Assembly (NCBI GenBank): GCA_017542245.1
Contig: JAFXXN010000037.1
Location: 1-64,000 of the forward strand
Reading direction: 5' to 3'
Length of the DNA: 64,000 nt
From: Lachnospiraceae bacterium
Lineage (GTDB): Bacteria > Bacillota > Clostridia > Lachnospirales > Lachnospiraceae
A program made the translations under genes and the position numbers. Shown here in pieces: positions 1-64,000 of the stretch. Every line of letters starts with the position of its first letter. The first letter of the stretch is position 1. The notes under the pieces were generated by a model that had not been told where the DNA came from, did no database searches, and saw nothing but the letters and a program-made list of their open reading frames with translations.

Positions 1-134
1 CTGTATTCGCTGTACCCCCAAAATCGATTATTCAGTACTTGATACTATGATATCCATCACTATTGGCTCTGTTTTGAGATATAAAAAAATCGTCAAAGCC
101 TTGAAAAATCTAAAAAAAGGGCTTGACAGAATAG

Positions 135-428
135 GAAGGTTGCTATACTGCGATAGGCGGACCATCAGATAGTACAATAAAGAATTTGATAGTTCAGTCA
201 AATTTGAAGGGTGTACGTGTGGCAATAGGTTTTGAAGATATTATACTTTGTGTAGGTGCTAATACATGGACAAGTATATTCTTTTTGTATCTTGCAGGTG
301 GATCTAATGTGGATCAAGCAGCGAACGCAGCAGTGTCGTTGACAAAACTAAATCACTGGAGTTTGATTAATAGTGGGCTAAATATTGATTCTATGAGATA
401 TCGCGGTGAATGGTATATGACATTCTAA
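135..428 (+). pseudogene. 3' remnant of a caspase/CHAT-like protein
   Basis: An open frame runs from just after an in-frame TAG at 132-134 to a TAA at 426-428. Its translation begins GCYTAIGG and continues with GVRVAIGF, a Trp, and a G-S-N-V-x-Q-A-A stretch. That order (Cys strand, about 15 residues, G-x-R-x-x-I-G-F strand, then an amphipathic helix) resembles the C-terminal half of CHAT and other clan CD caspase-like domains. The expected upstream half, with a His-Gly strand, is not found in any of the three forward frames from base 1, which all carry stops. A TTG at 186 could start an 80-residue product but has no clear ribosome site. I read it as a broken gene tail; the family call is by pattern only. 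Confidence 0.35.
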
Positions 429-441
429 AAAGGAGGCAGAG

Positions 442-1350
442 ATGAAATATAAGATTATTGTTGTGTTGACCTTGGTGGTTTCACTATTATCCGGATGTAC
501 AGCTAGGAAGGAAATGAAGATTATGTCTATAGATGGATATGGATCAGAAGATACTGTACTAATCAAGGATGAATCTTTTTTAGAAGATGTAGATTATAAA
601 ACTTTTATTGATGATTCGATAGAAAAAAAAAGACAGTTTGCATTTTTAGGGAGAGAGTTTTCTTTGGAATATGTTAGTTCGGTAAGAAAGGATTTTTCAT
701 CATATTCGGAAGATATGTATATGACCAATGATGGAGTAATGGTAAATTTTAAAAAGAATTCTGAAGAATTAACTATGTTTGCTGCAATAGAAGGATTATC
801 GCAGGATATATTTCTTAATCCTGCAAAAGAAGAAGATTATAAAAAAATATCAGAAGAGATTTTAGCACAATACATAAATCTCGAAGAGTATGAATATTCA
901 TGCACGACAGATTCCCCGGTAAAGGAAATTATTGATGGAGACACAGAAGGTCATATAAATAGTGTAGATAGCTTTATACAAGATATTGAAGGGAATCCTA
1001 CATACTATATGGTATATAGCAGGTTATATGAAGGGGTTCCCACCTCAGAATCGGCAGTGGTAGCACTTAATAAATCAGGCGATATTATTGCTGTTTTATT
1101 AAATTCTATAGGTCTTTTTAATGGGTCAGACAATATAGAAGTGAATGAAAGCATGATTGATGAAGCTGTAGAAAAGAAAGCACTAAGTTTGGTAAAAGAT
1201 GTGTATGAATGTCAATGCGATATACAATCAAAAATGCTATGTAAAAATAATGATAGTTACTATATTGTGGTATATGTCAATATCTACGTAAAAAATGAAA
1301 ATAACTTTGAATACAAAGTTCCCTACTTGTTTGCAGTAATGTTAGATTAA
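442..1350 (+). CDS. Putative lipoprotein of unknown function
   Basis: The 302-residue product starts with a lysine-bearing signal sequence and a lipobox (LLSGC, Cys about residue 19), so it should be lipid-anchored on the outer face of the membrane. The remainder is acidic, with no motif I recognise. An AAAGGAGG ribosome site lies immediately upstream and fixes the ATG at 442. The gene begins 13 bases after the caspase-like remnant, so the two probably formed one transcription unit. A consensus promoter for the next gene begins 4 bases after its stop codon. Confidence 0.7.
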   Translation: MKYKIIVVLTLVVSLLSGCTARKEMKIMSIDGYGSEDTVLIKDESFLEDVDYKTFIDDSIEKKRQFAFLGREFSLEYVSSVRKDFSSYSEDMYMTNDGVMVNFKKNSEELTMFAAIEGLSQDIFLNPAKEEDYKKISEEILAQYINLEEYEYSCTTDSPVKEIIDGDTEGHINSVDSFIQDIEGNPTYYMVYSRLYEGVPTSESAVVALNKSGDIIAVLLNSIGLFNGSDNIEVNESMIDEAVEKKALSLVKDVYECQCDIQSKMLCKNNDSYYIVVYVNIYVKNENNFEYKVPYLFAVMLD

Positions 1351-1353
1351 TAA

Positions 1354-1382
1354 TTGACAAAAAAGATACAGGCGGGTATAAT
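1354..1382 (+). promoter_or_regulatory. Consensus sigma-A promoter for the second lipoprotein gene
   Basis: TTGACA at 1354-1359 and TATAAT at 1377-1382 are separated by exactly 17 bases: both hexamers are perfect matches. Transcription would begin near 1389, within or just before the leader hairpin that follows. Confidence 0.8.
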
Positions 1383-1385
1383 AAC

Positions 1386-1433
1386 ATTGTGATCATTGCC
1401 TTTTGGAACTATAAAAACAAAGGCTAACACAAT
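1386..1433 (+). promoter_or_regulatory. Long hairpin in the 5' leader
   Basis: ATTGTG (1386-1391) can pair with CACAAT (1428-1433), and GCCTTT (1398-1403) with AAAGGC (1419-1424), giving a two-tier hairpin at the extreme 5' end of the transcript. There is no U-tract after it, so it is not a terminator. It may stabilise the mRNA or be regulatory; no known family is recognised. Confidence 0.4.
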
Positions 1434-1492
1434 ACGAGAATACTAATGTGGTAATATATCAAGATGCCATATTTATTGAGGAGATGATAACA

Positions 1493-2530
1493 TTGATTCT
1501 TAGAAGAAGTTATACGATCCTATTAACACTTATTATAGCATTTTCCGCTTCGTCATGTAACAATTCCGGCTCCGTTGCTAAAGCAGACGAAAAGGTTGGA
1601 ACTTTTGAGGCAAAAAACAGCGTTGAGGAAACTGTCTACAACTCACTTCCTTCTGTTATTCTGATAGATGGGGATTGTTATATCGCCACTGATAAGACAG
1701 ACGAAGACTTTTCAGATTTCATTTTAGGAAAAGTAGCTGCTTTTATAGGTAATGACAAAATGCCTGAAAATACATCTGAGACAAACTTCAAGCCTTATGT
1801 CGGGTGCCAATATGCCAAGAAAAATGGGAAATACTATCTAAACTATGAGAATAGCTGGCATGAGCTTTTTAGTCTTTCAAAAGAAGAAAGAGACTCTGTT
1901 GCTGCTAACCCCGGATCAAGGGAAATGCCGATTGAAGAAGCATACGATACAGGAAAAACGGTACAGCTTAACGGGAAGGAGTATACAGTATATAAAGTAG
2001 ATTATAATGATACTTTTAAAAAGCTTTATTATAACATATATGAGGATTTTGACTCTCTTTATAAAGATTCCGATTTAGTTGTTACCGGAAAGTTTATTGA
2101 CGATGCGGTGAAGGAAACGGTGTCGATATATGATATCGCAGACTGCAGATATAAAGAATACAGAGGAGCTTCATACAATACTTTTGAAATTGACCGTGTA
2201 TTAAAAGGGGATTGTAATTCCGGTACCATAAAAATCAAACAAAATGATTTTATTGATGAAGATAATAAAAGGATAATCACATATTCTGAATTGACACCTA
2301 TGATAAAGAACGGCGAATGGATTTACTTTTTAAAAAGTGCCGAAAACACAGAGTTTTATTATATGGCCGGGGATTATACATGCAGGTATCCGGTTCGGCC
2401 TGATATAACAGAGGAAAAAATCCTTTCCGACGGTGTTTCAAAAGAGGAATTAGGCGTCTATGATGAAGCAATTTTTCGGTCAGTTCTTCCAATTTATAAT
2501 AGGATTATTAAAGAAGGTTTTATATCTTGA
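1493..2530 (+). CDS. Putative lipoprotein of unknown function
   Basis: The product is about 345 residues and begins with a signal peptide ending FSASSC, a lipobox, so it is predicted to be lipid-anchored at the cell surface. The C-terminal half has a stretch beginning SDLVVTGKF and continuing through F-E-I-D-R-V-L-K-G and I-K-I-K-Q, a beta-rich pattern seen in uncharacterised Firmicute lipoproteins. Start choice: GAGGAG at 1478-1483 touches the ATG at 1484, whereas TTG at 1493 has a normal 9-base spacing and leaves a compact signal peptide. A GTG at 1448 is also in frame but lies before the ribosome site. Transcription is monocistronic from a perfect promoter. Confidence 0.65.
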   Translation: MILRRSYTILLTLIIAFSASSCNNSGSVAKADEKVGTFEAKNSVEETVYNSLPSVILIDGDCYIATDKTDEDFSDFILGKVAAFIGNDKMPENTSETNFKPYVGCQYAKKNGKYYLNYENSWHELFSLSKEERDSVAANPGSREMPIEEAYDTGKTVQLNGKEYTVYKVDYNDTFKKLYYNIYEDFDSLYKDSDLVVTGKFIDDAVKETVSIYDIADCRYKEYRGASYNTFEIDRVLKGDCNSGTIKIKQNDFIDEDNKRIITYSELTPMIKNGEWIYFLKSAENTEFYYMAGDYTCRYPVRPDITEEKILSDGVSKEELGVYDEAIFRSVLPIYNRIIKEGFIS

Positions 2531-2583
2531 AATATTATTCAGCCTTATTTAGCTATTTCTTTGAAAAAAAATAAAAAAAACAG

Positions 2584-2612
2584 TTGACAAAATAAAAATC
2601 ATGTTATAAAAT
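2584..2612 (+). promoter_or_regulatory. Sigma-A promoter of glnN
   Basis: TTGACA (2584-2589), a 17-base spacer and TAAAAT (2607-2612). The predicted start point near 2619 lies a few bases before the first leader hairpin, so regulation of this gene must act mainly on the leader RNA. Confidence 0.75.
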
Positions 2613-2621
2613 CACATTCGT

Positions 2622-2670
2622 AAAGGCAAAGGGGTCTTTGAGCATCTGCTCAAAGACCCTCTTACATTTT
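2622..2670 (+). promoter_or_regulatory. ANTAR-type hairpin 1 overlapping terminator 1 (glnN leader)
   Basis: AAAGGC (2622-2627) and GTCTTT (2634-2639) form a 6-bp stem with one G-U pair closing the hexaloop AAAGGG. A at loop position 1 and G at position 4 are the conserved features of RNA targets of ANTAR antiterminator proteins (EutV/NasR class). Bases 2631-2642 alternatively pair with 2649-2660 in a perfect 11-bp terminator-like stem with loop CATCTG, followed by a broken U-tract (TCTTACATTTT). The two folds share bases and exclude each other. Confidence 0.55.
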
Positions 2671-2728
2671 AAAGGCAAGGGCGTCTTATATCTAATGATT
2701 CTTGATATAAGGCGCCTGTTTTGTTTTT
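2671..2728 (+). terminator. ANTAR-type hairpin 2 overlapping terminator 2 (glnN leader)
   Basis: AAGGC (2672-2676) and GTCTT (2683-2687) form a 5-bp stem closing the hexaloop AAGGGC, again with A1 and G4. The overlapping terminator pairs 2680-2692 with 2704-2716 (13 bp, one G-U) and is followed by a strong U-tract TGTTTTGTTTTT. An antiterminator protein that stabilises the small hairpin would stop this terminator forming and let transcription enter glnN. Confidence 0.6.
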
Positions 2729-2817
2729 AAACTTTTCCCAAAGCGAAAGGAACCAATTGAACTGAAGGCTCAAAATACTTTGGCAAATTCAAAAATCTAA
2801 GAAAAGAGGAAAAATGT

Positions 2818-4917
2818 ATGGCAACAGTATCTGAATATTTTGGATGTAACGTATTTGACGACAGAGTTATGAAGGCAGTGCTTCCTTCAGATGTTTACAA
2901 GTCACTGAGACAGACTATTGACGAGGGAAAAAAGCTTGAGCTTTCAGTAGCCAATGCAGTAGCAGAAGCTATGAAGGACTGGGCAGTAGGAAAGGGAGCT
3001 ACTCACTTTACACATTGGTTCCAGCCACTTACCGGCATTACCGCTGAAAAACATGACAGCTTTATCACTCCCTCACCCGATGGCGGTGTTATCATGGAAT
3101 TTTCGGGCAAGGAGCTTATAAAGGGTGAGCCTGATGCATCATCATTCCCGAGCGGCGGACTGAGAGCTACTTTTGAAGCAAGAGGATATACAGCATGGGA
3201 TCCTACATCATATGCATTCATAAAGGATAAGACACTCTGCATACCTACAGCTTTCTGTTCATACGGCGGAGAAGCTCTTGATAAAAAGACACCTTTGCTT
3301 CGTTCAATGGAAGCATTGAATAAACAGGCACTCCGTATCTTAAAGCTTTTCGGAAATGAGGATGTAAAGCGTGTTACCACATCTGTAGGTCCCGAACAGG
3401 AGTATTTCCTTGTAACTAAGGAAATGTATGAAAAGAGAGAGGATCTTAAGTTTACGGGACGTACACTCTTCGGTGCAAAGCCTCCTAAGACACAGGAAAT
3501 GGACGATCATTATTTCGGAACCATTCAGCCTAAAGTTCAGGAGTATATGAAGGACTTAAATGATGAGCTCTGGAAACTCGGAGTTCTTGCTAAAACTGAG
3601 CATAATGAAGTTGCTCCTGCACAGCACGAGTTAGCACCTATTTATTCAAGCACAAATATTGCTACTGACCAGAACCAGCTTACCATGGAAATCATGCAGA
3701 AAGTTGCTGCACGTCACGGGCTTGTATGTCTGCTTCATGAAAAGCCTTTTGCAGGTGTTAACGGAAGCGGTAAACACAACAACTGGTCAATCGGTACGGA
3801 TACAGGCGTAAATCTGTTATCACCCGGAGATACACCTTATGAGAATGCACAGTTCCTGACATTCCTTTGCGCAGTTATCAAGGCTGTTGATGATTATCAG
3901 GATCTTTTGAGAATATCGGTTGCTACCGCTGGTAATGATCACAGACTCGGCGCTAATGAGGCCCCTCCCGCAGTTATTTCAATCTTCCTTGGCGATGAAT
4001 TGAGCGGTATCCTTGAAGCTATCGAGAAGGATGCACCTTACAAGGGAGTTGAAAAGAAACAGATGAAGCTCGGCGTTGATGTTCTTCCGAGATTCAACCG
4101 TGATACCACGGATCGTAACCGTACTTCACCTTTCGCATTTACCGGAAATAAATTTGAGTTCAGAATGCTTGGTTCATCTAACAGTATTGCCTGTGCAAAC
4201 ATCATGCTTAATGCAGCAGTTGCCGAGTCACTTAAGATTTATGCTGATGAACTTGAAAAGTCAAAGAATTTTGAGAAAGATCTTCATAAGCTTATCCAGA
4301 AGACCATTAAGGAACATAAGAGGATCATCTTTAACGGAAACGGATATGATGATGCATGGATCAAGGAAGCTACCAAGAAGAGAAAGCTCCTTAACTTAAG
4401 GACAACTCCCGATTGTATGCCTCTCATACTTTCGGAGAAGAATGTTGCAATGCTTACCGGTCACAAGGTATTCTCAAAGGCAGAAATTGAGTCAAGATGT
4501 GAGATCATGCTTGAGAACTACTCAAAGACCATCATTATTGAAGCAAATACCATGGTTGATATGGCTAAGGCTCAGATAGCTCCTGCAGTTGAAGGATATA
4601 TCGGTGATATTGCAAAGACCGCACTTACAAAGAAACAGCTTGATCCGAAGCTTGTTTCCAAGTATGAAAAAGATCTTATCAAGAAGCTTTCGGTATCCGT
4701 AGAGAGGATGCTTGATCTGGCTGATACTTTAAAGCAGAAGGTTGCCGAAGTTACCGGTGCCAAGAATATCATTGAGGAATCAGAGATGATCAGGGATAAT
4801 GTTCTTCCTGCAATGACGGAACTGAGAGTTGTCTGTGATGAAGCAGAAACATTGACGGACAGAGCTCACTGGCCGTTCCCTACATACGGTGAATTATTGT
4901 TCGGCGTAAGAAACTGA
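2818..4917 (+). CDS. glnN: Type III glutamine synthetase
   Basis: The 699-residue product has the size and sequence of the GSIII family, which makes glutamine from glutamate, ammonia and ATP in the cytosol and is the main ammonia-assimilating enzyme in many anaerobes. Family blocks seen include G-P-E-Q-E-Y-F (about residue 195), [20 protein letters not shown] and [13 protein letters not shown] is much longer than the roughly 450-residue GSI. The ATG follows an AAGAGGAAAAA ribosome site. It stands alone between its own leader and a terminator, directly before carAB, which uses glutamine as nitrogen donor. Confidence 0.95.
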
Positions 4918-4925
4918 TACATTTT

Positions 4926-4958
4926 GAAAGGCTCATCATTACGGTGAGCTTTTCTTTT
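4926..4958 (+). terminator. Intrinsic terminator after glnN
   Basis: AAAGGCTCA (4927-4935) pairs with TGAGCTTTT (4945-4953) and is followed by CTTTTG. It begins about 10 bases after the glnN stop codon. Confidence 0.75.
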
Positions 4959-4976
4959 GTAAACATAAAAAAACAG

Positions 4977-5005
4977 TTGACATTTTGATGAAAAAGGAAT
5001 AAACT
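4977..5005 (+). promoter_or_regulatory. Sigma-A promoter of carAB
   Basis: TTGACA (4977-4982), 17 bases, then TAAACT (5000-5005). The transcript should start near 5012, which places the regulatory hairpin at its very 5' end. Confidence 0.75.
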
Positions 5006-5016
5006 ACTTATTCGAA

Positions 5017-5068
5017 GAAGCAAAGGCGTTTCGATTTATCTCTCGAATTGTCTTTGCTTTTCCTTTTA
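5017..5068 (+). terminator. ANTAR-type hairpin overlapping a terminator (carA leader)
   Basis: GAAGC (5017-5021) and GTTTC (5028-5032) make a 5-bp stem closing the hexaloop AAAGGC, with A1 and G4 as in ANTAR target hairpins. The terminator pairs 5019-5034 with 5043-5058 (16 positions with two G-U and one mismatch, loop of 8) and ends in TTTCCTTTTAT. The small hairpin uses the left arm of the terminator, so the two are mutually exclusive. Only one hexaloop hairpin is present here, against two before glnN. Confidence 0.55.
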
Positions 5069-5092
5069 TCATACATTGAAAGGGTCATTTTT

Positions 5093-6199
5093 ATGGAATA
5101 CAACAGAAAACTAATACTTGAAGATGGGCAGGAATACTGTGGTTACGGATTCGGATCTAATGATAACAGGGTCTGTGAGCTGGTTTTTAATACCTCCATG
5201 GTCGGCTATCAGGAGATTTTGTCGGATCCTTCTTATACTTATCAGGCAATAGTTATGTCGTATCCGCTGATAGGAAATTACGGGATGGCAGAAGAAGATT
5301 ACGAATCCGAGAATCTTACTGCAGGAGCCTTAATAGTACACGAATATAATGATCTTCCGAGCAATTTCAGAAGTACTGCAACGTTATCATCCATTATGGA
5401 AAAGTATGATATTCCGGGTATCTACGGGATAGATACCAGAAAGCTTGTACGCTCAATAAGGGATTTCGGAAGCAGAAAAGTGTTGATAACGGACGCGGGA
5501 ACCACAAAGGAAGAAGGAATAGATATTTTAAAGAAGACGGAGATCCCGAAAGATGCGGTTTCTAAGGTAAGCTGCCAGCATATATGGAAATCAAAGGTTT
5601 TGCTGGGCGACGGATTGGCTAAGGCATATAAGACACATAAGAAACATATAGTTGCAATCGATTGCGGAATGAAGAAGAATATAGTTTTAAGCCTTAACCG
5701 TTTAGGCCTTGATGTGACCATAGTTCCGTGGAACACTTCCGCCGATGAAATAAGAAATCTGAGACCTGACGGAGTATTCATTTCAAACGGCCCCGGAGAT
5801 CCTGAGGATGCGGATGTTACAATTGCTACCGTAAAAGAGCTTATCGGAGAATATCCCATTTTTGGAATATGTCTCGGACACCAGATTATTTCGTTGGCTT
5901 ATGGAGCCAAGACCTATAAGCTTAAATTCGGTCACCGCGGCGGAAATCATCCTGTTAAAAACCTTGAAACGGGTAAGATAGAAATTACTTCACAGAATCA
6001 TTCTTATGCAGTAGATCCCGAGAGTATCAAAGATACTCCGCTTAAGGTTACTCATCTGAATATCCTGGATAAGACAATTGAGGGCGTCAGCTGTGAGAAT
6101 GACAGGATATACAGCGTTCAGTATCATCCGGAAAGTGCCCCGGGACCTCAGGATTCCAGATATTTATTTGATAAATTCCTGAAGATGATCGAAGGTTGA
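5093..6199 (+). CDS. carA: Carbamoyl-phosphate synthase small subunit
   Basis: This 368-residue glutaminase subunit releases ammonia from glutamine and channels it to CarB for carbamoyl phosphate, the precursor of arginine and pyrimidines. The N-terminal CarA domain is followed by a class I glutamine amidotransferase domain: S-N-G-P-G-D-P, the nucleophile Cys in F-G-I-C-L-G-H-Q, and the late His-Glu in Q-Y-H-P-E. I chose the ATG at 5093, which follows GAAAGGG and gives the normal N-terminus M-E-Y-N-R-K-L; an in-frame start at 5048 lies inside the leader terminator. The gap to carB is 53 bases. Confidence 0.95.
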   Translation: MEYNRKLILEDGQEYCGYGFGSNDNRVCELVFNTSMVGYQEILSDPSYTYQAIVMSYPLIGNYGMAEEDYESENLTAGALIVHEYNDLPSNFRSTATLSSIMEKYDIPGIYGIDTRKLVRSIRDFGSRKVLITDAGTTKEEGIDILKKTEIPKDAVSKVSCQHIWKSKVLLGDGLAKAYKTHKKHIVAIDCGMKKNIVLSLNRLGLDVTIVPWNTSADEIRNLRPDGVFISNGPGDPEDADVTIATVKELIGEYPIFGICLGHQIISLAYGAKTYKLKFGHRGGNHPVKNLETGKIEITSQNHSYAVDPESIKDTPLKVTHLNILDKTIEGVSCENDRIYSVQYHPESAPGPQDSRYLFDKFLKMIEG

Positions 6200-6252
6200 T
6201 AAACATTAACATAAATAATCATAAGTAAAACATATAAGGAGCACAGAAGATC

Positions 6253-9200
6253 ATGCCAAAGAGAACTGACATAAAAAAGCTTCTTGTTATAGGATCCGGA
6301 CCTATAGTAATAGGTCAGGCAGCGGAATTTGACTATGCGGGAACCCAGGCCTGTCTGGCGTTAAAAGAGGAAGGATATGAGGTAGTTCTTTGCAATTCAA
6401 ATCCGGCGACCATAATGACGGATACTTCCATAGCGGATAAAGTATATATGGAGCCGCTGACTCTGGAATACATAGCAAAGATTGTACGTTATGAAAGACC
6501 GGATGCCATTCTGCCCGGACTTGGCGGGCAGACCGGACTTAACTTGGCTATGCAGCTGGAGAAGAAAGGAATACTTGCGGAATGCCGTGTCGAGCTGCTC
6601 GGAACAAAGAGCAGCAGTATTGAGATGGCAGAGGACAGAGAGCTCTTTAAGGAACTTTGCGAGCGGCTGGGCGAACCTGTTCTTCCTTCAGATATAGCAT
6701 CAACGATAGAGGACGGGATAAAAGTTGCCGAAAAGATAGGATATCCCGTGGTTCTTCGTCCTGCATTTACATTGGGCGGTACCGGTGGTGGATTTGCAGA
6801 CAATGAGGAGGAATTTATTCCTCTTATGAAGAATGCTCTTTCACTTTCTCCGGTAAAGCAGGTACTGATCGAGAAGAGTATAAAAGGATTTAAGGAAATA
6901 GAATATGAAGTAATGCGTGATGCAAATGATACTGCGATCACTATCTGTAATATGGAGAATCTGGATCCTGTAGGTGTCCACACAGGTGATTCGATAGTCG
7001 TATGTCCGTCACAGACCCTGACAAATAAGGAATATCATATGCTCCGTGACTCTGCGCTTAAAATTATAAGAGCTCTTGAAATTGAGGGCGGCTGTAATGT
7101 TCAGTTTGCGCTTGATCCGAATTCATTTGATTACTATCTTATTGAAGTAAATCCCAGAGTTTCACGTTCTTCGGCGCTTGCATCCAAGGCTTCGGGCTAT
7201 CCTATTGCCAGAGTTTCTGCTAAAATCGGCATAGGTATGACTCTGGACGAAATAATGCTGGCAAACACTCCGGCATCTTTTGAGCCGGCTCTTGATTATG
7301 TGGTTACAAAGATGCCCAGGTTCCCGTTTGATAAATTCGCTGATGCCAATAATACATTGGGAACCCAGATGAAAGCTACCGGAGAAGTCATGAGCATCGG
7401 CAGGTGCTTTGAGGAGAGCCTGCTTAAAGCCATACGTTCTCTTGAAATCGGTAAATGTCATTTATACAGTAAGAAATTTGATGATTATACAACCATGGCT
7501 TTGGCAAAATATGTTGAGGAAGGTACCGATGACCGCATTTTTGCACTCGGAGAATTGTTAAGACGTGGATGTGAACCGGAAATCCTTAATGAGATTACAA
7601 AGATTGACTGTTTCTTCCTAAATAAACTAAAGAATATCATCAATGTCGAGAAAAAATTAAAAAAACTCAGATATGATGATTATGATCCGGGATTTTACAT
7701 TGTGGAATCGTCCGATGATACCGATTCCCTTTCGGATGATGAAGATGAGGATAAAACTAACGATGTAAAAGAAGAATCCCAATCTGAGAATAAAGGATTA
7801 AGGGATCTGGATGAGAGCATAGCAATACTTAAGGAAGCTAAGCAGTTCGGTTTTTCAGACAAAGAGATTGCGTCAGTTATTGGGACGGAAGAAAAAACAG
7901 TCAGAAAACTTAGAAAAGATTTCGGGATAGTTCCTGTTTATAAAATGATCGACAGCTGCGCATCGGAATTTGAGAGTTATATTCCATATTTTTATTCAAC
8001 ATATGAGGATGAGAATGAGTCAGTTGTTTCGGATAAAAAGAAAATAATCGTTTTGGGATCGGGTCCTATACGTATAGGTCAGGGTGTCGAGTTCGATTAT
8101 TCGACAGTTCACGCAGTTCAGACCATTAAGGCTTCAGGCTATGAGGCTATCATCATAAATAATAATCCTGAGACGGTATCAACGGATTATACCTGCTCTG
8201 ATAAGCTGTATTTTGAACCCCTCTGTACAGAGGATGTTATGAATATAATAGACTTGGAAAAGCCGATGGGTGTTATTGCAACATTGGGCGGTCAGACTGC
8301 CATAAATCTTGCGGATTCCTTAAAAGAGTATGATGTTAAGCTGATAGGAACGGATGATGACGCTATAGATCGGGCTGAAGACAGGGATTTGTTTGAAAAA
8401 CTTCTGTATGAACTGAATATCCCAAGACCCAAGGGTATGGCTGTTACAAATATCGAAGCCGGTGTTAAAGCGGCAAATGAGATAGGTTATCCTGTGCTTG
8501 TACGTCCGAGCTTTGTACTTGGTGGAAGAGCTATGCAGATAGTTGCCAAAGAAAAAGCTTTAAAAGAGTACTTAAAGACCGCTGTTGAAATTGATGAGGA
8601 TAAACCGGTTCTGGTTGATAAGTATATCCGTGGTAAGGAAGTTGAGGTAGATGCCATCTGTGACGGAAAGGATGTATTTGTTCCGGGAATCATGGAACTT
8701 GTAGAACGTACCGGAGTTCATTCGGGAGATTCGATAAGCGTATATCCGTCATTTACAATATCACAAAAGGTTAAGGAAACCATACTTGATTATACTAAGA
8801 AATTGGGGCTCGGAATCGGTATCATAGGACTTTTCAATATTCAGTTTATTGTCGATCCAAGTGAAAACGTATATATTATAGAGGTAAATCCACGTTCATC
8901 AAGGACGGTTCCTTTCCTTTCAAAAGCTACAGGATACAGTCTGGCAGATATCGCAACCCGCGTTATACTTGGCGAGTCGCTGAAAGATCAGGGGATTAAT
9001 GAGATATATCCGAAAGAGAAAGAACGTTACTACGTAAAGTGTCCTGCATTCTCTTTCTCAAAATTGAACGGAATGGATTCTTATCTTTCACCTGAGATGA
9101 AATCAACCGGAGAGGCAATAGGCTATGATAAGAAACTTCATCGTGCCATGTACAAAGCATTTGTTGCTTCGGGTATGAAACTTCAGAATTACGGAACTGT

Positions 9201-9576
9201 TGTCGTGACTTTGGCAGATGAGGATAAGGAAGAGGCGCTTCCCTTAGTAAGACGTTTCTACAATATGGGATTTAATATTGAAGCGACTATAGGAACAGCA
9301 TTATTCTTAAAGGAGCATGGCATACGTACCAGGATCAGACGAAAACTGTCCGAAGGCAGTGAAGAGATACTGGATTCTTTAAAGGCAGGATATGTAAGCT
9401 ATGTTATGTGTACACGTGCGGTTCTTTCAGGAATTCATTACGTTGACGGTGTGGCAATAAGACGGTGTGCAAGTCATAACGGCATAACCATGCTGACCTC
9501 GCTTGATACCGTAAGAGTGCTGTTGGATGTGTTGGAAGAACTTACAATCGGTATTTCAACCATAGATTCGGAATAA
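6253..9576 (+). CDS. carB: Carbamoyl-phosphate synthase large subunit
   Basis: The 1107-residue protein has the usual duplicated layout: two halves, each with an N-terminal subdomain (V-I-G-S-G-P-I and V-L-G-S-G-P-I) and an ATP-grasp domain, then a C-terminal MGS-like regulatory domain. It makes carbamoyl phosphate from bicarbonate, ammonia and two ATP. It is about 30 residues longer than the roughly 1070-residue norm. The extra length is a Ser/Asp/Glu-rich segment at about residues 483-515, in the linker between the oligomerisation domain and the second half. The ribosome site AAGGAG is about 10 bases before the ATG. Cotranscribed with carA. Confidence 0.95.
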
Positions 9577-9622
9577 AAGCGGATAAGTTGTTCAAAAAAG
9601 TGACAGAAAGGAAAAAGAAAAT

Positions 9623-10813
9623 ATGTCAATACCGAATAAACATTACGGAGAATTAAAAGATTCATACTTGTTTTATAATATTGCTCAGAAAGTAAAAAAA
9701 TATTCTGAAGCACACCCGGATAAGAAGCTGTACAGGCTTGGAATAGGAGATGTTTCGTTACCTTTATGTGACGCTGTGATCAAAGCTCTTCATAAGGGTG
9801 TTGACGATCAGGCGGCAAAAGACAGTTTTCATGGATATATGCCTGAGTGCGGAGCGCCCTTTTTAAGAGAAACGATAGCCTCATATTATAATAAAAGGGG
9901 CGTAAACCTTACATCGGAAGAAGTTTTTGTTTCAAGCGGCGCAAGTGATGAGCTGGGTGATATAATCGATATGTTTGACAGGAATACTTCTGTCCTTATC
10001 ATGGAACCTGCTTATCCGGCATATGTTGATGCAAATGTTATGGCAGGAAAGAAAATATACCATCTCCCTACAGGCAGTGATGAAGGTTTTCTTCCGTTAC
10101 CTAAAGAGGATACTGTAGCAGATGTTATTTATATCTGTTCACCCAACAATCCTACCGGAGCTGTATATACCAAAGAAGGTTTAAAGCAATGGGTTGACTT
10201 TGCTAACAGGCACGGTTCCGTTATCTTATTTGATGCAGCTTATGAAGCATTTATCGAAGAAGATGAACTTCCGAGAAGCATATTTGAGATAGAGGGTGCA
10301 AGAACTTGTGCGATCGAGATATGTTCATTTTCCAAAACCGCAGGCTTTACGGGAACTAGACTTGGTTATACTGTAATACCTAAGGATCTTGAACGTGAAG
10401 GTATGAATTTTAACTCCATGTGGGTACGTAACCGTACTACTAAGACCAACGGTGTCAGTTATATCATACAGGTTGGCGGAGCCGCTGTGTTTACTGATGA
10501 AGGTCAAAAGCAGATACATGAGAATATAAATATTTACAAGAACAATGCAAAGATAATCATGGAGGCTCTTGACGAGGTTGGTATCTGGTACTGCGGAGGA
10601 AAGAATGCACCTTACGTTTGGATGAAGTGTCCCGATAACATGGGAAGCTGGGAGTTCTTTGATTATCTTTTGGAAAACATTCAGGTAATCGGTACTCCGG
10701 GTGAAGGCTTCGGAAAGTGCGGTGAAGGATTTTTCCGCTTTTCATCTTTCGGAAGTCCTGAAGATACAGCCGAGGCAGCCCATAGGATTAAAAAGCTCCT
10801 CGGAAAAGGCTGA
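9623..10813 (+). CDS. dapL: LL-diaminopimelate aminotransferase
   Basis: This 396-residue fold-type I PLP aminotransferase converts tetrahydrodipicolinate directly to LL-diaminopimelate, a one-step route to lysine and peptidoglycan diaminopimelate. Seen in the sequence are the substrate-side segment S-P-N-N-P-T-G, D-A-A-Y-E-A-F, and the PLP lysine in S-F-S-K-T-A-G-F-T-G-T-R. These match DapL more closely than generic aspartate aminotransferases. It follows carB by 46 bases with an AAAGGAAAAAG ribosome site and is probably read from the same transcript; a strong terminator lies downstream. Confidence 0.92.
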   Translation: MSIPNKHYGELKDSYLFYNIAQKVKKYSEAHPDKKLYRLGIGDVSLPLCDAVIKALHKGVDDQAAKDSFHGYMPECGAPFLRETIASYYNKRGVNLTSEEVFVSSGASDELGDIIDMFDRNTSVLIMEPAYPAYVDANVMAGKKIYHLPTGSDEGFLPLPKEDTVADVIYICSPNNPTGAVYTKEGLKQWVDFANRHGSVILFDAAYEAFIEEDELPRSIFEIEGARTCAIEICSFSKTAGFTGTRLGYTVIPKDLEREGMNFNSMWVRNRTTKTNGVSYIIQVGGAAVFTDEGQKQIHENINIYKNNAKIIMEALDEVGIWYCGGKNAPYVWMKCPDNMGSWEFFDYLLENIQVIGTPGEGFGKCGEGFFRFSSFGSPEDTAEAAHRIKKLLGKG

Positions 10814-10846
10814 TAAATAATTGATTTTAAGTAAAAAGAGAACTTT

Positions 10847-10890
10847 CCCTTTTTATCGGATGATAATTATCCGGTAAAGGGGGATTTTTT
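10847..10890 (+). terminator. Intrinsic terminator after dapL
   Basis: Bases 10847-10861 pair with 10869-10883 over 15 positions, with G-U pairs, followed by ATTTTTT. It closes the carAB-dapL unit. Confidence 0.8.
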
Positions 10891-10926
10891 AGTTAAGACG
10901 CCGAGGCGGTGGACATGCCGCGATAC

Positions 10927-10955
10927 TTGACTTTTTTCTCTGTATGTTGTAAACT
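10927..10955 (+). promoter_or_regulatory. Sigma-A promoter for trmL-mutS2
   Basis: TTGACT (10927-10932), 17 bases, then TAAACT (10950-10955). It lies about 40 bases before the trmL start. Confidence 0.6.
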
Positions 10956-10997
10956 TAAACAGATTATAGTACTTTGCAGAAATAAAGGAAAAATGTC

Positions 10998-11489
10998 ATG
11001 AATATTGTTTTGCATGAACCGGAGATTCCGGAAAATACGGGGAATATCGGGAGAACCTGTGTAGCCACGGGCTCGGTTCTGCATCTGATCAAGCCGCTTG
11101 GTTTTGTGATAGATGATAAGCATTTGAAAAGAGCCGGGCTTGATTACTGGCAGAAGCTTGAGTATTACGTATATGAGGATTATGAAGATTTTTGCCGGAA
11201 GCATTCGGGAATAAAGATGTTTTATGCTACAACCAAAGCACATCAGACTTATTCCGAAGTAGAATTTGGTCCGGATGATTATATAATGTTCGGTAAGGAA
11301 AGCGCCGGGATACCGGAAGAAATCCTTGTGGATCATGAAGACACATGTATCAGGATACCGATGATAGGGGACATCAGGTCACTTAATCTTGGAAACTCTG
11401 TTGCAGTTATACTTTATGAAGCTTTAAGACAAAACAGTTTTAATGATCTGAACCGGGCAGGTCAGCTTCACCGGCTTTCGTGGAAATAG
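10998..11489 (+). CDS. trmL: tRNA (cytidine/uridine-34 2'-O)-methyltransferase
   Basis: A 163-residue SPOUT-fold enzyme that methylates the wobble ribose of tRNA-Leu using S-adenosylmethionine. Family signatures are E-I-P-E-N-T-G-N-I-G-R-T near the N-terminus, F-G-K-E-S-A-G-I-P in the middle and I-R-S-L-N-L-G-N-S-V-A at the SAM knot. Length and start agree with the family. The preceding AAAGGAAAAATGTC is a usable ribosome site. The end of the gene is close to mutS2, so the two are likely cotranscribed. Confidence 0.92.
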   Translation: MNIVLHEPEIPENTGNIGRTCVATGSVLHLIKPLGFVIDDKHLKRAGLDYWQKLEYYVYEDYEDFCRKHSGIKMFYATTKAHQTYSEVEFGPDDYIMFGKESAGIPEEILVDHEDTCIRIPMIGDIRSLNLGNSVAVILYEALRQNSFNDLNRAGQLHRLSWK

Positions 11490-11515
11490 CATTACCGGTA
11501 TTGAAAGAAAAAATT

Positions 11516-13894
11516 ATGAATGAGAAAGCATTAAAAACACTTGAATATAAAAAGATAATCGATACTTTAGTCTCGCTTGCGGGTTCGGCGATGGGAAAAG
11601 AAAAGTGCAGGGAGCTTGTTCCATTGTCCGATATAGAGGAGATAAGAACTCTTCAGGAAGAAACAGCATCGGCACTTAACAGGATTTACAGAAAAGGGAG
11701 TCTATCTTTTTCAGGTATCCATGATATAAGAGGTTCTATAAAACGTCTTGAAATTCGTTCTACGCTCGGCATGGGAGAACTGATGCACATAAGCTCTGTG
11801 TTAACTGCATCGGAGCACATAAAAAGTTACGGGCAGCAGGAAGAAGGCGTTGAGGATGACATTCTTTCGGAACGTTTCAGGCTGATAGAACCGTTAAAGA
11901 GCGTAAACAGAGAAATACTCCGGTGTATATTGAGTGAAGATGAGATGGCCGATGATGCAAGTGCCGGACTTAAAAGTGTCAGGAGGCATATAAAGGCTAC
12001 AAATGATAAGATCAGAGATCAGCTTAACTCGATAATAAATTCACAGGACAACAAACTTATACTTCAGGATAACCTGATAACCATGAGAGACGGAAGGTAC
12101 TGTATTCCGGTAAAATCAGAATATAAGAATAATTTTGCCGGAATGATACATGACCAGTCATCAAGCGGATCTACAGTATTTATTGAACCTATGGCAGTTG
12201 TCAGGCTTAATAATGAATTGAGAGAGCTTGCGATAAAAGAAAAAGAGGAAATTGAAAAGGTTTTGGAGAGTCTTTCACAAATGCTTTTCAATGAAACCGT
12301 AAATTTAAAGTATAATATTGATACGATTGCGGAATTTGACTTTATCTTTGCAAGAGGGACTCTCGCAAAGATGATGAAAGCATCTAAGCCTGTTTTTAAT
12401 GACAGGGGTTATATAAATATCAAAAAAGGACGCCATCCGCTGATAGATGAAAAGAAGGTTGTTCCAATAGATATTCATTTGGGCGGAGATTTTTCCATGC
12501 TTGTGATAACAGGACCAAACACCGGAGGAAAGACGGTGTCATTAAAAACAGTAGGCCTGTTTACACTGCTTGGGCAGGCAGGACTTCATATACCTGCATT
12601 TGACGGGTCGGAACTTTCGGTATTTAATGAGGTTTATGCTGACATAGGTGATGAACAGAGCATAGAACAGAGCTTGTCAACATTTTCCTCCCATATGAAA
12701 AATACGGTATCTATTTTGGAAAATGCGGATGAAAAATCGCTCGTCCTTTTTGATGAGTTGGGAGCGGGAACCGATCCGACGGAAGGGGCTGCCCTTGCTA
12801 TGAGTATACTTACTTACCTCCATAACAGGGATATCAGAGTCATGGCAACCACCCATTATGCTGAGCTTAAACTGTATGCATTATCGACTCCGGGGGTATC
12901 AAATGCCTGCTGTGAGTTTGATGTGGAAACTTTAAGCCCTACTTATAAATTGCTTATCGGTATACCGGGGAAGAGCAATGCTTTTGCAATCTCGAAAAAA
13001 CTCGGGATAAGTGATGAAATTATTTCCATGGCAGAGAGCTTTATAGGTACCCGTGACAAGAGTTTTGAAGATGTATTGGGCGGATTGGAAAAGAGCCGTA
13101 TTGAAACGGAAAAAGCTCTTTCGGATGCTGAGAATATAAGGAAAGAAGCTTTAGATCTTAAACTCAAATGGGAAGAAAAGCAGCGTAAGCTTGACAATGC
13201 CAGAGACCGTGTTCTTAAAGAGGCAAACGAAAAGGCAGCAAAAATCCTTCAGGAAACAAAAGATTATGCTGATGAGAGCATAAGAAAGCTTAATAAACTC
13301 GCTCTTTCGGGCCAGAGCATGAAAGAAATGGAACAGGAGCGCTCGAGCCTTAGAAGCAGACTTCAGGAGAAAAATGAGGAAATAGGAGTAAAGAAGCCTC
13401 AAAAGAAAAATGTTCGAAAGAATCCACAGGATGTAAAAGTTGGAGATGATGTCCATATCCTTACATTTGATGTAGATGCCAAAGTATTGACTCTTCCGAA
13501 TCAGAAGGGAGAGATGTATGTTCAGATGGGCGCTATGAGGACTCAGGTGAATCTGAAAGATATAGAGATCATCGAAAAACAGCCGGAAGAGGAGAAGAAA
13601 GTATATACCGGTGCAGGCAGTATAAAAATGGCAAAACAGATGAACATAAGTACTGAGTGCAATATCATCGGTATGAGGGTGGATGAGGCTCTTCCGATCG
13701 TTGATAAGTACATAGATGATGCTTATCTTGCCCATCTGCCGCAGTGCACCATTATACACGGAAGAGGAACCGGAGCACTGAAGTCGGCTGTTCATGCACA
13801 TTTAAAGAAATTGAAGTATGTTAAGGAATTCCGCCTGGGGAATTTCGGTGAGGGAGACCAGGGTGTAACCATAGTTATATTTAGGGAAAAATAG
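11516..13894 (+). CDS. mutS2: MutS2 endonuclease / ribosome-rescue factor
   Basis: The 792-residue product carries a MutS clamp-like region, an ABC-type ATPase (Walker A G-P-N-T-G-G-K-T-V, Walker B L-V-L-F-D-E-L-G-A-G-T-D-P), a long coiled coil rich in Lys/Glu, and a C-terminal Smr nuclease domain (H-G-R-G-T-G-A-L). MutS2 lacks the mismatch-reading domain of MutS. It is known to limit recombination and, in Bacillus, to act on collided ribosomes. I chose the ATG at 11516 (M-N-E-K-A-L-K-T-L-E-Y), the usual family start; a GTG at 11480 overlaps trmL. It starts the run into the two-component genes. Confidence 0.93.
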   Translation: MNEKALKTLEYKKIIDTLVSLAGSAMGKEKCRELVPLSDIEEIRTLQEETASALNRIYRKGSLSFSGIHDIRGSIKRLEIRSTLGMGELMHISSVLTASEHIKSYGQQEEGVEDDILSERFRLIEPLKSVNREILRCILSEDEMADDASAGLKSVRRHIKATNDKIRDQLNSIINSQDNKLILQDNLITMRDGRYCIPVKSEYKNNFAGMIHDQSSSGSTVFIEPMAVVRLNNELRELAIKEKEEIEKVLESLSQMLFNETVNLKYNIDTIAEFDFIFARGTLAKMMKASKPVFNDRGYINIKKGRHPLIDEKKVVPIDIHLGGDFSMLVITGPNTGGKTVSLKTVGLFTLLGQAGLHIPAFDGSELSVFNEVYADIGDEQSIEQSLSTFSSHMKNTVSILENADEKSLVLFDELGAGTDPTEGAALAMSILTYLHNRDIRVMATTHYAELKLYALSTPGVSNACCEFDVETLSPTYKLLIGIPGKSNAFAISKKLGISDEIISMAESFIGTRDKSFEDVLGGLEKSRIETEKALSDAENIRKEALDLKLKWEEKQRKLDNARDRVLKEANEKAAKILQETKDYADESIRKLNKLALSGQSMKEMEQERSSLRSRLQEKNEEIGVKKPQKKNVRKNPQDVKVGDDVHILTFDVDAKVLTLPNQKGEMYVQMGAMRTQVNLKDIEIIEKQPEEEKKVYTGAGSIKMAKQMNISTECNIIGMRVDEALPIVDKYIDDAYLAHLPQCTIIHGRGTGALKSAVHAHLKKLKYVKEFRLGNFGEGDQGVTIVIFREK

Positions 13895-13908
13895 AGGAGA
13901 TTTTGAAT

Positions 13909-14637
13909 ATGGCATATAAACAGAAAATACTTATTGTTGATGATGATGCCAATATAGCCGAACTTATTTCATTGTATCTTACAAAGGAATGCTTTGATAC
14001 CTGTATTGCAGAGGATGGTGAAGATGCATTGGAGAAATTTGACAGCTTCCAGCCTGACCTGATACTTTTGGATCTTATGCTTCCCGGAATAGACGGTTAT
14101 GAAGTTTGCAGAGAGATAAGAAAGACGTCGAGGGTACCTGTAATTATGCTTTCAGCAAAAGGTGAAACATTTGACAAAGTACTTGGACTTGAACTTGGAG
14201 CAGATGACTATATGGTAAAGCCGTTTGATTCGAAAGAACTTGTGGCCCGGGTACGTGCAGTTTTGCGCCGTCAGCAGAATTCAGGACTTTCCGACCAGAT
14301 TCCGTCAGGAAGAAAGGTTCAGGAGGAAGAATCCGGAGATATCGTCAGATATACCGATATTTCGGTCAATAAAGATAATTATACTGTGGTATATAAGGGA
14401 AATAATATCGATATGCCTCCTAAGGAATTGGAATTGCTTTATTTCCTTATGACTAATCCAAATAAAGTTTTTACAAGAGAAAAGCTCCTGGATCATATTT
14501 GGGGATATGATTATATAGGAGATACAAGAACAGTTGATGTACATGTAAAAAGACTTAGGGAAAAGATTAAGGATACCGGTGAATGGAGCCTTGCTACCGT
14601 ATGGGGCGTTGGCTACAAATTTGAAGTGAAGAGATAA
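13909..14637 (+). CDS. OmpR/PhoB-type response regulator
   Basis: A 242-residue DNA-binding regulator with an N-terminal receiver (acidic D-D-D near residue 13, phosphoacceptor Asp in L-L-D-L-M-L-P, Lys in V-K-P-F) and a C-terminal winged helix ending in W-G-V-G-Y-K-F-E. The ATG at 13909 lies 9 bases after the GAGGAGA ribosome site; a TTG at 13903 is too close. It is followed by its sensor kinase, with the two genes separated by one base, so they are translationally coupled. The gene order resembles WalRK/PhoPR-like pairs, but no target is visible. Confidence 0.9.
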   Translation: MAYKQKILIVDDDANIAELISLYLTKECFDTCIAEDGEDALEKFDSFQPDLILLDLMLPGIDGYEVCREIRKTSRVPVIMLSAKGETFDKVLGLELGADDYMVKPFDSKELVARVRAVLRRQQNSGLSDQIPSGRKVQEEESGDIVRYTDISVNKDNYTVVYKGNNIDMPPKELELLYFLMTNPNKVFTREKLLDHIWGYDYIGDTRTVDVHVKRLREKIKDTGEWSLATVWGVGYKFEVKR

Positions 14638-14638
14638 A

Positions 14639-16036
14639 ATGAGAATATCTTTTAAATTGGGATTAAGTTATCTGATGGCTATAGCCATTCTATCGGTTCT
14701 TGTAAATATATGGGGACGTGATATCTGCAAGGATAAGGCGGAGTCAAAAGTAAAGACACAGTTGAGTACCACTGTTACAAAACTGGCAGATACTTCTGTT
14801 TCTAACTACTATGACGGTGTAGGGACTCTGGGCAGTATGCGTGTGGAACTTTCGCACGTGGGAACCGTTGTGGGAGTAAGGATCTGGCTGGTCAATTCGG
14901 AAGGCACCGTACTTGTGGATTCATCTATGTCCGGGGAGGCTCCGGATATAGATTCCTATGATTATGACATAAGGATTTTGGAGCAGAACATAAGTGAAAA
15001 TGTAATTATCAGTTCAGCGTTTAATGAGCCGATGCTTGCATGCTCCGAACCGTTTACATATAATTACCGTGCAGCGGGATATATATGTGCGTTTATGCCT
15101 ATGAGCCGTATGAATAAAGAGGCATCCGAATATATTGAAATCATGAATGTCGGTATGCTGATAATATTTGCGGTACTGTTTTTGATATTTGCGGCTATTT
15201 ATCTTTATACCGTTATTCCCATAAAGACTATAAAAACTGCGGCAGTGGAATATGCTAAGGGAAATTATGATTATGAAATGAAGATAAAAAGCAAGGACGA
15301 GTTTAAGGAACTGAGCGATACTATTGAATATATGGTTTCGGAACTTAAACAGAATGAGGAAAAACAGAGAAAGTTTATTGCAAACATTTCACATGATTTC
15401 CGTTCACCGCTTACTTCTATAAAAGGATATGCCGAAGCTTTGAAAGACGGTACCATACCTTATGAGAACAAGGATAAGTACCTGGATATAATCCAGTTTG
15501 AATCAGAACGTTTGCATAAACTTACATCCAGCCTGCTTCAGCTCAGCAGTATTGACAGCGGCGGCTTGTCACTTGATATAAAGAGCTTTGACATTACAAA
15601 GGTTATCCGCAGTATAGCAGATGCATTTGAAGGGACCTGCAGAAACAAGAAAATCACCCTTAAGCTCAAATTTGATGAACCGAAGATTTTCGTTGATGCA
15701 GATCAGGCAAGGATCGAGCAGGTTATCTACAATCTAACGGATAATGCGATAAAATTTTCGCCCAAAGATTCCGATATAATACTTGGAGTACAGGTTAAGG
15801 GCGTTAAGGCTGTAGTGCGAGTGAAGGATTATGGCTGCGGAATACCCAAAGAGAGCATAAACAGGGTATTTGAACGCTTTTACAAGAGCGATCTTTCCAG
15901 AGGAAAGGATAAAAAGGGAACAGGTCTCGGTCTTTCCATAGCAAAGGAAATAATCTCGGCTCACGATGAAGAAATCCGTGTAATAAGTAATGAAGGCGCC
16001 GGAACGGAGTTCTCGTTTACGTTACCGATTTCTTGA
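14639..16036 (+). CDS. Membrane sensor histidine kinase
   Basis: The 465-residue kinase has a first membrane helix at about residues 7-25, an extracytoplasmic sensor of about 140 residues, a second helix near 175-197, a HAMP-like linker, a HisKA domain with the phosphorylated His in I-S-H-D-F-R-S-P, and a HATPase domain (N-L-T-D-N-A-I-K-F, D-Y-G-C-G-I-P, G-T-G-L-G-L-S). It should phosphorylate the adjacent response regulator in answer to an envelope signal. It sits directly before an HtrA-like membrane protein, in the way walK-type kinases sit near htrA genes in Firmicutes. Confidence 0.9.
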   Translation: MRISFKLGLSYLMAIAILSVLVNIWGRDICKDKAESKVKTQLSTTVTKLADTSVSNYYDGVGTLGSMRVELSHVGTVVGVRIWLVNSEGTVLVDSSMSGEAPDIDSYDYDIRILEQNISENVIISSAFNEPMLACSEPFTYNYRAAGYICAFMPMSRMNKEASEYIEIMNVGMLIIFAVLFLIFAAIYLYTVIPIKTIKTAAVEYAKGNYDYEMKIKSKDEFKELSDTIEYMVSELKQNEEKQRKFIANISHDFRSPLTSIKGYAEALKDGTIPYENKDKYLDIIQFESERLHKLTSSLLQLSSIDSGGLSLDIKSFDITKVIRSIADAFEGTCRNKKITLKLKFDEPKIFVDADQARIEQVIYNLTDNAIKFSPKDSDIILGVQVKGVKAVVRVKDYGCGIPKESINRVFERFYKSDLSRGKDKKGTGLGLSIAKEIISAHDEEIRVISNEGAGTEFSFTLPIS

Positions 16037-16057
16037 TCTGATGATAAGGAGACGGAT

Positions 16058-17437
16058 ATGGCAAAATTCGATAAGAAAAAAGACGATACTGAATTATTGG
16101 AAGAGGAACAGGAACAAGATTCGGTTATTCAGGAACAGATAAAACCCTGGCATAAAAGAAAATTTAAAAAAATTCTTAGTGTTATAGGTTTTTCACTGCT
16201 GGCAGGAATAATCTTCGGAATAGCCGCACGTTTTGTATTCAGATATTCCGAATCATTTATAAGCCGTATTTTTGGTCTTAATGAGACTTATGAAGGTGTA
16301 TACCCTCCTCCTTCAGGTTCGGTTACTTTAAGTCCTAATCAGACTGTTAATTCCGACAAACCTGAGGATAATGATGTAAAGATCATTCAGCAGGAAGATA
16401 AAACAAGTACAGGAGAGGGTGCAGCGAAGGATCTCGTAAAAACCGAAGATCAGACGGCGGTTTCAACTGACAGTTTTAGGGCTGCCATAGAAGAGATGCG
16501 AAGAACGGCCGAGGGTGTCAGAAAAAGTCTTGTTAATATCAGTGCGATTACAAGTGTTGTTAACTGGCTTGGAGAAAACATTGATCAGACTGAGTCTACT
16601 TTAGGCCTGATAGTTACAGAAAGTCCCACGGATATTTATATTTTAACTTATTATGATAAAGTACAGAATGCTGATAAGATTGAGGTAAAATTCAGAAGCG
16701 GAAATACATATTCTGTGTCAATGATAACCCGTGATGATGGCTATAATGTTGCTGTGATATCACTTCCTAAAGCTGTTTTGAAGCCAAATGATATAGAAGA
16801 TTTCTCTGTTATAAAGATAGGAAATTCAGATGAAATATATTCGGGTATGCCGATCATAGGAATAGGCAGCTTTGACGGAGAAAGCTGGATGACAGAATAT
16901 GGCTATATAACGAGTGATGCATTTACCGAATATATTACCGATGCCGCTATCGGAATATTTACGACAGATCTTTCCTATTCCGGAAACGGAGAGGGAGTTG
17001 TGACGGATATAGACGGAAAGGTTGTCGGTATTATTACCCGCCAATTGGGCAGCTCTATTAAGATCAATGTAAATAAATGTATGAGAGTAAACAGTCTGGT
17101 CAAGATAGCTGAGAAACTCTGCAACGGAAATGACAGGGTTTATTTCGGAATATTGGCAGAGAATATCCCTGACTGGGCACTTCGTGAGAATAATATAGAG
17201 AGCGGCATTTATGTTAACAGTGTTGAACCGTCTTCACCTGCTTCAGATGCCGGGATAAGACGCGGAGACTTTATTATTTCGGTTAATGGGCAGCAGATTG
17301 ATGATGTGGATGCATTCTCCGATATCCTCATGCAGGCTGCTGAAAACAGTGTTATGGAAATCGAACTTTATCGGTCATCAAAATCTGCAGATCAGAGATT
17401 TTCCGTTTCAGTCAGACCGGTAAACAGAAACAGTTGA
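16058..17437 (+). CDS. HtrA-like membrane protein with a lost catalytic triad, PDZ domain
   Basis: The 459-residue protein has a charged cytoplasmic N-terminus, one membrane helix at about 39-62, a low-complexity linker, a trypsin-like domain (about 150-340) and a C-terminal PDZ domain (Y-F-G-I to V-R-P-V). The fold follows HtrA/DegP closely, but the triad is gone. The His of N-N-H-V-V is Asp200 (Y-Y-D-K-V), the Asp of T-D-L-A-V is Asn230 (Y-N-V-A-V), and the Ser of G-N-S-G-G is Gly311 (G-N-G-E-G). I infer a non-proteolytic binding or regulatory protein. It is in the operon with the two-component pair, 21 bases after the kinase. Confidence 0.85.
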   Translation: MAKFDKKKDDTELLEEEQEQDSVIQEQIKPWHKRKFKKILSVIGFSLLAGIIFGIAARFVFRYSESFISRIFGLNETYEGVYPPPSGSVTLSPNQTVNSDKPEDNDVKIIQQEDKTSTGEGAAKDLVKTEDQTAVSTDSFRAAIEEMRRTAEGVRKSLVNISAITSVVNWLGENIDQTESTLGLIVTESPTDIYILTYYDKVQNADKIEVKFRSGNTYSVSMITRDDGYNVAVISLPKAVLKPNDIEDFSVIKIGNSDEIYSGMPIIGIGSFDGESWMTEYGYITSDAFTEYITDAAIGIFTTDLSYSGNGEGVVTDIDGKVVGIITRQLGSSIKINVNKCMRVNSLVKIAEKLCNGNDRVYFGILAENIPDWALRENNIESGIYVNSVEPSSPASDAGIRRGDFIISVNGQQIDDVDAFSDILMQAAENSVMEIELYRSSKSADQRFSVSVRPVNRNS

Positions 17438-17460
17438 AATTCATTTTATAAGAGGATAAT

Positions 17461-18414
17461 ATGAAATACATTAACGAACTTAGAGAGGGTGAAATTACAC
17501 ATGATGTTTATCTGTGTAAACAGGTTCAGTGCCTGGTTGCCAAAAACGGAAAGAACTATCTGTCGATAATGCTTCAGGATAAAACCGGAATGCTGGATGC
17601 AAAAGTATGGGATATAAACAGTGGCGGAATAGAGGATTTTGAAGCACTTGACTATATCTATGTCGAGGGTGAAGTAACCGTTTTTCAGGGAACAATGCAG
17701 CTTAAATGCCGCCGTATAAGGAAATGTCATGAGGGAGAATATGATCCTTCGGACTATCTTCCCTATTCCAGATACAATATTGATACAATGTATAAAAAAC
17801 TTACCGAGTATATCGGAATGGTTAAAGAACCCCATTTACGTAAGCTTTTGGATAGTTTTTTCATTGAAGATGAAGAGTTTGTTTCGATATTCAAAAAGCA
17901 TTCGGCAGCCAAATCGGTTCATCATGGATTTGTCGGAGGACTTTTGGAACATACCCTGTCCGTAACCAGTCTGTGTATCAAATTTGCAGAACAGTATAAC
18001 TATCTGAATAAAGATCTTTTGATCACGGCTGCCATATGCCATGACATAGGAAAAACCAGGGAACTGTCTGAAATGCCGCTGAATGATTATACCGATGACG
18101 GAAATCTTCTCGGACATATAGTTATGGGATACGAGATGGTGGGCGAAAGGATTGAGCAGATAGGCGATTTTCCCCATGCACTGGGGTCTATGCTGAGACA
18201 CTGTATCCTGGCACATCACGGGGAGTACGAATTCGGTTCTCCTAAGAAACCTGCCATAGCTGAAGCAATCGCCCTTCATTTTGCAGATAATTTAGACGCA
18301 AAAATGGAAACTATGCGGGAATTACTGGAAAGCGCAGATTATAATGCTGAGTGGTTGGGATTCCAGAGGCTCTTTGAAAGCAATATGCGAAAAACAGTTT
18401 ATAAAGAAGATTAA
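17461..18414 (+). CDS. yhaM: YhaM-type 3'-5' exoribonuclease (OB fold plus HD domain)
   Basis: A 317-residue protein with an N-terminal OB-fold nucleic-acid domain (residues about 10-95, including Y-L-S-I-M-L-Q-D-K-T-G) and an HD phosphohydrolase domain (H-H-G-F-V-G-G-L-L-E-H, then C-H-D-I-G-K, then H-H-G near the end). This is the layout and length of Bacillus YhaM and its relatives, which trim RNA and single-stranded DNA from the 3' end with divalent metal. It starts 23 bases after the HtrA-like gene with an AGAGGATAAT ribosome site, so it probably belongs to the same transcript. Confidence 0.88.
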   Translation: MKYINELREGEITHDVYLCKQVQCLVAKNGKNYLSIMLQDKTGMLDAKVWDINSGGIEDFEALDYIYVEGEVTVFQGTMQLKCRRIRKCHEGEYDPSDYLPYSRYNIDTMYKKLTEYIGMVKEPHLRKLLDSFFIEDEEFVSIFKKHSAAKSVHHGFVGGLLEHTLSVTSLCIKFAEQYNYLNKDLLITAAICHDIGKTRELSEMPLNDYTDDGNLLGHIVMGYEMVGERIEQIGDFPHALGSMLRHCILAHHGEYEFGSPKKPAIAEAIALHFADNLDAKMETMRELLESADYNAEWLGFQRLFESNMRKTVYKED

Positions 18415-18435
18415 AAATATAAGGAGAAAAAAACT

Positions 18436-19500
18436 ATGCAAATGACATTCAGATGGTATGGTGAAGGAAATGACAGTATCTCGCTCGATCAGATCCGTCA
18501 GATACCCGGTGTAGAAGGAATAGTATGGGCTCTTCATGATAAAATGCCCGGAGAAGTATGGGAGAAGGAAGAGATACAGAAAGTAGCAGATCAGCTTCAT
18601 GCCAAAGGATTTAACATGGATGTGGTTGAATCCGTAAACGTTCATGATGATATAAAAATCGGGCTTCCTACAAGGGACAAATATATCGAAAACTATAAAA
18701 CGACCTTAAGAAATTTAAAGGAATTCGGGGTAAAGGTTGTTTGTTATAACTTTATGCCTGTTTTTGACTGGACAAGGACAGACTTGTTTCATCCGCTTCC
18801 CGACGGTTCTACTGCGCTTTATTATGAAAAAGAAAAGATTATTGACGATCCTGTAAAAATGGCAGATTACATCCTTGAAAAATGTGAGGGATTTACAATG
18901 CCGGGATGGGAACCCGAGAGAATGGGCCGTCTGAAGGAACTATTTGAGGCATATAAGCCTGTCACAAAGGAGAAGCTTTGGGAAAATCTGAAATATTTCT
19001 TAGAGCAGATGATGCCCGTATGTAAGGAGACCGACATCAAACTGGCTATCCATCAGGACGATCCGCCTTGGGATATTTTCGGACTTCCAAGGTTACTGGT
19101 AGATGAAGCGTCCATAGACAGATTTTTGTCCATGGTCGATGATCCGTATAACTGCCTTACACTCTGTTCCGGTTCAATGAGTTCAAATCCTAAGAATAAT
19201 GTGGCAGCAATTGTAAGAAAGCATTGCGACAGGATCGCATTTGCTCATGTGAGAAATGTTAAGCATTATCCTAACGGGGATTTCAGTGAGACTTCACATC
19301 GCGATTGTGACGGTGATACGGGTGTGCTTGATATTATGAAAGCTTATCATGACTGTGGCTTTAAGGGATATATCAGACCCGATCATGGACGTCATATCTG
19401 GGGTGAAAAGTGCAGACCGGGATACGGTCTTTATGACAGAGCACTTGGAATCATGTATCTTCTTGGTATATGGGATGCTCTGGAGAAATATGATATTTAG
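18436..19500 (+). CDS. uxuA: Mannonate dehydratase
   Basis: This 354-residue TIM-barrel enzyme dehydrates D-mannonate to 2-keto-3-deoxygluconate (KDG) in glucuronate breakdown. Visible family blocks are M-T-F-R-W-Y-G at the start, H-Q-D-D-P-P-W-D, L-C-S-G-S and R-P-D-H-G-R-H near the end, which carry metal and active-site residues. The AAGGAGAAAAAAACT ribosome site fixes the start. It is followed after 72 bases by uxuB, which makes its substrate. It begins only 21 bases after yhaM, so transcription may run through from the housekeeping operon. Confidence 0.94.
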   Translation: MQMTFRWYGEGNDSISLDQIRQIPGVEGIVWALHDKMPGEVWEKEEIQKVADQLHAKGFNMDVVESVNVHDDIKIGLPTRDKYIENYKTTLRNLKEFGVKVVCYNFMPVFDWTRTDLFHPLPDGSTALYYEKEKIIDDPVKMADYILEKCEGFTMPGWEPERMGRLKELFEAYKPVTKEKLWENLKYFLEQMMPVCKETDIKLAIHQDDPPWDIFGLPRLLVDEASIDRFLSMVDDPYNCLTLCSGSMSSNPKNNVAAIVRKHCDRIAFAHVRNVKHYPNGDFSETSHRDCDGDTGVLDIMKAYHDCGFKGYIRPDHGRHIWGEKCRPGYGLYDRALGIMYLLGIWDALEKYDI

Positions 19501-19572
19501 GAAGAAATCCGAAAGTAGTTCAAATTTATTTGAAAAGGTTTTTATACTAAAGAAAAGGGTTAGGCATATAAT

Positions 19573-21189
19573 ATGAAATTAACTTTAGAAGGAATTAAGA
19601 CAAAGGATGCATGGAAGGGTTACAAACTTCCAAAATTTGATATTGCAGAAATGTGTGAGGCTACGAAACAGGATCCGGTGTGGATACATTTCGGATCGGG
19701 AAATATTTTTAGGGCATTCTTATGTTCCGCAGCGCAGGAACTGCTTGATGAGGGTATTATGAAGTCAGGCATTACTGCGGCTGAAAGTCACGGAACCGAG
19801 ATAATAACAGAATGCTTTAAACCCCATGATAATCTTTGTGTAGCAGTTACCTTGAACGGTGACGGAAGCACTACTAAAGAGATTGTAGCTTCGGTAGGTG
19901 AAGCACTTGCAACCGCATATGATTTTAAGAGGATTGTCGATATTTTCTGCAATCCCAAACTTCAGATGGTATCTTTTACAATTACGGAAAAAGGATATGC
20001 ATTAAGTGATGCATCGGGGAAGACTTTCCCTATGGTTGAAGCAGATAAAAAAGTAAGTCCTGATACTTTGATAGAAGATATGATCGCCGGAAAACAGAAT
20101 CATCATCTTATGTCTATGATAACGGCATTGTGCTTAAAGAGAAAAGCTGCATGCGGAAAGCCTATAGCGCTTGTTTCTATGGATAACTGTTCACATAACG
20201 GCGAGAAGGTTGAAAATGCCGTAAAGACTATAGCAGAAGCATGGGCAGGTGCAAATCTTATAACAGCTGATGATCTTACATATTTACAGACTAGGGTAAG
20301 CTATCCCTGGAGTATGATAGATAAGATTACTCCCAGACCTGACAAGAAGGTTGAAGAGATGCTGATAGCGGACGGAATAGATGAGATAAAGCCGTTTGTT
20401 ACACCAAACGGAACATATATCGCTGCATTTGTAAATGCAGAAAGACCTCAGTACCTTGTTATAGAGGATGATTTCCCGAACGGAAGACCTGCACTTGATA
20501 AGGCAAGGGGAATAATCTTTACGGACAGAGATACTGTAAACAAAGCAGAACGTATGAAAGTCTGTACATGTCTTAATCCTTTACATACAGCACTTGCGGT
20601 TTACGGATGTCTTCTCGGATATGATTCGATTTCAAAAGAAATGAAAGATAAAGAACTGGTAAATCTTATTACAAAAATGAGCAGGACTGAGGGTATGCCC
20701 GTAGTTGTCAATCCCGGGATCATCGATCCTGAGAAATTCCTGAATGAGTGTCTTACAGAACGTTTTCCGAATCCGTTCATGCCGGATACCCCTCAGCGTA
20801 TAGCTACGGATACTTCACAGAAGCTGCCTATCAGATATGGCGAGAACTTCAAGGCTCATATAGAAAAGGGAGATGTGGATAAATTGGTGTTTATGCCACT
20901 GGTTATTGCAGGATGGCTGAGATACCTTCTGGCTGTGGATGACAACGGCAAAGCATTTGAACCTTCTTCAGATCCTCTTCTTGATACCGCCCGTGCTATG
21001 CTGGAGGGAATAAGTTTCGGAAAAACAGATGTGAGTGTTGATGAACTGAAAGAAATCCTTTCAAATGAGGTCATTTTTGGTACTGACCTTGTGAATGCGG
21101 GATTGGCACCGCTTATCTGTAAATATTTTAATGAACTGAATGCCGGAAACGGTGCAGTAAGAGCTACATTAAAGAAATACTGTGATTAA
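19573..21189 (+). CDS. uxuB: Fructuronate reductase (D-mannonate oxidoreductase)
   Basis: The 538-residue protein belongs to the polyol-specific long-chain dehydrogenase (mannitol dehydrogenase) family: N-terminal Rossmann part (H-F-G-S-G-N-I-F-R-A-F) and C-terminal helical domain with C-L-N-P-L-H-T-A. It reduces fructuronate to mannonate with NADH. Pairing with uxuA identifies it as UxuB; relatives such as tagaturonate reductase (another copy of this superfamily, at 51463) are shorter and differ in context. A convergent terminator follows it. Confidence 0.9.
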   Translation: MKLTLEGIKTKDAWKGYKLPKFDIAEMCEATKQDPVWIHFGSGNIFRAFLCSAAQELLDEGIMKSGITAAESHGTEIITECFKPHDNLCVAVTLNGDGSTTKEIVASVGEALATAYDFKRIVDIFCNPKLQMVSFTITEKGYALSDASGKTFPMVEADKKVSPDTLIEDMIAGKQNHHLMSMITALCLKRKAACGKPIALVSMDNCSHNGEKVENAVKTIAEAWAGANLITADDLTYLQTRVSYPWSMIDKITPRPDKKVEEMLIADGIDEIKPFVTPNGTYIAAFVNAERPQYLVIEDDFPNGRPALDKARGIIFTDRDTVNKAERMKVCTCLNPLHTALAVYGCLLGYDSISKEMKDKELVNLITKMSRTEGMPVVVNPGIIDPEKFLNECLTERFPNPFMPDTPQRIATDTSQKLPIRYGENFKAHIEKGDVDKLVFMPLVIAGWLRYLLAVDDNGKAFEPSSDPLLDTARAMLEGISFGKTDVSVDELKEILSNEVIFGTDLVNAGLAPLICKYFNELNAGNGAVRATLKKYCD

Positions 21190-21194
21190 TCAAA

Positions 21195-21230
21195 AAAGGT
21201 TGCACATTATTGCGCAACCTTTAATTTTTT
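21195..21230. terminator. Terminator between uxuB and the rhomboid gene
   Basis: AAAGGTTGC (21195-21203) pairs with GCAACCTTT (21214-21222). The plus strand continues AATTTTTTC and the minus strand has a T-run from the A-run at 21192-21197, so it can end both convergent units. Confidence 0.75.
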
Positions 21231-21239
21231 CTTGATGGT

Positions 21240-21842
21240 CTATTTTTTATTTAGTTTGTACCCCAAAACCGATCCGGTTAAGCCTCCTAAAATATGGGTA
21301 AGCTGGGAAACATTGTCATCTATGGCGATCATCTGATATATTTGCTGCCCGAGATAAAGAAATGCAACAAGCAGGAAAGTAAGAGGGATTTCCCTGTCCT
21401 TAAAACCTGTAAAGGATGAAAGCAGAATAAATGCAAATACAATTCCGCTGGCTCCCATTAATGCCGTATCGGTAAAGAGAATAAAATGAGCAAGTCCCGT
21501 AATAAGAGCAGTAACGGCCATTACAAGAACGATTGTTTTTCCACCATATCTTTCTTCAAGCATCGGACCTAAAATTAATATGGTCATGAGATTACCGAAA
21601 AGATGTTCAACACTTCCGTGACCAAATACATGACCGAAAAACCGGACATAGGTCAACGGACTTAAGAGCGATGATCTGTAAACGCTGAAGACGGCATGCG
21701 TGGCACCGTTGCCTGTAAGTTTTATGATTATAAATGCAATTACGCAAAGTGCCGTAAATGAAAGTATGACCGGAGAGTTAATAACGATCTTTAATTTTGG
21801 TTTAGTCCCCATACTTTTATAATTTGTTTTAGAAGCTGCCAT
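21240..21842 (-). CDS. Rhomboid-family intramembrane serine protease
   Basis: A 200-residue polytopic membrane protein with about six hydrophobic segments. It carries the rhomboid landmarks G-H-G-S-V-E-H-L-F-G-N (the H-x-x-x-N region of helix 2), the catalytic serine in G-A-S-G and a later His in T-H-I-L-G-G-L-T-G. Rhomboids cleave membrane-spanning substrates within or next to the bilayer. The gene lies 11 bases downstream of the lipid kinase on the same strand, with a GGAGGGTAAAG ribosome site, so the two are cotranscribed. Confidence 0.85.
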   Translation of the reverse strand: MAASKTNYKSMGTKPKLKIVINSPVILSFTALCVIAFIIIKLTGNGATHAVFSVYRSSLLSPLTYVRFFGHVFGHGSVEHLFGNLMTILILGPMLEERYGGKTIVLVMAVTALITGLAHFILFTDTALMGASGIVFAFILLSSFTGFKDREIPLTFLLVAFLYLGQQIYQMIAIDDNVSQLTHILGGLTGSVLGYKLNKK

Positions 21843-21853
21843 CTTTACCCTCC

Positions 21854-22777
21854 TTATATCATCATCCTGACCTTCTGCGGAAGACAGGAAAAAGTAACAT
21901 GATCGCTTTTACCGACCACTTCTCCGTCTGTATGAATTGTGAAAGGTCTGTCTGTTTCAATTTCAATAGTTTTTGCGGTAATCTGTTCAACGCCTTTATA
22001 ATTTACATGATTGCCTTTTATGATTTTTGTCATAAGCCACAGATGCTTTAATTTTGGCATGTCATGTACAATGCAGGCAGTGATCATACCGTCATAGGGA
22101 TTTGCGGCAGGTGCCATAGGCATCCCCCCTCCTTCATAACGGGTATTCATATTTGCGGCGAACAGGAATTTCTTATACTTATACTTTCGCCTGCCGTCTA
22201 TAATAATAGTGGCAGGTGCAGGTTTGCTGGTAAAGATCAGGATAAAACCTATCAGATAATAAACGAGTTTTCCAATACCGATTAAATTGAGAAATTTCTT
22301 TAGTCTTGAATGAAGGGATTTCTCACATATATCAGCGTCATACCCCATACCGGAACTAACCGCAAATTTTCGGACAATTTTTCCATCCGAAGAAGTTACC
22401 TGGCAGTGATCAACCCTTATTAAACGTTTGGGCCTAACGGTATTTTCAATAATATCCTTAGAATCTACGGATATTCCGAGACCGCGGGCAAAATCGTTGC
22501 TTGATCCAATGGGGATGTATCCCAGAATAAGGCTGTCGTAATCGGTCAATCCGTTAATAGCCTCGTTTACCGTTCCGTCGCCGCCCGCAACTATGATCCT
22601 TTTAGCTTCGGGATGTTCGGTACATATTTTTTTTGCTATTTTTTCTGCGTTATTTTGTACTGTTGTAAAATAGACTTTATAGTCTGTTTTTGATTCTTTT
22701 AATCTTTTTTCCAATTCAGCCCAAAGTTTTTTGGCTTCACCTGTCCGGGAACCGGGGTTTACAATAAAATAGTACAT
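21854..22777 (-). CDS. Diacylglycerol/lipid kinase of the DagK-YegS family
   Basis: The 307-residue cytosolic enzyme starts Y-Y-F-I-V-N-P-G-S-R-T-G, carries the nucleotide motif G-G-D-G-T-V-N-E-A-I-N-G-L, and continues G-Y-I-P-I-G-S-S-N-D-F-A-R, all typical of the sphingosine/diacylglycerol kinase fold. It should phosphorylate diacylglycerol or a related lipid with ATP in phospholipid recycling. The promoter is probably in the AT-rich 283-base stretch upstream. Confidence 0.9.
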   Translation of the reverse strand: MYYFIVNPGSRTGEAKKLWAELEKRLKESKTDYKVYFTTVQNNAEKIAKKICTEHPEAKRIIVAGGDGTVNEAINGLTDYDSLILGYIPIGSSNDFARGLGISVDSKDIIENTVRPKRLIRVDHCQVTSSDGKIVRKFAVSSGMGYDADICEKSLHSRLKKFLNLIGIGKLVYYLIGFILIFTSKPAPATIIIDGRRKYKYKKFLFAANMNTRYEGGGMPMAPAANPYDGMITACIVHDMPKLKHLWLMTKIIKGNHVNYKGVEQITAKTIEIETDRPFTIHTDGEVVGKSDHVTFSCLPQKVRMMI

Positions 22778-22883
22778 ATTAGATCTCCGACATTAACAAT
22801 ATTCCTATCTTTGATATTTTATCACAGTTACTGAAAAAAAGATACTAAAATTTTATGAGTGTTTTTGTTTGAGAGTGAACGGT

Positions 22884-22930
22884 AACAAGAAAACAGGCGG
22901 TTCATGCCGGAAATGGAAAGAACCGCTTGT
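22884..22930 (-). terminator. Terminator for the kinase/ParA-like operon (minus strand)
   Basis: On the minus strand ACAAGCGGTTC pairs with GAACCGCCTGT and is followed by TTTCTTGTT. It lies 130 bases beyond the 23061 stop codon. The rest of 22778-23060 is AT-rich with no other clear feature. Confidence 0.6.
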
Positions 22931-23060
22931 ATATTATGTGTGTGATACTAATTTATTAAACATGAGTAAATAAATTGTTTTTTTGATATATTATTTTCCT
23001 TTTCCGAAGAAAAGCATTTTGATTAAATATGTTTGTGTAAATCTCTTTTTGAAATTTTTC

Positions 23061-23675
23061 TTATATTATTTCCTCCAAAAATGATATAGTTTCTTTTGAG
23101 GGATATACCGGATCGGGTTCAAAAGGAAAACATCCCGCAGTTATTTGATATTCGTCCTTGTCTTTTAAGAGCCGGGGATTACCAAGATTTACGAAAAGCC
23201 TCCAACCCGAAAGTTCATGGTTTTTATCCTTCAGGTTTTTTAACAGTGCATATTCATTCCTTCGCCATGGAGCATCGGTTCCGACCGCAATTTTTATATC
23301 GCAAAGGTTCATGGCATTAATACTGCGTTCGAGATCATGCCCTAGGTCAAATACCATACAGTCGTATTTCATATTAAATAAAGGAATGATATCATTGAAT
23401 GACGGTATATATGTCACTCTGTGATGGGTAACGATTTCGGTACATGAAGAATATCCAAGTGTAAACAGAAACCTTGAGATATCATTATGCCTGTTTTGTT
23501 CGGCTAAACAGACACGTTTGTGCCGGCACTCGCTTAGGTAATTGCATAGGGCTATGGCGATATGGGTTGTTCCGTTCCGAGGACCCAAACCGATTATCCC
23601 AATACGTTTACCGTTAAAATAGTCATCTGTATTACCTCCGGTACGTTTAAAAAACATAATTGTCATATGCCGCAT
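23061..23675 (-). CDS. ParA/MinD-like P-loop protein with a degenerate Walker A
   Basis: The 204-residue product opens its core with K-R-I-G-I-I-G-L-G-P-R-N-G-T-T-H-I-A, which aligns with the deviant Walker A of ParA/MinD/TadZ ATPases (K-G-G-x-G-K-T-T). The conserved GK lysine is missing (N-G-T-T). Later blocks, C-M-V-F-D-L-G-H and L-F-V-N-L-G-N, fit the Walker B and downstream strands. It starts 8 bases after the kinase gene, whose own C-terminus carries a second domain of the same type, so the pair probably acts together. Whether either binds ATP is doubtful from the sequence. Confidence 0.65.
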   Translation of the reverse strand: MRHMTIMFFKRTGGNTDDYFNGKRIGIIGLGPRNGTTHIAIALCNYLSECRHKRVCLAEQNRHNDISRFLFTLGYSSCTEIVTHHRVTYIPSFNDIIPLFNMKYDCMVFDLGHDLERSINAMNLCDIKIAVGTDAPWRRNEYALLKNLKDKNHELSGWRLFVNLGNPRLLKDKDEYQITAGCFPFEPDPVYPSKETISFLEEII

Positions 23676-23683
23676 ACAAAGAC

Positions 23684-24970
23684 TTACGGTTTAATGATGC
23701 CTGTTAATGTCGCAAGTTCCTGAAATACGGCCTTCACCTCCCTATTATTAAATATTGCATCAAAATCAGCAATATACGGAATAGCCAGATGAATCTCACG
23801 TTCTATTGCCTTTGCGGTTTCTGCAGATATTTTTTCGGAAAGATTTACCAGAAATATCCTAGTCCCGCTGCATTTTCGCGACAATGCCCTTGCTTCGCGG
23901 ACCTTTTCTGTTTCCCAGATCCTGTTCCCGGTTAAAATGCAGACAACATCGGACATATAAAAATCTTCCGGCATATCTTCTGAGATACATCCGTAATCGG
24001 CTATGACATCAGTGGATTCAAATGCACTTTTTTCGTATGTTTTGCGGCTTAAGATCTCAAGCCCGGCCAATGCTTGAAATTTGTTATTTTCAAGGGGTAG
24101 GGAGTACCATGCTTCAGAATCATTTACTTCAGCATAGAGACAGTTTCTCCCTATACTGTGAAGAAAACCTGCAAAAAGCAGGGCAATATATGTTACTCCA
24201 TAGTTTTTTCCTGCACCGGCGAATGCTATTTTTATGGGTTTGTCTGAAAATCTGCTTTGTGTATTCTGAATTTCTTTAATACTTGTGATAATGCTTTTGA
24301 CACTGCTTATTCTGTTCCAACGCTTTTTTTCGCTGCATTTATTTGCAAGTTTTCGCAGTGCTTTTTCTTTTTTCTGGGAAATGTTACTGTGATCGATCAT
24401 ATAATCCAGAAGCTTTCCGATAGAATAAATATCAGAACGTTCAGTTAGCAAACCTCCTTCAGATTGCTCCGGGGAAGCATATGAACGTGTTCCGAAGTTT
24501 CTGTCCGAAGTATTGTCCTTACTCCTTGCACTTCCGAAATCAATCAGATAGCAGGTATCTCCTGAAATAATTATGTTTTCGGGTTTGATATCAAGATACA
24601 ATATGATATGGGTAAGTGAATGAAGATAAACTATTATATTGCTTAACTGGATTATGAAATGAAAAATTTCTTTCTCGGAAAGAAGCCGCCCGTTACAAAG
24701 GCTTTTCAAAGAATCACCCTCTATATACTGTTCGATGATATAAGTAAATTCATCGTCTTCCTCGAGATCAAAAATCTCAGGAATGGAAGGGTGCTTAAGA
24801 TTTTTCAAAAGATGGGCTTCGTTTAAAAGATAAATATAATTAGGAGAAGTTTTTCGAATGCCCTTAATGATACGCTTTACATTTAATGATTTGTGTTCTG
24901 CCAGCCATACAGTACTGTCCTGATGAACACTTAAGACCTTAATAATCCTGTATTTGGATGTTTGTGCCGT
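23684..24970 (-). CDS. Ser/Thr protein kinase fused to a ParA-like domain
   Basis: About 428 residues from the preferred start. The N-terminal Hanks-type kinase has the ATP lysine in R-I-I-K-G-I, the catalytic loop L-D-I-K-P-E-N (an HRD-type loop with Tyr-Leu before Asp), the D-F-G motif (I-D-F-G-S-A) and A-S-P-E-Q. There is no membrane helix. The last 180 residues begin I-K-I-A-F-A-G-A-G-K-N-Y-G-V-T-Y-I-A, a ParA-like strand and P-loop lacking the GK lysine. Start: a perfect promoter (25007-25035) lies inside the longer reading frame that begins at TTG 25048, so translation must begin after AAAGGAGG (24982-24975). The only in-frame candidate there is ACG at 24970. Confidence 0.75.
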   Translation of the reverse strand, partial: TAQTSKYRIIKVLSVHQDSTVWLAEHKSLNVKRIIKGIRKTSPNYIYLLNEAHLLKNLKHPSIPEIFDLEEDDEFTYIIEQYIEGDSLKSLCNGRLLSEKEIFHFIIQLSNIIVYLHSLTHIILYLDIKPENIIISGDTCYLIDFGSARSKDNTSDRNFGTRSYASPEQSEGGLLTERSDIYSIGKLLDYMIDHSNISQKKEKALRKLANKCSEKKRWNRISSVKSIITSIKEIQNTQSRFSDKPIKIAFAGAGKNYGVTYIALLFAGFLHSIGRNCLYAEVNDSEAWYSLPLENNKFQALAGLEILSRKTYEKSAFESTDVIADYGCISEDMPEDFYMSDVVCILTGNRIWETEKVREARALSRKCSGTRIFLVNLSEKISAETAKAIEREIHLAIPYIADFDAIFNNREVKAVFQELATLTGIIKP

Positions 24971-25006
24971 TCTTCCTCCTTTCTGCTTTTCAGATAAACC
25001 TCTGTT

Positions 25007-25035
25007 ATTATAGAGCAGATTGAGAAAAAAATCAA
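25007..25035 (-). promoter_or_regulatory. Sigma-A promoter of the kinase operon (minus strand)
   Basis: Reading on the minus strand: TTGATT (25035-25030), 17 bases, TATAAT (25012-25007). The start point would be about 25000, roughly 18 bases before the AAAGGAGG ribosome site. It is divergent from the mecA promoter 21 bases away. Confidence 0.7.
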
Positions 25036-25055
25036 GATTTTTTATCAACTTTTAA

Positions 25056-25084
25056 TTGACTTACAGAAACAAAATGGTTATACT
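25056..25084 (+). promoter_or_regulatory. Sigma-A promoter of mecA
   Basis: TTGACT (25056-25061), 17 bases, TATACT (25079-25084), leaving a leader of about 100 bases before the mecA ATG. Confidence 0.65.
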
Positions 25085-25191
25085 TCAAGTACTATCACAA
25101 AGAAGGTTATTTTTTTCCTGTTTTATTCCGATATATATTAAAGAGAGAAGGATATTGTCAAAAGAGTTGGTTACGGAAGGAGGGGATTTAT

Positions 25192-25935
25192 ATGAAGATT
25201 GAACGCATAAGTGAAAACCAGATTAAGTGTACCCTTACAAAAGAAGATCTTTATGCCCGTCAGTTAAAGATAAGTGAACTGGCATACGGAAGTGAAAAAG
25301 TTAAAGAATTGTTTGTTGAAGTATGTAGGAAAGCTTTTGTTGAGTGTGATTTTGAAGCAGATGATATGCCGCTTATGATAGAGGCTATCCCCGTTTCGCC
25401 GGATTGTCTCATTCTTTTGATGACTAAGGTGGAAGATCCTGAGGAACTTGATGTTCGCTTTTCAAATTTTACCAGCGTATCCGATGAATCCGATCCGATT
25501 CTTTCAAACGAAGAAAGAGTCTATGCAGACGAAGTCATAGGATGTATGGAACGTCTGAATAAACTCCTTGGAAATCCGCTTGCTTCAAAATTGTTTACTC
25601 CCGGCACAGAAGGCAGCGGGGCACCGGAAGTGTCACTTAAGAACATAAGCAGGGTATATTCTTTTGACTCTCTTGATTCTGTTATCCGCCTTGCAAAGGT
25701 TATTTACAAATATTATCATGGTGAAAATACTCTCTACAAGGATGATGAGGCAGGAAACTATTATCTCGTTGTAAATATGTCAGAACATACACCGGAACAG
25801 TTTAACAAGATATGCAATATCATTTCGGAATATGTTACTGTAGATAAGTATGGAACTTATGACATAGACTTCTTTAAGGAACATTACAGCGTGATAGTTA
25901 AAGATAAAGCTGTTCAGGTTCTCAGAAAGATGTGA
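25192..25935 (+). CDS. mecA: Adaptor protein MecA
   Basis: The 247-residue product has the MecA N-terminal substrate-binding region (M-K-I-E-R-I-S-E-N-Q-I-K-C-T-L) and a C-terminal ClpC-binding domain. MecA delivers unfolded or specific targets to the ClpC-ClpP protease. GGAAGGAGGGG precedes the ATG. The middle has the usual acidic linker. The stop codon abuts that of the convergent AraC gene: the junction TGATCA is palindromic and serves as stop for both. Confidence 0.9.
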   Translation: MKIERISENQIKCTLTKEDLYARQLKISELAYGSEKVKELFVEVCRKAFVECDFEADDMPLMIEAIPVSPDCLILLMTKVEDPEELDVRFSNFTSVSDESDPILSNEERVYADEVIGCMERLNKLLGNPLASKLFTPGTEGSGAPEVSLKNISRVYSFDSLDSVIRLAKVIYKYYHGENTLYKDDEAGNYYLVVNMSEHTPEQFNKICNIISEYVTVDKYGTYDIDFFKEHYSVIVKDKAVQVLRKM

Positions 25936-26778
25936 TCAGCTCTGTTTTTTAACTGAAGTCGGAGAAATGCCGAACCTCTTCTTGAAAAGTTTGCTGAAGT
26001 GATAAGCATCATCATATCCGACCTTATCGGCTATTTCCCTGACATTAAGTCCGGGAGATGTTTCTAAAAGCTGTTTTGCTTTGTCCAGACGTATGTTTAT
26101 CAAGTAACGTATGGGAGTATCGCCCGTGACCATCTTAAATATTTTTGAGATGTAAAACGGACTTACATACATGTTTTCAGATATAAGTTCCAAAGATATT
26201 TTTTCTGAATAGTGTTCTTCAAAAAACAGGATGATCTCTTCGACTATCCTGTTTTTATTTATTGACTCAAAGGCTACGTGGCCGCCGGGTTCACCGGGCA
26301 GCTGTTCATCACGCAGAACAGCAAGCATATACTGGATCAGGTAGGATTGCATCATGTAATAGCGTCCGATTTTATAAACATCGTTTTCGGCGCTCATAGA
26401 AGTACAAAGACGCATAAGTTTTTGCTTCAATTCCGGTCCGGTTCTGTATACGGGCAGCTGTTTTAATTTAAGAGTATTGGGTGCGGTATCAGTAAGGCAA
26501 AAGTCAGATACACCTATAAAGAATTCATAGGTTGGAGTATTTTTATTCGATACAAGAGCCTGATGATAGCTTCCGGGATTAAAAACAAGAAGATCACCTT
26601 CTTCAATATCGTATATTTCTCCGTCAATCTTATATCTTCCTTTTCCGGACATTATGAATGCGAGCTCCAAATGATCATGGCAATGATACCGTTCTTCATC
26701 TGCAGTTCTTATGCCTTTCCAAGTGTACAAAAAGGTTGGATTAAACTCATATGCTATAACACTGTCTGTTTTTTGCAT
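25936..26778 (-). CDS. AraC-family transcriptional regulator (cupin sensor)
   Basis: 280 residues: an N-terminal cupin-like sugar-binding domain (H-C-H-D-H-L-E-L-A-F-I, then E-G-D-L-L-V-F-N-P-G) and a C-terminal double helix-turn-helix (Y-V-S-P-F-Y-I-S-K-I-F-K and V-G-Y-D-D-A-Y-H-F-S-K-L-F-K). Such regulators usually control sugar-uptake or sugar-degradation genes. No sugar gene adjoins it here, so its target is unknown. The AGGAGAAAATGC site on the minus strand supports the ATG at 26778. Confidence 0.85.
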   Translation of the reverse strand: MQKTDSVIAYEFNPTFLYTWKGIRTADEERYHCHDHLELAFIMSGKGRYKIDGEIYDIEEGDLLVFNPGSYHQALVSNKNTPTYEFFIGVSDFCLTDTAPNTLKLKQLPVYRTGPELKQKLMRLCTSMSAENDVYKIGRYYMMQSYLIQYMLAVLRDEQLPGEPGGHVAFESINKNRIVEEIILFFEEHYSEKISLELISENMYVSPFYISKIFKMVTGDTPIRYLINIRLDKAKQLLETSPGLNVREIADKVGYDDAYHFSKLFKKRFGISPTSVKKQS

Positions 26779-26863
26779 GCATTTTCTCCTGAAATTCTTT
26801 CAATTTATACAATTATAACACAAATTACGGATTTTTACAAAAGAATTTTTGAGATTTTGATAC

Positions 26864-26892
26864 TTGACATTTTTGTTAACTTGTACTAATAT
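26864..26892 (+). promoter_or_regulatory. Sigma-A promoter of ileS
   Basis: TTGACA (26864-26869), 17 bases, TAATAT (26887-26892). It sits just before the T-box leader. Confidence 0.75.
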
Positions 26893-26904
26893 TCCAATTA
26901 TGAA

Positions 26905-27192
26905 AAACTATGATGGAGACAGTAGTGTATAAAGGAAGCTTACAGTGAACCCGTGGCAGTGGAAAACGGATACCAGTACTTGTACACGAATATCACTCCG
27001 GAGTTGTATGGCTGAAACTAAAGGTAGATTTCCTGTCCGAATTAAGCCATACCGTTTTCCCACGTTACAGGGATCGGCATAAAACAGTGTCAGTATCGGA
27101 CATATGGTAGTCTGACGGTGGAGTGCTTACAAAATGGGTGGTTAAAATACAGCGGCTGTATTCCTGTTTTGGGATACAGCCGCTTTCAGTTT
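26905..27192 (+). promoter_or_regulatory. T-box leader controlling ileS (isoleucine specifier)
   Basis: The leader shows the stem I start G-A-T-G-G-A-G-A-C with an AGTA element. ATC at 26992-26994 in the specifier loop (between G-A-A and the closing CTCC, which pairs with GGAG at 26914-26917) predicts uncharged tRNA-Ile as ligand. The T-box core is ATGGGTGGTTAAAAT (27133-27147), a slightly diverged form of the usual G-G-G-T-G-G-N-A-C-C. The terminator follows: AGCGGCTGTAT (27151-27161) with ATACAGCCGCT (27174-27184), then a U-rich tail. High uncharged tRNA-Ile should favour read-through. Confidence 0.88.
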
Positions 27193-27215
27193 ATAGAACA
27201 AAGGAGGAAAGATGT

Positions 27216-30200
27216 ATGTTTAGTAAAGTAAACACAGATATGAATTTCGTTGAACGCGAAAAAACTGTAGAGCAGTTCTGGAAAGACAATGACATCTTCA
27301 AAAAAAGCCTAAAATTAAGAGAAGGCTGCCCTACCTACACATTTTATGATGGACCGCCTACAGCTAACGGCAAGCCGCATATCGGGCATGTACTTACACG
27401 TGTTATAAAAGACATGTTCCCCAGATATCAGACCATGAAAGGGAAAATGGTTCCCCGTAAGGCTGGCTGGGATACACACGGACTTCCCGTTGAACTTGAA
27501 GTAGAAAAGCTTCTTGGGCTTAACGGAAAAGAGCAGATAGAACAGTATGGTATGGAACCTTTTATTAAGAAATGTAAGGAGTCTGTATGGAAATATAAGG
27601 GAATGTGGGAGAATTTCTCAGGGACTGTCGGTTTTTGGGCAGACATGGAGAACCCATATGTTACTTATGATGATAATTTTATAGAATCAGAATGGTGGGC
27701 ACTTAAAGAAATCTGGAATAAAGGCCTGCTATACAAGGGATTTAAAATTGTTCCCTATTGTCCTCGCTGTGGAACCCCTCTTTCATCGGCAGAGGTTTCA
27801 CAGGGATACAAGACGGTGAAAGAACGTTCAGCTGTAGTACGTTTCAAATGTGTGGGTGAGGATGCATATTTCCTTGCATGGACAACAACCCCTTGGACAC
27901 TTCCTTCGAATGTGGCACTCTGTGTAAATCCGGACGACACTTATGTAAAGGTTAAGTGCGTGGACGGATATACTTACTACATGGCTGAGGCACTTCTTGA
28001 TACCGTTCTTTCAAAGGTTAAAGCTGCTGACGGAAATGAGCTCGCAGAAGGAACTAAGCCATATGAGGTACTTGAGACCTATAAAGGTAAGGACTTAGAA
28101 CGTAAGGAATATGAGCCTTTGTTTGATTGTGCCAAGGCAGTGGCTGACAAGCAGGGAAAGAAAGGTTTCTTCGTAACCTGTGATAATTATGTTACCATGT
28201 CAGATGGTACCGGTATAGTACATATTGCTCCGGCATTCGGTGAGGACGATGCCAATGTAGGAAGAAATTATGATCTTCCTTTTGTCCAGCTTGTAAACGG
28301 AAAGGGCGAGATGACAGAGGATGCCCCTGCTGCAGGTCTTTTTGTTAAGAAGGCAGATCCTGAGATATTAAAACTTTTGGACTCTGAAGGAAAACTTTTT
28401 GATGCACCTAAATTTGAACATGAATATCCTCATTGCTGGAGATGCGATACACCTCTTATCTATTATGCAAGAGAATCATGGTATATAAAGGAAACAGCGG
28501 TAAAGGACGATCTTGTAAGAAATAACAATACAGTAAACTGGGTTCCCGAATCGATAGGAAAGGGACGTTTTGGAAACTGGCTTGAAAATATACAGGATTG
28601 GGCTATATCACGTAACAGATATTGGGGTACGCCTCTTAATATCTGGGAATGCGAATGCGGTCATTTAGAGTGCATAGGTTCACGCGCCGAACTGGCTGAA
28701 AGATCCGGTAATCCTGAAAATGCCAAGGTAGAGCTTCACAGACCTTATATAGATAATGTTACCTTTACCTGTCCGGATTGCGGTAAAGTAATGCACAGGG
28801 TTCCGGAAGTTATCGACTGCTGGTTTGATTCAGGAGCCATGCCCTTTGCACAGCATCATTATCCTTTCGAGAATAAGGAACTCTTCGAACAGCAGTTCCC
28901 CGCAGACTTTATCTCTGAGGCTGTTGATCAGACAAGAGGATGGTTCCATTCACTTATGGCTGAATCGACCCTTCTTTTCAACAAGAGTCCCTACAAGAAT
29001 GTAGTTGTGCTTGGTCTCGTTCAGGATGAGAACGGGCAGAAGATGAGTAAGTCCAAAGGCAATGCCGTAGATCCTTTTGATGCTCTTGAGAAATTCGGTG
29101 CAGATGCAATCCGCTGGTATTTCTATATAAATTCTGCTCCTTGGCTGCCTAACCGTTTCCATGATAAGGCGGTTATAGAAGGTCAGAGAAAGTTCATGGG
29201 TACTCTTTGGAATACCTATGCATTTTTCGTACTTTATGCAAACATAGATGAATTTGATCCGACTAAATATACACTTGAGTACGATAAGCTTCCGGTTATG
29301 GACAAGTGGCTTTTATCAAGGCTCAATTCTACTGTTAAGGAGACGGATGAGAATCTTTCGGGTTACCGTATTCCTGAGGCAGCAAAGTCACTTCTTTCAT
29401 TTGTTGATGAAATGAGTAACTGGTATGTACGCCGCTGTCGTGAGCGTTTCTGGGCTAAGGGTATGGAGCAGGATAAGATAAACGCATATATGACACTGTA
29501 TACTGCGCTTGTTACTGTTTCCAAGGCAGCAGCTCCCATGATACCTTTCATGACCGAGGATATCTATAGAAACTTGGTATGCAGTGTTGACGCTTCGGCA
29601 CCTGAGAGCATACATCTTTGTGATTATCCTGTATGCAATGAGTCTATGATTGATAAACAGCTTGAAAAGGATATGGAACTTGTTCTTGAAGCAGTCATCA
29701 TCGGACGCGCGCTCAGAAATGAAGCAAATACCAAGCAGCGCCAGCCTCTAGCGAAAATGTATGTTAAGTCCAGGACTTCGCTCTCTGATTTCTATCAGGA
29801 TATAATAAAGGATGAGCTTAATGTAAAAGCTATTGAGTTTACAGATGATGTTTCAAACTTCACAAATTACACATTTAAACCTCAGTTAAAGACTCTCGGA
29901 CGCCGCTTTGGTTCAAGATTGAACGCATTAAAGGAAGTACTTGCAGGGCTTGACGGTCCTAAAGCATATGCCGAACTTAACGAAAAAGGCTGCCTTACCT
30001 TGGAGGTAACCGGAGAGCAGGAAGTACTTGAGAAGGATGATCTGCTTATAGAGTCTGCTAAGCGTGAGGGATTCGTTACCGGAGAGGATAACGGCATAAC
30101 CGTGGTTCTTGATACAAACCTTACTCCTGAGCTTATTGAAGAAGGATTTGTAAGAGAAGTTATCAGTAAGATCCAGACCATGCGTAAGGAAGCAGGTTTT

Positions 30201-30392
30201 GAAGTAATGGACCGCATCAATGTATACTTAACAGGTAATGAGAAACTAAAAGGTATCTGCGGGAAAAATGCCGATGCAATAAAGAAAGTAGTTCTTGCTG
30301 ATGAGATTGTCTTTGACAGTACCGATGGGTTTGCGAAAGAATGGGATCTTAACGGTGAAAATGTGACATTGGCCGTAAAGAAAAATTCTTGA
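27216..30392 (+). CDS. ileS: Isoleucyl-tRNA synthetase
   Basis: The 1058-residue class I synthetase charges tRNA-Ile. It has the HIGH motif as G-K-P-H-I-G-H, the editing (CP1) insertion with W-T-T-T-P-W-T-L-P-S-N, and the K-M-S-K-S motif (Q-K-M-S-K-S-K-G-N). Its length and the lack of an obvious C-terminal zinc cysteine cluster place it in the longer, eukaryote-like IleS type seen in many Clostridia. AAAGGAGG (27200-27207) fixes the ATG at 27216. An in-frame ATG at 27123 lies inside the T-box and is not a real start. Confidence 0.95.
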   Translation: MFSKVNTDMNFVEREKTVEQFWKDNDIFKKSLKLREGCPTYTFYDGPPTANGKPHIGHVLTRVIKDMFPRYQTMKGKMVPRKAGWDTHGLPVELEVEKLLGLNGKEQIEQYGMEPFIKKCKESVWKYKGMWENFSGTVGFWADMENPYVTYDDNFIESEWWALKEIWNKGLLYKGFKIVPYCPRCGTPLSSAEVSQGYKTVKERSAVVRFKCVGEDAYFLAWTTTPWTLPSNVALCVNPDDTYVKVKCVDGYTYYMAEALLDTVLSKVKAADGNELAEGTKPYEVLETYKGKDLERKEYEPLFDCAKAVADKQGKKGFFVTCDNYVTMSDGTGIVHIAPAFGEDDANVGRNYDLPFVQLVNGKGEMTEDAPAAGLFVKKADPEILKLLDSEGKLFDAPKFEHEYPHCWRCDTPLIYYARESWYIKETAVKDDLVRNNNTVNWVPESIGKGRFGNWLENIQDWAISRNRYWGTPLNIWECECGHLECIGSRAELAERSGNPENAKVELHRPYIDNVTFTCPDCGKVMHRVPEVIDCWFDSGAMPFAQHHYPFENKELFEQQFPADFISEAVDQTRGWFHSLMAESTLLFNKSPYKNVVVLGLVQDENGQKMSKSKGNAVDPFDALEKFGADAIRWYFYINSAPWLPNRFHDKAVIEGQRKFMGTLWNTYAFFVLYANIDEFDPTKYTLEYDKLPVMDKWLLSRLNSTVKETDENLSGYRIPEAAKSLLSFVDEMSNWYVRRCRERFWAKGMEQDKINAYMTLYTALVTVSKAAAPMIPFMTEDIYRNLVCSVDASAPESIHLCDYPVCNESMIDKQLEKDMELVLEAVIIGRALRNEANTKQRQPLAKMYVKSRTSLSDFYQDIIKDELNVKAIEFTDDVSNFTNYTFKPQLKTLGRRFGSRLNALKEVLAGLDGPKAYAELNEKGCLTLEVTGEQEVLEKDDLLIESAKREGFVTGEDNGITVVLDTNLTPELIEEGFVREVISKIQTMRKEAGFEVMDRINVYLTGNEKLKGICGKNADAIKKVVLADEIVFDSTDGFAKEWDLNGENVTLAVKKNS

Positions 30393-30417
30393 TTATTTTG
30401 CTGTAAAGAAGTATATT
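30389..30417 (+). promoter_or_regulatory. Sigma-A promoter of glgP
   Basis: TTGATT (30389-30394) overlaps the ileS stop codon; 17 bases later is TATATT (30412-30417). Confidence 0.55.
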
Positions 30418-30476
30418 TATAGATATATTATACAGAGAACAATTATGGTTAAAAATGATGATGTATATTCATTTTT

Positions 30477-30528
30477 CATCTGTGATGCCGCAGGCACGTC
30501 ACAGATGTGCACCATGCCTGTGGCAAGG
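30477..30528 (+). promoter_or_regulatory. Leader with two mutually exclusive helices before glgP
   Basis: Fold A pairs CATCTGTGATGCC (30477-30489) with GGCA (30493-30496) and TCACAGATG (30499-30507). Fold B pairs TGCCGCAGGCA (30486-30496) with TGCCTGTGGCA (30515-30525), 11 bp with one G-U. The two share bases 30486-30496. Fold B ends at the first base of the weak AAGG ribosome site (30525-30528) of glgP, so switching between folds could expose or hide translation. Confidence 0.4.
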
Positions 30529-30538
30529 TATATTATTG

Positions 30539-32995
30539 ATGAAGCTCAATAAAAAAGAATTCAAGGCAAGTGTGGAAAACTATCTTATGACATTGTACCG
30601 TAAGGAACCGTCAGAGGCATCCAAACAGCAGATGTTCCAGGCTGTATCATATGCCATAAAGGAATATGTTGTAGATGACTGGTTTGAGACACACAAGGAA
30701 TTCGAGAGAAAAGACGGAAAAGTAGTATACTATATGTCGATGGAGTTCCTTATGGGACGTGCTCTCGGAAACATGATCATAAATTTAAAGGCAAATAAGG
30801 AAGTCTCAGCTGTCCTTGATGAACTTGGTTTTGATTTAAATGCAATAGAGGATGAAGAGCCGGATCCGGCTCTTGGAAACGGCGGTCTCGGAAGGCTTGC
30901 AGCATGTTTCCTTGATTCACTTGCAACTCTGGGATATCCGGCTTGCGGGTGCGGTATCCGTTACAAGTACGGAATGTTTAAACAGAAGATAGAGAACGGT
31001 TTTCAGGTTGAAGTTCCGGACAACTGGTTGAAGGACGGTTATCCTTTTGAAATGTGTGACCAGGATAATTCACAGATTGTAAAGTTTGGCGGATATGTCC
31101 GTATGGCAAGAAAAGAGGACGGAAGAGAGTGCTTCATACAGGAAGGTTACAGTTCTGTAGAGGCAGTACCTTATGATATTCCTGTTGTCGGATATAATAA
31201 TCATTTTGTAAACACATTGCGTATTTGGGATGCAAGAGCTATAGATACATTCCAGCTTGATTCTTTTGATAAGGGTGATTATCATAAAGCTGTTGAACAG
31301 CAGAATCTGGCTAATACGATTGTAGAGGTTCTTTATCCTAATGACAACCATTACGCAGGAAAAGAACTTCGTTTAAAGCAGCAGTATTTCTTTGTTTCCG
31401 CAAGTGTTCAGCTTGCTGTAAAGAAATATCTTGAACATCATGATGACATAAGGAAATTACCTGAGAAAGTATGTTTCCAGCTGAATGATACGCATCCTTC
31501 GGTAACTGTTGCAGAGCTTATGCGTATTCTGATGGATGAACATTTCTTAAGCTGGGATGAAGCATGGGATATTACAACAAGGGCATGTGCTTACACAAAC
31601 CACACCATAATGAGCGAGGCTCTTGAAAAATGGCCGTTAGAGCTCTTCTCAAGACTGCTTCCCAGAATTTACCAGATAGTTGAAGAGATAAACAGACGTT
31701 TTATAAGAGAAATACAGATAAAATATCCGGGAGACTATAAGAAGATTGAGAAGATGGCCATAGTATATGACGGACAGGTACGTATGGCTAATCTGGCCAT
31801 TGTAGGCGGTTTCTCAGTAAACGGTGTGGCACGTCTGCATACCGAGATTCTTAAGAATCAGAGTCTTAAGGAGTTTGCCGACTATTATCCCGGCAAGTTC
31901 AATAACAAGACAAACGGTATTACTCAGAGACGTTTCCTTCTTCACGGAAATCCTCTTCTTGCAGAATGGGTTAGTGAGAAAATCGGTGATGACTGGATTA
32001 CCGATCTTTCCAAGATGGATAAACTTACACTTTATACTGATGATGAAAAGTGTCTCCATGAATTCATGAATATCAAATACAAGAATAAGGTACGTCTTGC
32101 AAAGTATATTCTTGAACATAACGGAATCGAAGTCGATCCCAGGTCGATATTTGATGTTCAGGTTAAGCGTTTGCATGAGTATAAGCGTCAGCTTTTAAAC
32201 ATCATGCATATCATGTACCTTTACAACGAATTAAAGGCTAATCCCGAGATGGACTTTTATCCGAGAACTTTCATTTTTGGCGCAAAGGCATCTGCAGGCT
32301 ACAGAAGGGCAAAAGCTATTATTAAGCTTATCAACAGCGTTGCAGCAGTAATAAATCATGACCCGACCATACGTGGAAGAATAAAGGTTGTATTTATTGA
32401 GAACTATCGTGTATCTAACGCTGAGATAATTTTTGCTGCATCAGATGTTTCTGAACAGATATCTACTGCATCAAAGGAAGCTTCCGGAACAGGAAACATG
32501 AAGTTTATGCTTAACGGAGCTATAACTTTGGGAACCATGGACGGCGCAAATGTTGAAATAGTTCAGGAAGTTGGCGAAGAGAATGCAGTCATCTTTGGCC
32601 TTTCTGCCGATGAAGTAATTAATTATGAAAACAACGGCGGTTATAACCCTAAGGAGATTTACAATGTTGATACTGAGATCCGCATGGTTATGACCCAGAT
32701 GATCAATGGTTATTATTCACCTCAGAATACAGAACTTTTCAGAGAGCTTTATAATTCACTGCTTGAGACAAATGGCGGTGAAAGGGCTGACCAGTACTTT
32801 ATCCTTAAGGATTTCCGTTCCTATGCTGAAGCACAGAAACGTATAGAAGCTATGTACAGGGATGAGAAACGTTGGGCAAAGGCTGCAATGATGAATGTTG
32901 CAAAATGCGGTAAGTTCTCTTCTGACAGAACTATTGAAGAGTACGTAAAAGATATTTGGCATCTTGAAAAAATAACTGTGGGAAAGAAACAGTAA
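30539..32995 (+). CDS. glgP: Glycogen/maltodextrin phosphorylase
   Basis: The 818-residue family GT35 enzyme releases glucose 1-phosphate from alpha-1,4-glucans. It has E-D-E-E-P-D-P-A-L-G-N-G-G-L-G-R-L-A near the active site and the PLP lysine in E-A-S-G-T-G-N-M-K-F-M. The start at 30539 gives M-K-L-N-K-K-E-F, normal for the family; upstream in-frame ATGs lie in the leader. Glycogen storage is typical of gut and rumen Lachnospiraceae. A terminator follows the gene. Confidence 0.95.
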   Translation: MKLNKKEFKASVENYLMTLYRKEPSEASKQQMFQAVSYAIKEYVVDDWFETHKEFERKDGKVVYYMSMEFLMGRALGNMIINLKANKEVSAVLDELGFDLNAIEDEEPDPALGNGGLGRLAACFLDSLATLGYPACGCGIRYKYGMFKQKIENGFQVEVPDNWLKDGYPFEMCDQDNSQIVKFGGYVRMARKEDGRECFIQEGYSSVEAVPYDIPVVGYNNHFVNTLRIWDARAIDTFQLDSFDKGDYHKAVEQQNLANTIVEVLYPNDNHYAGKELRLKQQYFFVSASVQLAVKKYLEHHDDIRKLPEKVCFQLNDTHPSVTVAELMRILMDEHFLSWDEAWDITTRACAYTNHTIMSEALEKWPLELFSRLLPRIYQIVEEINRRFIREIQIKYPGDYKKIEKMAIVYDGQVRMANLAIVGGFSVNGVARLHTEILKNQSLKEFADYYPGKFNNKTNGITQRRFLLHGNPLLAEWVSEKIGDDWITDLSKMDKLTLYTDDEKCLHEFMNIKYKNKVRLAKYILEHNGIEVDPRSIFDVQVKRLHEYKRQLLNIMHIMYLYNELKANPEMDFYPRTFIFGAKASAGYRRAKAIIKLINSVAAVINHDPTIRGRIKVVFIENYRVSNAEIIFAASDVSEQISTASKEASGTGNMKFMLNGAITLGTMDGANVEIVQEVGEENAVIFGLSADEVINYENNGGYNPKEIYNVDTEIRMVMTQMINGYYSPQNTELFRELYNSLLETNGGERADQYFILKDFRSYAEAQKRIEAMYRDEKRWAKAAMMNVAKCGKFSSDRTIEEYVKDIWHLEKITVGKKQ

Positions 32996-33008
32996 TATCG
33001 ATCATGAG

Positions 33009-33050
33009 AAACAGGAATGGTTTTTTGACCGGTCCTGTTTTTTTATTTTG
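33009..33050 (+). terminator. Intrinsic terminator after glgP
   Basis: AACAGGA (33010-33016) pairs with TCCTGTT (33033-33039), with GGT/ACC pairing inside, followed by a run of T bases. Confidence 0.75.
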
Positions 33051-33057
33051 TTTTATA

Positions 33058-33086
33058 TTGTAGAATAGATAAAAATATGTTAAAAT
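33058..33086 (+). promoter_or_regulatory. Probable promoter of the lipoprotein gene
   Basis: TTGTAG (33058-33063), 17 bases, TAAAAT (33081-33086). The -35 is weak, the -10 good. Confidence 0.5.
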
Positions 33087-33119
33087 AATTCTGACTATGC
33101 AAAAAAGGAGACTTGTAAT

Positions 33120-35300
33120 GTGAAAAAGTCTGTATATGTGATCGTTATCAGCTTATTCTTGGGTTTATTGCTTACAGCATGCAGTTCGGGATCAAACCCG
33201 ATTGAAAGTAATACAGTTACGCCTTCAGGGACAGTAAATCAGGATGATGTTTCTAATACGCCGTCGGTGACTCCATCGCCGTCCCCGTCACCATCCCCGT
33301 CTCCCACGCCCACCCCTACACCGATACCGGTTATTGAGGACAGGATGAGCGAGACGGATGAGCCTGGAGTGTACAGCCTTTCGACTCTTGATCTGAACGG
33401 TTATTATCTTAATGTATATCGCTTGAAAAATAAAATACTGTATTTCTTTAATCAGGGAGTTACAACTGCGCCCCAAATAATTGCATATGATATTTCTACG
33501 GGAGAAACAGTCGAAAGAGTATTTGAAGAGATCAGATCCGTAGATTACAAGTTTAAAGTTATAGAGGATGAGTTTATAGTAATAAGCAAAAATAGAAAAG
33601 AACTGTTGTTTATTGACGAAAACCTTGAAGATATTTACAGTTTTACGATTCCTATCGATACTGTCTATCCTGAGTTTACTGCTAATTCCGATTACAGCAA
33701 GGTTTATTTTATCAAAAACAAGAACCTGATAGAATGCGATACTAAAACAGGCGAGGAAAAAAGTATCTGCAAGAATTCCATATTGGCGGATGCTTATCCT
33801 ATCGGGATAACGGGGGACGGAAGATATCTGAAGATATTTGCTTATACCAGAAGCGCCGGATATTATGATATGCATCTTCTGAATTTTGAATCCGGAAAAC
33901 TGACGTTGCAGGATCCTGCCCTATATGAATATAAATACTTTATTTCACCTGACGGCAGCGAAATATTGGCATTTAGCGATTTGCCGGTAAGTGCATTCCT
34001 GTGCAGGGCTGATGAAGATATACTTGAAATTCTTGATATGGGTAAGGAGGTTCCGAACGCAAAAGTAAAAACTACCATTGAAATATTGCCTAAAGAGGGA
34101 AATATAGTTGAGAAAGTAGACTGGGAAAGAAGAAGTATTATTATTAAGAACATAGATTTTAAAGATGATACGACCATTCTTAATTTAACCTGTTATGATA
34201 TTGATTCCGGAAAGGCATTTTCAAATTATGTAACCGAATTTGAAAGGATTATACGTCCAAATTACTGTTTGTCTACAGATTATGAAGGAGGCTATCTGCT
34301 TTTTTCCGGAACAGACTTAAAAGAACCGTTCTGCTATGCATGGGATTATAAAAAAGATACTTATGAAGACCCAAGCAAGAATTATGTCAGAACAAATTAT
34401 ATCCCGGAATATCTTGAGGAAAAAAGAAAAGAACTTGAGGAAAAATACAAAACTTATATATATCTTGGAAGTGAGATCTTTTCGGGAGAACACGCTTATA
34501 CTTTGGAATACTGTCCCGATTCATATCAGATGTACAGATCTCTCTGTATGTTAGATGAAGTATTTTCCATGTATCCTGAAGATTTCTTTGATCAGATTAA
34601 GTTTGACGATGTAAAAACCACAGGCATATATCTGTGTAACGGTTTTATCAAGAAGGCTTCTTATGGGATCGAAGACGCAGTGGCACTTGCCGGAACCGAC
34701 AGATATGAACGGTTTTTGGCGCTGGATGTTTCTTACTGGGGAGATATGAGAAGCAATATTATCCATGAGCTGTCTCACTGGATAGATAATCGTATAAATC
34801 AGCAGGGAAAAGCTACGGGAGAATTTGACTTTGAGGCGGAATGGAGTAAGTTAAATCCTGAGGATTATCATTACATGGATGATTACAACGTAACCAGTCC
34901 TTTTAGCAGATATACCTACCCGTATGCCGGTGAAGATGCATATTTTATAGATACTTATTCGCTTACAAAAGCAACGGAGGACAGAGCACGGTTATTTGAG
35001 AATCTTATGCGATATGATCCAGAACGGGGCACATGTTATTTTGAAAGTGAAGCGATAAGGGCAAAAATGCACCTGTATTTCGAATATATAAGAAAGAGTT
35101 TTGACACTTCAGACTGGCCTGAAGAAACTATATGGGAACACAGGCTTAAGCTTCTTGACAGGATGTACTCGGGAGATGAAAGCGTAACTTTTGAGACTAT
35201 ATATCCGGAAGCATTTAACGGGGATCCGGCATATTCGTTTACGGATGAAGATTACGGTTATATAGATGCATACTACGGATCATTTGATAGCGTAGGGTAA
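33120..35300 (+). CDS. Large lipoprotein with an HELSH metallopeptidase-like motif
   Basis: The 726-residue product starts with a signal peptide and lipobox (L-L-T-A-C-S), then a Pro/Ser/Thr-rich linker (about residues 50-75) that would hold the body away from the membrane. Residues about 85-430 are beta-rich with repeated Y-x-D-x-x-T-G-E-like strands, perhaps a propeller. The C-terminal part has I-I-H-E-L-S-H-W at about 547-554, the HExxH zinc signature, and a possible third ligand in the helix A-T-E-D-R-A-R-L-F-E about 65 residues on. I infer a surface gluzincin-like domain; family and substrate are unknown. The start is GTG, with AAAAAGGAG upstream. Confidence 0.65.
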   Translation: MKKSVYVIVISLFLGLLLTACSSGSNPIESNTVTPSGTVNQDDVSNTPSVTPSPSPSPSPSPTPTPTPIPVIEDRMSETDEPGVYSLSTLDLNGYYLNVYRLKNKILYFFNQGVTTAPQIIAYDISTGETVERVFEEIRSVDYKFKVIEDEFIVISKNRKELLFIDENLEDIYSFTIPIDTVYPEFTANSDYSKVYFIKNKNLIECDTKTGEEKSICKNSILADAYPIGITGDGRYLKIFAYTRSAGYYDMHLLNFESGKLTLQDPALYEYKYFISPDGSEILAFSDLPVSAFLCRADEDILEILDMGKEVPNAKVKTTIEILPKEGNIVEKVDWERRSIIIKNIDFKDDTTILNLTCYDIDSGKAFSNYVTEFERIIRPNYCLSTDYEGGYLLFSGTDLKEPFCYAWDYKKDTYEDPSKNYVRTNYIPEYLEEKRKELEEKYKTYIYLGSEIFSGEHAYTLEYCPDSYQMYRSLCMLDEVFSMYPEDFFDQIKFDDVKTTGIYLCNGFIKKASYGIEDAVALAGTDRYERFLALDVSYWGDMRSNIIHELSHWIDNRINQQGKATGEFDFEAEWSKLNPEDYHYMDDYNVTSPFSRYTYPYAGEDAYFIDTYSLTKATEDRARLFENLMRYDPERGTCYFESEAIRAKMHLYFEYIRKSFDTSDWPEETIWEHRLKLLDRMYSGDESVTFETIYPEAFNGDPAYSFTDEDYGYIDAYYGSFDSVG

Positions 35301-35318
35301 TTGCGGACAATAAAGCTT

Positions 35319-35347
35319 TTGACTTGAAATCTTAGTTGTGATAAAAT
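35319..35347 (+). promoter_or_regulatory. Sigma-A promoter of the glycan locus
   Basis: TTGACT (35319-35324), 17 bases, TAAAAT (35342-35347). It is the only good promoter I see before the run of genes ending at 43612. Confidence 0.65.
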
Positions 35348-35378
35348 TGTCACATAAAAAAAGCATTTGGGGTGTGCT

Positions 35379-36458
35379 ATGAAACAGACAGTATCAATTA
35401 TCATTCCTATATTTAATGCGATGCCGTATTTAGAGGAATGTCTTCAAAGTATCTGCTGTCAGAAGAGCGCAGATTTGGAGGTTTTGCTGATAAATAACGG
35501 ATCTACCGATGACAGTTTTGACTGCTGCAGGTCTTATGCTGACAGGTATCCTTTTATCAGAGCTTATGACATTGATTCGGCATCGATCGGAGAGGCAAGA
35601 AATTACGGATTGAAGGTTGCAACAGGTGAATATATCATGTTCATAGATGCAGACGATCTTCTTCCGGATGCGTTTGTTGTTAAAGACATATTGAAGAAGC
35701 TTTCTTCGAAGGCCGGTGATATATGTGTAGGAAATTTCAGCAGACTTTGGGGAAAAAGATTACTGCATGCGACTTCACACAGATCTTTCAGCAGATATCC
35801 TCAGGATAGCGGGAAGTTCCTTTTTACGGGATTTTTCTCAGTGGATATATTGTCTTATGTATGGGCTAAATTATATAAAAAGAGTTTTTTGACCGATAAT
35901 GGGATTGTGTTTACGAATAGCAGATATGCCGAAGATAAGCTGTTTAACCTTCAGTGCAGTGCTGCCGGAGCAAAATATGCTTTCCTTAATCGTGAAGTTT
36001 ATGTTCACAGGAATACGCCATATTCCGTATCCAACAGCTACAGGGTTCATTCGCACATGATCTGGATAGATATTGCAAAAAAACTGGAAAGTTTTTTGGA
36101 GGCACGGGGAGAGATTCCGCGTACGTGGCAAAATATTATTGCCTACACGATTTTTTTCGGCTGTTTCTTTGACTGCAAAATGGAATACAGACATTGCAAT
36201 AATGAAACCGGTGGAATGATAAGGCTGCTCAAGGATTATGCAGAAGATCCTATGACAAAGAAGAACTTTGATCTTTTGTCGAAACATAAAAATGTTAATC
36301 TTATACCTTCTGTTCTATACCGGATAATGATTTCAGGATTTGCAAAGTGTATGAGGTACAGGATGTATCGTGTCATCAGTCTTGGGATAAAGATTCTTGT
36401 GGATTTTAAGATAGATGAGAGACTGTCCGATACAGGTAAGAAGCCGAAAAAACTGTGA
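35379..36458 (+). CDS. Family 2 glycosyltransferase
   Basis: 359 residues with a GT-A fold: V-S-I-I-I-P-I-F-N at the N-terminus, N-N-G-S-T-D-D-S, and the metal-binding D-A-D-D (F-I-D-A-D-D-L-L). It should move a sugar from a nucleotide-sugar to a lipid- or protein-linked acceptor at the cytoplasmic face. First gene of a glycan-assembly run. The ATG at 35379 follows GGGGTG; an upstream TTG at 35367 precedes that site. Confidence 0.88.
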   Translation: MKQTVSIIIPIFNAMPYLEECLQSICCQKSADLEVLLINNGSTDDSFDCCRSYADRYPFIRAYDIDSASIGEARNYGLKVATGEYIMFIDADDLLPDAFVVKDILKKLSSKAGDICVGNFSRLWGKRLLHATSHRSFSRYPQDSGKFLFTGFFSVDILSYVWAKLYKKSFLTDNGIVFTNSRYAEDKLFNLQCSAAGAKYAFLNREVYVHRNTPYSVSNSYRVHSHMIWIDIAKKLESFLEARGEIPRTWQNIIAYTIFFGCFFDCKMEYRHCNNETGGMIRLLKDYAEDPMTKKNFDLLSKHKNVNLIPSVLYRIMISGFAKCMRYRMYRVISLGIKILVDFKIDERLSDTGKKPKKL

Positions 36459-36500
36459 TTTTTATTATGAACAGACTGTTTTATTTGCAGAAAGGGAAAT

Positions 36501-38240
36501 ATGTATTTATTAAGTTATACCAGGCAACCCATAGATAATATTTATTATGATCCGAGACTGGCATATAGCATGCATTTGGCTGTTAGTACGGATATGAAGC
36601 ATTTTAAGGCTCTGAATCATAATTCGGGCATATTATTCGGAAAGGCTACCGAAAATCATGATGGGTCGCTTAATCCTAAAGCATTAAGAAAACCTTATAT
36701 TTTGAATAAGGGAAAGCATTTTGAGATAATTGTTTTAAGAACCGGTGGGGATGGTGAGTCCGATCCGGAAATAGATGATAACATAAAAGCCATTCTCGAA
36801 GATGGAGACGTTGGAAACACAGAGTCTGCATATACTCCGATAAAGTATTATACTGAAGATTTTCTTGTGTTTTCGGAGCCGGAAATTATTTCACCTGAGG
36901 AATATGTTGAGGCGATGTCGAAGGTTAGTCTTTCATGTATCTGGACTGAACTGTCGGAGCAGAGATTTTCAGGATGCGATGAGATAGAAGGAGCTGTTCC
37001 CTGCTGTGTTATTGAGATAGATGATGAAATCGGTGACAGGCTGATCAAGAAACTTACAACTCCTGTGAATACGGGAATCAGCTTTCCTGAAATCATATCT
37101 GTAAGTAATTACGAAGAACTGAAAGAATACCGTGCGGTTGCTTCATACAGTGACGGTACAACAGCCTTAAAAAGTATTGATTGGAATATTGAAAGGGTAG
37201 ATTTTGAAAAGAAGGGTGAATACATTCTTTCAGGGAGAATACATCAGGAACATTTTGATTTTCCGGTAGCTTTAAACCGCGCCGATCCGTGCGTTACATT
37301 CTGGAACGGAAAGTACTATTTTATAGCAACTAATGATGCGGACGGGAATCATACTCTTTATATAAGAGAAAGCGATACCCTTTCGGGACTGGTTGATGCG
37401 GATGAAAAGCTTATTCTTGATTCTTCGACTTATGAAGAAATCGGCGGACTATTGTGGGCACCTGAGTTTCATGAAATAAAAGGCAGATTATATATATTCC
37501 ATGCATGTACGCCCGGTGAGTTTTTCAGAGAAGAAAGCCATGTTATGGTGTTGAAAGAAAATGGGAATCCTATAGAAAAGGCAGATTGGTCAGAACCCCG
37601 AAGGGTGAAATTAAAAGATGGGTCGGATATCTGCGAGGCGGGAAAAGAGATCACTCTTGATATGACAGTCTTTGAATGGCAGGATGAGTTCTATGCCGTA
37701 TGGTCTCAGCGCCAATTTCTGCCAAAGGATCTGGGAGCTTGGCTGTATATTGCAAAGATCGATCCGGACAAGCCGTGGACACTGGCAAGTGATCCGGTGA
37801 TTTTGTCAAAACCCGATTATGGATGGGCAAATAATCATACATTTGTTGACGAAGGTCCGTTTGCATTACCTGCTGAAGACAGACTGTTTCTTACTTTTTC
37901 GAGTGCTGCTGTTGATACATCATATGTTGTAGGATTACTTCAGATAGAAAAAGGCAGGGATCTTCTTGACAGAAAGAATTGGAGAAAAACAGCATACCCA
38001 ATCCTTACATCGAGAAGCATTCCCGGAGAATTTGGAACCGGGCACAATGCATATTTTAAGGATGTTGATGGGACTATTTGGAATACTTATCATGCCCGTC
38101 CGGGTGCAGATGCACCAAGAAGCAGTGGTATAAGACGAGTTCATTTTGATATAGACGGAGAGCCGGTTTTGGATATGACTGAGGATATGGATGTAAACCC
38201 GGTATTGAGTATAGTGAAGACTAAGTTAACGGTGGTGTAA
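36501..38240 (+). CDS. Family 43-like glycoside hydrolase (cytoplasmic)
   Basis: The 579-residue protein has no signal peptide. The N-terminal 250 residues contain a partial five-blade-like start and a beta-sandwich-like stretch. The C-terminal 320 residues show the GH43 propeller pattern: A-D-P-C-V-T-F-W-N-G-K-Y-Y (general-base Asp), L-L-W-A-P-E-F-H-E (transition-state region), F-V-D-E-G-P-F (acid Glu) and G-T-G-H-N-A-Y-F. GH43 enzymes are mostly arabinofuranosidases or xylosidases. Its place between glycosyltransferase genes is unusual; it could recycle imported plant oligosaccharides or edit an intracellular glycan. Confidence 0.8.
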   Translation: MYLLSYTRQPIDNIYYDPRLAYSMHLAVSTDMKHFKALNHNSGILFGKATENHDGSLNPKALRKPYILNKGKHFEIIVLRTGGDGESDPEIDDNIKAILEDGDVGNTESAYTPIKYYTEDFLVFSEPEIISPEEYVEAMSKVSLSCIWTELSEQRFSGCDEIEGAVPCCVIEIDDEIGDRLIKKLTTPVNTGISFPEIISVSNYEELKEYRAVASYSDGTTALKSIDWNIERVDFEKKGEYILSGRIHQEHFDFPVALNRADPCVTFWNGKYYFIATNDADGNHTLYIRESDTLSGLVDADEKLILDSSTYEEIGGLLWAPEFHEIKGRLYIFHACTPGEFFREESHVMVLKENGNPIEKADWSEPRRVKLKDGSDICEAGKEITLDMTVFEWQDEFYAVWSQRQFLPKDLGAWLYIAKIDPDKPWTLASDPVILSKPDYGWANNHTFVDEGPFALPAEDRLFLTFSSAAVDTSYVVGLLQIEKGRDLLDRKNWRKTAYPILTSRSIPGEFGTGHNAYFKDVDGTIWNTYHARPGADAPRSSGIRRVHFDIDGEPVLDMTEDMDVNPVLSIVKTKLTVV

Positions 38241-38272
38241 CAAAAAGAAAAAATGATTATCAGAGGAGAAAA

Positions 38273-38854
38273 ATGAAAGCATATATATTTTTGGCAGACG
38301 GATTTGAAGAGGTAGAAGCGCTGACAACGGCAGACATCCTGATCAGGGCAGGTGTTGAAGTTAAACTGGTAAAAATTCCCGGTGGGACCGAGGATAGCAC
38401 ACATAAGTGCAAAGCTGTAAGAGGATCACATAATATTAAAGTAAAACCTGATCTTACGCTGAACATGGATACTACTGAGGAAGAACTTATGGATGCAGAA
38501 TGCGTCATCCTTCCGGGAGGCATGCCGGGAACGGTAAATCTTGCCTCAAACAGTGCAGTAGTTAATATAATAAAGGAATATGACAAGGCAGGCAAAGTAG
38601 TTGCTGCAATATGCGCGGCTCCGTCAATTCTTGGAGAGAACAACTTACTTGTTGGAAAGAAAGCTACCTGCTTCCCGGGTAATGAACCCAAATTGAAAGG
38701 CGCAGAACTTGTAAAAGAAGGTGCTGTTATAGATGGAAATATAGTTACCGGAAAATCAATGGGTTCAGCGGTAACATTTGGTCTGAAAGTTGTTGAGCGG
38801 CTGCTTGGAAAAGAAGCATCTGAAAAAGTGGAATCTTCAATTTACCGTGGGTGA
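38273..38854 (+). CDS. DJ-1/PfpI family protein
   Basis: A 193-residue class I amidotransferase-fold protein. The nucleophile-elbow Cys is in A-A-I-C-A-A-P-S, and a conserved Glu is in F-E-E-V-E-A near the N-terminus, as in DJ-1/YajL. Members act as glyoxalases, chaperones or deglycases; the sequence does not tell which. The AGAGGAGAAAA ribosome site lies 5 bases upstream. Its position in a glycan locus may be incidental. Confidence 0.85.
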   Translation: MKAYIFLADGFEEVEALTTADILIRAGVEVKLVKIPGGTEDSTHKCKAVRGSHNIKVKPDLTLNMDTTEEELMDAECVILPGGMPGTVNLASNSAVVNIIKEYDKAGKVVAAICAAPSILGENNLLVGKKATCFPGNEPKLKGAELVKEGAVIDGNIVTGKSMGSAVTFGLKVVERLLGKEASEKVESSIYRG

Positions 38855-38883
38855 TTTATTAGATTTTTAGTGTGGAGAATAAT

Positions 38884-39957
38884 ATGAAGATAGTATTTTT
38901 TAGTGGGAATATAACTAAAAGCGGTGGAACGGAAAGAGTTCTTTCGATTATCGCAAACGGATTGGTTAAACGTGGTTATGAAATTGTGATTTTCAGCCTT
39001 ACGGGTAACGGTGTACCGTTTTATGATTTTGATGAGAGTATCAGGATCAGACCCGTTGGCTCCAGGGGACTTGAAACAGACATACTGTCAAATATCAAAA
39101 CTTTATGCAGGTTCATGAAAGAGGAAAAGCCTGATTTTATTATTGATGTTGACATAATCCTTTGTTTTTATACCGGATTGTTGAAATTCAGATTCCCGAA
39201 AACGCACTGGATTTCATGGGAACATTTTAACTATTATTACAGATTCCCGGTAAACCATAACTTAAGAAAAATTGCCCGTTTTATAGTAAGTCGTTTCTCT
39301 GAATGTCTTGTAGTTCTTTCTGATGAGGATAAGGGATATTATCAAAGCAATCTTCGCTTAAAGTGCCGCATAAAGAGGATTTATAATCCGACTCCGTTTG
39401 AAGAAGATTTTGCTAAGACTGAAGAAAAAAAGGTGGTGTTGGCAGCAGGAAGACTTGTACGGATCAAAGGATTTGACATGTTGCTTAAGAGCTGGAAGCC
39501 TGTAGAAAAGAAACACCCGGATTGGATATTGAAAATTGCGGGCGATGGAGAGGAACGGGAAAACCTTGAGAAAGAAAAGGAGAGATTAGGGTTAAAGAAT
39601 GTTGAATTCCTTGGGATGGTTGAAGATATGAGACCCTACTATAAAGAAGCTGCTTTCTTTGTACTCCCGTCCCGTGATGAAGGTTTTGTTATGGTATTGC
39701 TTGAAGCCATGAAATACAGTTTGCCGGCAGTAGCTTTTATGTGTAAAACAGGTGTAAAAGAAGTTGTACAAGAGGGCATTAACGGATATGTTGCAAAGCT
39801 TGGGGATATGAAAACTTTGGCAAGAAAAATGGATCTTATGATCGGTGATGACGATAAAAGACACGCCATGGGTCTCAAAGCAAAAGAACTTATAAGCCGG
39901 TTTAACCAAGAAGGTATACTTGATGAATGGGAGAAACTGTTAATCTCGTTTGATTGA
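38884..39957 (+). CDS. Family 4 glycosyltransferase
   Basis: 357 residues with a GT-B fold. The N-terminus has G-G-T-E-R-V, the acceptor-side glycine loop; the C-terminal half has A-A-G-R-L-V-R-I-K-G-F, F-L-G-M-V-E-D-M and the donor-site P-S-R-D-E-G-F-V-M-V-L-L-E-A-M. It should be a cytosolic retaining transferase building a lipid-linked oligosaccharide. The ATG at 38884 follows GTGGAG; the earlier GTG at 38872 is part of that site. Confidence 0.88.
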   Translation: MKIVFFSGNITKSGGTERVLSIIANGLVKRGYEIVIFSLTGNGVPFYDFDESIRIRPVGSRGLETDILSNIKTLCRFMKEEKPDFIIDVDIILCFYTGLLKFRFPKTHWISWEHFNYYYRFPVNHNLRKIARFIVSRFSECLVVLSDEDKGYYQSNLRLKCRIKRIYNPTPFEEDFAKTEEKKVVLAAGRLVRIKGFDMLLKSWKPVEKKHPDWILKIAGDGEERENLEKEKERLGLKNVEFLGMVEDMRPYYKEAAFFVLPSRDEGFVMVLLEAMKYSLPAVAFMCKTGVKEVVQEGINGYVAKLGDMKTLARKMDLMIGDDDKRHAMGLKAKELISRFNQEGILDEWEKLLISFD

Positions 39958-39989
39958 AGAAAAAAACAGGAAAGGATTGGATCTGACTA

Positions 39990-40937
39990 ATGGGTATCAT
40001 TAAAAATCAAGATGAACTTATCAGTGTGATTGTTCCGTGTTATAATGTTGAAAAATATTTAAATAAGTGTCTGGACAGCATTGTGAATCAGACATATAGG
40101 AATTTGGATATTGTTCTTGTTGATGACGGAGCTACAGATAATACCGGAAATATATGCGACAGTTATGCAGAAAAAGATGAAAGAATAAGGGTTATCCATC
40201 AAGAAAACAAAGGTATTTCGGCAGCCAGAAATATTGGTTTGGATAATGCTAAAGGAAAGTTTGTTGTTTTTATTGACAGCGATGACTTTATGGCAAGGCA
40301 TGCTGTTGAATATTTTGTTTATCTGCAAAAAAAATACAATGCAGATGTTGTTAATGGGCGAACATGCGACTTAATCGACACTGAAGACGGATTGAAATAT
40401 AAATTAGAAAAAATAATTGTTCCCGATAGAACGGCAACTTCTGAAGAAGCTTTAAAAAGTATTGTTCAAAATGGATGTTTTGTAAACTGTAAGCTTTACA
40501 AAAAAGAAATATTTGATGATATCCGATTTCCTGTAGGAGTAATAAATGAAGACGAGGAAGTAATGTTAAAGATTTATGACAGATACAGTAATATTGTGCT
40601 TGGTGGAAGAACTGCTTATTATTACAGAGTAAGACCCGGCAGTCTTACAACTTCTAAATTTTCCTTTAAAAAACTTGATTTATATTATAATTCAATCAAA
40701 AATCTTGAGTTTATTAAAGAAAGACATCCAAATCTTTATGAATATGCTTATGCCAGACATATGAAGGCAGCAATTTTCTGCTCTGCAAATCTTCATATAC
40801 ACAGATTTGGTGCCGAGGGGAAAATGCATCGTAAAATCATAAGAGATGAATTGAGAAAGGATATCTTTAAGATATTAAAGAGCCCATATCTCCCCATAAA
40901 ATTTAAACTGATAGGACTGGTTTGTGCAATAATATAA
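39990..40937 (+). CDS. Family 2 glycosyltransferase
   Basis: 315 residues: I-V-P-C-Y-N-V-E-K-Y-L, D-D-G-A-T-D-N-T-G (usually D-G-S-T-D) and the D-S-D-D metal motif. A basic amphipathic C-terminus could bind the membrane. GC content appears lower than in the neighbouring housekeeping genes, as often in polysaccharide loci. It lies 47 bases before the flippase gene. Confidence 0.87.
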   Translation: MGIIKNQDELISVIVPCYNVEKYLNKCLDSIVNQTYRNLDIVLVDDGATDNTGNICDSYAEKDERIRVIHQENKGISAARNIGLDNAKGKFVVFIDSDDFMARHAVEYFVYLQKKYNADVVNGRTCDLIDTEDGLKYKLEKIIVPDRTATSEEALKSIVQNGCFVNCKLYKKEIFDDIRFPVGVINEDEEVMLKIYDRYSNIVLGGRTAYYYRVRPGSLTTSKFSFKKLDLYYNSIKNLEFIKERHPNLYEYAYARHMKAAIFCSANLHIHRFGAEGKMHRKIIRDELRKDIFKILKSPYLPIKFKLIGLVCAII

Positions 40938-40983
40938 CAAAATTGACTAAACATATTAATTTTTGGAAAGATAGATTGGAAAA

Positions 40984-42510
40984 ATGGATGACGGCAGAAT
41001 AAAAAATTCAACAAGAAATATGCTGGCTGCGATAATATATCGTATTATCAACCTTCTGTTTCCGTTTGTCATAAATACCATAATTATAAAGACTCTGGGA
41101 GTAGAATACCTTGGACTGAATATGATCTTTGCCTCCATACTGCAGATTTTGAGCATAACTGAACTTGGGTTCGGTAGTGCTTTGGTTTTCAGTATGTATG
41201 AACCGATAGCAAAAGGGGACACTGCTAAAGTTTCGGCACTCTTACGTCTGTATCGGAATGTGTATATGGTAATCGGAGGTATAGTATTCGCGGGAGGAAT
41301 GTTATGCCTGCCCTTGCTTCCTAAAATAGTGAATGGGGAAGTACCGAATGGTATCAGCATATATATACTTTTTGTGATAAGCCTTGTAAATTCTGTCATC
41401 GGATATTTTTTGTTTGCTTACAGGTCTTCGGTTATTATTGCCCATCAACGTAAGGATATTACCGAAAAAATTAATATTCTGATAGAAATAGCTCTTAATT
41501 GTTCAAAAGTGTTAATTCTCTTGGTTACAAAGAATTATTATCTTTTCTGTATACTTCAACCTGTATATACAATTATTAACTGCTTATTGGTGGCCGGAGC
41601 TTCAAAACGTTTTTTCCCTCAGTATAAGTGTGAAGGAACTATATCAAAGAAAGAAAAAAAATCTATATTTACGAGAGTTATAGGTCTGGCTATTCACAAA
41701 TTCTGTAATGTTGTCAGCAGATCTTTTGATAATGTTATTATTTCCTGGTTCCTTGGAATATATATTTTGGGAAAATATAATAATTATTTTGTTATAACCA
41801 ATGCGGTAGGTCTGTTCATTTATATTATTACGGTAAGTGTTTCTTCAAGTGTCGGAAATTCACTGGTCTGTGAGACAAAAGAAAAAAATTTCAGGGACTT
41901 TAATATTATTCAGTTGGGCTTTGATATGTGTCTTGGTTGGGCTTCGATCTGCTTAGTATGTCTTACACAGCCTTTTGTTAAAATATGGATTGGTGAAGAG
42001 CTCATGTTTGAAGACAGGACAGTGATTATATTTGCGGTATATCTGTATGCGGTAGTCTCAAGTGAAGTATTTATGACATACAGAGAAGCAGCCGGTATAT
42101 GGAAGCATGACAGGGTTAGACCTTTTGTAGAAGCAGGCTTAAATCTTTTGTTAAACATAGTACTGGTTAAGATAATTGGTGTAGATGGTGTACTTATCTC
42201 TACGATAATCACAATGGGTATTATCAGGGTTATCTGGGGATCTTATTATCTGTTTAAGGAACTCTTTACAGGTTACAGCCATGTAAAGTATCTTTTAAAA
42301 CAGTTATTATACTTGGTTATTACTGTTATTATTGGTGTAATCACGTATATCATATGCAGTTACATAAATATTGAAGGAATTCCGGGACTTCTTGTTAAAG
42401 GAGTAGTGTGTTCATTTATATCAATAGGATTGTATCTGGCGGTCTTTTTCAAAACAGATGAGTTTAAAAGTTTGTTAAATCTTGCCAAAGGAATATTAAA
42501 ACGAAAATAA
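40984..42510 (+). CDS. Wzx/MviN-type oligosaccharide flippase
   Basis: A 508-residue very hydrophobic protein with about 12-14 membrane helices, matching the polysaccharide biosynthesis (MATE-like) superfamily; the N-terminus S-T-R-N-M-L-A-A-I-I-Y-R-I-I-N and the later P-F-V-K-I-W-I-G are typical. It should flip a lipid-linked repeat unit to the outside. Its presence supports an exported glycan made by the surrounding transferases. No polymerase or chain-length gene is visible in this stretch. Confidence 0.87.
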   Translation: MDDGRIKNSTRNMLAAIIYRIINLLFPFVINTIIIKTLGVEYLGLNMIFASILQILSITELGFGSALVFSMYEPIAKGDTAKVSALLRLYRNVYMVIGGIVFAGGMLCLPLLPKIVNGEVPNGISIYILFVISLVNSVIGYFLFAYRSSVIIAHQRKDITEKINILIEIALNCSKVLILLVTKNYYLFCILQPVYTIINCLLVAGASKRFFPQYKCEGTISKKEKKSIFTRVIGLAIHKFCNVVSRSFDNVIISWFLGIYILGKYNNYFVITNAVGLFIYIITVSVSSSVGNSLVCETKEKNFRDFNIIQLGFDMCLGWASICLVCLTQPFVKIWIGEELMFEDRTVIIFAVYLYAVVSSEVFMTYREAAGIWKHDRVRPFVEAGLNLLLNIVLVKIIGVDGVLISTIITMGIIRVIWGSYYLFKELFTGYSHVKYLLKQLLYLVITVIIGVITYIICSYINIEGIPGLLVKGVVCSFISIGLYLAVFFKTDEFKSLLNLAKGILKRK

Positions 42511-42550
42511 GTGCTGAATAACAGAGATTTTATTAATAGAAGGTAGAGCT

Positions 42551-43612
42551 ATGGAACCGAAAGTGAGCATAATAATTCCGGTATATAATACTCAGATGTA
42601 TATTAAAGAGTGTCTGGAAAATGTGAGAAATCAGAAATATGATAACATTGAGATTATTCTTGTAGATGATGGTTCAACGGATGAATCTCCACGGATATGT
42701 GATGAATATGCTCGTGAGGATTCAAGGATAAAAGTTATACATAAGCAGAATGAAGGTCCGGGACTAACGAAAAATGTCGGACTTAATGTTTCAGAAGGAG
42801 AGTATATTGCTTTTGTAGATTCTGATGACAAGCTTGACGGAGATACGGCTATAAGCAATATGGTAAATGCTGCCTTGAAAAATGATGCTGATGTTGTAGC
42901 GGGTTCTTTCAGAAGATTTAATGAAAAAGGAGAACTTGGAATTAATGTGATCCAACTGAAAAACGGAGAGGATGTTATGACTCCCGATTTCAGATTCAGG
43001 GGGTTCTATCAATTTAATCATCTTGCTTATGAATGGGGAAAATTATATAAGAAGGCATTTATTATACAGAACGGGATACAGCACGGTTCTTATTCACTTG
43101 CTGAAGATAAAGCCTTTAATATGAGGGTTTATGCGTTAAGACCTAAATATGTTTTTATAGATAAGAGCGTGTATTGTTACCGGGTAAATGAAGACTCACT
43201 GACATCTAAGTACAGAAAAGACTTAAGGGATGTCTGGGTTGCAAGTGCCGTCGATTTTTCAAAGTTTCTGAAGGAAAGAAAGATAAAACTGAATATCGGT
43301 GACCTTTCGGCTTTCCATATCTGGCTGGGTTCATTCTTTATAATCAAACAGGAACTGCAAGCGGGAAAGAATATATTTTATACTACCGGAAAACTTAAAA
43401 AATATGCAGCAGTTCCCTATGTAAGAAAAGCCATGAAAAGTATCATAGCGAAGGACTATACCAAAGGGATAAAGGCTAAGATCTGGAGATGGTTGATCTG
43501 GGGGACGACTATGATATTCAATTTGCATCTTTATCTTGTATTTACTATGGGAATCGCACTTTTCATGAAACTGAGCGGTGATGCAAAAGTGACAAAACGA
43601 AGATATAAATAA
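42551..43612 (+). CDS. Family 2 glycosyltransferase
   Basis: 353 residues with V-S-I-I-I-P-V-Y-N, D-D-G-S-T-D-E-S and the metal motif D-S-D-D. A hydrophobic stretch close to the C-terminus (I-F-N-L-H-L-Y-L-V-F) suggests membrane association. It is the last plus-strand gene of the glycan unit, before a bidirectional terminator. Confidence 0.87.
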   Translation: MEPKVSIIIPVYNTQMYIKECLENVRNQKYDNIEIILVDDGSTDESPRICDEYAREDSRIKVIHKQNEGPGLTKNVGLNVSEGEYIAFVDSDDKLDGDTAISNMVNAALKNDADVVAGSFRRFNEKGELGINVIQLKNGEDVMTPDFRFRGFYQFNHLAYEWGKLYKKAFIIQNGIQHGSYSLAEDKAFNMRVYALRPKYVFIDKSVYCYRVNEDSLTSKYRKDLRDVWVASAVDFSKFLKERKIKLNIGDLSAFHIWLGSFFIIKQELQAGKNIFYTTGKLKKYAAVPYVRKAMKSIIAKDYTKGIKAKIWRWLIWGTTMIFNLHLYLVFTMGIALFMKLSGDAKVTKRRYK

Positions 43613-43638
43613 TAGAAGATTTATTATCAGAAAAAAAG

Positions 43639-43680
43639 CACCGGATAAAGCTATGATATTTAAAAGCATTTATCCGGTGA
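43639..43680. terminator. Bidirectional terminator between convergent glycosyltransferase genes
   Basis: CACCGGATAAA (43639-43649) pairs perfectly with TTTATCCGGTG (43669-43679). The minus strand has seven T bases after it; the plus strand continues AATTGTTTTA. Confidence 0.85.
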
Positions 43681-43686
43681 ATTGTT

Positions 43687-44403
43687 TTATTGGCTTTGCT
43701 TCATGTCTTTTTTCAATCGCCTGAAATCTCCGAGGGCTTTCCAGCCTATCTTAAAGATTTTAGGAATATTTATTGAGTTTTTTCCGGCTTTTCTGGATTT
43801 AAAACTGATTTCTTTAAAGGTAAGCCTTTCTCCGTAATAAGAAAAGTAGGTGGTCATCATTATGTTTGGAAGATTGTAGTCTTTATCAAGTTTGTACAGA
43901 TATTTTTTTACAACAGATGTTTTCATAAGCCTGAATGGGGCATTGGCATCGGGAACGCGTACTTTAAAATACAGCTTTAACAGGAAACAGACTACCTTTT
44001 CCACAAATGCCCGTGACTTACCGTCTCCGCGCACGGTCCTGTTTCCGAATATTCCGTCGTAATCATTTCTTAATTCCCAGAAAGCGGCAAATTCTTTTGG
44101 ATTGGTCTGACCGTCGGAATCTGTCTGAAAGATATAATCGGCATTATTCTGAATAGCATAATCGTATAAAGCTATTACTTTGGGGCCGTGCTGTTTTTCG
44201 GTTTTCTCGAGAATTTCCAGCTGTGGGTGTTTGGACTTATATTTTAATAGGATATTGTGGGTTGCATCTTCACTTCCACTGTCTGCCACAACCAACCGGG
44301 AATCGGGACTCATTCCTTCCAAAACGGAATACCAGGAATCAATAACCCCGAAAATATTGGCCTCTTCATTATAAGCCGGCATAACTATATATAAACTGTC
44401 CAT
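43687..44403 (-). CDS. Family 2 glycosyltransferase (dolichol-phosphate-mannose-synthase-like)
   Basis: 238 residues, with V-M-P-A-Y-N-E-E-A-N-I at the N-terminus, D-S-G-S-E-D-A-T, Q-T-D-S-D-G-Q and N-A-P-F-R-L-M, a pattern of transferases acting on polyprenyl phosphates. No membrane helix. On the minus strand AGGAGG (44416-44411) lies 7 bases before the ATG at 44403; the ORF extends upstream to 44457 without a ribosome site. It is transcribed alone, opposite to the glycan run. Confidence 0.87.
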   Translation of the reverse strand: MDSLYIVMPAYNEEANIFGVIDSWYSVLEGMSPDSRLVVADSGSEDATHNILLKYKSKHPQLEILEKTEKQHGPKVIALYDYAIQNNADYIFQTDSDGQTNPKEFAAFWELRNDYDGIFGNRTVRGDGKSRAFVEKVVCFLLKLYFKVRVPDANAPFRLMKTSVVKKYLYKLDKDYNLPNIMMTTYFSYYGERLTFKEISFKSRKAGKNSINIPKIFKIGWKALGDFRRLKKDMKQSQ

Positions 44404-44458
44404 AAATCGTCCTCCTGAAACAGAATCCGGTACAGAACCGTATCTGAATACACCCATA

Positions 44459-44487
44459 ATTATACTATAGGGAAGGGATAAAGTAAA
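44459..44487 (-). promoter_or_regulatory. Promoter of the minus-strand glycosyltransferase
   Basis: On the minus strand TTTACT (44487-44482), 17 bases, TATAAT (44464-44459). Confidence 0.55.
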
Positions 44488-44510
44488 GCAAATTTTGATA
44501 TATGATTTTA

Positions 44511-44539
44511 TTGAAAGTCAAGACTGTTTATGATAAAAT
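44511..44539 (+). promoter_or_regulatory. Sigma-A promoter of the PqqD-kinase locus
   Basis: TTGAAA (44511-44516), 17 bases, TAAAAT (44534-44539). The start near 44546 puts the structured repeat element at the very 5' end of a leader of about 148 bases. Confidence 0.65.
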
Positions 44540-44553
44540 ATAACAAAATAGGA

Positions 44554-44615
44554 GATGCTGAGCATCGTTTTGCTACTGGAGGAAACGTTGAAAGCGTTTT
44601 CGATGTGACATTGAC
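44554..44615 (+). repeat. Structured repeat element, copy 1 (5' leader)
   Basis: Hairpin 1 is GATGC-TGA-GCATC (44554-44566). Then a constant GTTTTGCTAC, hairpin 2 GGAAACG/CGTTTTC with a 7-base loop (stem extendable outward through a tandem G-A/A-G step), and a constant GTGACATTGAC tail. It matches 55618-55678 at about 54 of 62 positions; most differences fall in the hairpin loops or in positions that keep pairing. Both copies are preceded by ATAACAAAA. No known RNA family is recognised. Confidence 0.6.
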
Positions 44616-44667
44616 TGGTTTTAGCAGAGAAACATAATTATTATCAGGAGGACGGATCACTGGTTTT

Positions 44668-44688
44668 ATGAACCGGGAGCCGATTTAA
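44668..44688 (+). other. Possible six-codon leader ORF before the PqqD-kinase gene
   Basis: An ATG at 44668 opens a six-codon frame (M-N-R-E-P-I) ending TAA at 44686-44688, 5 bases before the next ATG. An AGGAGG at 44646-44651 is 16 bases before it, longer than optimal. The downstream gene lacks a well-placed ribosome site of its own, so reinitiation is possible. Weak evidence. Confidence 0.2.
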
Positions 44689-44693
44689 AATAT

Positions 44694-45983
44694 ATGAAAC
44701 GCAGTGATTTATATATTCTAAAAAATCTGGCAGGAGCAGATTATTTACTGCCGGTCGGACAAAAAGCAGCCATGTTTCCGAAGAGCATCAGGCTTAATGA
44801 AACCGGAAGATTCCTCTGGGAACAGCTTAGGACGGAAAAAAGTGAAGAGGAATTGGCTAAAACCTGCGCAGAACATTTTGAGGTGCCGGATGGACAATAT
44901 GAACAGGTAAAAAACGATGTTCACGTGTTTACGGAAGCTTTATGGGCAAGGGGGATGCTTAAAGCCGATAGTGAAATTTCCGGATCAGGAAACAGTGATA
45001 AGGATATAAAAAAAGATTTATATGAATGCAGATTTGACAGTAAAGACGGCAGTATTAAAGAATTGTCGGAAGAGCTTCCTCACTATGCAGATCTTTTGAT
45101 CGGAGGCCGGATCATATCATTCTGGGGCGACGAAAAATACTTTTCAAAAGAATTCGATATATTTAAAACAGAGGAAAACAAATGCGGTATGAGGATAGAA
45201 ATCATACCGGTAAAGGTGGATGGCAAGACAGATAGCGGACACAGAATGATAGGCTTGGGCAATTGTTCTGAAAATGTTTATAGGGATTATCCTAAATCGG
45301 TTCTGAGGCATCCGGATCTGAATGTTCAGGAATACGAAAACAAGTATGTTCTTTTTCTTTGGTGTATGAAGGATATATATGAGATACACATGAAAAAAGA
45401 CGGCTCGCTGGCCAGGTTTTACTGTAAGGATATCTCCGGATTGGAAGAGGATATATTTTATGCCATAAGACTGGTATTCCTTGTATATGCCTTAAAGCAA
45501 GATCTTATAATGCTCCATTCCGTATCGATATTATATAATGACAAAGCATGGCTTTTTTCTGCTTCATCCGGGACAGGAAAATCAACTCATGCAGAGATCT
45601 GGAAAAAGATATACGGAACTCCTGTTATAAACGGGGATCTGAATTTGATCGGAATAAAAGACGGAACACCTGTTATTTACGGAACACCATGGTGTGGGAC
45701 TTCGGGAGTTTGTGATAATCTTATACATAACCTTGGAGGTATTGTTTTACTGAAACGAGGGGATAATATCATAGAAGAGTTATCGGAAGAACAGAAAATG
45801 CTTTATTTGCAAAAGCGGTTGACATCTCCGGTATGGAATGAAGAAATGCTTGACAAAGAATTAGAAATCTTAAAAGAGATCATTCCCAAAGTATATATTA
45901 AAAGATATTATTGTAATATGAAAGATGAGACGGTGAAACATATCCGTGAGGACATAGATATCTGGGAGAAAAAAATTGAGTGA
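44694..45983 (+). CDS. PqqD-like domain fused to an HPr-kinase-like domain
   Basis: The 429-residue protein joins two domains. Residues 1-90 resemble PqqD-type peptide-recognition elements (M-F-P-K-S-I-R-L-N-E-T-G-R-F-L-W-E-Q-L). Residues about 260-400 resemble HPr serine kinase/PEPCK-type P-loop kinases (H-S-V-S-I-L, S-S-G-T-G-K-S-T-H-A, then V-I-N-G-D-L-N, where classical HprK has D-D). PqqD domains bind leader peptides of ribosomally made peptides, and HprK-like kinases phosphorylate peptides in some lasso clusters. A fused form suggests recruitment and phosphorylation of a peptide or protein; no precursor is seen next to it. Confidence 0.75.
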   Translation: MKRSDLYILKNLAGADYLLPVGQKAAMFPKSIRLNETGRFLWEQLRTEKSEEELAKTCAEHFEVPDGQYEQVKNDVHVFTEALWARGMLKADSEISGSGNSDKDIKKDLYECRFDSKDGSIKELSEELPHYADLLIGGRIISFWGDEKYFSKEFDIFKTEENKCGMRIEIIPVKVDGKTDSGHRMIGLGNCSENVYRDYPKSVLRHPDLNVQEYENKYVLFLWCMKDIYEIHMKKDGSLARFYCKDISGLEEDIFYAIRLVFLVYALKQDLIMLHSVSILYNDKAWLFSASSGTGKSTHAEIWKKIYGTPVINGDLNLIGIKDGTPVIYGTPWCGTSGVCDNLIHNLGGIVLLKRGDNIIEELSEEQKMLYLQKRLTSPVWNEEMLDKELEILKEIIPKVYIKRYYCNMKDETVKHIREDIDIWEKKIE

Positions 45984-46410
45984 GAAAACAGATATAGAAC
46001 AATTATTAAGAAGCGGAACACCTGTTGGTTTCAAACCACAGGGAAACAGCATGCATCCTACTATTGTTAACGGAAGAGACAGCGTAATAATTGAACCGCT
46101 CGGAAACAGAAAGCTGAAAAGAGGGGATGTGGCACTCTTCAGACGTTCAAAAGATGCTCCCAAATATGGAGGAATGCTGGTTCTGCATAGGGTTCACAGT
46201 GTAAAAAAAGACGGCATTTATATGGTGGGAGATAATGAGAAAGAAATCGAAGGGCCTCTGGCCGATGAACAGTTTATAGGTATTATGACAGAGCTGATAA
46301 GAAAAGGTAAACATATCAGTGAGAAAAATCTGTTTTATAGATTTCTGACCCGTTCATGGCTGTTTGTCAGACCATTCAGATTTATTTTTACCGGAAAGAA
46401 CAGGAAGTGA
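45976..46410 (+). CDS. Signal-peptidase-like (S24/S26) protein without a membrane anchor
   Basis: 144 residues with the S26 serine motif G-N-S-M-H-P-T (about 22-28), L-H-R-V-H (about 70, where ER-type signal peptidases have the catalytic His in place of Lys) and G-D-N-E (about 83). There is no N-terminal membrane helix, unlike SipW or LepB; a weak hydrophobic patch lies near the C-terminus. It overlaps the preceding gene by 8 bases and starts at TTG after GGGAG, so it is translationally coupled to the PqqD-kinase. S24/S26 proteins of this type also occur in RiPP clusters, which supports a processing role (inference). Confidence 0.7.
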   Translation: MSEKTDIEQLLRSGTPVGFKPQGNSMHPTIVNGRDSVIIEPLGNRKLKRGDVALFRRSKDAPKYGGMLVLHRVHSVKKDGIYMVGDNEKEIEGPLADEQFIGIMTELIRKGKHISEKNLFYRFLTRSWLFVRPFRFIFTGKNRK

Positions 46411-46414
46411 ATAC

Positions 46415-47152
46415 ATGGCAAGAATATATATGATAGATGATGACCGTGAGGTTCTGGATATAAATATGAAATATTTGCAAGGCTGTGGATATGAAGTGTC
46501 CGGAACAGATAACCCAAAGAGCGGATTACAGGCGCTTAAGAAAAATGGAGCGGATATAGTTATTCTGGATGTTATGATGCCCGGGATGGACGGATTTGAA
46601 CTTTGCAGACAATTAAGAGAGTTTTCTGATGTACCTGTAATTTTTCTTACAGGGAAAAGCAATGAAGATGATAAAATAAATGCTCTCATGCTTGGGGGAG
46701 ACGATTATATTCTTAAACCCTACAGCTTAAAAGAACTGAGGGTAAGGATAGATGTAATACTAAGAAGGATTATGAACATAGCGCAAAAGGATACTTCACA
46801 GAAAGTATCCCAGACTGCGGATTCTTCTTTAAACGGCAGATCCGGTGACAGTATATTATGTATAGGAAAATTAAAGATTGACAGGATTGGTCATAAGGTA
46901 TATTTTGACGGCGAAGAGATAATTTTTACCAACCGGGAGTATGATGTATTTGTATATATGGCCGAGAATCCAGACAGAACAATAACATTTAAGGAACTGG
47001 GCGAGAAGGTTTTTGGAACATATCTGGACTCGGACCGTCAGGGAATTATGGTCATAGTCAGTCGATTCAGGAAGAAAATGAAGGATAATATAGAATTTTC
47101 AAATATGATAGAAACGGTATGGTCTAAAGGCTATAAGTTTATATCAAAATAA
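46415..47152 (+). CDS. OmpR-type response regulator
   Basis: 245 residues: receiver with D-D-D near residue 8, phosphoacceptor Asp in V-I-L-D-V-M-M-P-G, Lys in L-K-P-Y, then a winged-helix domain (R-E-Y-D-V-F-V-Y-M-A and W-S-K-G-Y-K-F). The ATG at 46415 is 4 bases after the upstream stop, so it is coupled to the peptidase gene. With the following kinase it forms a two-component system inside the PqqD-kinase locus. Confidence 0.88.
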   Translation: MARIYMIDDDREVLDINMKYLQGCGYEVSGTDNPKSGLQALKKNGADIVILDVMMPGMDGFELCRQLREFSDVPVIFLTGKSNEDDKINALMLGGDDYILKPYSLKELRVRIDVILRRIMNIAQKDTSQKVSQTADSSLNGRSGDSILCIGKLKIDRIGHKVYFDGEEIIFTNREYDVFVYMAENPDRTITFKELGEKVFGTYLDSDRQGIMVIVSRFRKKMKDNIEFSNMIETVWSKGYKFISK

Positions 47153-47184
47153 AACGGAAGGGTTTGGCATCGGGTGGATAAGAG

Positions 47185-47982
47185 ATGAATTCAAAAATAT
47201 TTGTATCACCTGAAATAGAACACAGCACTATAGAGGAATTGTCCAGGCAGCTGCTAAAGGCAAACAATGAGTTGTATCAGTTACAGCAGGAGAGAGAAAT
47301 AATATTTGCCAATATTTCCCATGATTTACGGGCTCCCATGACAGCTATCAGGAGTGCACTGGATCTGGTTCTAAGTGAAGAGAATGCGTCAGCTGACGAT
47401 ATGCGGAAAACTCTGGAATTGATCGATCGCAGAGCCAAGACTTTGGAGTCTCTCGTAAATGATATGTATTATCTGTATAAGGTAAGCTCAGGAACGAAAG
47501 AAAGCAGCTATGAAGAGATTGAGGCCATACCATTTTTGGAAGAGTATTATTTTGATCTGCAGATAAATTCAAAATATGAAAAATTTAAGCTGGAGCTGGA
47601 GATAGACCCGGATAGTGAATGTCGTTTCAAAATTAATGTACAGGAGATGGTACGTGTACTTGACAATCTGTTTTCAAATGCTGCCCGGTATTCCGGAGAA
47701 GGATCTGTTATTACCCTGAAAGCCGGGAAAAGCAATGACGGAAAAAAAATCAATATTATTATCATGGATAACGGACGCGGTATTCCCAAGGAGAAGCTTC
47801 CCTATATTTTCATGAGAACTTATACGGTATCCGATTCGAGAACGCCGCTTTCAAATGACTCCGGTTCGGGACTTGGACTTGCAATTGTTAAGTCTATAAT
47901 AGAAAAACATGGAGGCACAATTTCCTGTGAGAGTAAAATAGGTGAGGGAACTGAGTTCTTCATATGTCTTCCGATATTATGA
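47185..47982 (+). CDS. Soluble sensor histidine kinase
   Basis: 265 residues with only a short coiled-coil N-terminus (about 10-45), a HisKA domain (phospho-His in I-S-H-D-L-R-A-P) and a HATPase domain (N-L-F-S-N-A-A-R-Y, D-N-G-R-G-I-P, G-S-G-L-G-L-A). There is no membrane helix and no sensor domain, so it must sense a cytosolic signal or a partner protein. Both kinase domains are intact, so it is not a truncated pseudogene. Confidence 0.87.
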   Translation: MNSKIFVSPEIEHSTIEELSRQLLKANNELYQLQQEREIIFANISHDLRAPMTAIRSALDLVLSEENASADDMRKTLELIDRRAKTLESLVNDMYYLYKVSSGTKESSYEEIEAIPFLEEYYFDLQINSKYEKFKLELEIDPDSECRFKINVQEMVRVLDNLFSNAARYSGEGSVITLKAGKSNDGKKINIIIMDNGRGIPKEKLPYIFMRTYTVSDSRTPLSNDSGSGLGLAIVKSIIEKHGGTISCESKIGEGTEFFICLPIL

Positions 47983-47985
47983 CTT

Positions 47986-48840
47986 TTATACTTTCCTCTT
48001 GTATGAAGAAGGCGTTATATGGAAGTAATTTTTGAAAGCATTTGTAAAATGCTCTGAAGAGGAATAGCCAATATTATATGCAACGGAGGCTATGCTTTGT
48101 CCGGCATTTTTCAGAAGTATGCAGGCTGCGGACATACGAGCCTCCTTCTTTTTTTGCAAAAATGTTTTGTTATAATGTTTCAGAAGAAGACGCTCTGTTT
48201 GTCTGCAACTTAAGCCAAGCATTTCGGAGAGCTTTTCTAAAGTTATGTCCCGGTAGTTGTACAGAAATGCTTCTTCTATGATAAGATAAGTCTGATCTTC
48301 ATGATTGTTTGGAAGATTTGCATTGGCTCCTGAAATATTTTCGTTTTCTGTTTTTTGGTATTGTCTTGATATTTGAAGAATGAGCTGCTGGAGAATAGCC
48401 GAGCTCATTAACCGATATCCGAAGGGCCTTTGTTCAAGCTCGTTTATCAAAGATTTCATAAGTTCATATATTTCCATATCTGCCGGTCCAAGAAAAAACT
48501 TTCGATCCAGAAAGGCTTTGAGAGTTTCATCTTTTATCCCATCCTGTGAAAGGCTGACTTTCAGATAAACGCCGTATTCTCGCATCGGGTCATTTGGATC
48601 GGAAATCTGCTCATGGAAAATGCCGGGACCTGTCATAAAAAAAGTTCCGGGAATAATATCATATTTAATTTCATCTGCTATAAGTGTTCCATATCCATAT
48701 GAAATGTAATGTATCTCATAACTGTTCCGACTGTGGCTGTGCCGCGGTATAGGATTTAACATCTGTTCATTGCTTATACTGAGTACTGTAAAAGCAACAT
48801 CTCCAATGGTAAAAGCCAGATTTAGGTTTCTGTATTTCAT
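47986..48840 (-). CDS. AraC-family regulator of the sugar-acid operon
   Basis: 284 residues: cupin-like N-terminal domain (P-R-H-S-H-S-R-N-S-Y-E, P-G-T-F-F-M-T-G-P-G) and a C-terminal AraC DNA-binding domain (L-S-C-R-Q-T-E-R-L-L, I-G-Y-S-S-S-E-H-F-T-N-A-F). It is divergent from the sugar-acid operon with a shared 242-base region, so it likely controls that operon in response to one of its intermediates. It ends 3 bases from the histidine kinase stop on the other strand. Confidence 0.85.
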   Translation of the reverse strand: MKYRNLNLAFTIGDVAFTVLSISNEQMLNPIPRHSHSRNSYEIHYISYGYGTLIADEIKYDIIPGTFFMTGPGIFHEQISDPNDPMREYGVYLKVSLSQDGIKDETLKAFLDRKFFLGPADMEIYELMKSLINELEQRPFGYRLMSSAILQQLILQISRQYQKTENENISGANANLPNNHEDQTYLIIEEAFLYNYRDITLEKLSEMLGLSCRQTERLLLKHYNKTFLQKKKEARMSAACILLKNAGQSIASVAYNIGYSSSEHFTNAFKNYFHITPSSYKRKV

Positions 48841-48957
48841 AATGTCTCCCGATTTTTAAGTATTGCTTTTTGTATCATAATATAAAAAATGCGGGTATGT
48901 CAAGAATAAAACTGCGAAAATACGACACAAAATAAAATTTTTCGTCATGTCAGAATC

Positions 48958-48985
48958 TTGTATATTTCTACTGTGATGATATACT
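48958..48985 (+). promoter_or_regulatory. Promoter region of the sugar-acid operon
   Basis: TTGTAT (48958-48963), 16 bases, TATACT (48980-48985). Just upstream, 48922-48950 holds an imperfect inverted repeat (ACGACA with TGTC and TCGTC halves around an AT-rich centre) that could be the AraC-type operator. The operator is a guess. Confidence 0.4.
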
Positions 48986-49082
48986 GTTATATATAGACTG
49001 AAGTAATACCGGATCTGAGTATTCCGGAGGATTTGTTGCCGGACGGGAAGACTTGGTAGCATATAATGTCAGGGAGGAAAAG

Positions 49083-50285
49083 ATGATAGTTAAGGGTACA
49101 TATTTTCAAAACGATGCCCAAAAACCATTGGTATATGGGGATGTTGAGATAACGAATGTGAAAAGACGGAGACTCCGCGGGGAAGAATTAAAAGAAGGAA
49201 TTCTTTGTGAGCCGGTAATGGTAGGTTTCTGCGGAACCGATAATGAGTTGATGCATATGGGAAGTGAGCAAAGACTCGGCGAGAAATTTCCGGAAGGGAC
49301 AAAAAGGCTCATTAACGGACATGAAGGAATAGTCTGGGTGCCGGACGAGAACAGATTTGCAATCGTCCTTATAAGAGGCGGGGACAGTTATGATCCTACC
49401 CGATATACAGAAGATGAGACATATTTTGAGTACGGATGCGACAGAGCTGACGGTTTATTTGCAGATAAACAGTATTTTAATCCGGATATGTTGTTAAAGA
49501 TTCCCGACGGATATGTGAAGGATGGTAAGTTGGATATAGAATTTACCAAGAAGATGGTATTTCCCGATCCTTTTGCATGTATGCTGTTCCAGCTCGAGAG
49601 AATGGAGGACTTGGGAAGTGCTCATAATTTCCGTGTGGCAATGAAAAAATATAAATGTGACGAGCAAACAGCGAGAGCAAAGGCTAAAGAGGAAGTATTT
49701 GACAGGACTGTAATATTTGGCCTTGGCACTACCGGAATGTTTATCGGTGACCTGATCTTAAGAAATCATAAAAATGCAAAGGTTTTATTTGTAGCGAGAA
49801 GCCCTGAAGATTCACCTAAGGTTTCTTTTGCGCTCCGGCAGGCAAAAGGAGCTGAATATCTTCAAAACTGTTTTGATTCTGAAGAAGAGTTGGCAAAGGC
49901 TATAATTGAAAAGATGGAAGGCAGAGCTACGTTATTCATCGGCGTAAGCGGAAGCAATGTAGAACATCGCATAGCCTTTGAACATAAAGTGCTTGGATGC
50001 AATGGTGTGTATAACAGTTTTTCATTGGGACCGCAGATTACATTTGATACAATGCCGTTTGGATTTGAAAATCATCTGATCATGGCTTCTATCAATTTCA
50101 GACAGGACCATATGGAAAAGGCTATACAGCTTCTTGCCGAGAGTCATTATAACGAGATCGTCGAATTGATAGATAAAGAAGAGTTTATTGCAGATCCTAT
50201 CGGGGCCTATAAGAATAAGATATACAGTAAGAGTGCACCTATGAAGACAGCGGTAATCTGGAACCCGAAATATGTGAACGTTTAA
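49083..50285 (+). CDS. Zinc-type aldose (glucose) dehydrogenase
   Basis: The 400-residue medium-chain dehydrogenase resembles archaeal/bacterial glucose 1-dehydrogenases: catalytic zinc Cys in G-F-C-G-T-D, G-H-E, then a Rossmann domain (F-G-L-G-T-T-G-M-F). These enzymes oxidise aldoses to lactones with NAD(P). I infer it is the first oxidation step of the operon's pathway. GGAGG lies 6 bases before the ATG at 49083; the frame extends to a TTG at 49053 upstream of that site. First gene after the divergent regulator. Confidence 0.8.
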   Translation: MIVKGTYFQNDAQKPLVYGDVEITNVKRRRLRGEELKEGILCEPVMVGFCGTDNELMHMGSEQRLGEKFPEGTKRLINGHEGIVWVPDENRFAIVLIRGGDSYDPTRYTEDETYFEYGCDRADGLFADKQYFNPDMLLKIPDGYVKDGKLDIEFTKKMVFPDPFACMLFQLERMEDLGSAHNFRVAMKKYKCDEQTARAKAKEEVFDRTVIFGLGTTGMFIGDLILRNHKNAKVLFVARSPEDSPKVSFALRQAKGAEYLQNCFDSEEELAKAIIEKMEGRATLFIGVSGSNVEHRIAFEHKVLGCNGVYNSFSLGPQITFDTMPFGFENHLIMASINFRQDHMEKAIQLLAESHYNEIVELIDKEEFIADPIGAYKNKIYSKSAPMKTAVIWNPKYVNV

Positions 50286-50386
50286 TTAGTATTTAATACA
50301 AAACTTTTTAAATTATTACCGGATTCTTTTTGATGAAAGAAGAAGTGGTATGGAAAGAATGAAAATGAAAGGATGTCTTAGATTAT

Positions 50387-51400
50387 ATGAAAACTGTTTT
50401 GATCAACAAACCGTTTGAAATCGGTCTTACGGATACTGAAATGCCTGTACCTGGAGAAGGCGAGGCTTTACTTAAAGTTCTTTATTGCGGTATATGCGGA
50501 GCTGATGTGGCGAGTTACACCGGTAATCAGCCGTTTACTACATATCCGAGAATCCCGGGACATGAATTCAGCGCTCAGATAGTTTCTATTCCCGAGAATG
50601 ACAAGGGACTTAAGGCAGGGGACATAATTACGGCAAATCCATATTTTAATTGCGGCAAATGCTATTCATGTCAGCGTGGTTATGTAAATTGCTGTACCGA
50701 TAACCAGACTATGGGTGTCCAGAGAGACGGAAGTTTCAGGGAATATATTGTTATGCCTATTGAGAGAATATATGATGGAAAAGGGCTTTCGGCAAAGGAA
50801 CTTGCTTTAGTTGAGCCGTTTACGATAAGCTATCATGCACTTCACAGAGCAAAGGTAAATGAAGGGGATAAAGTGCTGGTTATAGGTGCCGGTCCTATAG
50901 GTTTATTTGCTCTTATAGCTGCAAAAGCACAGGGAGCAGAGGTTTATGTAGCTGATGTGCTTGATGGGAGACTTGAGAAAGCTCTTCATTTTGGCGCTGC
51001 CGGAGTTATAAATTCGAAGAAGACCGATATAAAGGAAGAAGCCATGAAGATAACAGGCGGAAACGGCTTTGATGTTTGTGTTGAGGCTTGCGGGCAGTCG
51101 GTTACTTTCCTTAACTGTATTGATTGTGCGGCATTCGCGGCTAATATTATCCTTATCGGAAACGGAAAGAAGGAGACTACATTCCTGCATTCGATTCTTC
51201 TTAAGAAAGAACTTAATGTATTCGGAAGCCGTAATTCGTATGCAGGAGATTTTAAGGCAGTCATCGATCTTATCGCATCCGGAAAGGTGAAAGTTCTTGA
51301 TATGGTAAGCGCAGTTTATTCTGTAGATGACGCAGCAGAAGCATTTAAGGCACTTGCAGAAAACGACGGATCGTTAGCAAAGGTGCTCATTGAATTTTAA
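50387..51400 (+). CDS. Zinc-type sugar-acid dehydrogenase (L-galactonate dehydrogenase-like)
   Basis: 337 residues of the MDR sorbitol/threonine-dehydrogenase type: catalytic zinc C-G-I-C-G-A-D and G-H-E-F, a structural zinc set of four cysteines (C-G-K-C-Y-S-C then C-C within 11 residues), and the Rossmann loop G-A-G-P-I-G-L-F-A. Context (uxaB and uxaA next) suits an LgoD/YjjN-like role, oxidising L-galactonate at C5 to tagaturonate. Sorbitol or L-gulonate dehydrogenase is the alternative. The ribosome site is AAAGGATG, about 10 bases upstream. Confidence 0.75.
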   Translation: MKTVLINKPFEIGLTDTEMPVPGEGEALLKVLYCGICGADVASYTGNQPFTTYPRIPGHEFSAQIVSIPENDKGLKAGDIITANPYFNCGKCYSCQRGYVNCCTDNQTMGVQRDGSFREYIVMPIERIYDGKGLSAKELALVEPFTISYHALHRAKVNEGDKVLVIGAGPIGLFALIAAKAQGAEVYVADVLDGRLEKALHFGAAGVINSKKTDIKEEAMKITGGNGFDVCVEACGQSVTFLNCIDCAAFAANIILIGNGKKETTFLHSILLKKELNVFGSRNSYAGDFKAVIDLIASGKVKVLDMVSAVYSVDDAAEAFKALAENDGSLAKVLIEF

Positions 51401-51462
51401 AAATCAATCAGAAAATCAATCGGAGAACCGTCCCGGTGATTGAAAAAGAAAGGCATTATAAT

Positions 51463-52788
51463 ATGAAAGAGAAAGTTATTCAGTTTGGAGAAGGCGGATT
51501 TTTAAGAAGTTTCGTAGATGTATTCATTCATAAAATGAATGAGCAGGGGCTGTTCGGTGGAAAAGTTGTGGTGGTACAGCCTATTGCTAAGGGGCTGATA
51601 CCTGTGATAAATGAACAGAAGGGTGTATATCATCAGTTTTTGCGTGGCGTGGATAACGGAAAGGTAGTTGATGAATGTATTAAAGTTACATCCATCTCAA
51701 GAGGCGTTGACCCTTATACCGATTATGCGGAATATCTGAAGCTTGCCCATAATCCTGATATGAGAGTAATTATTTCAAACACGACGGAAGCAGGTATTGA
51801 ATATCTTGGAACCGAGTCAATTAATGATGCTCCGCCAAAATCTTTCCCGGCTAAACTGACCGCACTTTTGTATGAGAGATTTAAAGAGGGGCTTCCGGGA
51901 TTTATAATTCTTTCCTGTGAACTTATAGATAATAACGGTAAAGAACTATTGAATTGCGTATTAAAGTATGCCGAACTTTGGAAACTTCCGGATGAATTTA
52001 TCTCATGGGTTAAGGAAGAAAATGACTTTTGCAATACATTGGTGGACAGAATATGTACCGGATATCCGAAAGATGAGGTCGAAACTTTGACAAAACGTCT
52101 CGGAGAAGAAGATAAGCTGATGAATACGGCTGAGATTTTTCATCTTTGGGTAATCGAGGGTAACCATGAGGATGAATTCCCCCTTCAGAAAGCGGGTATA
52201 AACGTAATCTGGACTCAGGATGTAAAGCCTTATAAGAAGAGAAAGGTAAGGATTCTTAACGGCGGACATACATCCATGGTGCTTGCAGCACGTCTTTATG
52301 GTTTGTCGACTGTGAAGGAATGTCTTGATGATGAACTTATCAATAAGTATCTGAACAAAGTTATCTTTGATGAGATAATTCCCACATTGGGTAACGAAAA
52401 AGAAGACATACCTTTTGGAAAGGCCGTACTTGAAAGATTTTCAAATCCTTTCGTAAAACATCAGTTGCTGAGTATTGCGCTTAATTCGGTCAGCAAGTTT
52501 AAGGCAAGAGTTCTTCCGACAATAATTGAATATAATGAACAAAGGGGCTGCCTTCCAAAATGTCTCACGTTCTCACTGGCAGCACTTATAGCTTTTTACA
52601 GAACGGATGAAACTAACGATAATGAAGAAATCATGGCATTCATGAAAACGGCAAGCGTTGCTGATATTTTAAAGAAAGAAGAGTACTGGGGCAGGGATCT
52701 TTCGTTTATGGAAAAAGAAGTTGAAGGTTATTATGAATCCATAATGAAGGACGGAGTCGGAAAGACAATAGAAGGATTGTTATCCTAA
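51463..52788 (+). CDS. uxaB: Tagaturonate reductase (altronate oxidoreductase)
   Basis: 441 residues of the mannitol-dehydrogenase superfamily: Q-F-G-E-G-G-F-L-R-S-F (cofactor loop), N-T-T-E-A-G-I-E (usual in UxaB) and K-x-R-x-L-N-G-G-H-T (active site). It reduces D-tagaturonate to D-altronate with NADH. The ATG at 51463 follows AAAGG; a GTG at 51436 precedes that site. Neighbouring altronate dehydratase supports the call over fructuronate reductase, which is encoded separately at 19573. Confidence 0.88.
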   Translation: MKEKVIQFGEGGFLRSFVDVFIHKMNEQGLFGGKVVVVQPIAKGLIPVINEQKGVYHQFLRGVDNGKVVDECIKVTSISRGVDPYTDYAEYLKLAHNPDMRVIISNTTEAGIEYLGTESINDAPPKSFPAKLTALLYERFKEGLPGFIILSCELIDNNGKELLNCVLKYAELWKLPDEFISWVKEENDFCNTLVDRICTGYPKDEVETLTKRLGEEDKLMNTAEIFHLWVIEGNHEDEFPLQKAGINVIWTQDVKPYKKRKVRILNGGHTSMVLAARLYGLSTVKECLDDELINKYLNKVIFDEIIPTLGNEKEDIPFGKAVLERFSNPFVKHQLLSIALNSVSKFKARVLPTIIEYNEQRGCLPKCLTFSLAALIAFYRTDETNDNEEIMAFMKTASVADILKKEEYWGRDLSFMEKEVEGYYESIMKDGVGKTIEGLLS

Positions 52789-52819
52789 AAGAATCAGTTT
52801 ATATTATCCGGAGTTATTT

Positions 52820-54202
52820 ATGGGCATTAAAATAATTAAAATTCATCCTGACGACAATGTGGGTGTAAATGTTGAAACAGGACATAAAACAGCGCTTAGA
52901 GATATTGCGGAAGGTGAGGATATAATAAAATACGGCTTTCCGATAGGACATGCTACGAAAAATATTTCCGAAGGTGAACATGTTCATACACAAAATTTAA
53001 AAACAAATTTAAAAGAAAAGCTGGACTATGTATACAGTCATAAGGTTTTTGAAACGGAAAAGCCTATGGGCAGGACCATCCGGGCATATTTACGTCCGGA
53101 TGGGAACATAGGCATAAGAAATGATATATGGATCATTAATACGGTTGGTTGTGTCAACAAGGTGGCTGAAGCTATAAGTAAAAGAACAGGGGCACTTTTT
53201 TTCCCGCATCCTTATGGATGTTCGCAGTTGGGCGATGACCATCAGCTTACTCAAAAGATACTGAAAGGATTGATTAAACATCCGAATGCAGGTGGCGTTT
53301 TAGTTCTGGGACTTGGGTGCGAAAACAATAACATCGGAGTATTTAAGGATATACTGGGACCTGTAGATGAAAGAAGAGTAAGATTTTTAAATGCTCAGGA
53401 TACGCAGGATGAGATTGAAGAAGGGGTCAGGATTGTTGAAGAATTAAAAGAAATCGCGTCGCAAGATACAAGGCAGAACGTATCTGTTTCAAAGCTAAAG
53501 GTCGGACTAAAGTGTGGAGGATCCGACGGATTTTCCGGTCTGACCGCAAATCCTCTTATAGGACAGTTTTCAGATTACCTGATAGCTGAGGGTGGAAGCA
53601 CTGTACTTACAGAGGTACCCGAAATGTTTGGTGCTGAAACAATTCTGATGGACAGATGTATTGATGAACATGTGTTTAATAAAACAGTTACCCTGATAAA
53701 TGACTTTAAGGATTACTTTACAAGACATGGGCAGACCATATATGAAAATCCATCACCCGGAAATAAAGCTGGTGGGATAACCACTTTAGAAGAAAAATCA
53801 CTCGGGTGCACCCAGAAGGGCGGAAGAGCTCAGGTTACGGACGTGCTTACATATGGGGATACAGTAAAAGTTCCGGGTCTCAACTTATTAAACGGTCCCG
53901 GAAATGACATGGTGGCCGTAACTAATCTGACGGCAGCAGGATGTCATCTCATCCTTTTTTCGACCGGAAGAGGAACACCTCTCGGAGCTCCTGTGCCCAC
54001 TATAAAGGTAGGGACAAATAATTCAATATCCGACAGAAAACCTAACTGGATAGACTTTAATGCCGGGCCGCTGCTCGACGGTACAGACCTTAAGGAAAAG
54101 TTTATTGACTATGTTTTAACAGTGACAGAAGGAACCGAAACCAACAATGAGAAAAACGGATATCGTGAAATTGCAATATTTAAGGATGGAGTAACATTAT
54201 GA
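52820..54202 (+). CDS. uxaA: Altronate dehydratase (SAF domain plus catalytic domain)
   Basis: 460 residues: an N-terminal SAF domain (about 1-70) and the large UxaA/GarD catalytic domain (G-N-I-G-I-R-N, H-P-Y-G-C-S-Q-L-G-D-D, G-L-K-C-G-G-S-D-G-F-S-G, E-K-S-L-G-C-T-Q-K-G-G). It dehydrates D-altronate to 2-keto-3-deoxygluconate (KDG). Galactarate or other sugar-acid dehydratases share this fold; uxaB beside it makes altronate the best guess. Its last bases overlap the next start as ATGA, so the two are translationally coupled. Confidence 0.87.
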   Translation: MGIKIIKIHPDDNVGVNVETGHKTALRDIAEGEDIIKYGFPIGHATKNISEGEHVHTQNLKTNLKEKLDYVYSHKVFETEKPMGRTIRAYLRPDGNIGIRNDIWIINTVGCVNKVAEAISKRTGALFFPHPYGCSQLGDDHQLTQKILKGLIKHPNAGGVLVLGLGCENNNIGVFKDILGPVDERRVRFLNAQDTQDEIEEGVRIVEELKEIASQDTRQNVSVSKLKVGLKCGGSDGFSGLTANPLIGQFSDYLIAEGGSTVLTEVPEMFGAETILMDRCIDEHVFNKTVTLINDFKDYFTRHGQTIYENPSPGNKAGGITTLEEKSLGCTQKGGRAQVTDVLTYGDTVKVPGLNLLNGPGNDMVAVTNLTAAGCHLILFSTGRGTPLGAPVPTIKVGTNNSISDRKPNWIDFNAGPLLDGTDLKEKFIDYVLTVTEGTETNNEKNGYREIAIFKDGVTL

Positions 54203-55116
54203 GCCAATATATCATAATTGATGCCCATGTACATCTCTGGGAAAAACAGGAAGGATGTGTAAACGGAGAAAGCATTTACGGCATAGGTAACGGAAAGAGT
54301 AACTTCTGCGGTGAGACGAGACAGATGATGCCGCCATATTTGGAGGATAATAAGAATACTGCTGAACGGCTGATTGCCAATATGGATTATGCGGGGGTAA
54401 ATGCATGCGCTGTTACACAGGAGTACATTGACGGAAATCAAAACGAATATCTTCTTAAGGTTAAAGAAAAGTATCCGGACAGATTCAGGATAACTGCATT
54501 ATTTGAGGATGAAGGATATCGTGGAAAAGGATTCAGTCCGAATGGGTTGGGAGATATAGATTTAAAAGATTTTGATGGTATAAAAATATGTGCGGGCCGT
54601 TTAAAAAATTCTGATCTAACTGCCATAACAGATGTTTTTAAAAAGGCGCAGACGGCAGGAAAATACATATCTATTGATCTGGCAGATGGGGATGAACAAA
54701 CTGAAAGTCTCCAAAAAGTAATAGATGAATGTCCGGATCTAAAAATTGCAATAGGCCATTTTGGTATGGTAACTACGAAAGGCTGGCAGAAGCAGATAGA
54801 ACTTGCAAAAAACAAGAATGTTTTCATAGAAAGCGGAGGACTTACATGGCTTTTTCATAAGGAATTCTATCCGTATCCATCCGCTATTGATGCAATTTTA
54901 GAGGCGAGAGATATCTGCGGAATGGAAAAGCTTATGTGGGGAAGTGACTATCCACGTACTATGACGGATATAACGTATAAGTCGGCGATACGTTTTATAC
55001 TGGAAACGCCTAAAATGACAGATGAAGAAAAGGCAGCTTTTTTAGGAAAAAATGCAGAGAAATTCTATGGATTTAAGAATCTTGTTCCGCTTCCTGAAAT
55101 TGATAATATGCTATAA
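54199..55116 (+). CDS. Amidohydrolase-type sugar lactonase
   Basis: 305 residues, TIM-barrel amidohydrolase of the L-fuconolactonase/2-pyrone-dicarboxylate lactonase group: D-A-H-V-H-L-W at the N-terminus, G-H-F-G-M in the middle, and W-G-S-D-Y-P-R near the C-terminus. It should open the lactone produced by the aldose dehydrogenase upstream. It lacks the extra metal ligands of classical amidase-type members. Coupled to uxaA by a 4-base overlap. Confidence 0.78.
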   Translation: MSQYIIIDAHVHLWEKQEGCVNGESIYGIGNGKSNFCGETRQMMPPYLEDNKNTAERLIANMDYAGVNACAVTQEYIDGNQNEYLLKVKEKYPDRFRITALFEDEGYRGKGFSPNGLGDIDLKDFDGIKICAGRLKNSDLTAITDVFKKAQTAGKYISIDLADGDEQTESLQKVIDECPDLKIAIGHFGMVTTKGWQKQIELAKNKNVFIESGGLTWLFHKEFYPYPSAIDAILEARDICGMEKLMWGSDYPRTMTDITYKSAIRFILETPKMTDEEKAAFLGKNAEKFYGFKNLVPLPEIDNML

Positions 55117-55170
55117 TATATTATAATTTTTAAGATGATTGAAAATACTTGTTAAAAACTGGGGGTAAAT

Positions 55171-55608
55171 ATGTTAAAAGGAATATCACCCATGCTTACA
55201 CCGGAACTGTTAAAGGTGCTTTGTGAAATGGGACACAGTGATACTATAGTTATAGCGGACGGTAATTTCCCTGCTGAGACCATGGGGAAAAATTCGATTG
55301 TAATACGTATGGACGGACATGGAGTTCCGGAGATTTTAGAGGCAATCCTAAAAGTTTTTCCATTGGATCAGTATATTGAAAAACCGGTAAGTCTTATGGA
55401 AAGAGTACCGGGAGATAATGCAGATGTATCTATCTGGAAAAAATACGATGAAATAGTTTCAAAAGAAGAGGCAAGAGGTGTAAAAGTTATCCAAAAACTG
55501 GAACGTTTTGCTTTTTATGAGGAAGCAAAGAAAGCATATGCGATAATTGCGACATCTGAAACCAGCCAGTATGCAAATGTTATCCTGCAGAAGGGTTGTG
55601 TGTTATAA
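55171..55608 (+). CDS. fucU: RbsD/FucU-type sugar mutarotase
   Basis: 145 residues. The conserved G-H-S-D-T-I-V-I-A-D near residue 20 and the C-terminal T-S-E-T-S-Q-Y-A-N-V are FucU signatures. FucU interconverts alpha and beta anomers of L-fucose and related sugars; L-galactose is the 6-hydroxy form of L-fucose, so it fits the start of the pathway here. GGGGGTAA lies 5-6 bases before the ATG. It is the last gene of the operon; the repeat element (copy 2) and a terminator follow at once. Confidence 0.85.
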   Translation: MLKGISPMLTPELLKVLCEMGHSDTIVIADGNFPAETMGKNSIVIRMDGHGVPEILEAILKVFPLDQYIEKPVSLMERVPGDNADVSIWKKYDEIVSKEEARGVKVIQKLERFAFYEEAKKAYAIIATSETSQYANVILQKGCVL

Positions 55609-55617
55609 CAAAAAGAA

Positions 55618-55678
55618 GATGCGGAGCATCGTTTTGCTACCGAGGAAACGCAGAAGACGTTTTCGAGGTGACATTGAC
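55618..55678 (+). repeat. Structured repeat element, copy 2 (3' of fucU)
   Basis: The same element as at 44554-44615: hairpin GATGC-GGA-GCATC, GTTTTGCTAC, hairpin GGAAACG/CGTTTTC with a different 7-base loop, GTGACATTGAC. Here the outer stem of hairpin 2 can extend as ACC/GGT across the tandem G-A/A-G step, where copy 1 has G-U pairs. It starts 10 bases after the fucU stop codon, with no promoter of its own that I can see. Confidence 0.6.
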
Positions 55679-55699
55679 CAAATTGACTCAAATTAAAAA

Positions 55700-55729
55700 A
55701 ACGATGACAGGCGAAAACCTGTCATCGTT
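55700..55729. terminator. Terminator between fucU and the lasso-type exporter gene
   Basis: ACGATGACAGG pairs with CCTGTCATCGT around a 6-base loop. The plus strand then reads TCTATTATAAT; the minus strand has a T-run. The right arm overlaps the stop codon of the minus-strand ABC gene. Confidence 0.8.
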
Positions 55730-57383
55730 CTATTATAATCTTTTTGTTTTCAATTTTCAGTTCAGCCGTACAATATTTTAAAATGCTCTTTCGATGTGTA
55801 ATGATGAGGCAGGACGGTCTGGGATTAAGCTGTTCTAATCCTTTGATTACCTTTTGTTCTGTTGCTTCATCAAGTGCGGAAGTCGCTTCATCAAAGATCA
55901 GCATGGGAGATTTTCTCACAAATGCACGGGCTATGGCTATACGCTGAGCCTGACCTTCTGACAATCCGAGCCCTTTTTCTCCTATTACGGTATTCATACC
56001 ATCAGGAAGATTACTTATGAAATCATAAGCGGAAGCAAGCTTCAGTGCTTCTTCAAGTTCAGCATCTGTTGCGTCATGACGGCCGGAAAGAAGATTGTCT
56101 TTTATTGTTCCGCTGAATAAAGTGTTTCCCTGGGGAACATACGCTACATACTTTCGTATACCTGCATCGGCTTTCTGCTCTTCATTTTTCTGATTGAAAA
56201 AGGTGATGGTTCCTTCATCAGGCTTTACAAAAGACATGATCAGGCGAATGAGAGTAGTTTTTCCGATACCGGATTCTCCGATAACGGCTGTTGATTCTCC
56301 GGGAGAAATAGAAAATGATACTTTATCAAGTACCTTTTCCTGATCATTGTATCCAAAGGAAAGGTTAGATGCTTTAACTCCAAGTGTAGTCGTATCTATG
56401 GTTACTTCTGTTTTTTCTTCAGGAGGTATTTCAGAGAGTTCCATAATTCTTTCTGCAGAAGTAAAAAGGGCTACGACGGTTGGAATCTGGTGAGCAAGGT
56501 TTATTATAGGAGTCTGTACTCTGTTTACCAGAGTAAGGAAAACTGACATTGTTCCGTAGGTGATCAAGGATTTTGATATCTGAATAGCACCGTAAGTAAA
56601 TGCAGACAGATAACCTATCTGGAAAGCGAGACCTATGGATGTTGTGCCGAGCAGGCTTGCTTTAGTCCTTCTGAACACCCATTTAAATCTTTCCGATCTC
56701 AGCTCGGAAAGACGTGCTGTTGAATAATCTTCGTTAGCAAATGATTTTATGATAAGCAGATTGGCAATACTTTCCTGGAGAAAAGATCTGTAGGCCGATT
56801 CTGATTCCTGTACTTTCTTCTGAAGGGTTTTAAGCCTTCTGGCAAACAGCCATGATACTACGACAGATACAGGTGCCACGATTAAAGCGAGAAGAGCCAG
56901 AAAATGCGAATAAAAGAAAAGAGTAAAAAAAACAAGTACCAGCTCTATGAAAAGCTGTATGATCCCGGGAATTGTATTTATTACACCGTCAGCAATATGA
57001 CCGGCGTCGGTTGAAAGCCTTGTTACGATATCTCCGGAATGATACTTGGAAACAGTATGCCAGGAAGCCCGTATAATTTTATCATAGACATTTTTCCGGA
57101 TACCGAAGGAGATTTTCTCATTTAACAGCGTAGAAAGAAGTGAAGCTATCGCAGTGATAATCTGTATTCCGAGCATAACGATTATATATAATATTATAAT
57201 ACCTGTAAGGCTCAGACCTTCAGCTGCACCATCGATAATATCCTTGGAAAGTATAACGGTATATAATGATGCGCCCGATATGCCCAGACTGAGAGCCAGC
57301 ATAAGGACGATCTTTATTCGATGACCTTTAGCATATCCCAATATCCATTTAATACAATTCAGATACTTTTTAATTCTATCCAT
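55722..57383 (-). CDS. ABC exporter of the lasso-type cluster
   Basis: The 553-residue half-transporter has six membrane helices (about 20-300) and an ATPase domain: Walker A G-E-S-G-I-G-K-T-T (about residue 370), signature L-S-E-G-Q-A-Q, Walker B L-I-F-D-E-A-T-S-A-L-D. There is no C39 peptidase domain, so cleavage must be done by the separate protease, as in lasso clusters. It should export the mature peptide and provide self-immunity. It directly abuts the PqqD-like gene, in the same operon. Confidence 0.88.
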   Translation of the reverse strand: MDRIKKYLNCIKWILGYAKGHRIKIVLMLALSLGISGASLYTVILSKDIIDGAAEGLSLTGIIILYIIVMLGIQIITAIASLLSTLLNEKISFGIRKNVYDKIIRASWHTVSKYHSGDIVTRLSTDAGHIADGVINTIPGIIQLFIELVLVFFTLFFYSHFLALLALIVAPVSVVVSWLFARRLKTLQKKVQESESAYRSFLQESIANLLIIKSFANEDYSTARLSELRSERFKWVFRRTKASLLGTTSIGLAFQIGYLSAFTYGAIQISKSLITYGTMSVFLTLVNRVQTPIINLAHQIPTVVALFTSAERIMELSEIPPEEKTEVTIDTTTLGVKASNLSFGYNDQEKVLDKVSFSISPGESTAVIGESGIGKTTLIRLIMSFVKPDEGTITFFNQKNEEQKADAGIRKYVAYVPQGNTLFSGTIKDNLLSGRHDATDAELEEALKLASAYDFISNLPDGMNTVIGEKGLGLSEGQAQRIAIARAFVRKSPMLIFDEATSALDEATEQKVIKGLEQLNPRPSCLIITHRKSILKYCTAELKIENKKIIIER

Positions 57384-57647
57384 TTAGATGAAGTCCGCCT
57401 TTTCCAACTTTTCAAGAAATTCCATAACGGATTTTTCACATTCCTGAGGAGATACTTCGTATTCTTTGAGAAGCCTGTTTATTATTTCTTCAACAGAAAT
57501 CTCATCCTTTAACATATCCCAGATAACGTTGCCGACTCCTTTAATAATATAGTAATTTCCTGTATTAAAATCTATCATGGCTTTTTCGCCGTTCAGTACG
57601 GTTACATCAATATCTCTTTTGAATTTCACAATTCTTTTTTTATCCAT
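57384..57647 (-). CDS. PqqD-like leader-recognition protein (lasso B1 type)
   Basis: 87 residues of the PqqD/RRE fold: basic first strand, D-F-N-T-G-N-Y-Y-I-I, V-G-N-V-I-W-D-M-L, then helices. In split lasso systems this B1 protein binds the leader peptide (its Tyr/Trp-x-x-Pro motif) and hands it to the B2 peptidase. It overlaps the upstream Asn-synthetase gene by 22 bases and is therefore translationally coupled. Confidence 0.85.
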   Translation of the reverse strand: MDKKRIVKFKRDIDVTVLNGEKAMIDFNTGNYYIIKGVGNVIWDMLKDEISVEEIINRLLKEYEVSPQECEKSVMEFLEKLEKADFI

Positions 57648-59611
57648 TTGTCTACCCCGATAAATTGTTTATAGTTTTCAAGGAAACAACCGAGTGCAGA
57701 AGCTACAGAACCTTCAGCGACAAGCTGTTTGTCTAAATTATATTCTTTTTCCGTCAATTCTTCAATAAGAAAATCAATTTTTTTTCGGTCGAGGTATTTA
57801 TCCAGCTCGTGTGATTTGAGATAACGGAAAAGAGTGCCTTTGGTGTCATCCCAATAGGTATTTGCTCTGAACAGATAATCGGATGCCTGGTTTCCGCGGC
57901 GGATCAGATTATTTAATATATCATCGCTGACAATACCTTTCAGGTAATCTCTTACAGCTCTTCTTTCTTTACCGTTTCTGACAAAGCAATCTATAGGAAG
58001 CGCCATACAGAGTTCGAGGACATCTTTTGACATTGTCGGATCAAGATAAATGGCACCGGTGAATAAACTCTGACAGGTTTCGAAATAGCATGTATGCTGT
58101 GTTACCAGAGGATGAAAAATATATCCTTTCCATTGCTTAAAGGAATCAATCGCGTTACAGCCTAAAGAATTACTGTGCTTACGCTCCTGCTTTTTCAAAT
58201 TATGCTTTTTTATAAGATCTTTTCTTACGTAACTGGAAAAGCTTTTTCGGCACATCTTGTTTATTCTTACTTTAAAATAATACTGTAAAAGTCTGGGTCT
58301 GTTGACATGATACAAACGGCAGAAAGCAGCTGCTTCCTTTAATGAACTAATAAAATGAAAGCCATGATTTTTCTGGTAAATATATGTGGTTATATTCCCG
58401 TACGATATGGTCGCATTTCCTGCTTCGCCGGTAAATACGATTGAAATACCGTCTTTTTTTACTTCTTCGTCCATTGAATAAATATAAGGTGCGTTTAAGA
58501 CAGGTTTTACAGGCTGTGCAAAACGACGCATATACTTTTCGGGTTCACTGAAGGATGTCAGATCTTTGGTTGTGATGAAACGACACTCGATATTAGGATG
58601 TCTTTTTTTATTTTTTAAGACATCTATAGCTTCGTTTTCAACCTCCAGACCTGACGTATCACACTTATATTCGGGACACGGAATCTGAGTATAACTGTAT
58701 AAGGACTGACCTGATTTGGCGAGTTCTTCAGCAGCTACAGATGCAACAGAGGACGAATCCAGTCCGCCGCTTAAAAAAACTCCGTGTTTGTTTCTGGCTC
58801 TCAGCATTTTTTTACAAGATTTAATGAATGTTTCGCGGAATAATTTTCCGTATTCTTCATCGGAAGACAGTTTAAGAGGTTTTACGGATTTGAGAGGATT
58901 CCAGTATTCTATGTTTTTTAACGAAAACTCAGGATGTTCCAAGTCTGTTTTATTTGGATCGATCTGTACATAATGTCCCGGTTCAACACGAAAAACGTTT
59001 TTATATACTGTACGTCCGTTAATCTTCTCTGTATCGGGAGTTAAATCCATATATGCTGAACATATCCATTCTTCATCAAGTTGAGGTTCTTTTAAAAGTG
59101 CGGATATTACATGAAGCGTAGAGGAATAATACAGCTTTCGATTTACAACCGTATAAGCCAGGTGGCGGCCGGAGATATGATCGGTAATAAGATATACACA
59201 ACCTGTATTTTTGTCGGATATTACTATGGAATATGCGCCTTCCAGCATATAAACAAAAGAAATACCGTAATTGGTATATGTTAAGAATGCAAGCTCTGCG
59301 TCACCTTTTTGTGAAAGGACTGAGCCGGAGAAATTTTTTTCTTTAACCAGTCTGTCTATCAGTTCCTGCCTGTTATACAGGAAAATGTCTGCATTAAAGA
59401 TAATGTTTCTGTTATCAGTTGTTATCGGAGATATATCGTTTACTGCTTCAGGTGTAAAATACTGGTGAGAACATGAGAAAAAAAGCCCGGGGTCACTAAA
59501 GGAATCTGTTCTGTCGGTAACGAAGGCAGAGGATACCTGATTGATAATATTTATTTCATCTGTAGATATTTCATTATGATCGAAATCAATTATTCCTGCT
59601 ATTGCTGCCAT
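57626..59611 (-). CDS. Asparagine-synthetase-like lasso cyclase
   Basis: 661 residues: an N-terminal glutaminase-like domain that starts M-A-A-I-A-G-I and so lacks the catalytic Cys that normally follows Met, and a synthetase domain with the ATP-pyrophosphatase loop S-G-G-L-D-S-S (about 279-285). In lasso systems this C protein adenylates an Asp/Glu side chain and closes the macrolactam ring with the core N-terminus. The start ATG shares one base with the stop of the kinase gene (TAATG) and has GGAGGA before it, so the two are coupled. The length is a little above the usual 580-640. Confidence 0.88.
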   Translation of the reverse strand: MAAIAGIIDFDHNEISTDEINIINQVSSAFVTDRTDSFSDPGLFFSCSHQYFTPEAVNDISPITTDNRNIIFNADIFLYNRQELIDRLVKEKNFSGSVLSQKGDAELAFLTYTNYGISFVYMLEGAYSIVISDKNTGCVYLITDHISGRHLAYTVVNRKLYYSSTLHVISALLKEPQLDEEWICSAYMDLTPDTEKINGRTVYKNVFRVEPGHYVQIDPNKTDLEHPEFSLKNIEYWNPLKSVKPLKLSSDEEYGKLFRETFIKSCKKMLRARNKHGVFLSGGLDSSSVASVAAEELAKSGQSLYSYTQIPCPEYKCDTSGLEVENEAIDVLKNKKRHPNIECRFITTKDLTSFSEPEKYMRRFAQPVKPVLNAPYIYSMDEEVKKDGISIVFTGEAGNATISYGNITTYIYQKNHGFHFISSLKEAAAFCRLYHVNRPRLLQYYFKVRINKMCRKSFSSYVRKDLIKKHNLKKQERKHSNSLGCNAIDSFKQWKGYIFHPLVTQHTCYFETCQSLFTGAIYLDPTMSKDVLELCMALPIDCFVRNGKERRAVRDYLKGIVSDDILNNLIRRGNQASDYLFRANTYWDDTKGTLFRYLKSHELDKYLDRKKIDFLIEELTEKEYNLDKQLVAEGSVASALGCFLENYKQFIGVDKWIKKEL

Positions 59612-60501
59612 TATTCCTCCAGATAATTTCTGATGATATTACAGATTTCAACTGCTGTTTGTTTACCGGACGGACGTTTTATACGGATCATTTCTATTTC
59701 TCCGGCGAGTTTCAGACATTCGTTTTTAATATATACGGGATATTCCGATGCCCGGAATAGGGATGCCATAAAGAGTGAATTTAACAGAACGGAAACCTTT
59801 TCAAAACCGGAAACTACGCCGTATTCAACGGAATCTGAATCGGTAATTTCCAATTTAAAAAATTTAGAAAGCTTTCTGGGATATGGATCAAAACTTTCTG
59901 TGTCTATAGATGCAAATTTGTCCTTTAATTCATCGATATAGACCAGGTTATTTCCGGTGCAGAATGAATCTGCGATATCCCTGCACATCTTTTGCAGAGG
60001 CAGCCCGGGATAGACCATAAAACCGTCTTTAACAGAAGTAAATGCAATATCATCCGAAAGAAGCTTATAACCGTTTTTGATGAGTGATATCGCAGTAGTT
60101 GATTTGCCGGCGCCGCTGTGACCGGAAATGAGAAAAGCACGATTACCGTGAGAGAGTGCTGAACAGTGAATTCCGAGACAGCCTCTCTGAAACATCAAAA
60201 AATTAATACACCATCCCAAAAGATATGCCGACAGTAGGTTGTTGGAAGTATCATTCTTTGGAGCAGCATATATACTGTTTCCGTTTTCAATCAGAAAACT
60301 GCCGGCATCGGTACTGAACCATATCCTGTTTTCGGAGAATGAGTAATTAGAGTTTGAGGATCCGGTTTCGGGTAAAAAATGATAGCTTGTTTTTATCGTT
60401 ACATCCGAGTTTACAGGAGAATTATATAATAGTTTTTCTGATTCATATAACTGTATGTCAGATTCAAAATATAAGCCGTAAATGTAATAATGATACAACA
60501 T
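59611..60501 (-). CDS. HPr-kinase-like peptide kinase
   Basis: 296 residues with the HprK-type P-loop G-H-S-G-A-G-K-S-T (about 129-137) and the acidic pair L-L-S-D-D-I-A-F, but no HPr-binding N-terminal domain. Relatives in lasso clusters phosphorylate the precursor's C-terminal serine. The minus-strand AAAGGA lies 6 bases before the ATG at 60501; the frame extends to 60516 without support. It opens the four-gene minus-strand operon, divergent from the precursor gene. Confidence 0.83.
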   Translation of the reverse strand: MLYHYYIYGLYFESDIQLYESEKLLYNSPVNSDVTIKTSYHFLPETGSSNSNYSFSENRIWFSTDAGSFLIENGNSIYAAPKNDTSNNLLSAYLLGWCINFLMFQRGCLGIHCSALSHGNRAFLISGHSGAGKSTTAISLIKNGYKLLSDDIAFTSVKDGFMVYPGLPLQKMCRDIADSFCTGNNLVYIDELKDKFASIDTESFDPYPRKLSKFFKLEITDSDSVEYGVVSGFEKVSVLLNSLFMASLFRASEYPVYIKNECLKLAGEIEMIRIKRPSGKQTAVEICNIIRNYLEE

Positions 60502-60530
60502 AAAAAATCCTTTCATTTTTGATAGAAATG

Positions 60531-60559
60531 TTGCAGATATACATATAGTATGTTAGAAT
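60531..60559 (+). promoter_or_regulatory. Promoter of the precursor-peptide gene
   Basis: TTGCAG (60531-60536), 17 bases, TAGAAT (60554-60559). It gives a leader of about 30 bases before the ribosome site. Confidence 0.6.
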
Positions 60560-60597
60560 GACTTCAGTTTTTAAAAAATATATTGGAGGTAATAATC

Positions 60598-60804
60598 ATG
60601 AAGAAATGGGAAACACCTGATATGCTTGTCCTTGATGTTAAGGAAACTGCCAGTGGCGGTAAGAAATATAATAAAGTTGACGGTAACCGTTGGGATGAGT
60701 TAAAGATGGAACATACTTTCACTTTTTGGCCCAGTGGAGATTACGAGGCAGATCCTGAATCAGAGGAACTTTATCAGAAGTACTTAAACGGAGAGCTTAA
60801 GTAA
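60598..60804 (+). CDS. Lasso-type precursor peptide
   Basis: A 68-residue peptide starting M-K-K-W-E-T-P, which carries the aromatic-x-x-Pro recognition motif (W4, P7) of lasso leader peptides. The probable leader ends near T17-A-S-G20-G21. A ring could form from G20 to D28 (9 members) or G21 to D28 (8 members), but the usual Thr at -2 does not fit either choice exactly. After the ring there remain 40 residues, rich in acidic and aromatic residues, ending in Lys. The start follows GGAGGT by 7 bases; an in-frame TTG at 60583 is inside that site. It has its own promoter and terminator. Confidence 0.75.
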   Translation: MKKWETPDMLVLDVKETASGGKKYNKVDGNRWDELKMEHTFTFWPSGDYEADPESEELYQKYLNGELK

Positions 60805-60823
60805 TACTTAGGTAATTCATTAC

Positions 60824-60857
60824 AAGGCGGATTCTTTTGAGTCTGCCTTTATTTTTT
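60824..60857. terminator. Terminator between the precursor gene and the peptidase gene
   Basis: AAGGCGGATTC (60824-60834) pairs with GAGTCTGCCTT (60839-60849), with G-U pairs, followed by TATTTTTTG. It ends the precursor transcript. Confidence 0.8.
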
Positions 60858-60871
60858 GTGATTTTTACCGT

Positions 60872-61339
60872 TTAATTTCTGAAGGTACTTACAACAGCAT
60901 ATCTGTCCAGGCCATCTATCTTTCCGGTGACTATAAATTTACCCCATCTAAGCCACGCATGAGCGGCCATTTCACCGGAATCTTCCTGGCAAACTCCCAG
61001 ATATAATGTATAGTGGAGTTTCTTTTTCCTTAAAAGCTTTCCGGCGGTCAATGCTCTTACCAGACACTTGCTTTCCCATTTTGTATAGTTACATACACAG
61101 AGGACGGCTCGGGCAACTTTCTGCACATAATCGAATCCATCCATGGATTCTTCCTCAGAGGATTCCTCTTTTTCTGTACCCCAGTTTTTTTTCATTCGTT
61201 TAGGTTTGAAAATGAGCAGTCCCAATCTGTAAAAAGCAGAGTAGAAGAAAGCACGCACTATCATGAAAAAGCATTTATTATCATGAGCGAACCGGATTGC
61301 TCTTAATGGAAGACATCCCTGTTTTTTGTCTTGGGACAT
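60872..61339 (-). CDS. Lasso leader peptidase (transglutaminase-like, B2 type)
   Basis: 155 residues of the transglutaminase-like protease family that cuts lasso leaders. Catalytic Cys in E-S-K-C-L-V-R-A-L, His in A-A-H-A-W-L-R-W, and the Asp in K-I-D-G-L-D-R-Y are present. It is on the minus strand, convergent with the precursor gene and separate from the B1-C-kinase-D operon. A GAAGGGAGAT ribosome site precedes the ATG. Confidence 0.85.
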   Translation of the reverse strand: MSQDKKQGCLPLRAIRFAHDNKCFFMIVRAFFYSAFYRLGLLIFKPKRMKKNWGTEKEESSEEESMDGFDYVQKVARAVLCVCNYTKWESKCLVRALTAGKLLRKKKLHYTLYLGVCQEDSGEMAAHAWLRWGKFIVTGKIDGLDRYAVVSTFRN

Positions 61340-61417
61340 TTGAATATATCTCCCTTCTCAAAATTAATACAACTCGGGATTCGAGCAATATTATGACAGT
61401 TTTACCAATATACCGGC

Positions 61418-61446
61418 ATTATACCATATTGAAAAGGAACGTGCAA
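61418..61446 (-). promoter_or_regulatory. Promoter of the leader-peptidase gene (minus strand)
   Basis: On the minus strand TTGCAC (61446-61441), 17 bases, TATAAT (61423-61418). It shows that the peptidase is transcribed independently of the other maturation genes. Confidence 0.6.
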
Positions 61447-61506
61447 TAGATGGGCTGTAATTTGTTGTCGTGGACATCATCTGTTAAGAATATAGCAACA
61501 AAAGAC

Positions 61507-61535
61507 TTGCCGAAAAATGATTTTAATGATATAAT
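61507..61535 (+). promoter_or_regulatory. Promoter of hpf
   Basis: TTGCCG (61507-61512), 17 bases, TATAAT (61530-61535). It lies inside the longer frame that begins at 61450, which argues against any start upstream of it. Confidence 0.65.
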
Positions 61536-61602
61536 TAATTTTATCAGAGAAAGCCTTGAAAACCACAGATCACAGGCTTTTGAATTGCAAGGAGGAAAGC
61601 TT

Positions 61603-62127
61603 ATGCGTTATATTATCACAGGAAAGAATATTGATGTGACGGAAGGCTTAAAAAATGCCATTTATGAGAAAATCGGGAAGCTGGAAAAGTATTTTAAACC
61701 TGACACAGAGGTGCATGCGACTTTCAGCGTTCAGAAAGACAGACATAAGATAGAAATAACTATTCCGATAAAGGGGACTGTTATCCGTGCAGAAGAAGAA
61801 AGTACGGATATGTATGTATCAATAGATCTGGTGGAAGAGATTATAGAAAGACAGATTAAGAAATATAAGAGCAAGATTGTTGATGCAAAACAGAACGGAA
61901 CCGGATTGAGCGAAGCATTTGCTTCCGAACCCGGGGATGAAGAAGAAATAATAATTACCAGAACAAAGAAATTTGCCATGAAACCCATGGATCCTGAGGA
62001 GGCATGTATCGAGATGGAACTCAGCGGTCATAATTTCTTTGTATTCAGAAATTCAGAAACCGGCGAGGTAAATGTAGTATACAAAAGAAAGGGGAATACC
62101 TACGGGCTTATCGAACCGGAGTTTTGA
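61603..62127 (+). CDS. hpf: Ribosome hibernation promoting factor, long form
   Basis: 174 residues: an N-terminal ribosome-binding domain (R-Y-I-I-T-G-K-N-I-D-V-T to I-E-R-Q-I-K-K-Y-K) and a C-terminal dimerisation domain (H-N-F-F-V-F-R-N-S-E-T-G-E-V-N-V-V-Y). The long form dimerises 70S ribosomes into inactive 100S particles in stationary phase. AAGGAGGAAAG precedes the ATG at 61603 and fixes it, giving the family length. Confidence 0.93.
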   Translation: MRYIITGKNIDVTEGLKNAIYEKIGKLEKYFKPDTEVHATFSVQKDRHKIEITIPIKGTVIRAEEESTDMYVSIDLVEEIIERQIKKYKSKIVDAKQNGTGLSEAFASEPGDEEEIIITRTKKFAMKPMDPEEACIEMELSGHNFFVFRNSETGEVNVVYKRKGNTYGLIEPEF

Positions 62128-62187
62128 TCCGGAACAGGAAAGGTATAAAAGTCTTTCCTTCGAAAAAGCAGAGTAGGAGAATCATTC

Positions 62188-63933
62188 ATGGTTCTAAGCA
62201 TACTTTTAGCTATAACCGTGATCGTGGTCATGATTGATGTCCTTGTCGGCATACACAGAGGCGTTAAATTCGGACTTGTCCGTCTTGGCCTTTGGGTCGT
62301 GGGAACCGTAATATGCGTATTTATTGCCGAGGGAGTTACATCATGGCTGCTGCTTAAGATAGCCAAAGTCCCTGATATGAAACTGTTTACCTTCGATGTT
62401 TTCGGAGGCTGGATGGGAGAATATACGGGAACTATAGGAAATCATATGACGGCACTTACCGTTTCCTTGTCTGTGCCGGTCGTATTTGTTGCTTTATTCT
62501 TGGCAGCAAAGTTTATCACATGGTTACTTTATCTTATTGTAAAACAAATAATAAAAAAGGCCGCGAAACGCGCCACTGCACATAATGCAGCTGTGGATGC
62601 CGTAACGGCTGTTAAAAAGGCTGAGATGCCGGATGCGGAATCTACCGGACTGGATCAGCCATACGAAGCTACTCTTCCGCAGTCAGTCTTAAATTCGGAA
62701 AACGGAGACGACTTCGGTACTTTCGGTATATATCCCAAAGAATCTAAAACAGTTGAAGCGTATGAGCCTGAAAAAGAAACTGATATGGATACAGCTGTTA
62801 CAGAAGATGGTTTTGATATCTTAAGTAATGATGACTTTTCAGGTTCGGACGGATTTGAGGCTATAGCCAATTCGGATCCGGAAATTGAAGTCGAAGAAAG
62901 CGAAGAGGAGCCTGAAGCAGGAGATGAACCGGCAGGTAGTGACGAACCGGATGATCTTGAAGCGGATGGTGAATCATTAGATGGTTTTGAGAGTCTGGCA
63001 AGAGCATCTGTTGAGGAAGAATCAAAGAAAGAGGCAGAAGAAAAGAAGGTTAAGGTTAAACCTGTAAAGGTAAAACCGGTTAAAGTAAAGGCTGTTAAAG
63101 AAAAGAAGCTTAAGAAAAGACATTCGCTTTCTTTGTTTATTATGGAAAAGACTACTGCATCAAGTGTTTTGGGCGGTGTCTTGGGAATGTTTATAGGTCT
63201 GTTCACCTGCGCTATCATTGCGTCACCCGTAAAAGGACTTGTAAAAGTTATCGCGGATAAGGAAATGGCAGAGCCTACTGTAAATCTTGTAGCGGCTCTT
63301 GCCAATCTTGATATGAAGCAGGTTGTAGACGGAGCGTTTGATGAAGACGACAAAAAAATTGCAATTATATCCAAAAACCTTGATCTTGTCGGAGATTTCA
63401 GCATAAGATCGGAAGATTTTGTTGAAGTATTTACAGATCTTGAGGATTCAGTCCTTCATCAGGTATATAAGTATTCGGGTGCTGATTTTACCGCATCTGC
63501 CATATATGACAGCTTAGTGGATATAAAACCTGAAGACATAAAGATTGAAAACAGAGGGATAAGTAAGTATAACATGGCGGAAACATTAGGATGTTATGCT
63601 CCCCTTATTCCTGACCTTAATGATATACTTACAGAGATTAACGAGAGAAAAGGTCTTAATTTTGAACTGCTTGACATATTGGAGCGTGGCATAAAACATT
63701 TGTTCGACAGTGACGGAAAAGGTGCTATACTTACTGAAGCCGATAAACTCCAGATAGCAAATGGAATAGTAGACCGCTTTAATGAAATTTTAGCGGACCA
63801 CTTTGTTCATTATTATACGAATACCGAATCACCGGTAATTGAGCATTTTGAAAGATTCAGTGAAGCCAGAAAAGGGTTTGAAACCAGTTTTGACCTTATG
63901 AGAAGGCTTTTGCGGGCCGGAATGATAGAGTAA
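62188..63933 (+). CDS. CvpA-like membrane protein with a long charged linker
   Basis: 581 residues. The first 130 hold three or four membrane helices starting I-D-V-L-V-G-I-H-R-G, a CvpA-like pattern. Residues about 140-285 are a very acidic Ser/Glu-rich linker, followed by a Lys-Val-rich stretch (about 285-310, repeats of V-K-P-V-K). A further helix at about 325-350 (G-G-V-L-G-M-F-I-G-L-F) would be the last CvpA helix, separated from the rest. The C-terminal 230 residues are soluble and unlike anything I recognise. CvpA proteins are linked to envelope function; the role here is unknown. Confidence 0.7.
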   Translation: MVLSILLAITVIVVMIDVLVGIHRGVKFGLVRLGLWVVGTVICVFIAEGVTSWLLLKIAKVPDMKLFTFDVFGGWMGEYTGTIGNHMTALTVSLSVPVVFVALFLAAKFITWLLYLIVKQIIKKAAKRATAHNAAVDAVTAVKKAEMPDAESTGLDQPYEATLPQSVLNSENGDDFGTFGIYPKESKTVEAYEPEKETDMDTAVTEDGFDILSNDDFSGSDGFEAIANSDPEIEVEESEEEPEAGDEPAGSDEPDDLEADGESLDGFESLARASVEEESKKEAEEKKVKVKPVKVKPVKVKAVKEKKLKKRHSLSLFIMEKTTASSVLGGVLGMFIGLFTCAIIASPVKGLVKVIADKEMAEPTVNLVAALANLDMKQVVDGAFDEDDKKIAIISKNLDLVGDFSIRSEDFVEVFTDLEDSVLHQVYKYSGADFTASAIYDSLVDIKPEDIKIENRGISKYNMAETLGCYAPLIPDLNDILTEINERKGLNFELLDILERGIKHLFDSDGKGAILTEADKLQIANGIVDRFNEILADHFVHYYTNTESPVIEHFERFSEARKGFETSFDLMRRLLRAGMIE

Positions 63934-63937
63934 AAAA

Positions 63938-63980
63938 GAAACCGAAACAATCTGTAGACTGTTTCGGTTTCTTTGTATTT
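63938..63980 (+). terminator. Intrinsic terminator after the CvpA-like gene
   Basis: GAAACCGAAACA (63938-63949) pairs perfectly with TGTTTCGGTTTC (63960-63971), followed by TTTGTATTT. Nothing further is seen up to base 64000. Confidence 0.85.
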
Positions 63981-64000
63981 GGGGATTAAGTATCAATCAT

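Follow-up and report, generated by a model that had tools for sequence, protein, structure and literature searches.

The 64,000-nt stretch of DNA analyzed here (the window), whose host genome is of the Lachnospiraceae type, probably carries a Lachnospiraceae-type lasso peptide locus that belongs to the T(-3)/long-tail family and has two-component control of its own. The producers concerned are gut and rumen lasso-peptide makers, and the combination of a leader-like sensor N-terminus with a specific promoter element makes both precursor/enzyme matching and two-component input directly testable.

An earlier note on this DNA had placed six genes between 55722 and 61339, encoding an exporter, B1, a cyclase, an HprK-like kinase, a precursor and B2, and we find all six at those positions (Table 1). 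Its reading of them as a lasso cluster that has an HprK-like kinase dedicated to it is backed by the gene content, the recurring gene order and the active-site residues of the kinase; its boundaries leave out a two-component pair located at 46.4-48.0 kb, and it also misses the control element. Cyclase C, the RRE protein B1 and peptidase B2, the set expected of a lasso cluster, are encoded together with a precursor. B1 scores 75.4 bits against NF033536 (below the cut-off of 80) and finds matches among solved structures in TbiB1 (5v1u) and a lasso PqqD chaperone (9x90), while the best NCBIfam match of the cyclase is the lasso cyclase family NF033535 (162 bits, below the cut-off of 525). In B2, residues C92 and H127 are invariant across six aligned B2 proteins; the solved-structure search returned no match for it. 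The 14 Pfam rows of the exporter include no peptidase domain. The minus-strand genes are tightly packed, with a gap of 0 nt between exporter and B1, an overlap of 22 nt between B1 and cyclase, and an overlap of 1 nt between cyclase and kinase.

Table 1. Features of the lasso locus and of the two-component region in the window.
Feature	Position	Strand	Basis or detail
PqqD-domain protein, C-terminal P-loop seen by eye	44694-45983	+	PF05402 44.1 bits
Signal-peptidase-like protein	45976-46410	+	TIGR02228 29 bits, below cut-off 51.85
OmpR/PhoB-type response regulator, lasso-associated kind	46406-47152	+ (start chosen by eye)	PF00072 and PF00486
Soluble histidine kinase, 265 aa	47185-47982	+	N-terminal leader-like F6-V-S-P9-E-I
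Kinase-operon terminator	55731-55698	-	15-bp stem
ABC exporter, 553 aa, membrane and ATPase domains	55722-57383	-	PF00664 121 bits (cut-off 28), PF00005 105.5 (25)
B1, PqqD-type leader-binding protein (RRE), 87 aa	57384-57647	-	PF05402 60.9 bits (cut-off 23.4)
Lasso cyclase C, asparagine-synthetase type, 661 aa	57626-59611	-	SGGLDSS motif; PF00733 62.3 bits (cut-off 21)
HprK-like peptide kinase K, 296 aa	59611-60501	- (open frame to 60516)	active-site residues, tree
Conserved element of 29 bp, its last bases being the -35 hexamer of the precursor	60508-60536	+	TCCTTTCATTTTTGATAGAAATGTTGCAG; two half-sites, 11-bp period
Precursor promoter	60531-60559	+	TTGCAG-17-TAGAAT, TGn, 8/12; ends 38 nt 5' of ATG
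Lasso precursor A, 68 aa	60598-60804	+	ribosome site TTGGAGG
Precursor terminator	60824-60849	+	11-bp stem then T-run, TATTTTTT
B2 leader peptidase, transglutaminase-like	60872-61339	-	NF033537 78.5 bits (cut-off 33), PF13471 75.5
B2 promoter candidate	61435-61407	-	9/12; scan gave 32 sites vs 22.6 expected

The precursor divides into a leader (residues 1-19, with W4..P7.M9 and T17), a predicted ring (G20-D28) and a 40-residue tail that contains W44-P45-S46-G47 and ends ...NGELK. According to the earlier note, no familiar family predicts the product; the precursor in fact fits the Lachnospiraceae family described in silico from rumen Butyrivibrio and Lachnospira (PMC7533575), and it also weakly matches the paeninodin family NF033524 (20.2 bits, below the cut-off of 27). 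Window and rumen clusters have in common the W..P leader motif, T(-3), G1, D8/9, long cores, a conserved Ser in the C-terminal region, an HPr-kinase gene and nearby regulators, of the WalK/WalR/SrrA/ResE type in the rumen clusters. The tail of the window precursor is long, its core having 49 residues compared with 21-42 in PMC7533575. The available passages of that paper contain no description of a promoter element, of kinase/tail classes, of a leader-like histidine kinase N-terminus or of antisense precursors, and the words 'promoter' and 'divergent' are absent from its main text.

The register was assessed on 58 distinct precursors, an incomplete set because the precursor HMM missed some (that of locus L076 was found by eye, and others surfaced later); loci L037/L080, L040/L085 and L041/L148 lie on the same contigs, and each distinct sequence was counted once. 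Asp or Glu stands at T+11 in 40 precursors and is missing there in 18 (5000 shuffles: mean 11.6, maximum 25), and at T+10 or T+11 in 53 (shuffles: mean 20.9, maximum 36). In the T(-3) register G20 is core residue 1 and D28 occupies position 9, within the span of 7-9 expected for the ring-closing acid. With the core beginning at Gly20, Thr17 is at -3 and not at the -2 of other lassos, a departure that is family-wide. Placing Thr at -2, a rule with known exceptions according to PMC10368454, would make the variable residue 19 core position 1 and the ring 10 residues long. We regard this as quite improbable, since T+2 is variable (commonest letters 9/58) whereas T+3 is Gly in 45/58, since a ring of 10 lies outside the 7-9 range given in PMC10368454, and since PMC7533575 assigns the Thr to -3 in relatives.

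The order B2/antisense precursor/kinase/cyclase occurs in nine of 81 loci, the window included and L076 entered by hand, so that the arrangement exceeds chance; an antisense precursor among co-directional genes in another order is found in L078, L084, L094 and L105. These loci are conditioned on the presence of B2, 80 of them being the best 80 of 191 from a B2 search, which was used because the kinase alignment is too variable for scanning; the kinase as a whole-protein query found no relative in the genome contigs. Family-wide, the precursor search (E <= 0.1) reached nine genomes out of 200, certain of these hits no doubt being chance ones, the precursor alignment 14 of 397 (with matches in G203, G285, G336, G358 and G380, among others), and the kinase search 19 of 200, eight of them strong.

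The window kinase has the H-G-G-GKS-DD pattern of HprK-like lasso kinases, with H112, G127, G130, G132, K133, S134, D150 and D151 invariant in 23 sequences and a motif spacing equal to that of BsfK (PMC10368454). It scores below cut-off against PF07475 (28.6 bits; 33.3) and HprK_rel_A (47.6; 200), and its matches in the solved-structure search were weak, spanned 33-34 residues and were all to HPr kinases. An HprK-like kinase beside the essential lasso genes is also shared with paeninodin-type clusters (PMC8498205). The kinases of those clusters, PadeK, ThcoK and SyanK, act on a C-terminal Ser, whereas the window precursor ends in Lys and its kinase falls in a clade for which most adjacent precursors have an internal Ser-Gly; phosphorylation of a C-terminal Ser was rejected for the window precursor on account of its C-terminus. 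The predicted phosphorylation away from the C-terminus has a parallel in the bsf cluster, in which B1 helps the kinase, but BsfK targets ring Ser3 (PMC10368454) whereas the predicted ring of the window has no Ser or Thr and the candidate lies in the tail. Ser46 of the tail Ser-Gly is the likely target, and the addition of 80 Da anticipated in the earlier note is a reasonable expectation, at a site other than a C-terminal Ser.

The pairing of kinase clade with tail type is consistent with this assignment. In a tree of 86 kinases, 44 of them without a labelled precursor (L037, L040 and L041 were left out), the window kinase sits in a clade of 11 rows, 10 of which are labelled Ser-Gly. Strict-adjacency labels on 24 rows gave three changes against a shuffled mean of 6.2, a value as low in three of 1000 shuffles. 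On the full tree the labels are not clean, Ser-Gly changing six times and C-terminal Ser 11 times (shuffled means 19.0 and 15.7): five precursors have both Ser-Gly and a C-terminal Ser, and C-terminal-Ser rows lie beyond the main C-terminal-Ser clade (L106, L121, L112, L128, L131, L038_3759 and L085_12733). The alignment position of the tail Ser-Gly moves by one or two columns across the nine nearest relatives. The pairing predicts a branch of lasso kinases that targets an internal Ser-Gly. On plasmids the kinase is rare, with 13 records of which the best-ranked has 28.9% identity.

The earlier note's three transcription units held in part. The plus-strand precursor is flanked by a promoter and a terminator of its own. 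B2 and the kinase operon, by contrast, are co-directional on the minus strand, and a terminator scan of the window found no B2-sense terminator between them; the scan did not call the hairpin downstream of the precursor as a terminator for B2-sense transcripts. At the other eight loci of the same order, promoter pairs matching at 8-11 of 12 positions stand just downstream of the same element; in L075 and L102 the element-adjacent pair is only the second-best, and shuffled upstreams often reach 8-9, so that the argument for the precursor promoter rests on position and conservation. For B2, a promoter of its own is no more than plausible.

With no such terminator found in the window, B2 could be joined to the kinase, the cyclase, B1 and the exporter in a single noncontiguous operon, its transcript running antisense through the precursor, with mutual repression between precursor and enzymes. 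Such operons are known (PMC7154746), and the antisense placement of the precursor in the nine loci and the four of other order is in keeping with one, as is the state of the B2-to-precursor interval, which has no B2-sense terminator in four of nine loci (window, L099, L101 and L103) and only a B2-sense stem of 5 bp in three (L075, L100 and L102). The B2-sense stems of L076 (8 bp) and L080 (11 bp) speak against it, however, as do kinase-sense promoter pairs of 10/12, located inside the precursor's upstream region, in five of the nine loci (L076, L080, L099, L101 and L103), and we hold read-through to be rather doubtful. Those same pairs, together with the precursor's own promoter and terminator, favor three separately controlled units, to which we give somewhat less than an even chance: in the window the kinase-sense pair is weak (8/12, where shuffled upstreams mostly give 8-9), and no terminator was found after B2.

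The conserved 29-bp element is a predicted response-regulator site. It is the top site of the window (score 23.3; the next, 11.4, is at the same place on the opposite strand), and 44 of 58 precursor upstreams score at least 16.9 in leave-one-out scoring, a line set after the scores were seen, with 30 of these 44 outside the training set and the remaining 14 upstreams without a high-scoring element. Among controls, none of the upstreams of 1051 other ORFs scored above 14.8 and none of 1160 shuffles above 13.4. Used as a precursor finder, the element matrix turned up eight small ORFs that bear a leader and had not been listed, spread over seven loci. The exact 17-nt core has five matches within 4.7 Mb; of the remaining four, the two inspected (L156 and L159) have no precursor. 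The idea of a genome-wide regulon was rejected for now. The 11-bp spacing of the half-sites would be shared with the WalR/PhoP consensus.

The window regulator is like WalR/PhoB-type response regulators in domain make-up. It scores 260 bits against the regulator beside the L037 cluster, and none of the best 25 of 97 NCBIfam families reached its cut-off. The histidine kinase (HK) is 66% identical to that beside the exporter of L076, the closest cluster, in which the two-component pair adjoins the exporter; in the window the pair lies 8 kb from the exporter, beyond sugar-acid genes. The PqqD-domain and signal-peptidase-like genes occur in the same order in the L076 lasso locus (17374-19341). The pair is likely to be the cognate two-component system of the lasso locus.

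We propose that this pair would act on the 29-bp element and switch the precursor promoter. B1 would bind the precursor leader through W4xxP7xM9 and present the precursor to the kinase, which would phosphorylate a tail serine, most likely Ser46. B1 together with B2 would cut the bond behind Ser19, which puts Thr17 at -3. The cyclase would link Gly20 to Asp28, closing a ring of 9 residues that encircles the long acidic tail, and export of the peptide would fall to the ABC protein.

A further link between maturation and control is possible, if tentative. The sole input region of the HK, its N-terminus of about 40 residues, may imitate a lasso leader that B1 binds, so that competition between leader and HK for B1 would make the precursor promoter responsive to the supply of precursor or to its state of maturation. 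Judged by sequence alone, the RRE-ligand pattern [YWF]xxPx[LIV] is present in the HK N-terminus. Of 30 distinct HKs of the loci, 29, the window's included, have the leader recognition motif, [WYF]xxPx[LIVM], ahead of the H-box, and it recurs in two further HKs, one with Tyr; in 18 aligned HKs, all picked as motif carriers, F6 and P9 are invariant like catalytic residues while their neighbors vary. Of the HisKA proteins encoded in this genome, 24 were testable, and only the window's carries it. The motif fixes three positions only, however, in eight of 29 HK loci the DNA retrieved showed no B1, and the adjoining PqqD-domain protein could be the binder instead. That B1, while handling the precursor, also senses the HK, which would make the maturation machinery the signal receptor of a two-component system controlling the precursor through the 29-bp element, strikes us as conceivable but on the doubtful side; no title or abstract that we found, nor the available passages of PMC7533575 and PMC13289728, describes such a sensor/maturation loop.

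At Shine-Dalgarno-chosen starts the N-terminal motif is present in 16 of 22 HKs (its lack in the other six probably stems from start choice) against 16 of 920 other ORFs, of which at least two (L104 and L114) resemble precursors (Fisher 2.5e-21). A leader HMM run over 3861 ORFs ranked small leader-like ORFs 1-15 and an HK 16th, yet HK scores are low (<= 7.2 bits) and their ranks run down to 1756; against 1089 other ORFs of at least 200 aa, a rank test gave 3.7e-10, with 10 HKs in the top 50. Because the HKs are related to one another, these ORF-level statistics overstate independence. Across 200 family genomes, all six with an HK match of at least 160 bits are among the eight with a strong lasso kinase, with cut-offs set after the lists were seen and 13 candidates per genome scored in the HK search.

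The six lasso genes described in the earlier note were confirmed at the positions given there, with family matches in agreement, as was the tight coupling of the four genes of the minus-strand operon. This is a genuine lasso cluster of a type already known, and what is of greatest interest in it falls beyond the interval 55722–61339 assigned to it. The genome (4.72 Mb, 203 contigs, completeness 97.06%, contamination 8.58%) holds one strong and one weak (1.2e-5) match to the kinase and a single match to the precursor alignment; among 200 genomes of the family, 19 had a kinase match at E <= 1e-6, which was strong in eight, this genome among them. Related loci (L handles) came from a B2 search of genome contigs that returned 191, of which the best 80 were retained and, together with the window, annotated with HMMs. 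Among these 81 loci (the best 80 of 191 B2 relatives plus the window) a kinase match is present in 63, a precursor match in 35, and the window's gene order (B2, antisense precursor, kinase, cyclase) in 9. The nearest, L075, L076, L100 and L102 (the last two from the same MAG), have B2 proteins 59–67% identical to the window's over the best-matching stretch, which in L100 and L102 is partial, and the L076 kinase is 50% identical to that of the window.

Positions of features in the window and predicted parts of the precursor
Feature	Position	Remark
PqqD-domain protein with C-terminal P-loop (by eye) and signal-peptidase-like protein	44694-46410	precede the two-component genes
Response regulator (RR)	46406-47152 (+)	
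Soluble histidine kinase (HK)	47185-47982 (+)	HisKA from residue 40, HATPase from 154
AraC-type regulator and sugar-acid genes	47986-55608	separate the two-component block from the exporter
Fucose mutarotase-like frame	55171-55608	137.5 against the model, just below the cut-off of 141
Conserved 29-bp element	60508-60536	sole standout site across the 64-kb window
Precursor	60598-60804 (+)	
Predicted parts of the precursor (residues)	leader 1-19; ring G20-D28; tail 29-68	Thr-anchored register

The 58 distinct precursors share the outline M-K-x-[WF]-x-x-[P/A]-...-L-x-[IV]-x-x-T-A-x-G. Alignment was anchored on the leader Thr (Thr17 in the window) by a pattern that all 58 fit; counting residues from this Thr, Gly stands at T+3 in 45/58, and an Asp or Glu at T+11 in 40/58 (shuffled mean 11.6) and at T+10 or T+11 in 53/58 (shuffled mean 20.9). 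Excerpts of a study of rumen Lachnospiraceae (PMC7533575) place Thr at -3 in in-silico precursors with cores of 21–42 aa. The window precursor has the same predicted Thr -3 register, and its product is a member of this family known from in-silico work, contrary to the earlier view that no family predicts it; its predicted core, at 49 aa, is longer.

A conserved element of 29 bp, situated before the precursor -35, has half-sites T[CG]T[AT][AT]CA and TG[TA]TAGA whose starts are 11 bp apart; across 40 distinct sites T4, C7, A8, T13, G14 and A17 are invariant. Leave-one-out scores reached at least 16.9 in 44 of the 58 precursor upstreams (a number that includes near-copies), comprising 14/14 of those with a training site and 30/44 of the others, against maxima of 14.8 in 1051 control upstreams (any open frame of at least 150 aa in the 80 loci, in the gene's sense) and 13.4 in 1160 shuffles. 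Of the 14 upstreams with low scores, several (L038-4859, L086+13433, L119-4088, L122-1578) probably belong to the second gene in a tandem pair. Scanning the 80 loci gave 74 matches scoring at least 13, 38 of which, by position, are not beside a listed precursor; several of these are duplicate-contig copies of listed precursors, eight lead to unlisted leader-bearing small ORFs (L082, two in L088, L092, L106, L115, L118, L125), and for the remainder our script located no convincing precursor. At L137 the element (7858–7886) stands upstream of an exporter-B1-B2-kinase-cyclase gene run, and in some genomes the lasso enzymes may, judging from such placement, be under the control of the same element.

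The regulator beside the L037 cluster, used as a query, found window positions 46349–47149 at 260 bits, and the L041 HK found 47182–47979 at 171 bits; the other two-component pair of the window gave 152 and 85 bits with the same queries. Elsewhere in the genome there are regulators with about equal scores per alignment (157.8 versus 155.1 and 104.6 for the two pieces of the window RR), so the assignment of the pair rests on synteny and the HK. In L076 the exporter is followed by an HK, an RR, a signal-peptidase-like protein, a PqqD-domain protein and then, by eye, a glycosyltransferase-like gene; among 89 sources searched, a close pair of such PqqD-domain and signal-peptidase-like genes was found in L076 only. 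Unlike the window, L076 has nothing between the two-component block and the exporter, and the intervening AraC regulator and sugar-acid genes, the latter of what we take to be hexuronate type, are an apparent insertion or rearrangement relative to L076.

Given the limits of the HisKA and HATPase domains, the only other notable region of the HK is its first 39 residues, which start MNSKIFVSPEI. A motif [WYF]xxPx[LIVM] occurs within 62 residues before the H-box in 29 of the 30 distinct H-box HKs (from 34 HK rows), the exception being a Paenibacillus HK; no H-box could be recognised in three further rows, of which two are truncated and the third is an ordinary HK of the window. The family-wide search added two HKs with the motif, in one of them with Tyr, and the two next-best, ordinary kinases lack it in the 70 residues before the H-box. 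Among HisKA proteins of this genome, 1 of 24 testable (five more were untestable) has it, and in an alignment of 18 HKs, all motif carriers, F6 and P9 are the sole invariants of the first 18 residues. The excerpted account of the bsf cluster (PMC10368454) gives YxxPxL as the conserved leader motif and reports that B1 aids both phosphorylation and cleavage. The HK N-terminus may therefore mimic a leader and be a ligand of B1, a reading favoured by the frequency of the motif among these HKs; against it, the motif is short and leader-HMM scores of the HKs are low. The same excerpts report no effect on phosphorylation when Y(-17) and L(-12) were replaced by Ala, which weakens the case for the motif as sole determinant. 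A literature search, mainly of titles and abstracts, returned no description of a link between B1 and a leader-like HK.

The earlier note had also proposed three independent transcription units. For the precursor this was borne out: its promoter adjoins the element at the same position in the nine loci with the window's order, and a precursor-sense terminator passes our rule in 7/9, with a hairpin visible by eye after the precursor in L080 and L101, which fail it. The proposed separation of B2 from the kinase operon found no terminator to back it in the window. Between B2 and precursor, the rule is satisfied by no B2-sense terminator in four loci (the window, L099, L101 and L103), and the other five loci have B2-sense stems of 5 to 11 bp. 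Since the window is among those four, a single B2-kinase-cyclase-B1-exporter transcript, running antisense through the precursor, is possible there; kinase-sense promoter pairs in L076, L080, L099, L101 and L103 (10 of 12) argue against such a transcript in those five loci.

In the kinase, active-site residues H112, G127, G130, G132, K133, S134, D150 and D151 are invariant in 23 sequences, with the spacing quoted for BsfK, the bsf lasso kinase, in excerpts of PMC10368454. As for its substrate, a C-terminal Ser is found in 22/58 precursors and a tail S-G or S-A dipeptide in 29/58, with both in 5; the window's Ser46-Gly47 lies 18 residues past the ring Asp, and Ser-Gly is present in 9/9 aligned precursors, its position drifting by a column or two. 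In a kinase tree of 86 rows, those with Ser-Gly-type neighbours are largely apart from those with C-terminal-Ser neighbours, 5 changes being needed when every row bearing one of the labels is counted. Under strict adjacency (24 rows) there are 3 changes, where shuffles average 6.2; 3/1000 shuffles gave so low a number, or 6/1000 without four near-copies, although the shuffling treats rows as unrelated. One kinase of each label occurs in 5 of the 7 two-labelled-kinase loci examined (L080, L099, L101, L117, L129), one pairing each in L099 and L129 spanning about 2 kb; L038 and L085 each have two of the same label, although one label in L085, given by distance, is doubtful. This is an association between kinase clade and tail type and no proof of the phosphosite.

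L080/L037, L099, L101, L117 and L129 are possibly combinatorial lasso loci: each has two or three lasso kinases, its precursors differ in tail class, and a single B1 and a single exporter were found in it. A different multi-precursor arrangement is seen in the Clostridium loci L104, L113, L114 and L120, each with several small leader-bearing ORFs (MKKWxxPEL-like); L113 has seven kinase matches. An NTP_transf_5 nucleotidyltransferase (PF14907) search of the window gave no match; the gene is present in L037 (16857–18023) and 29 other rows above 250 bits, among which L080 and L085 are duplicate contigs. It lies directly upstream of B2 in many relatives, and by analogy with pseudomycoidin its enzyme may modify the peptide phosphate.
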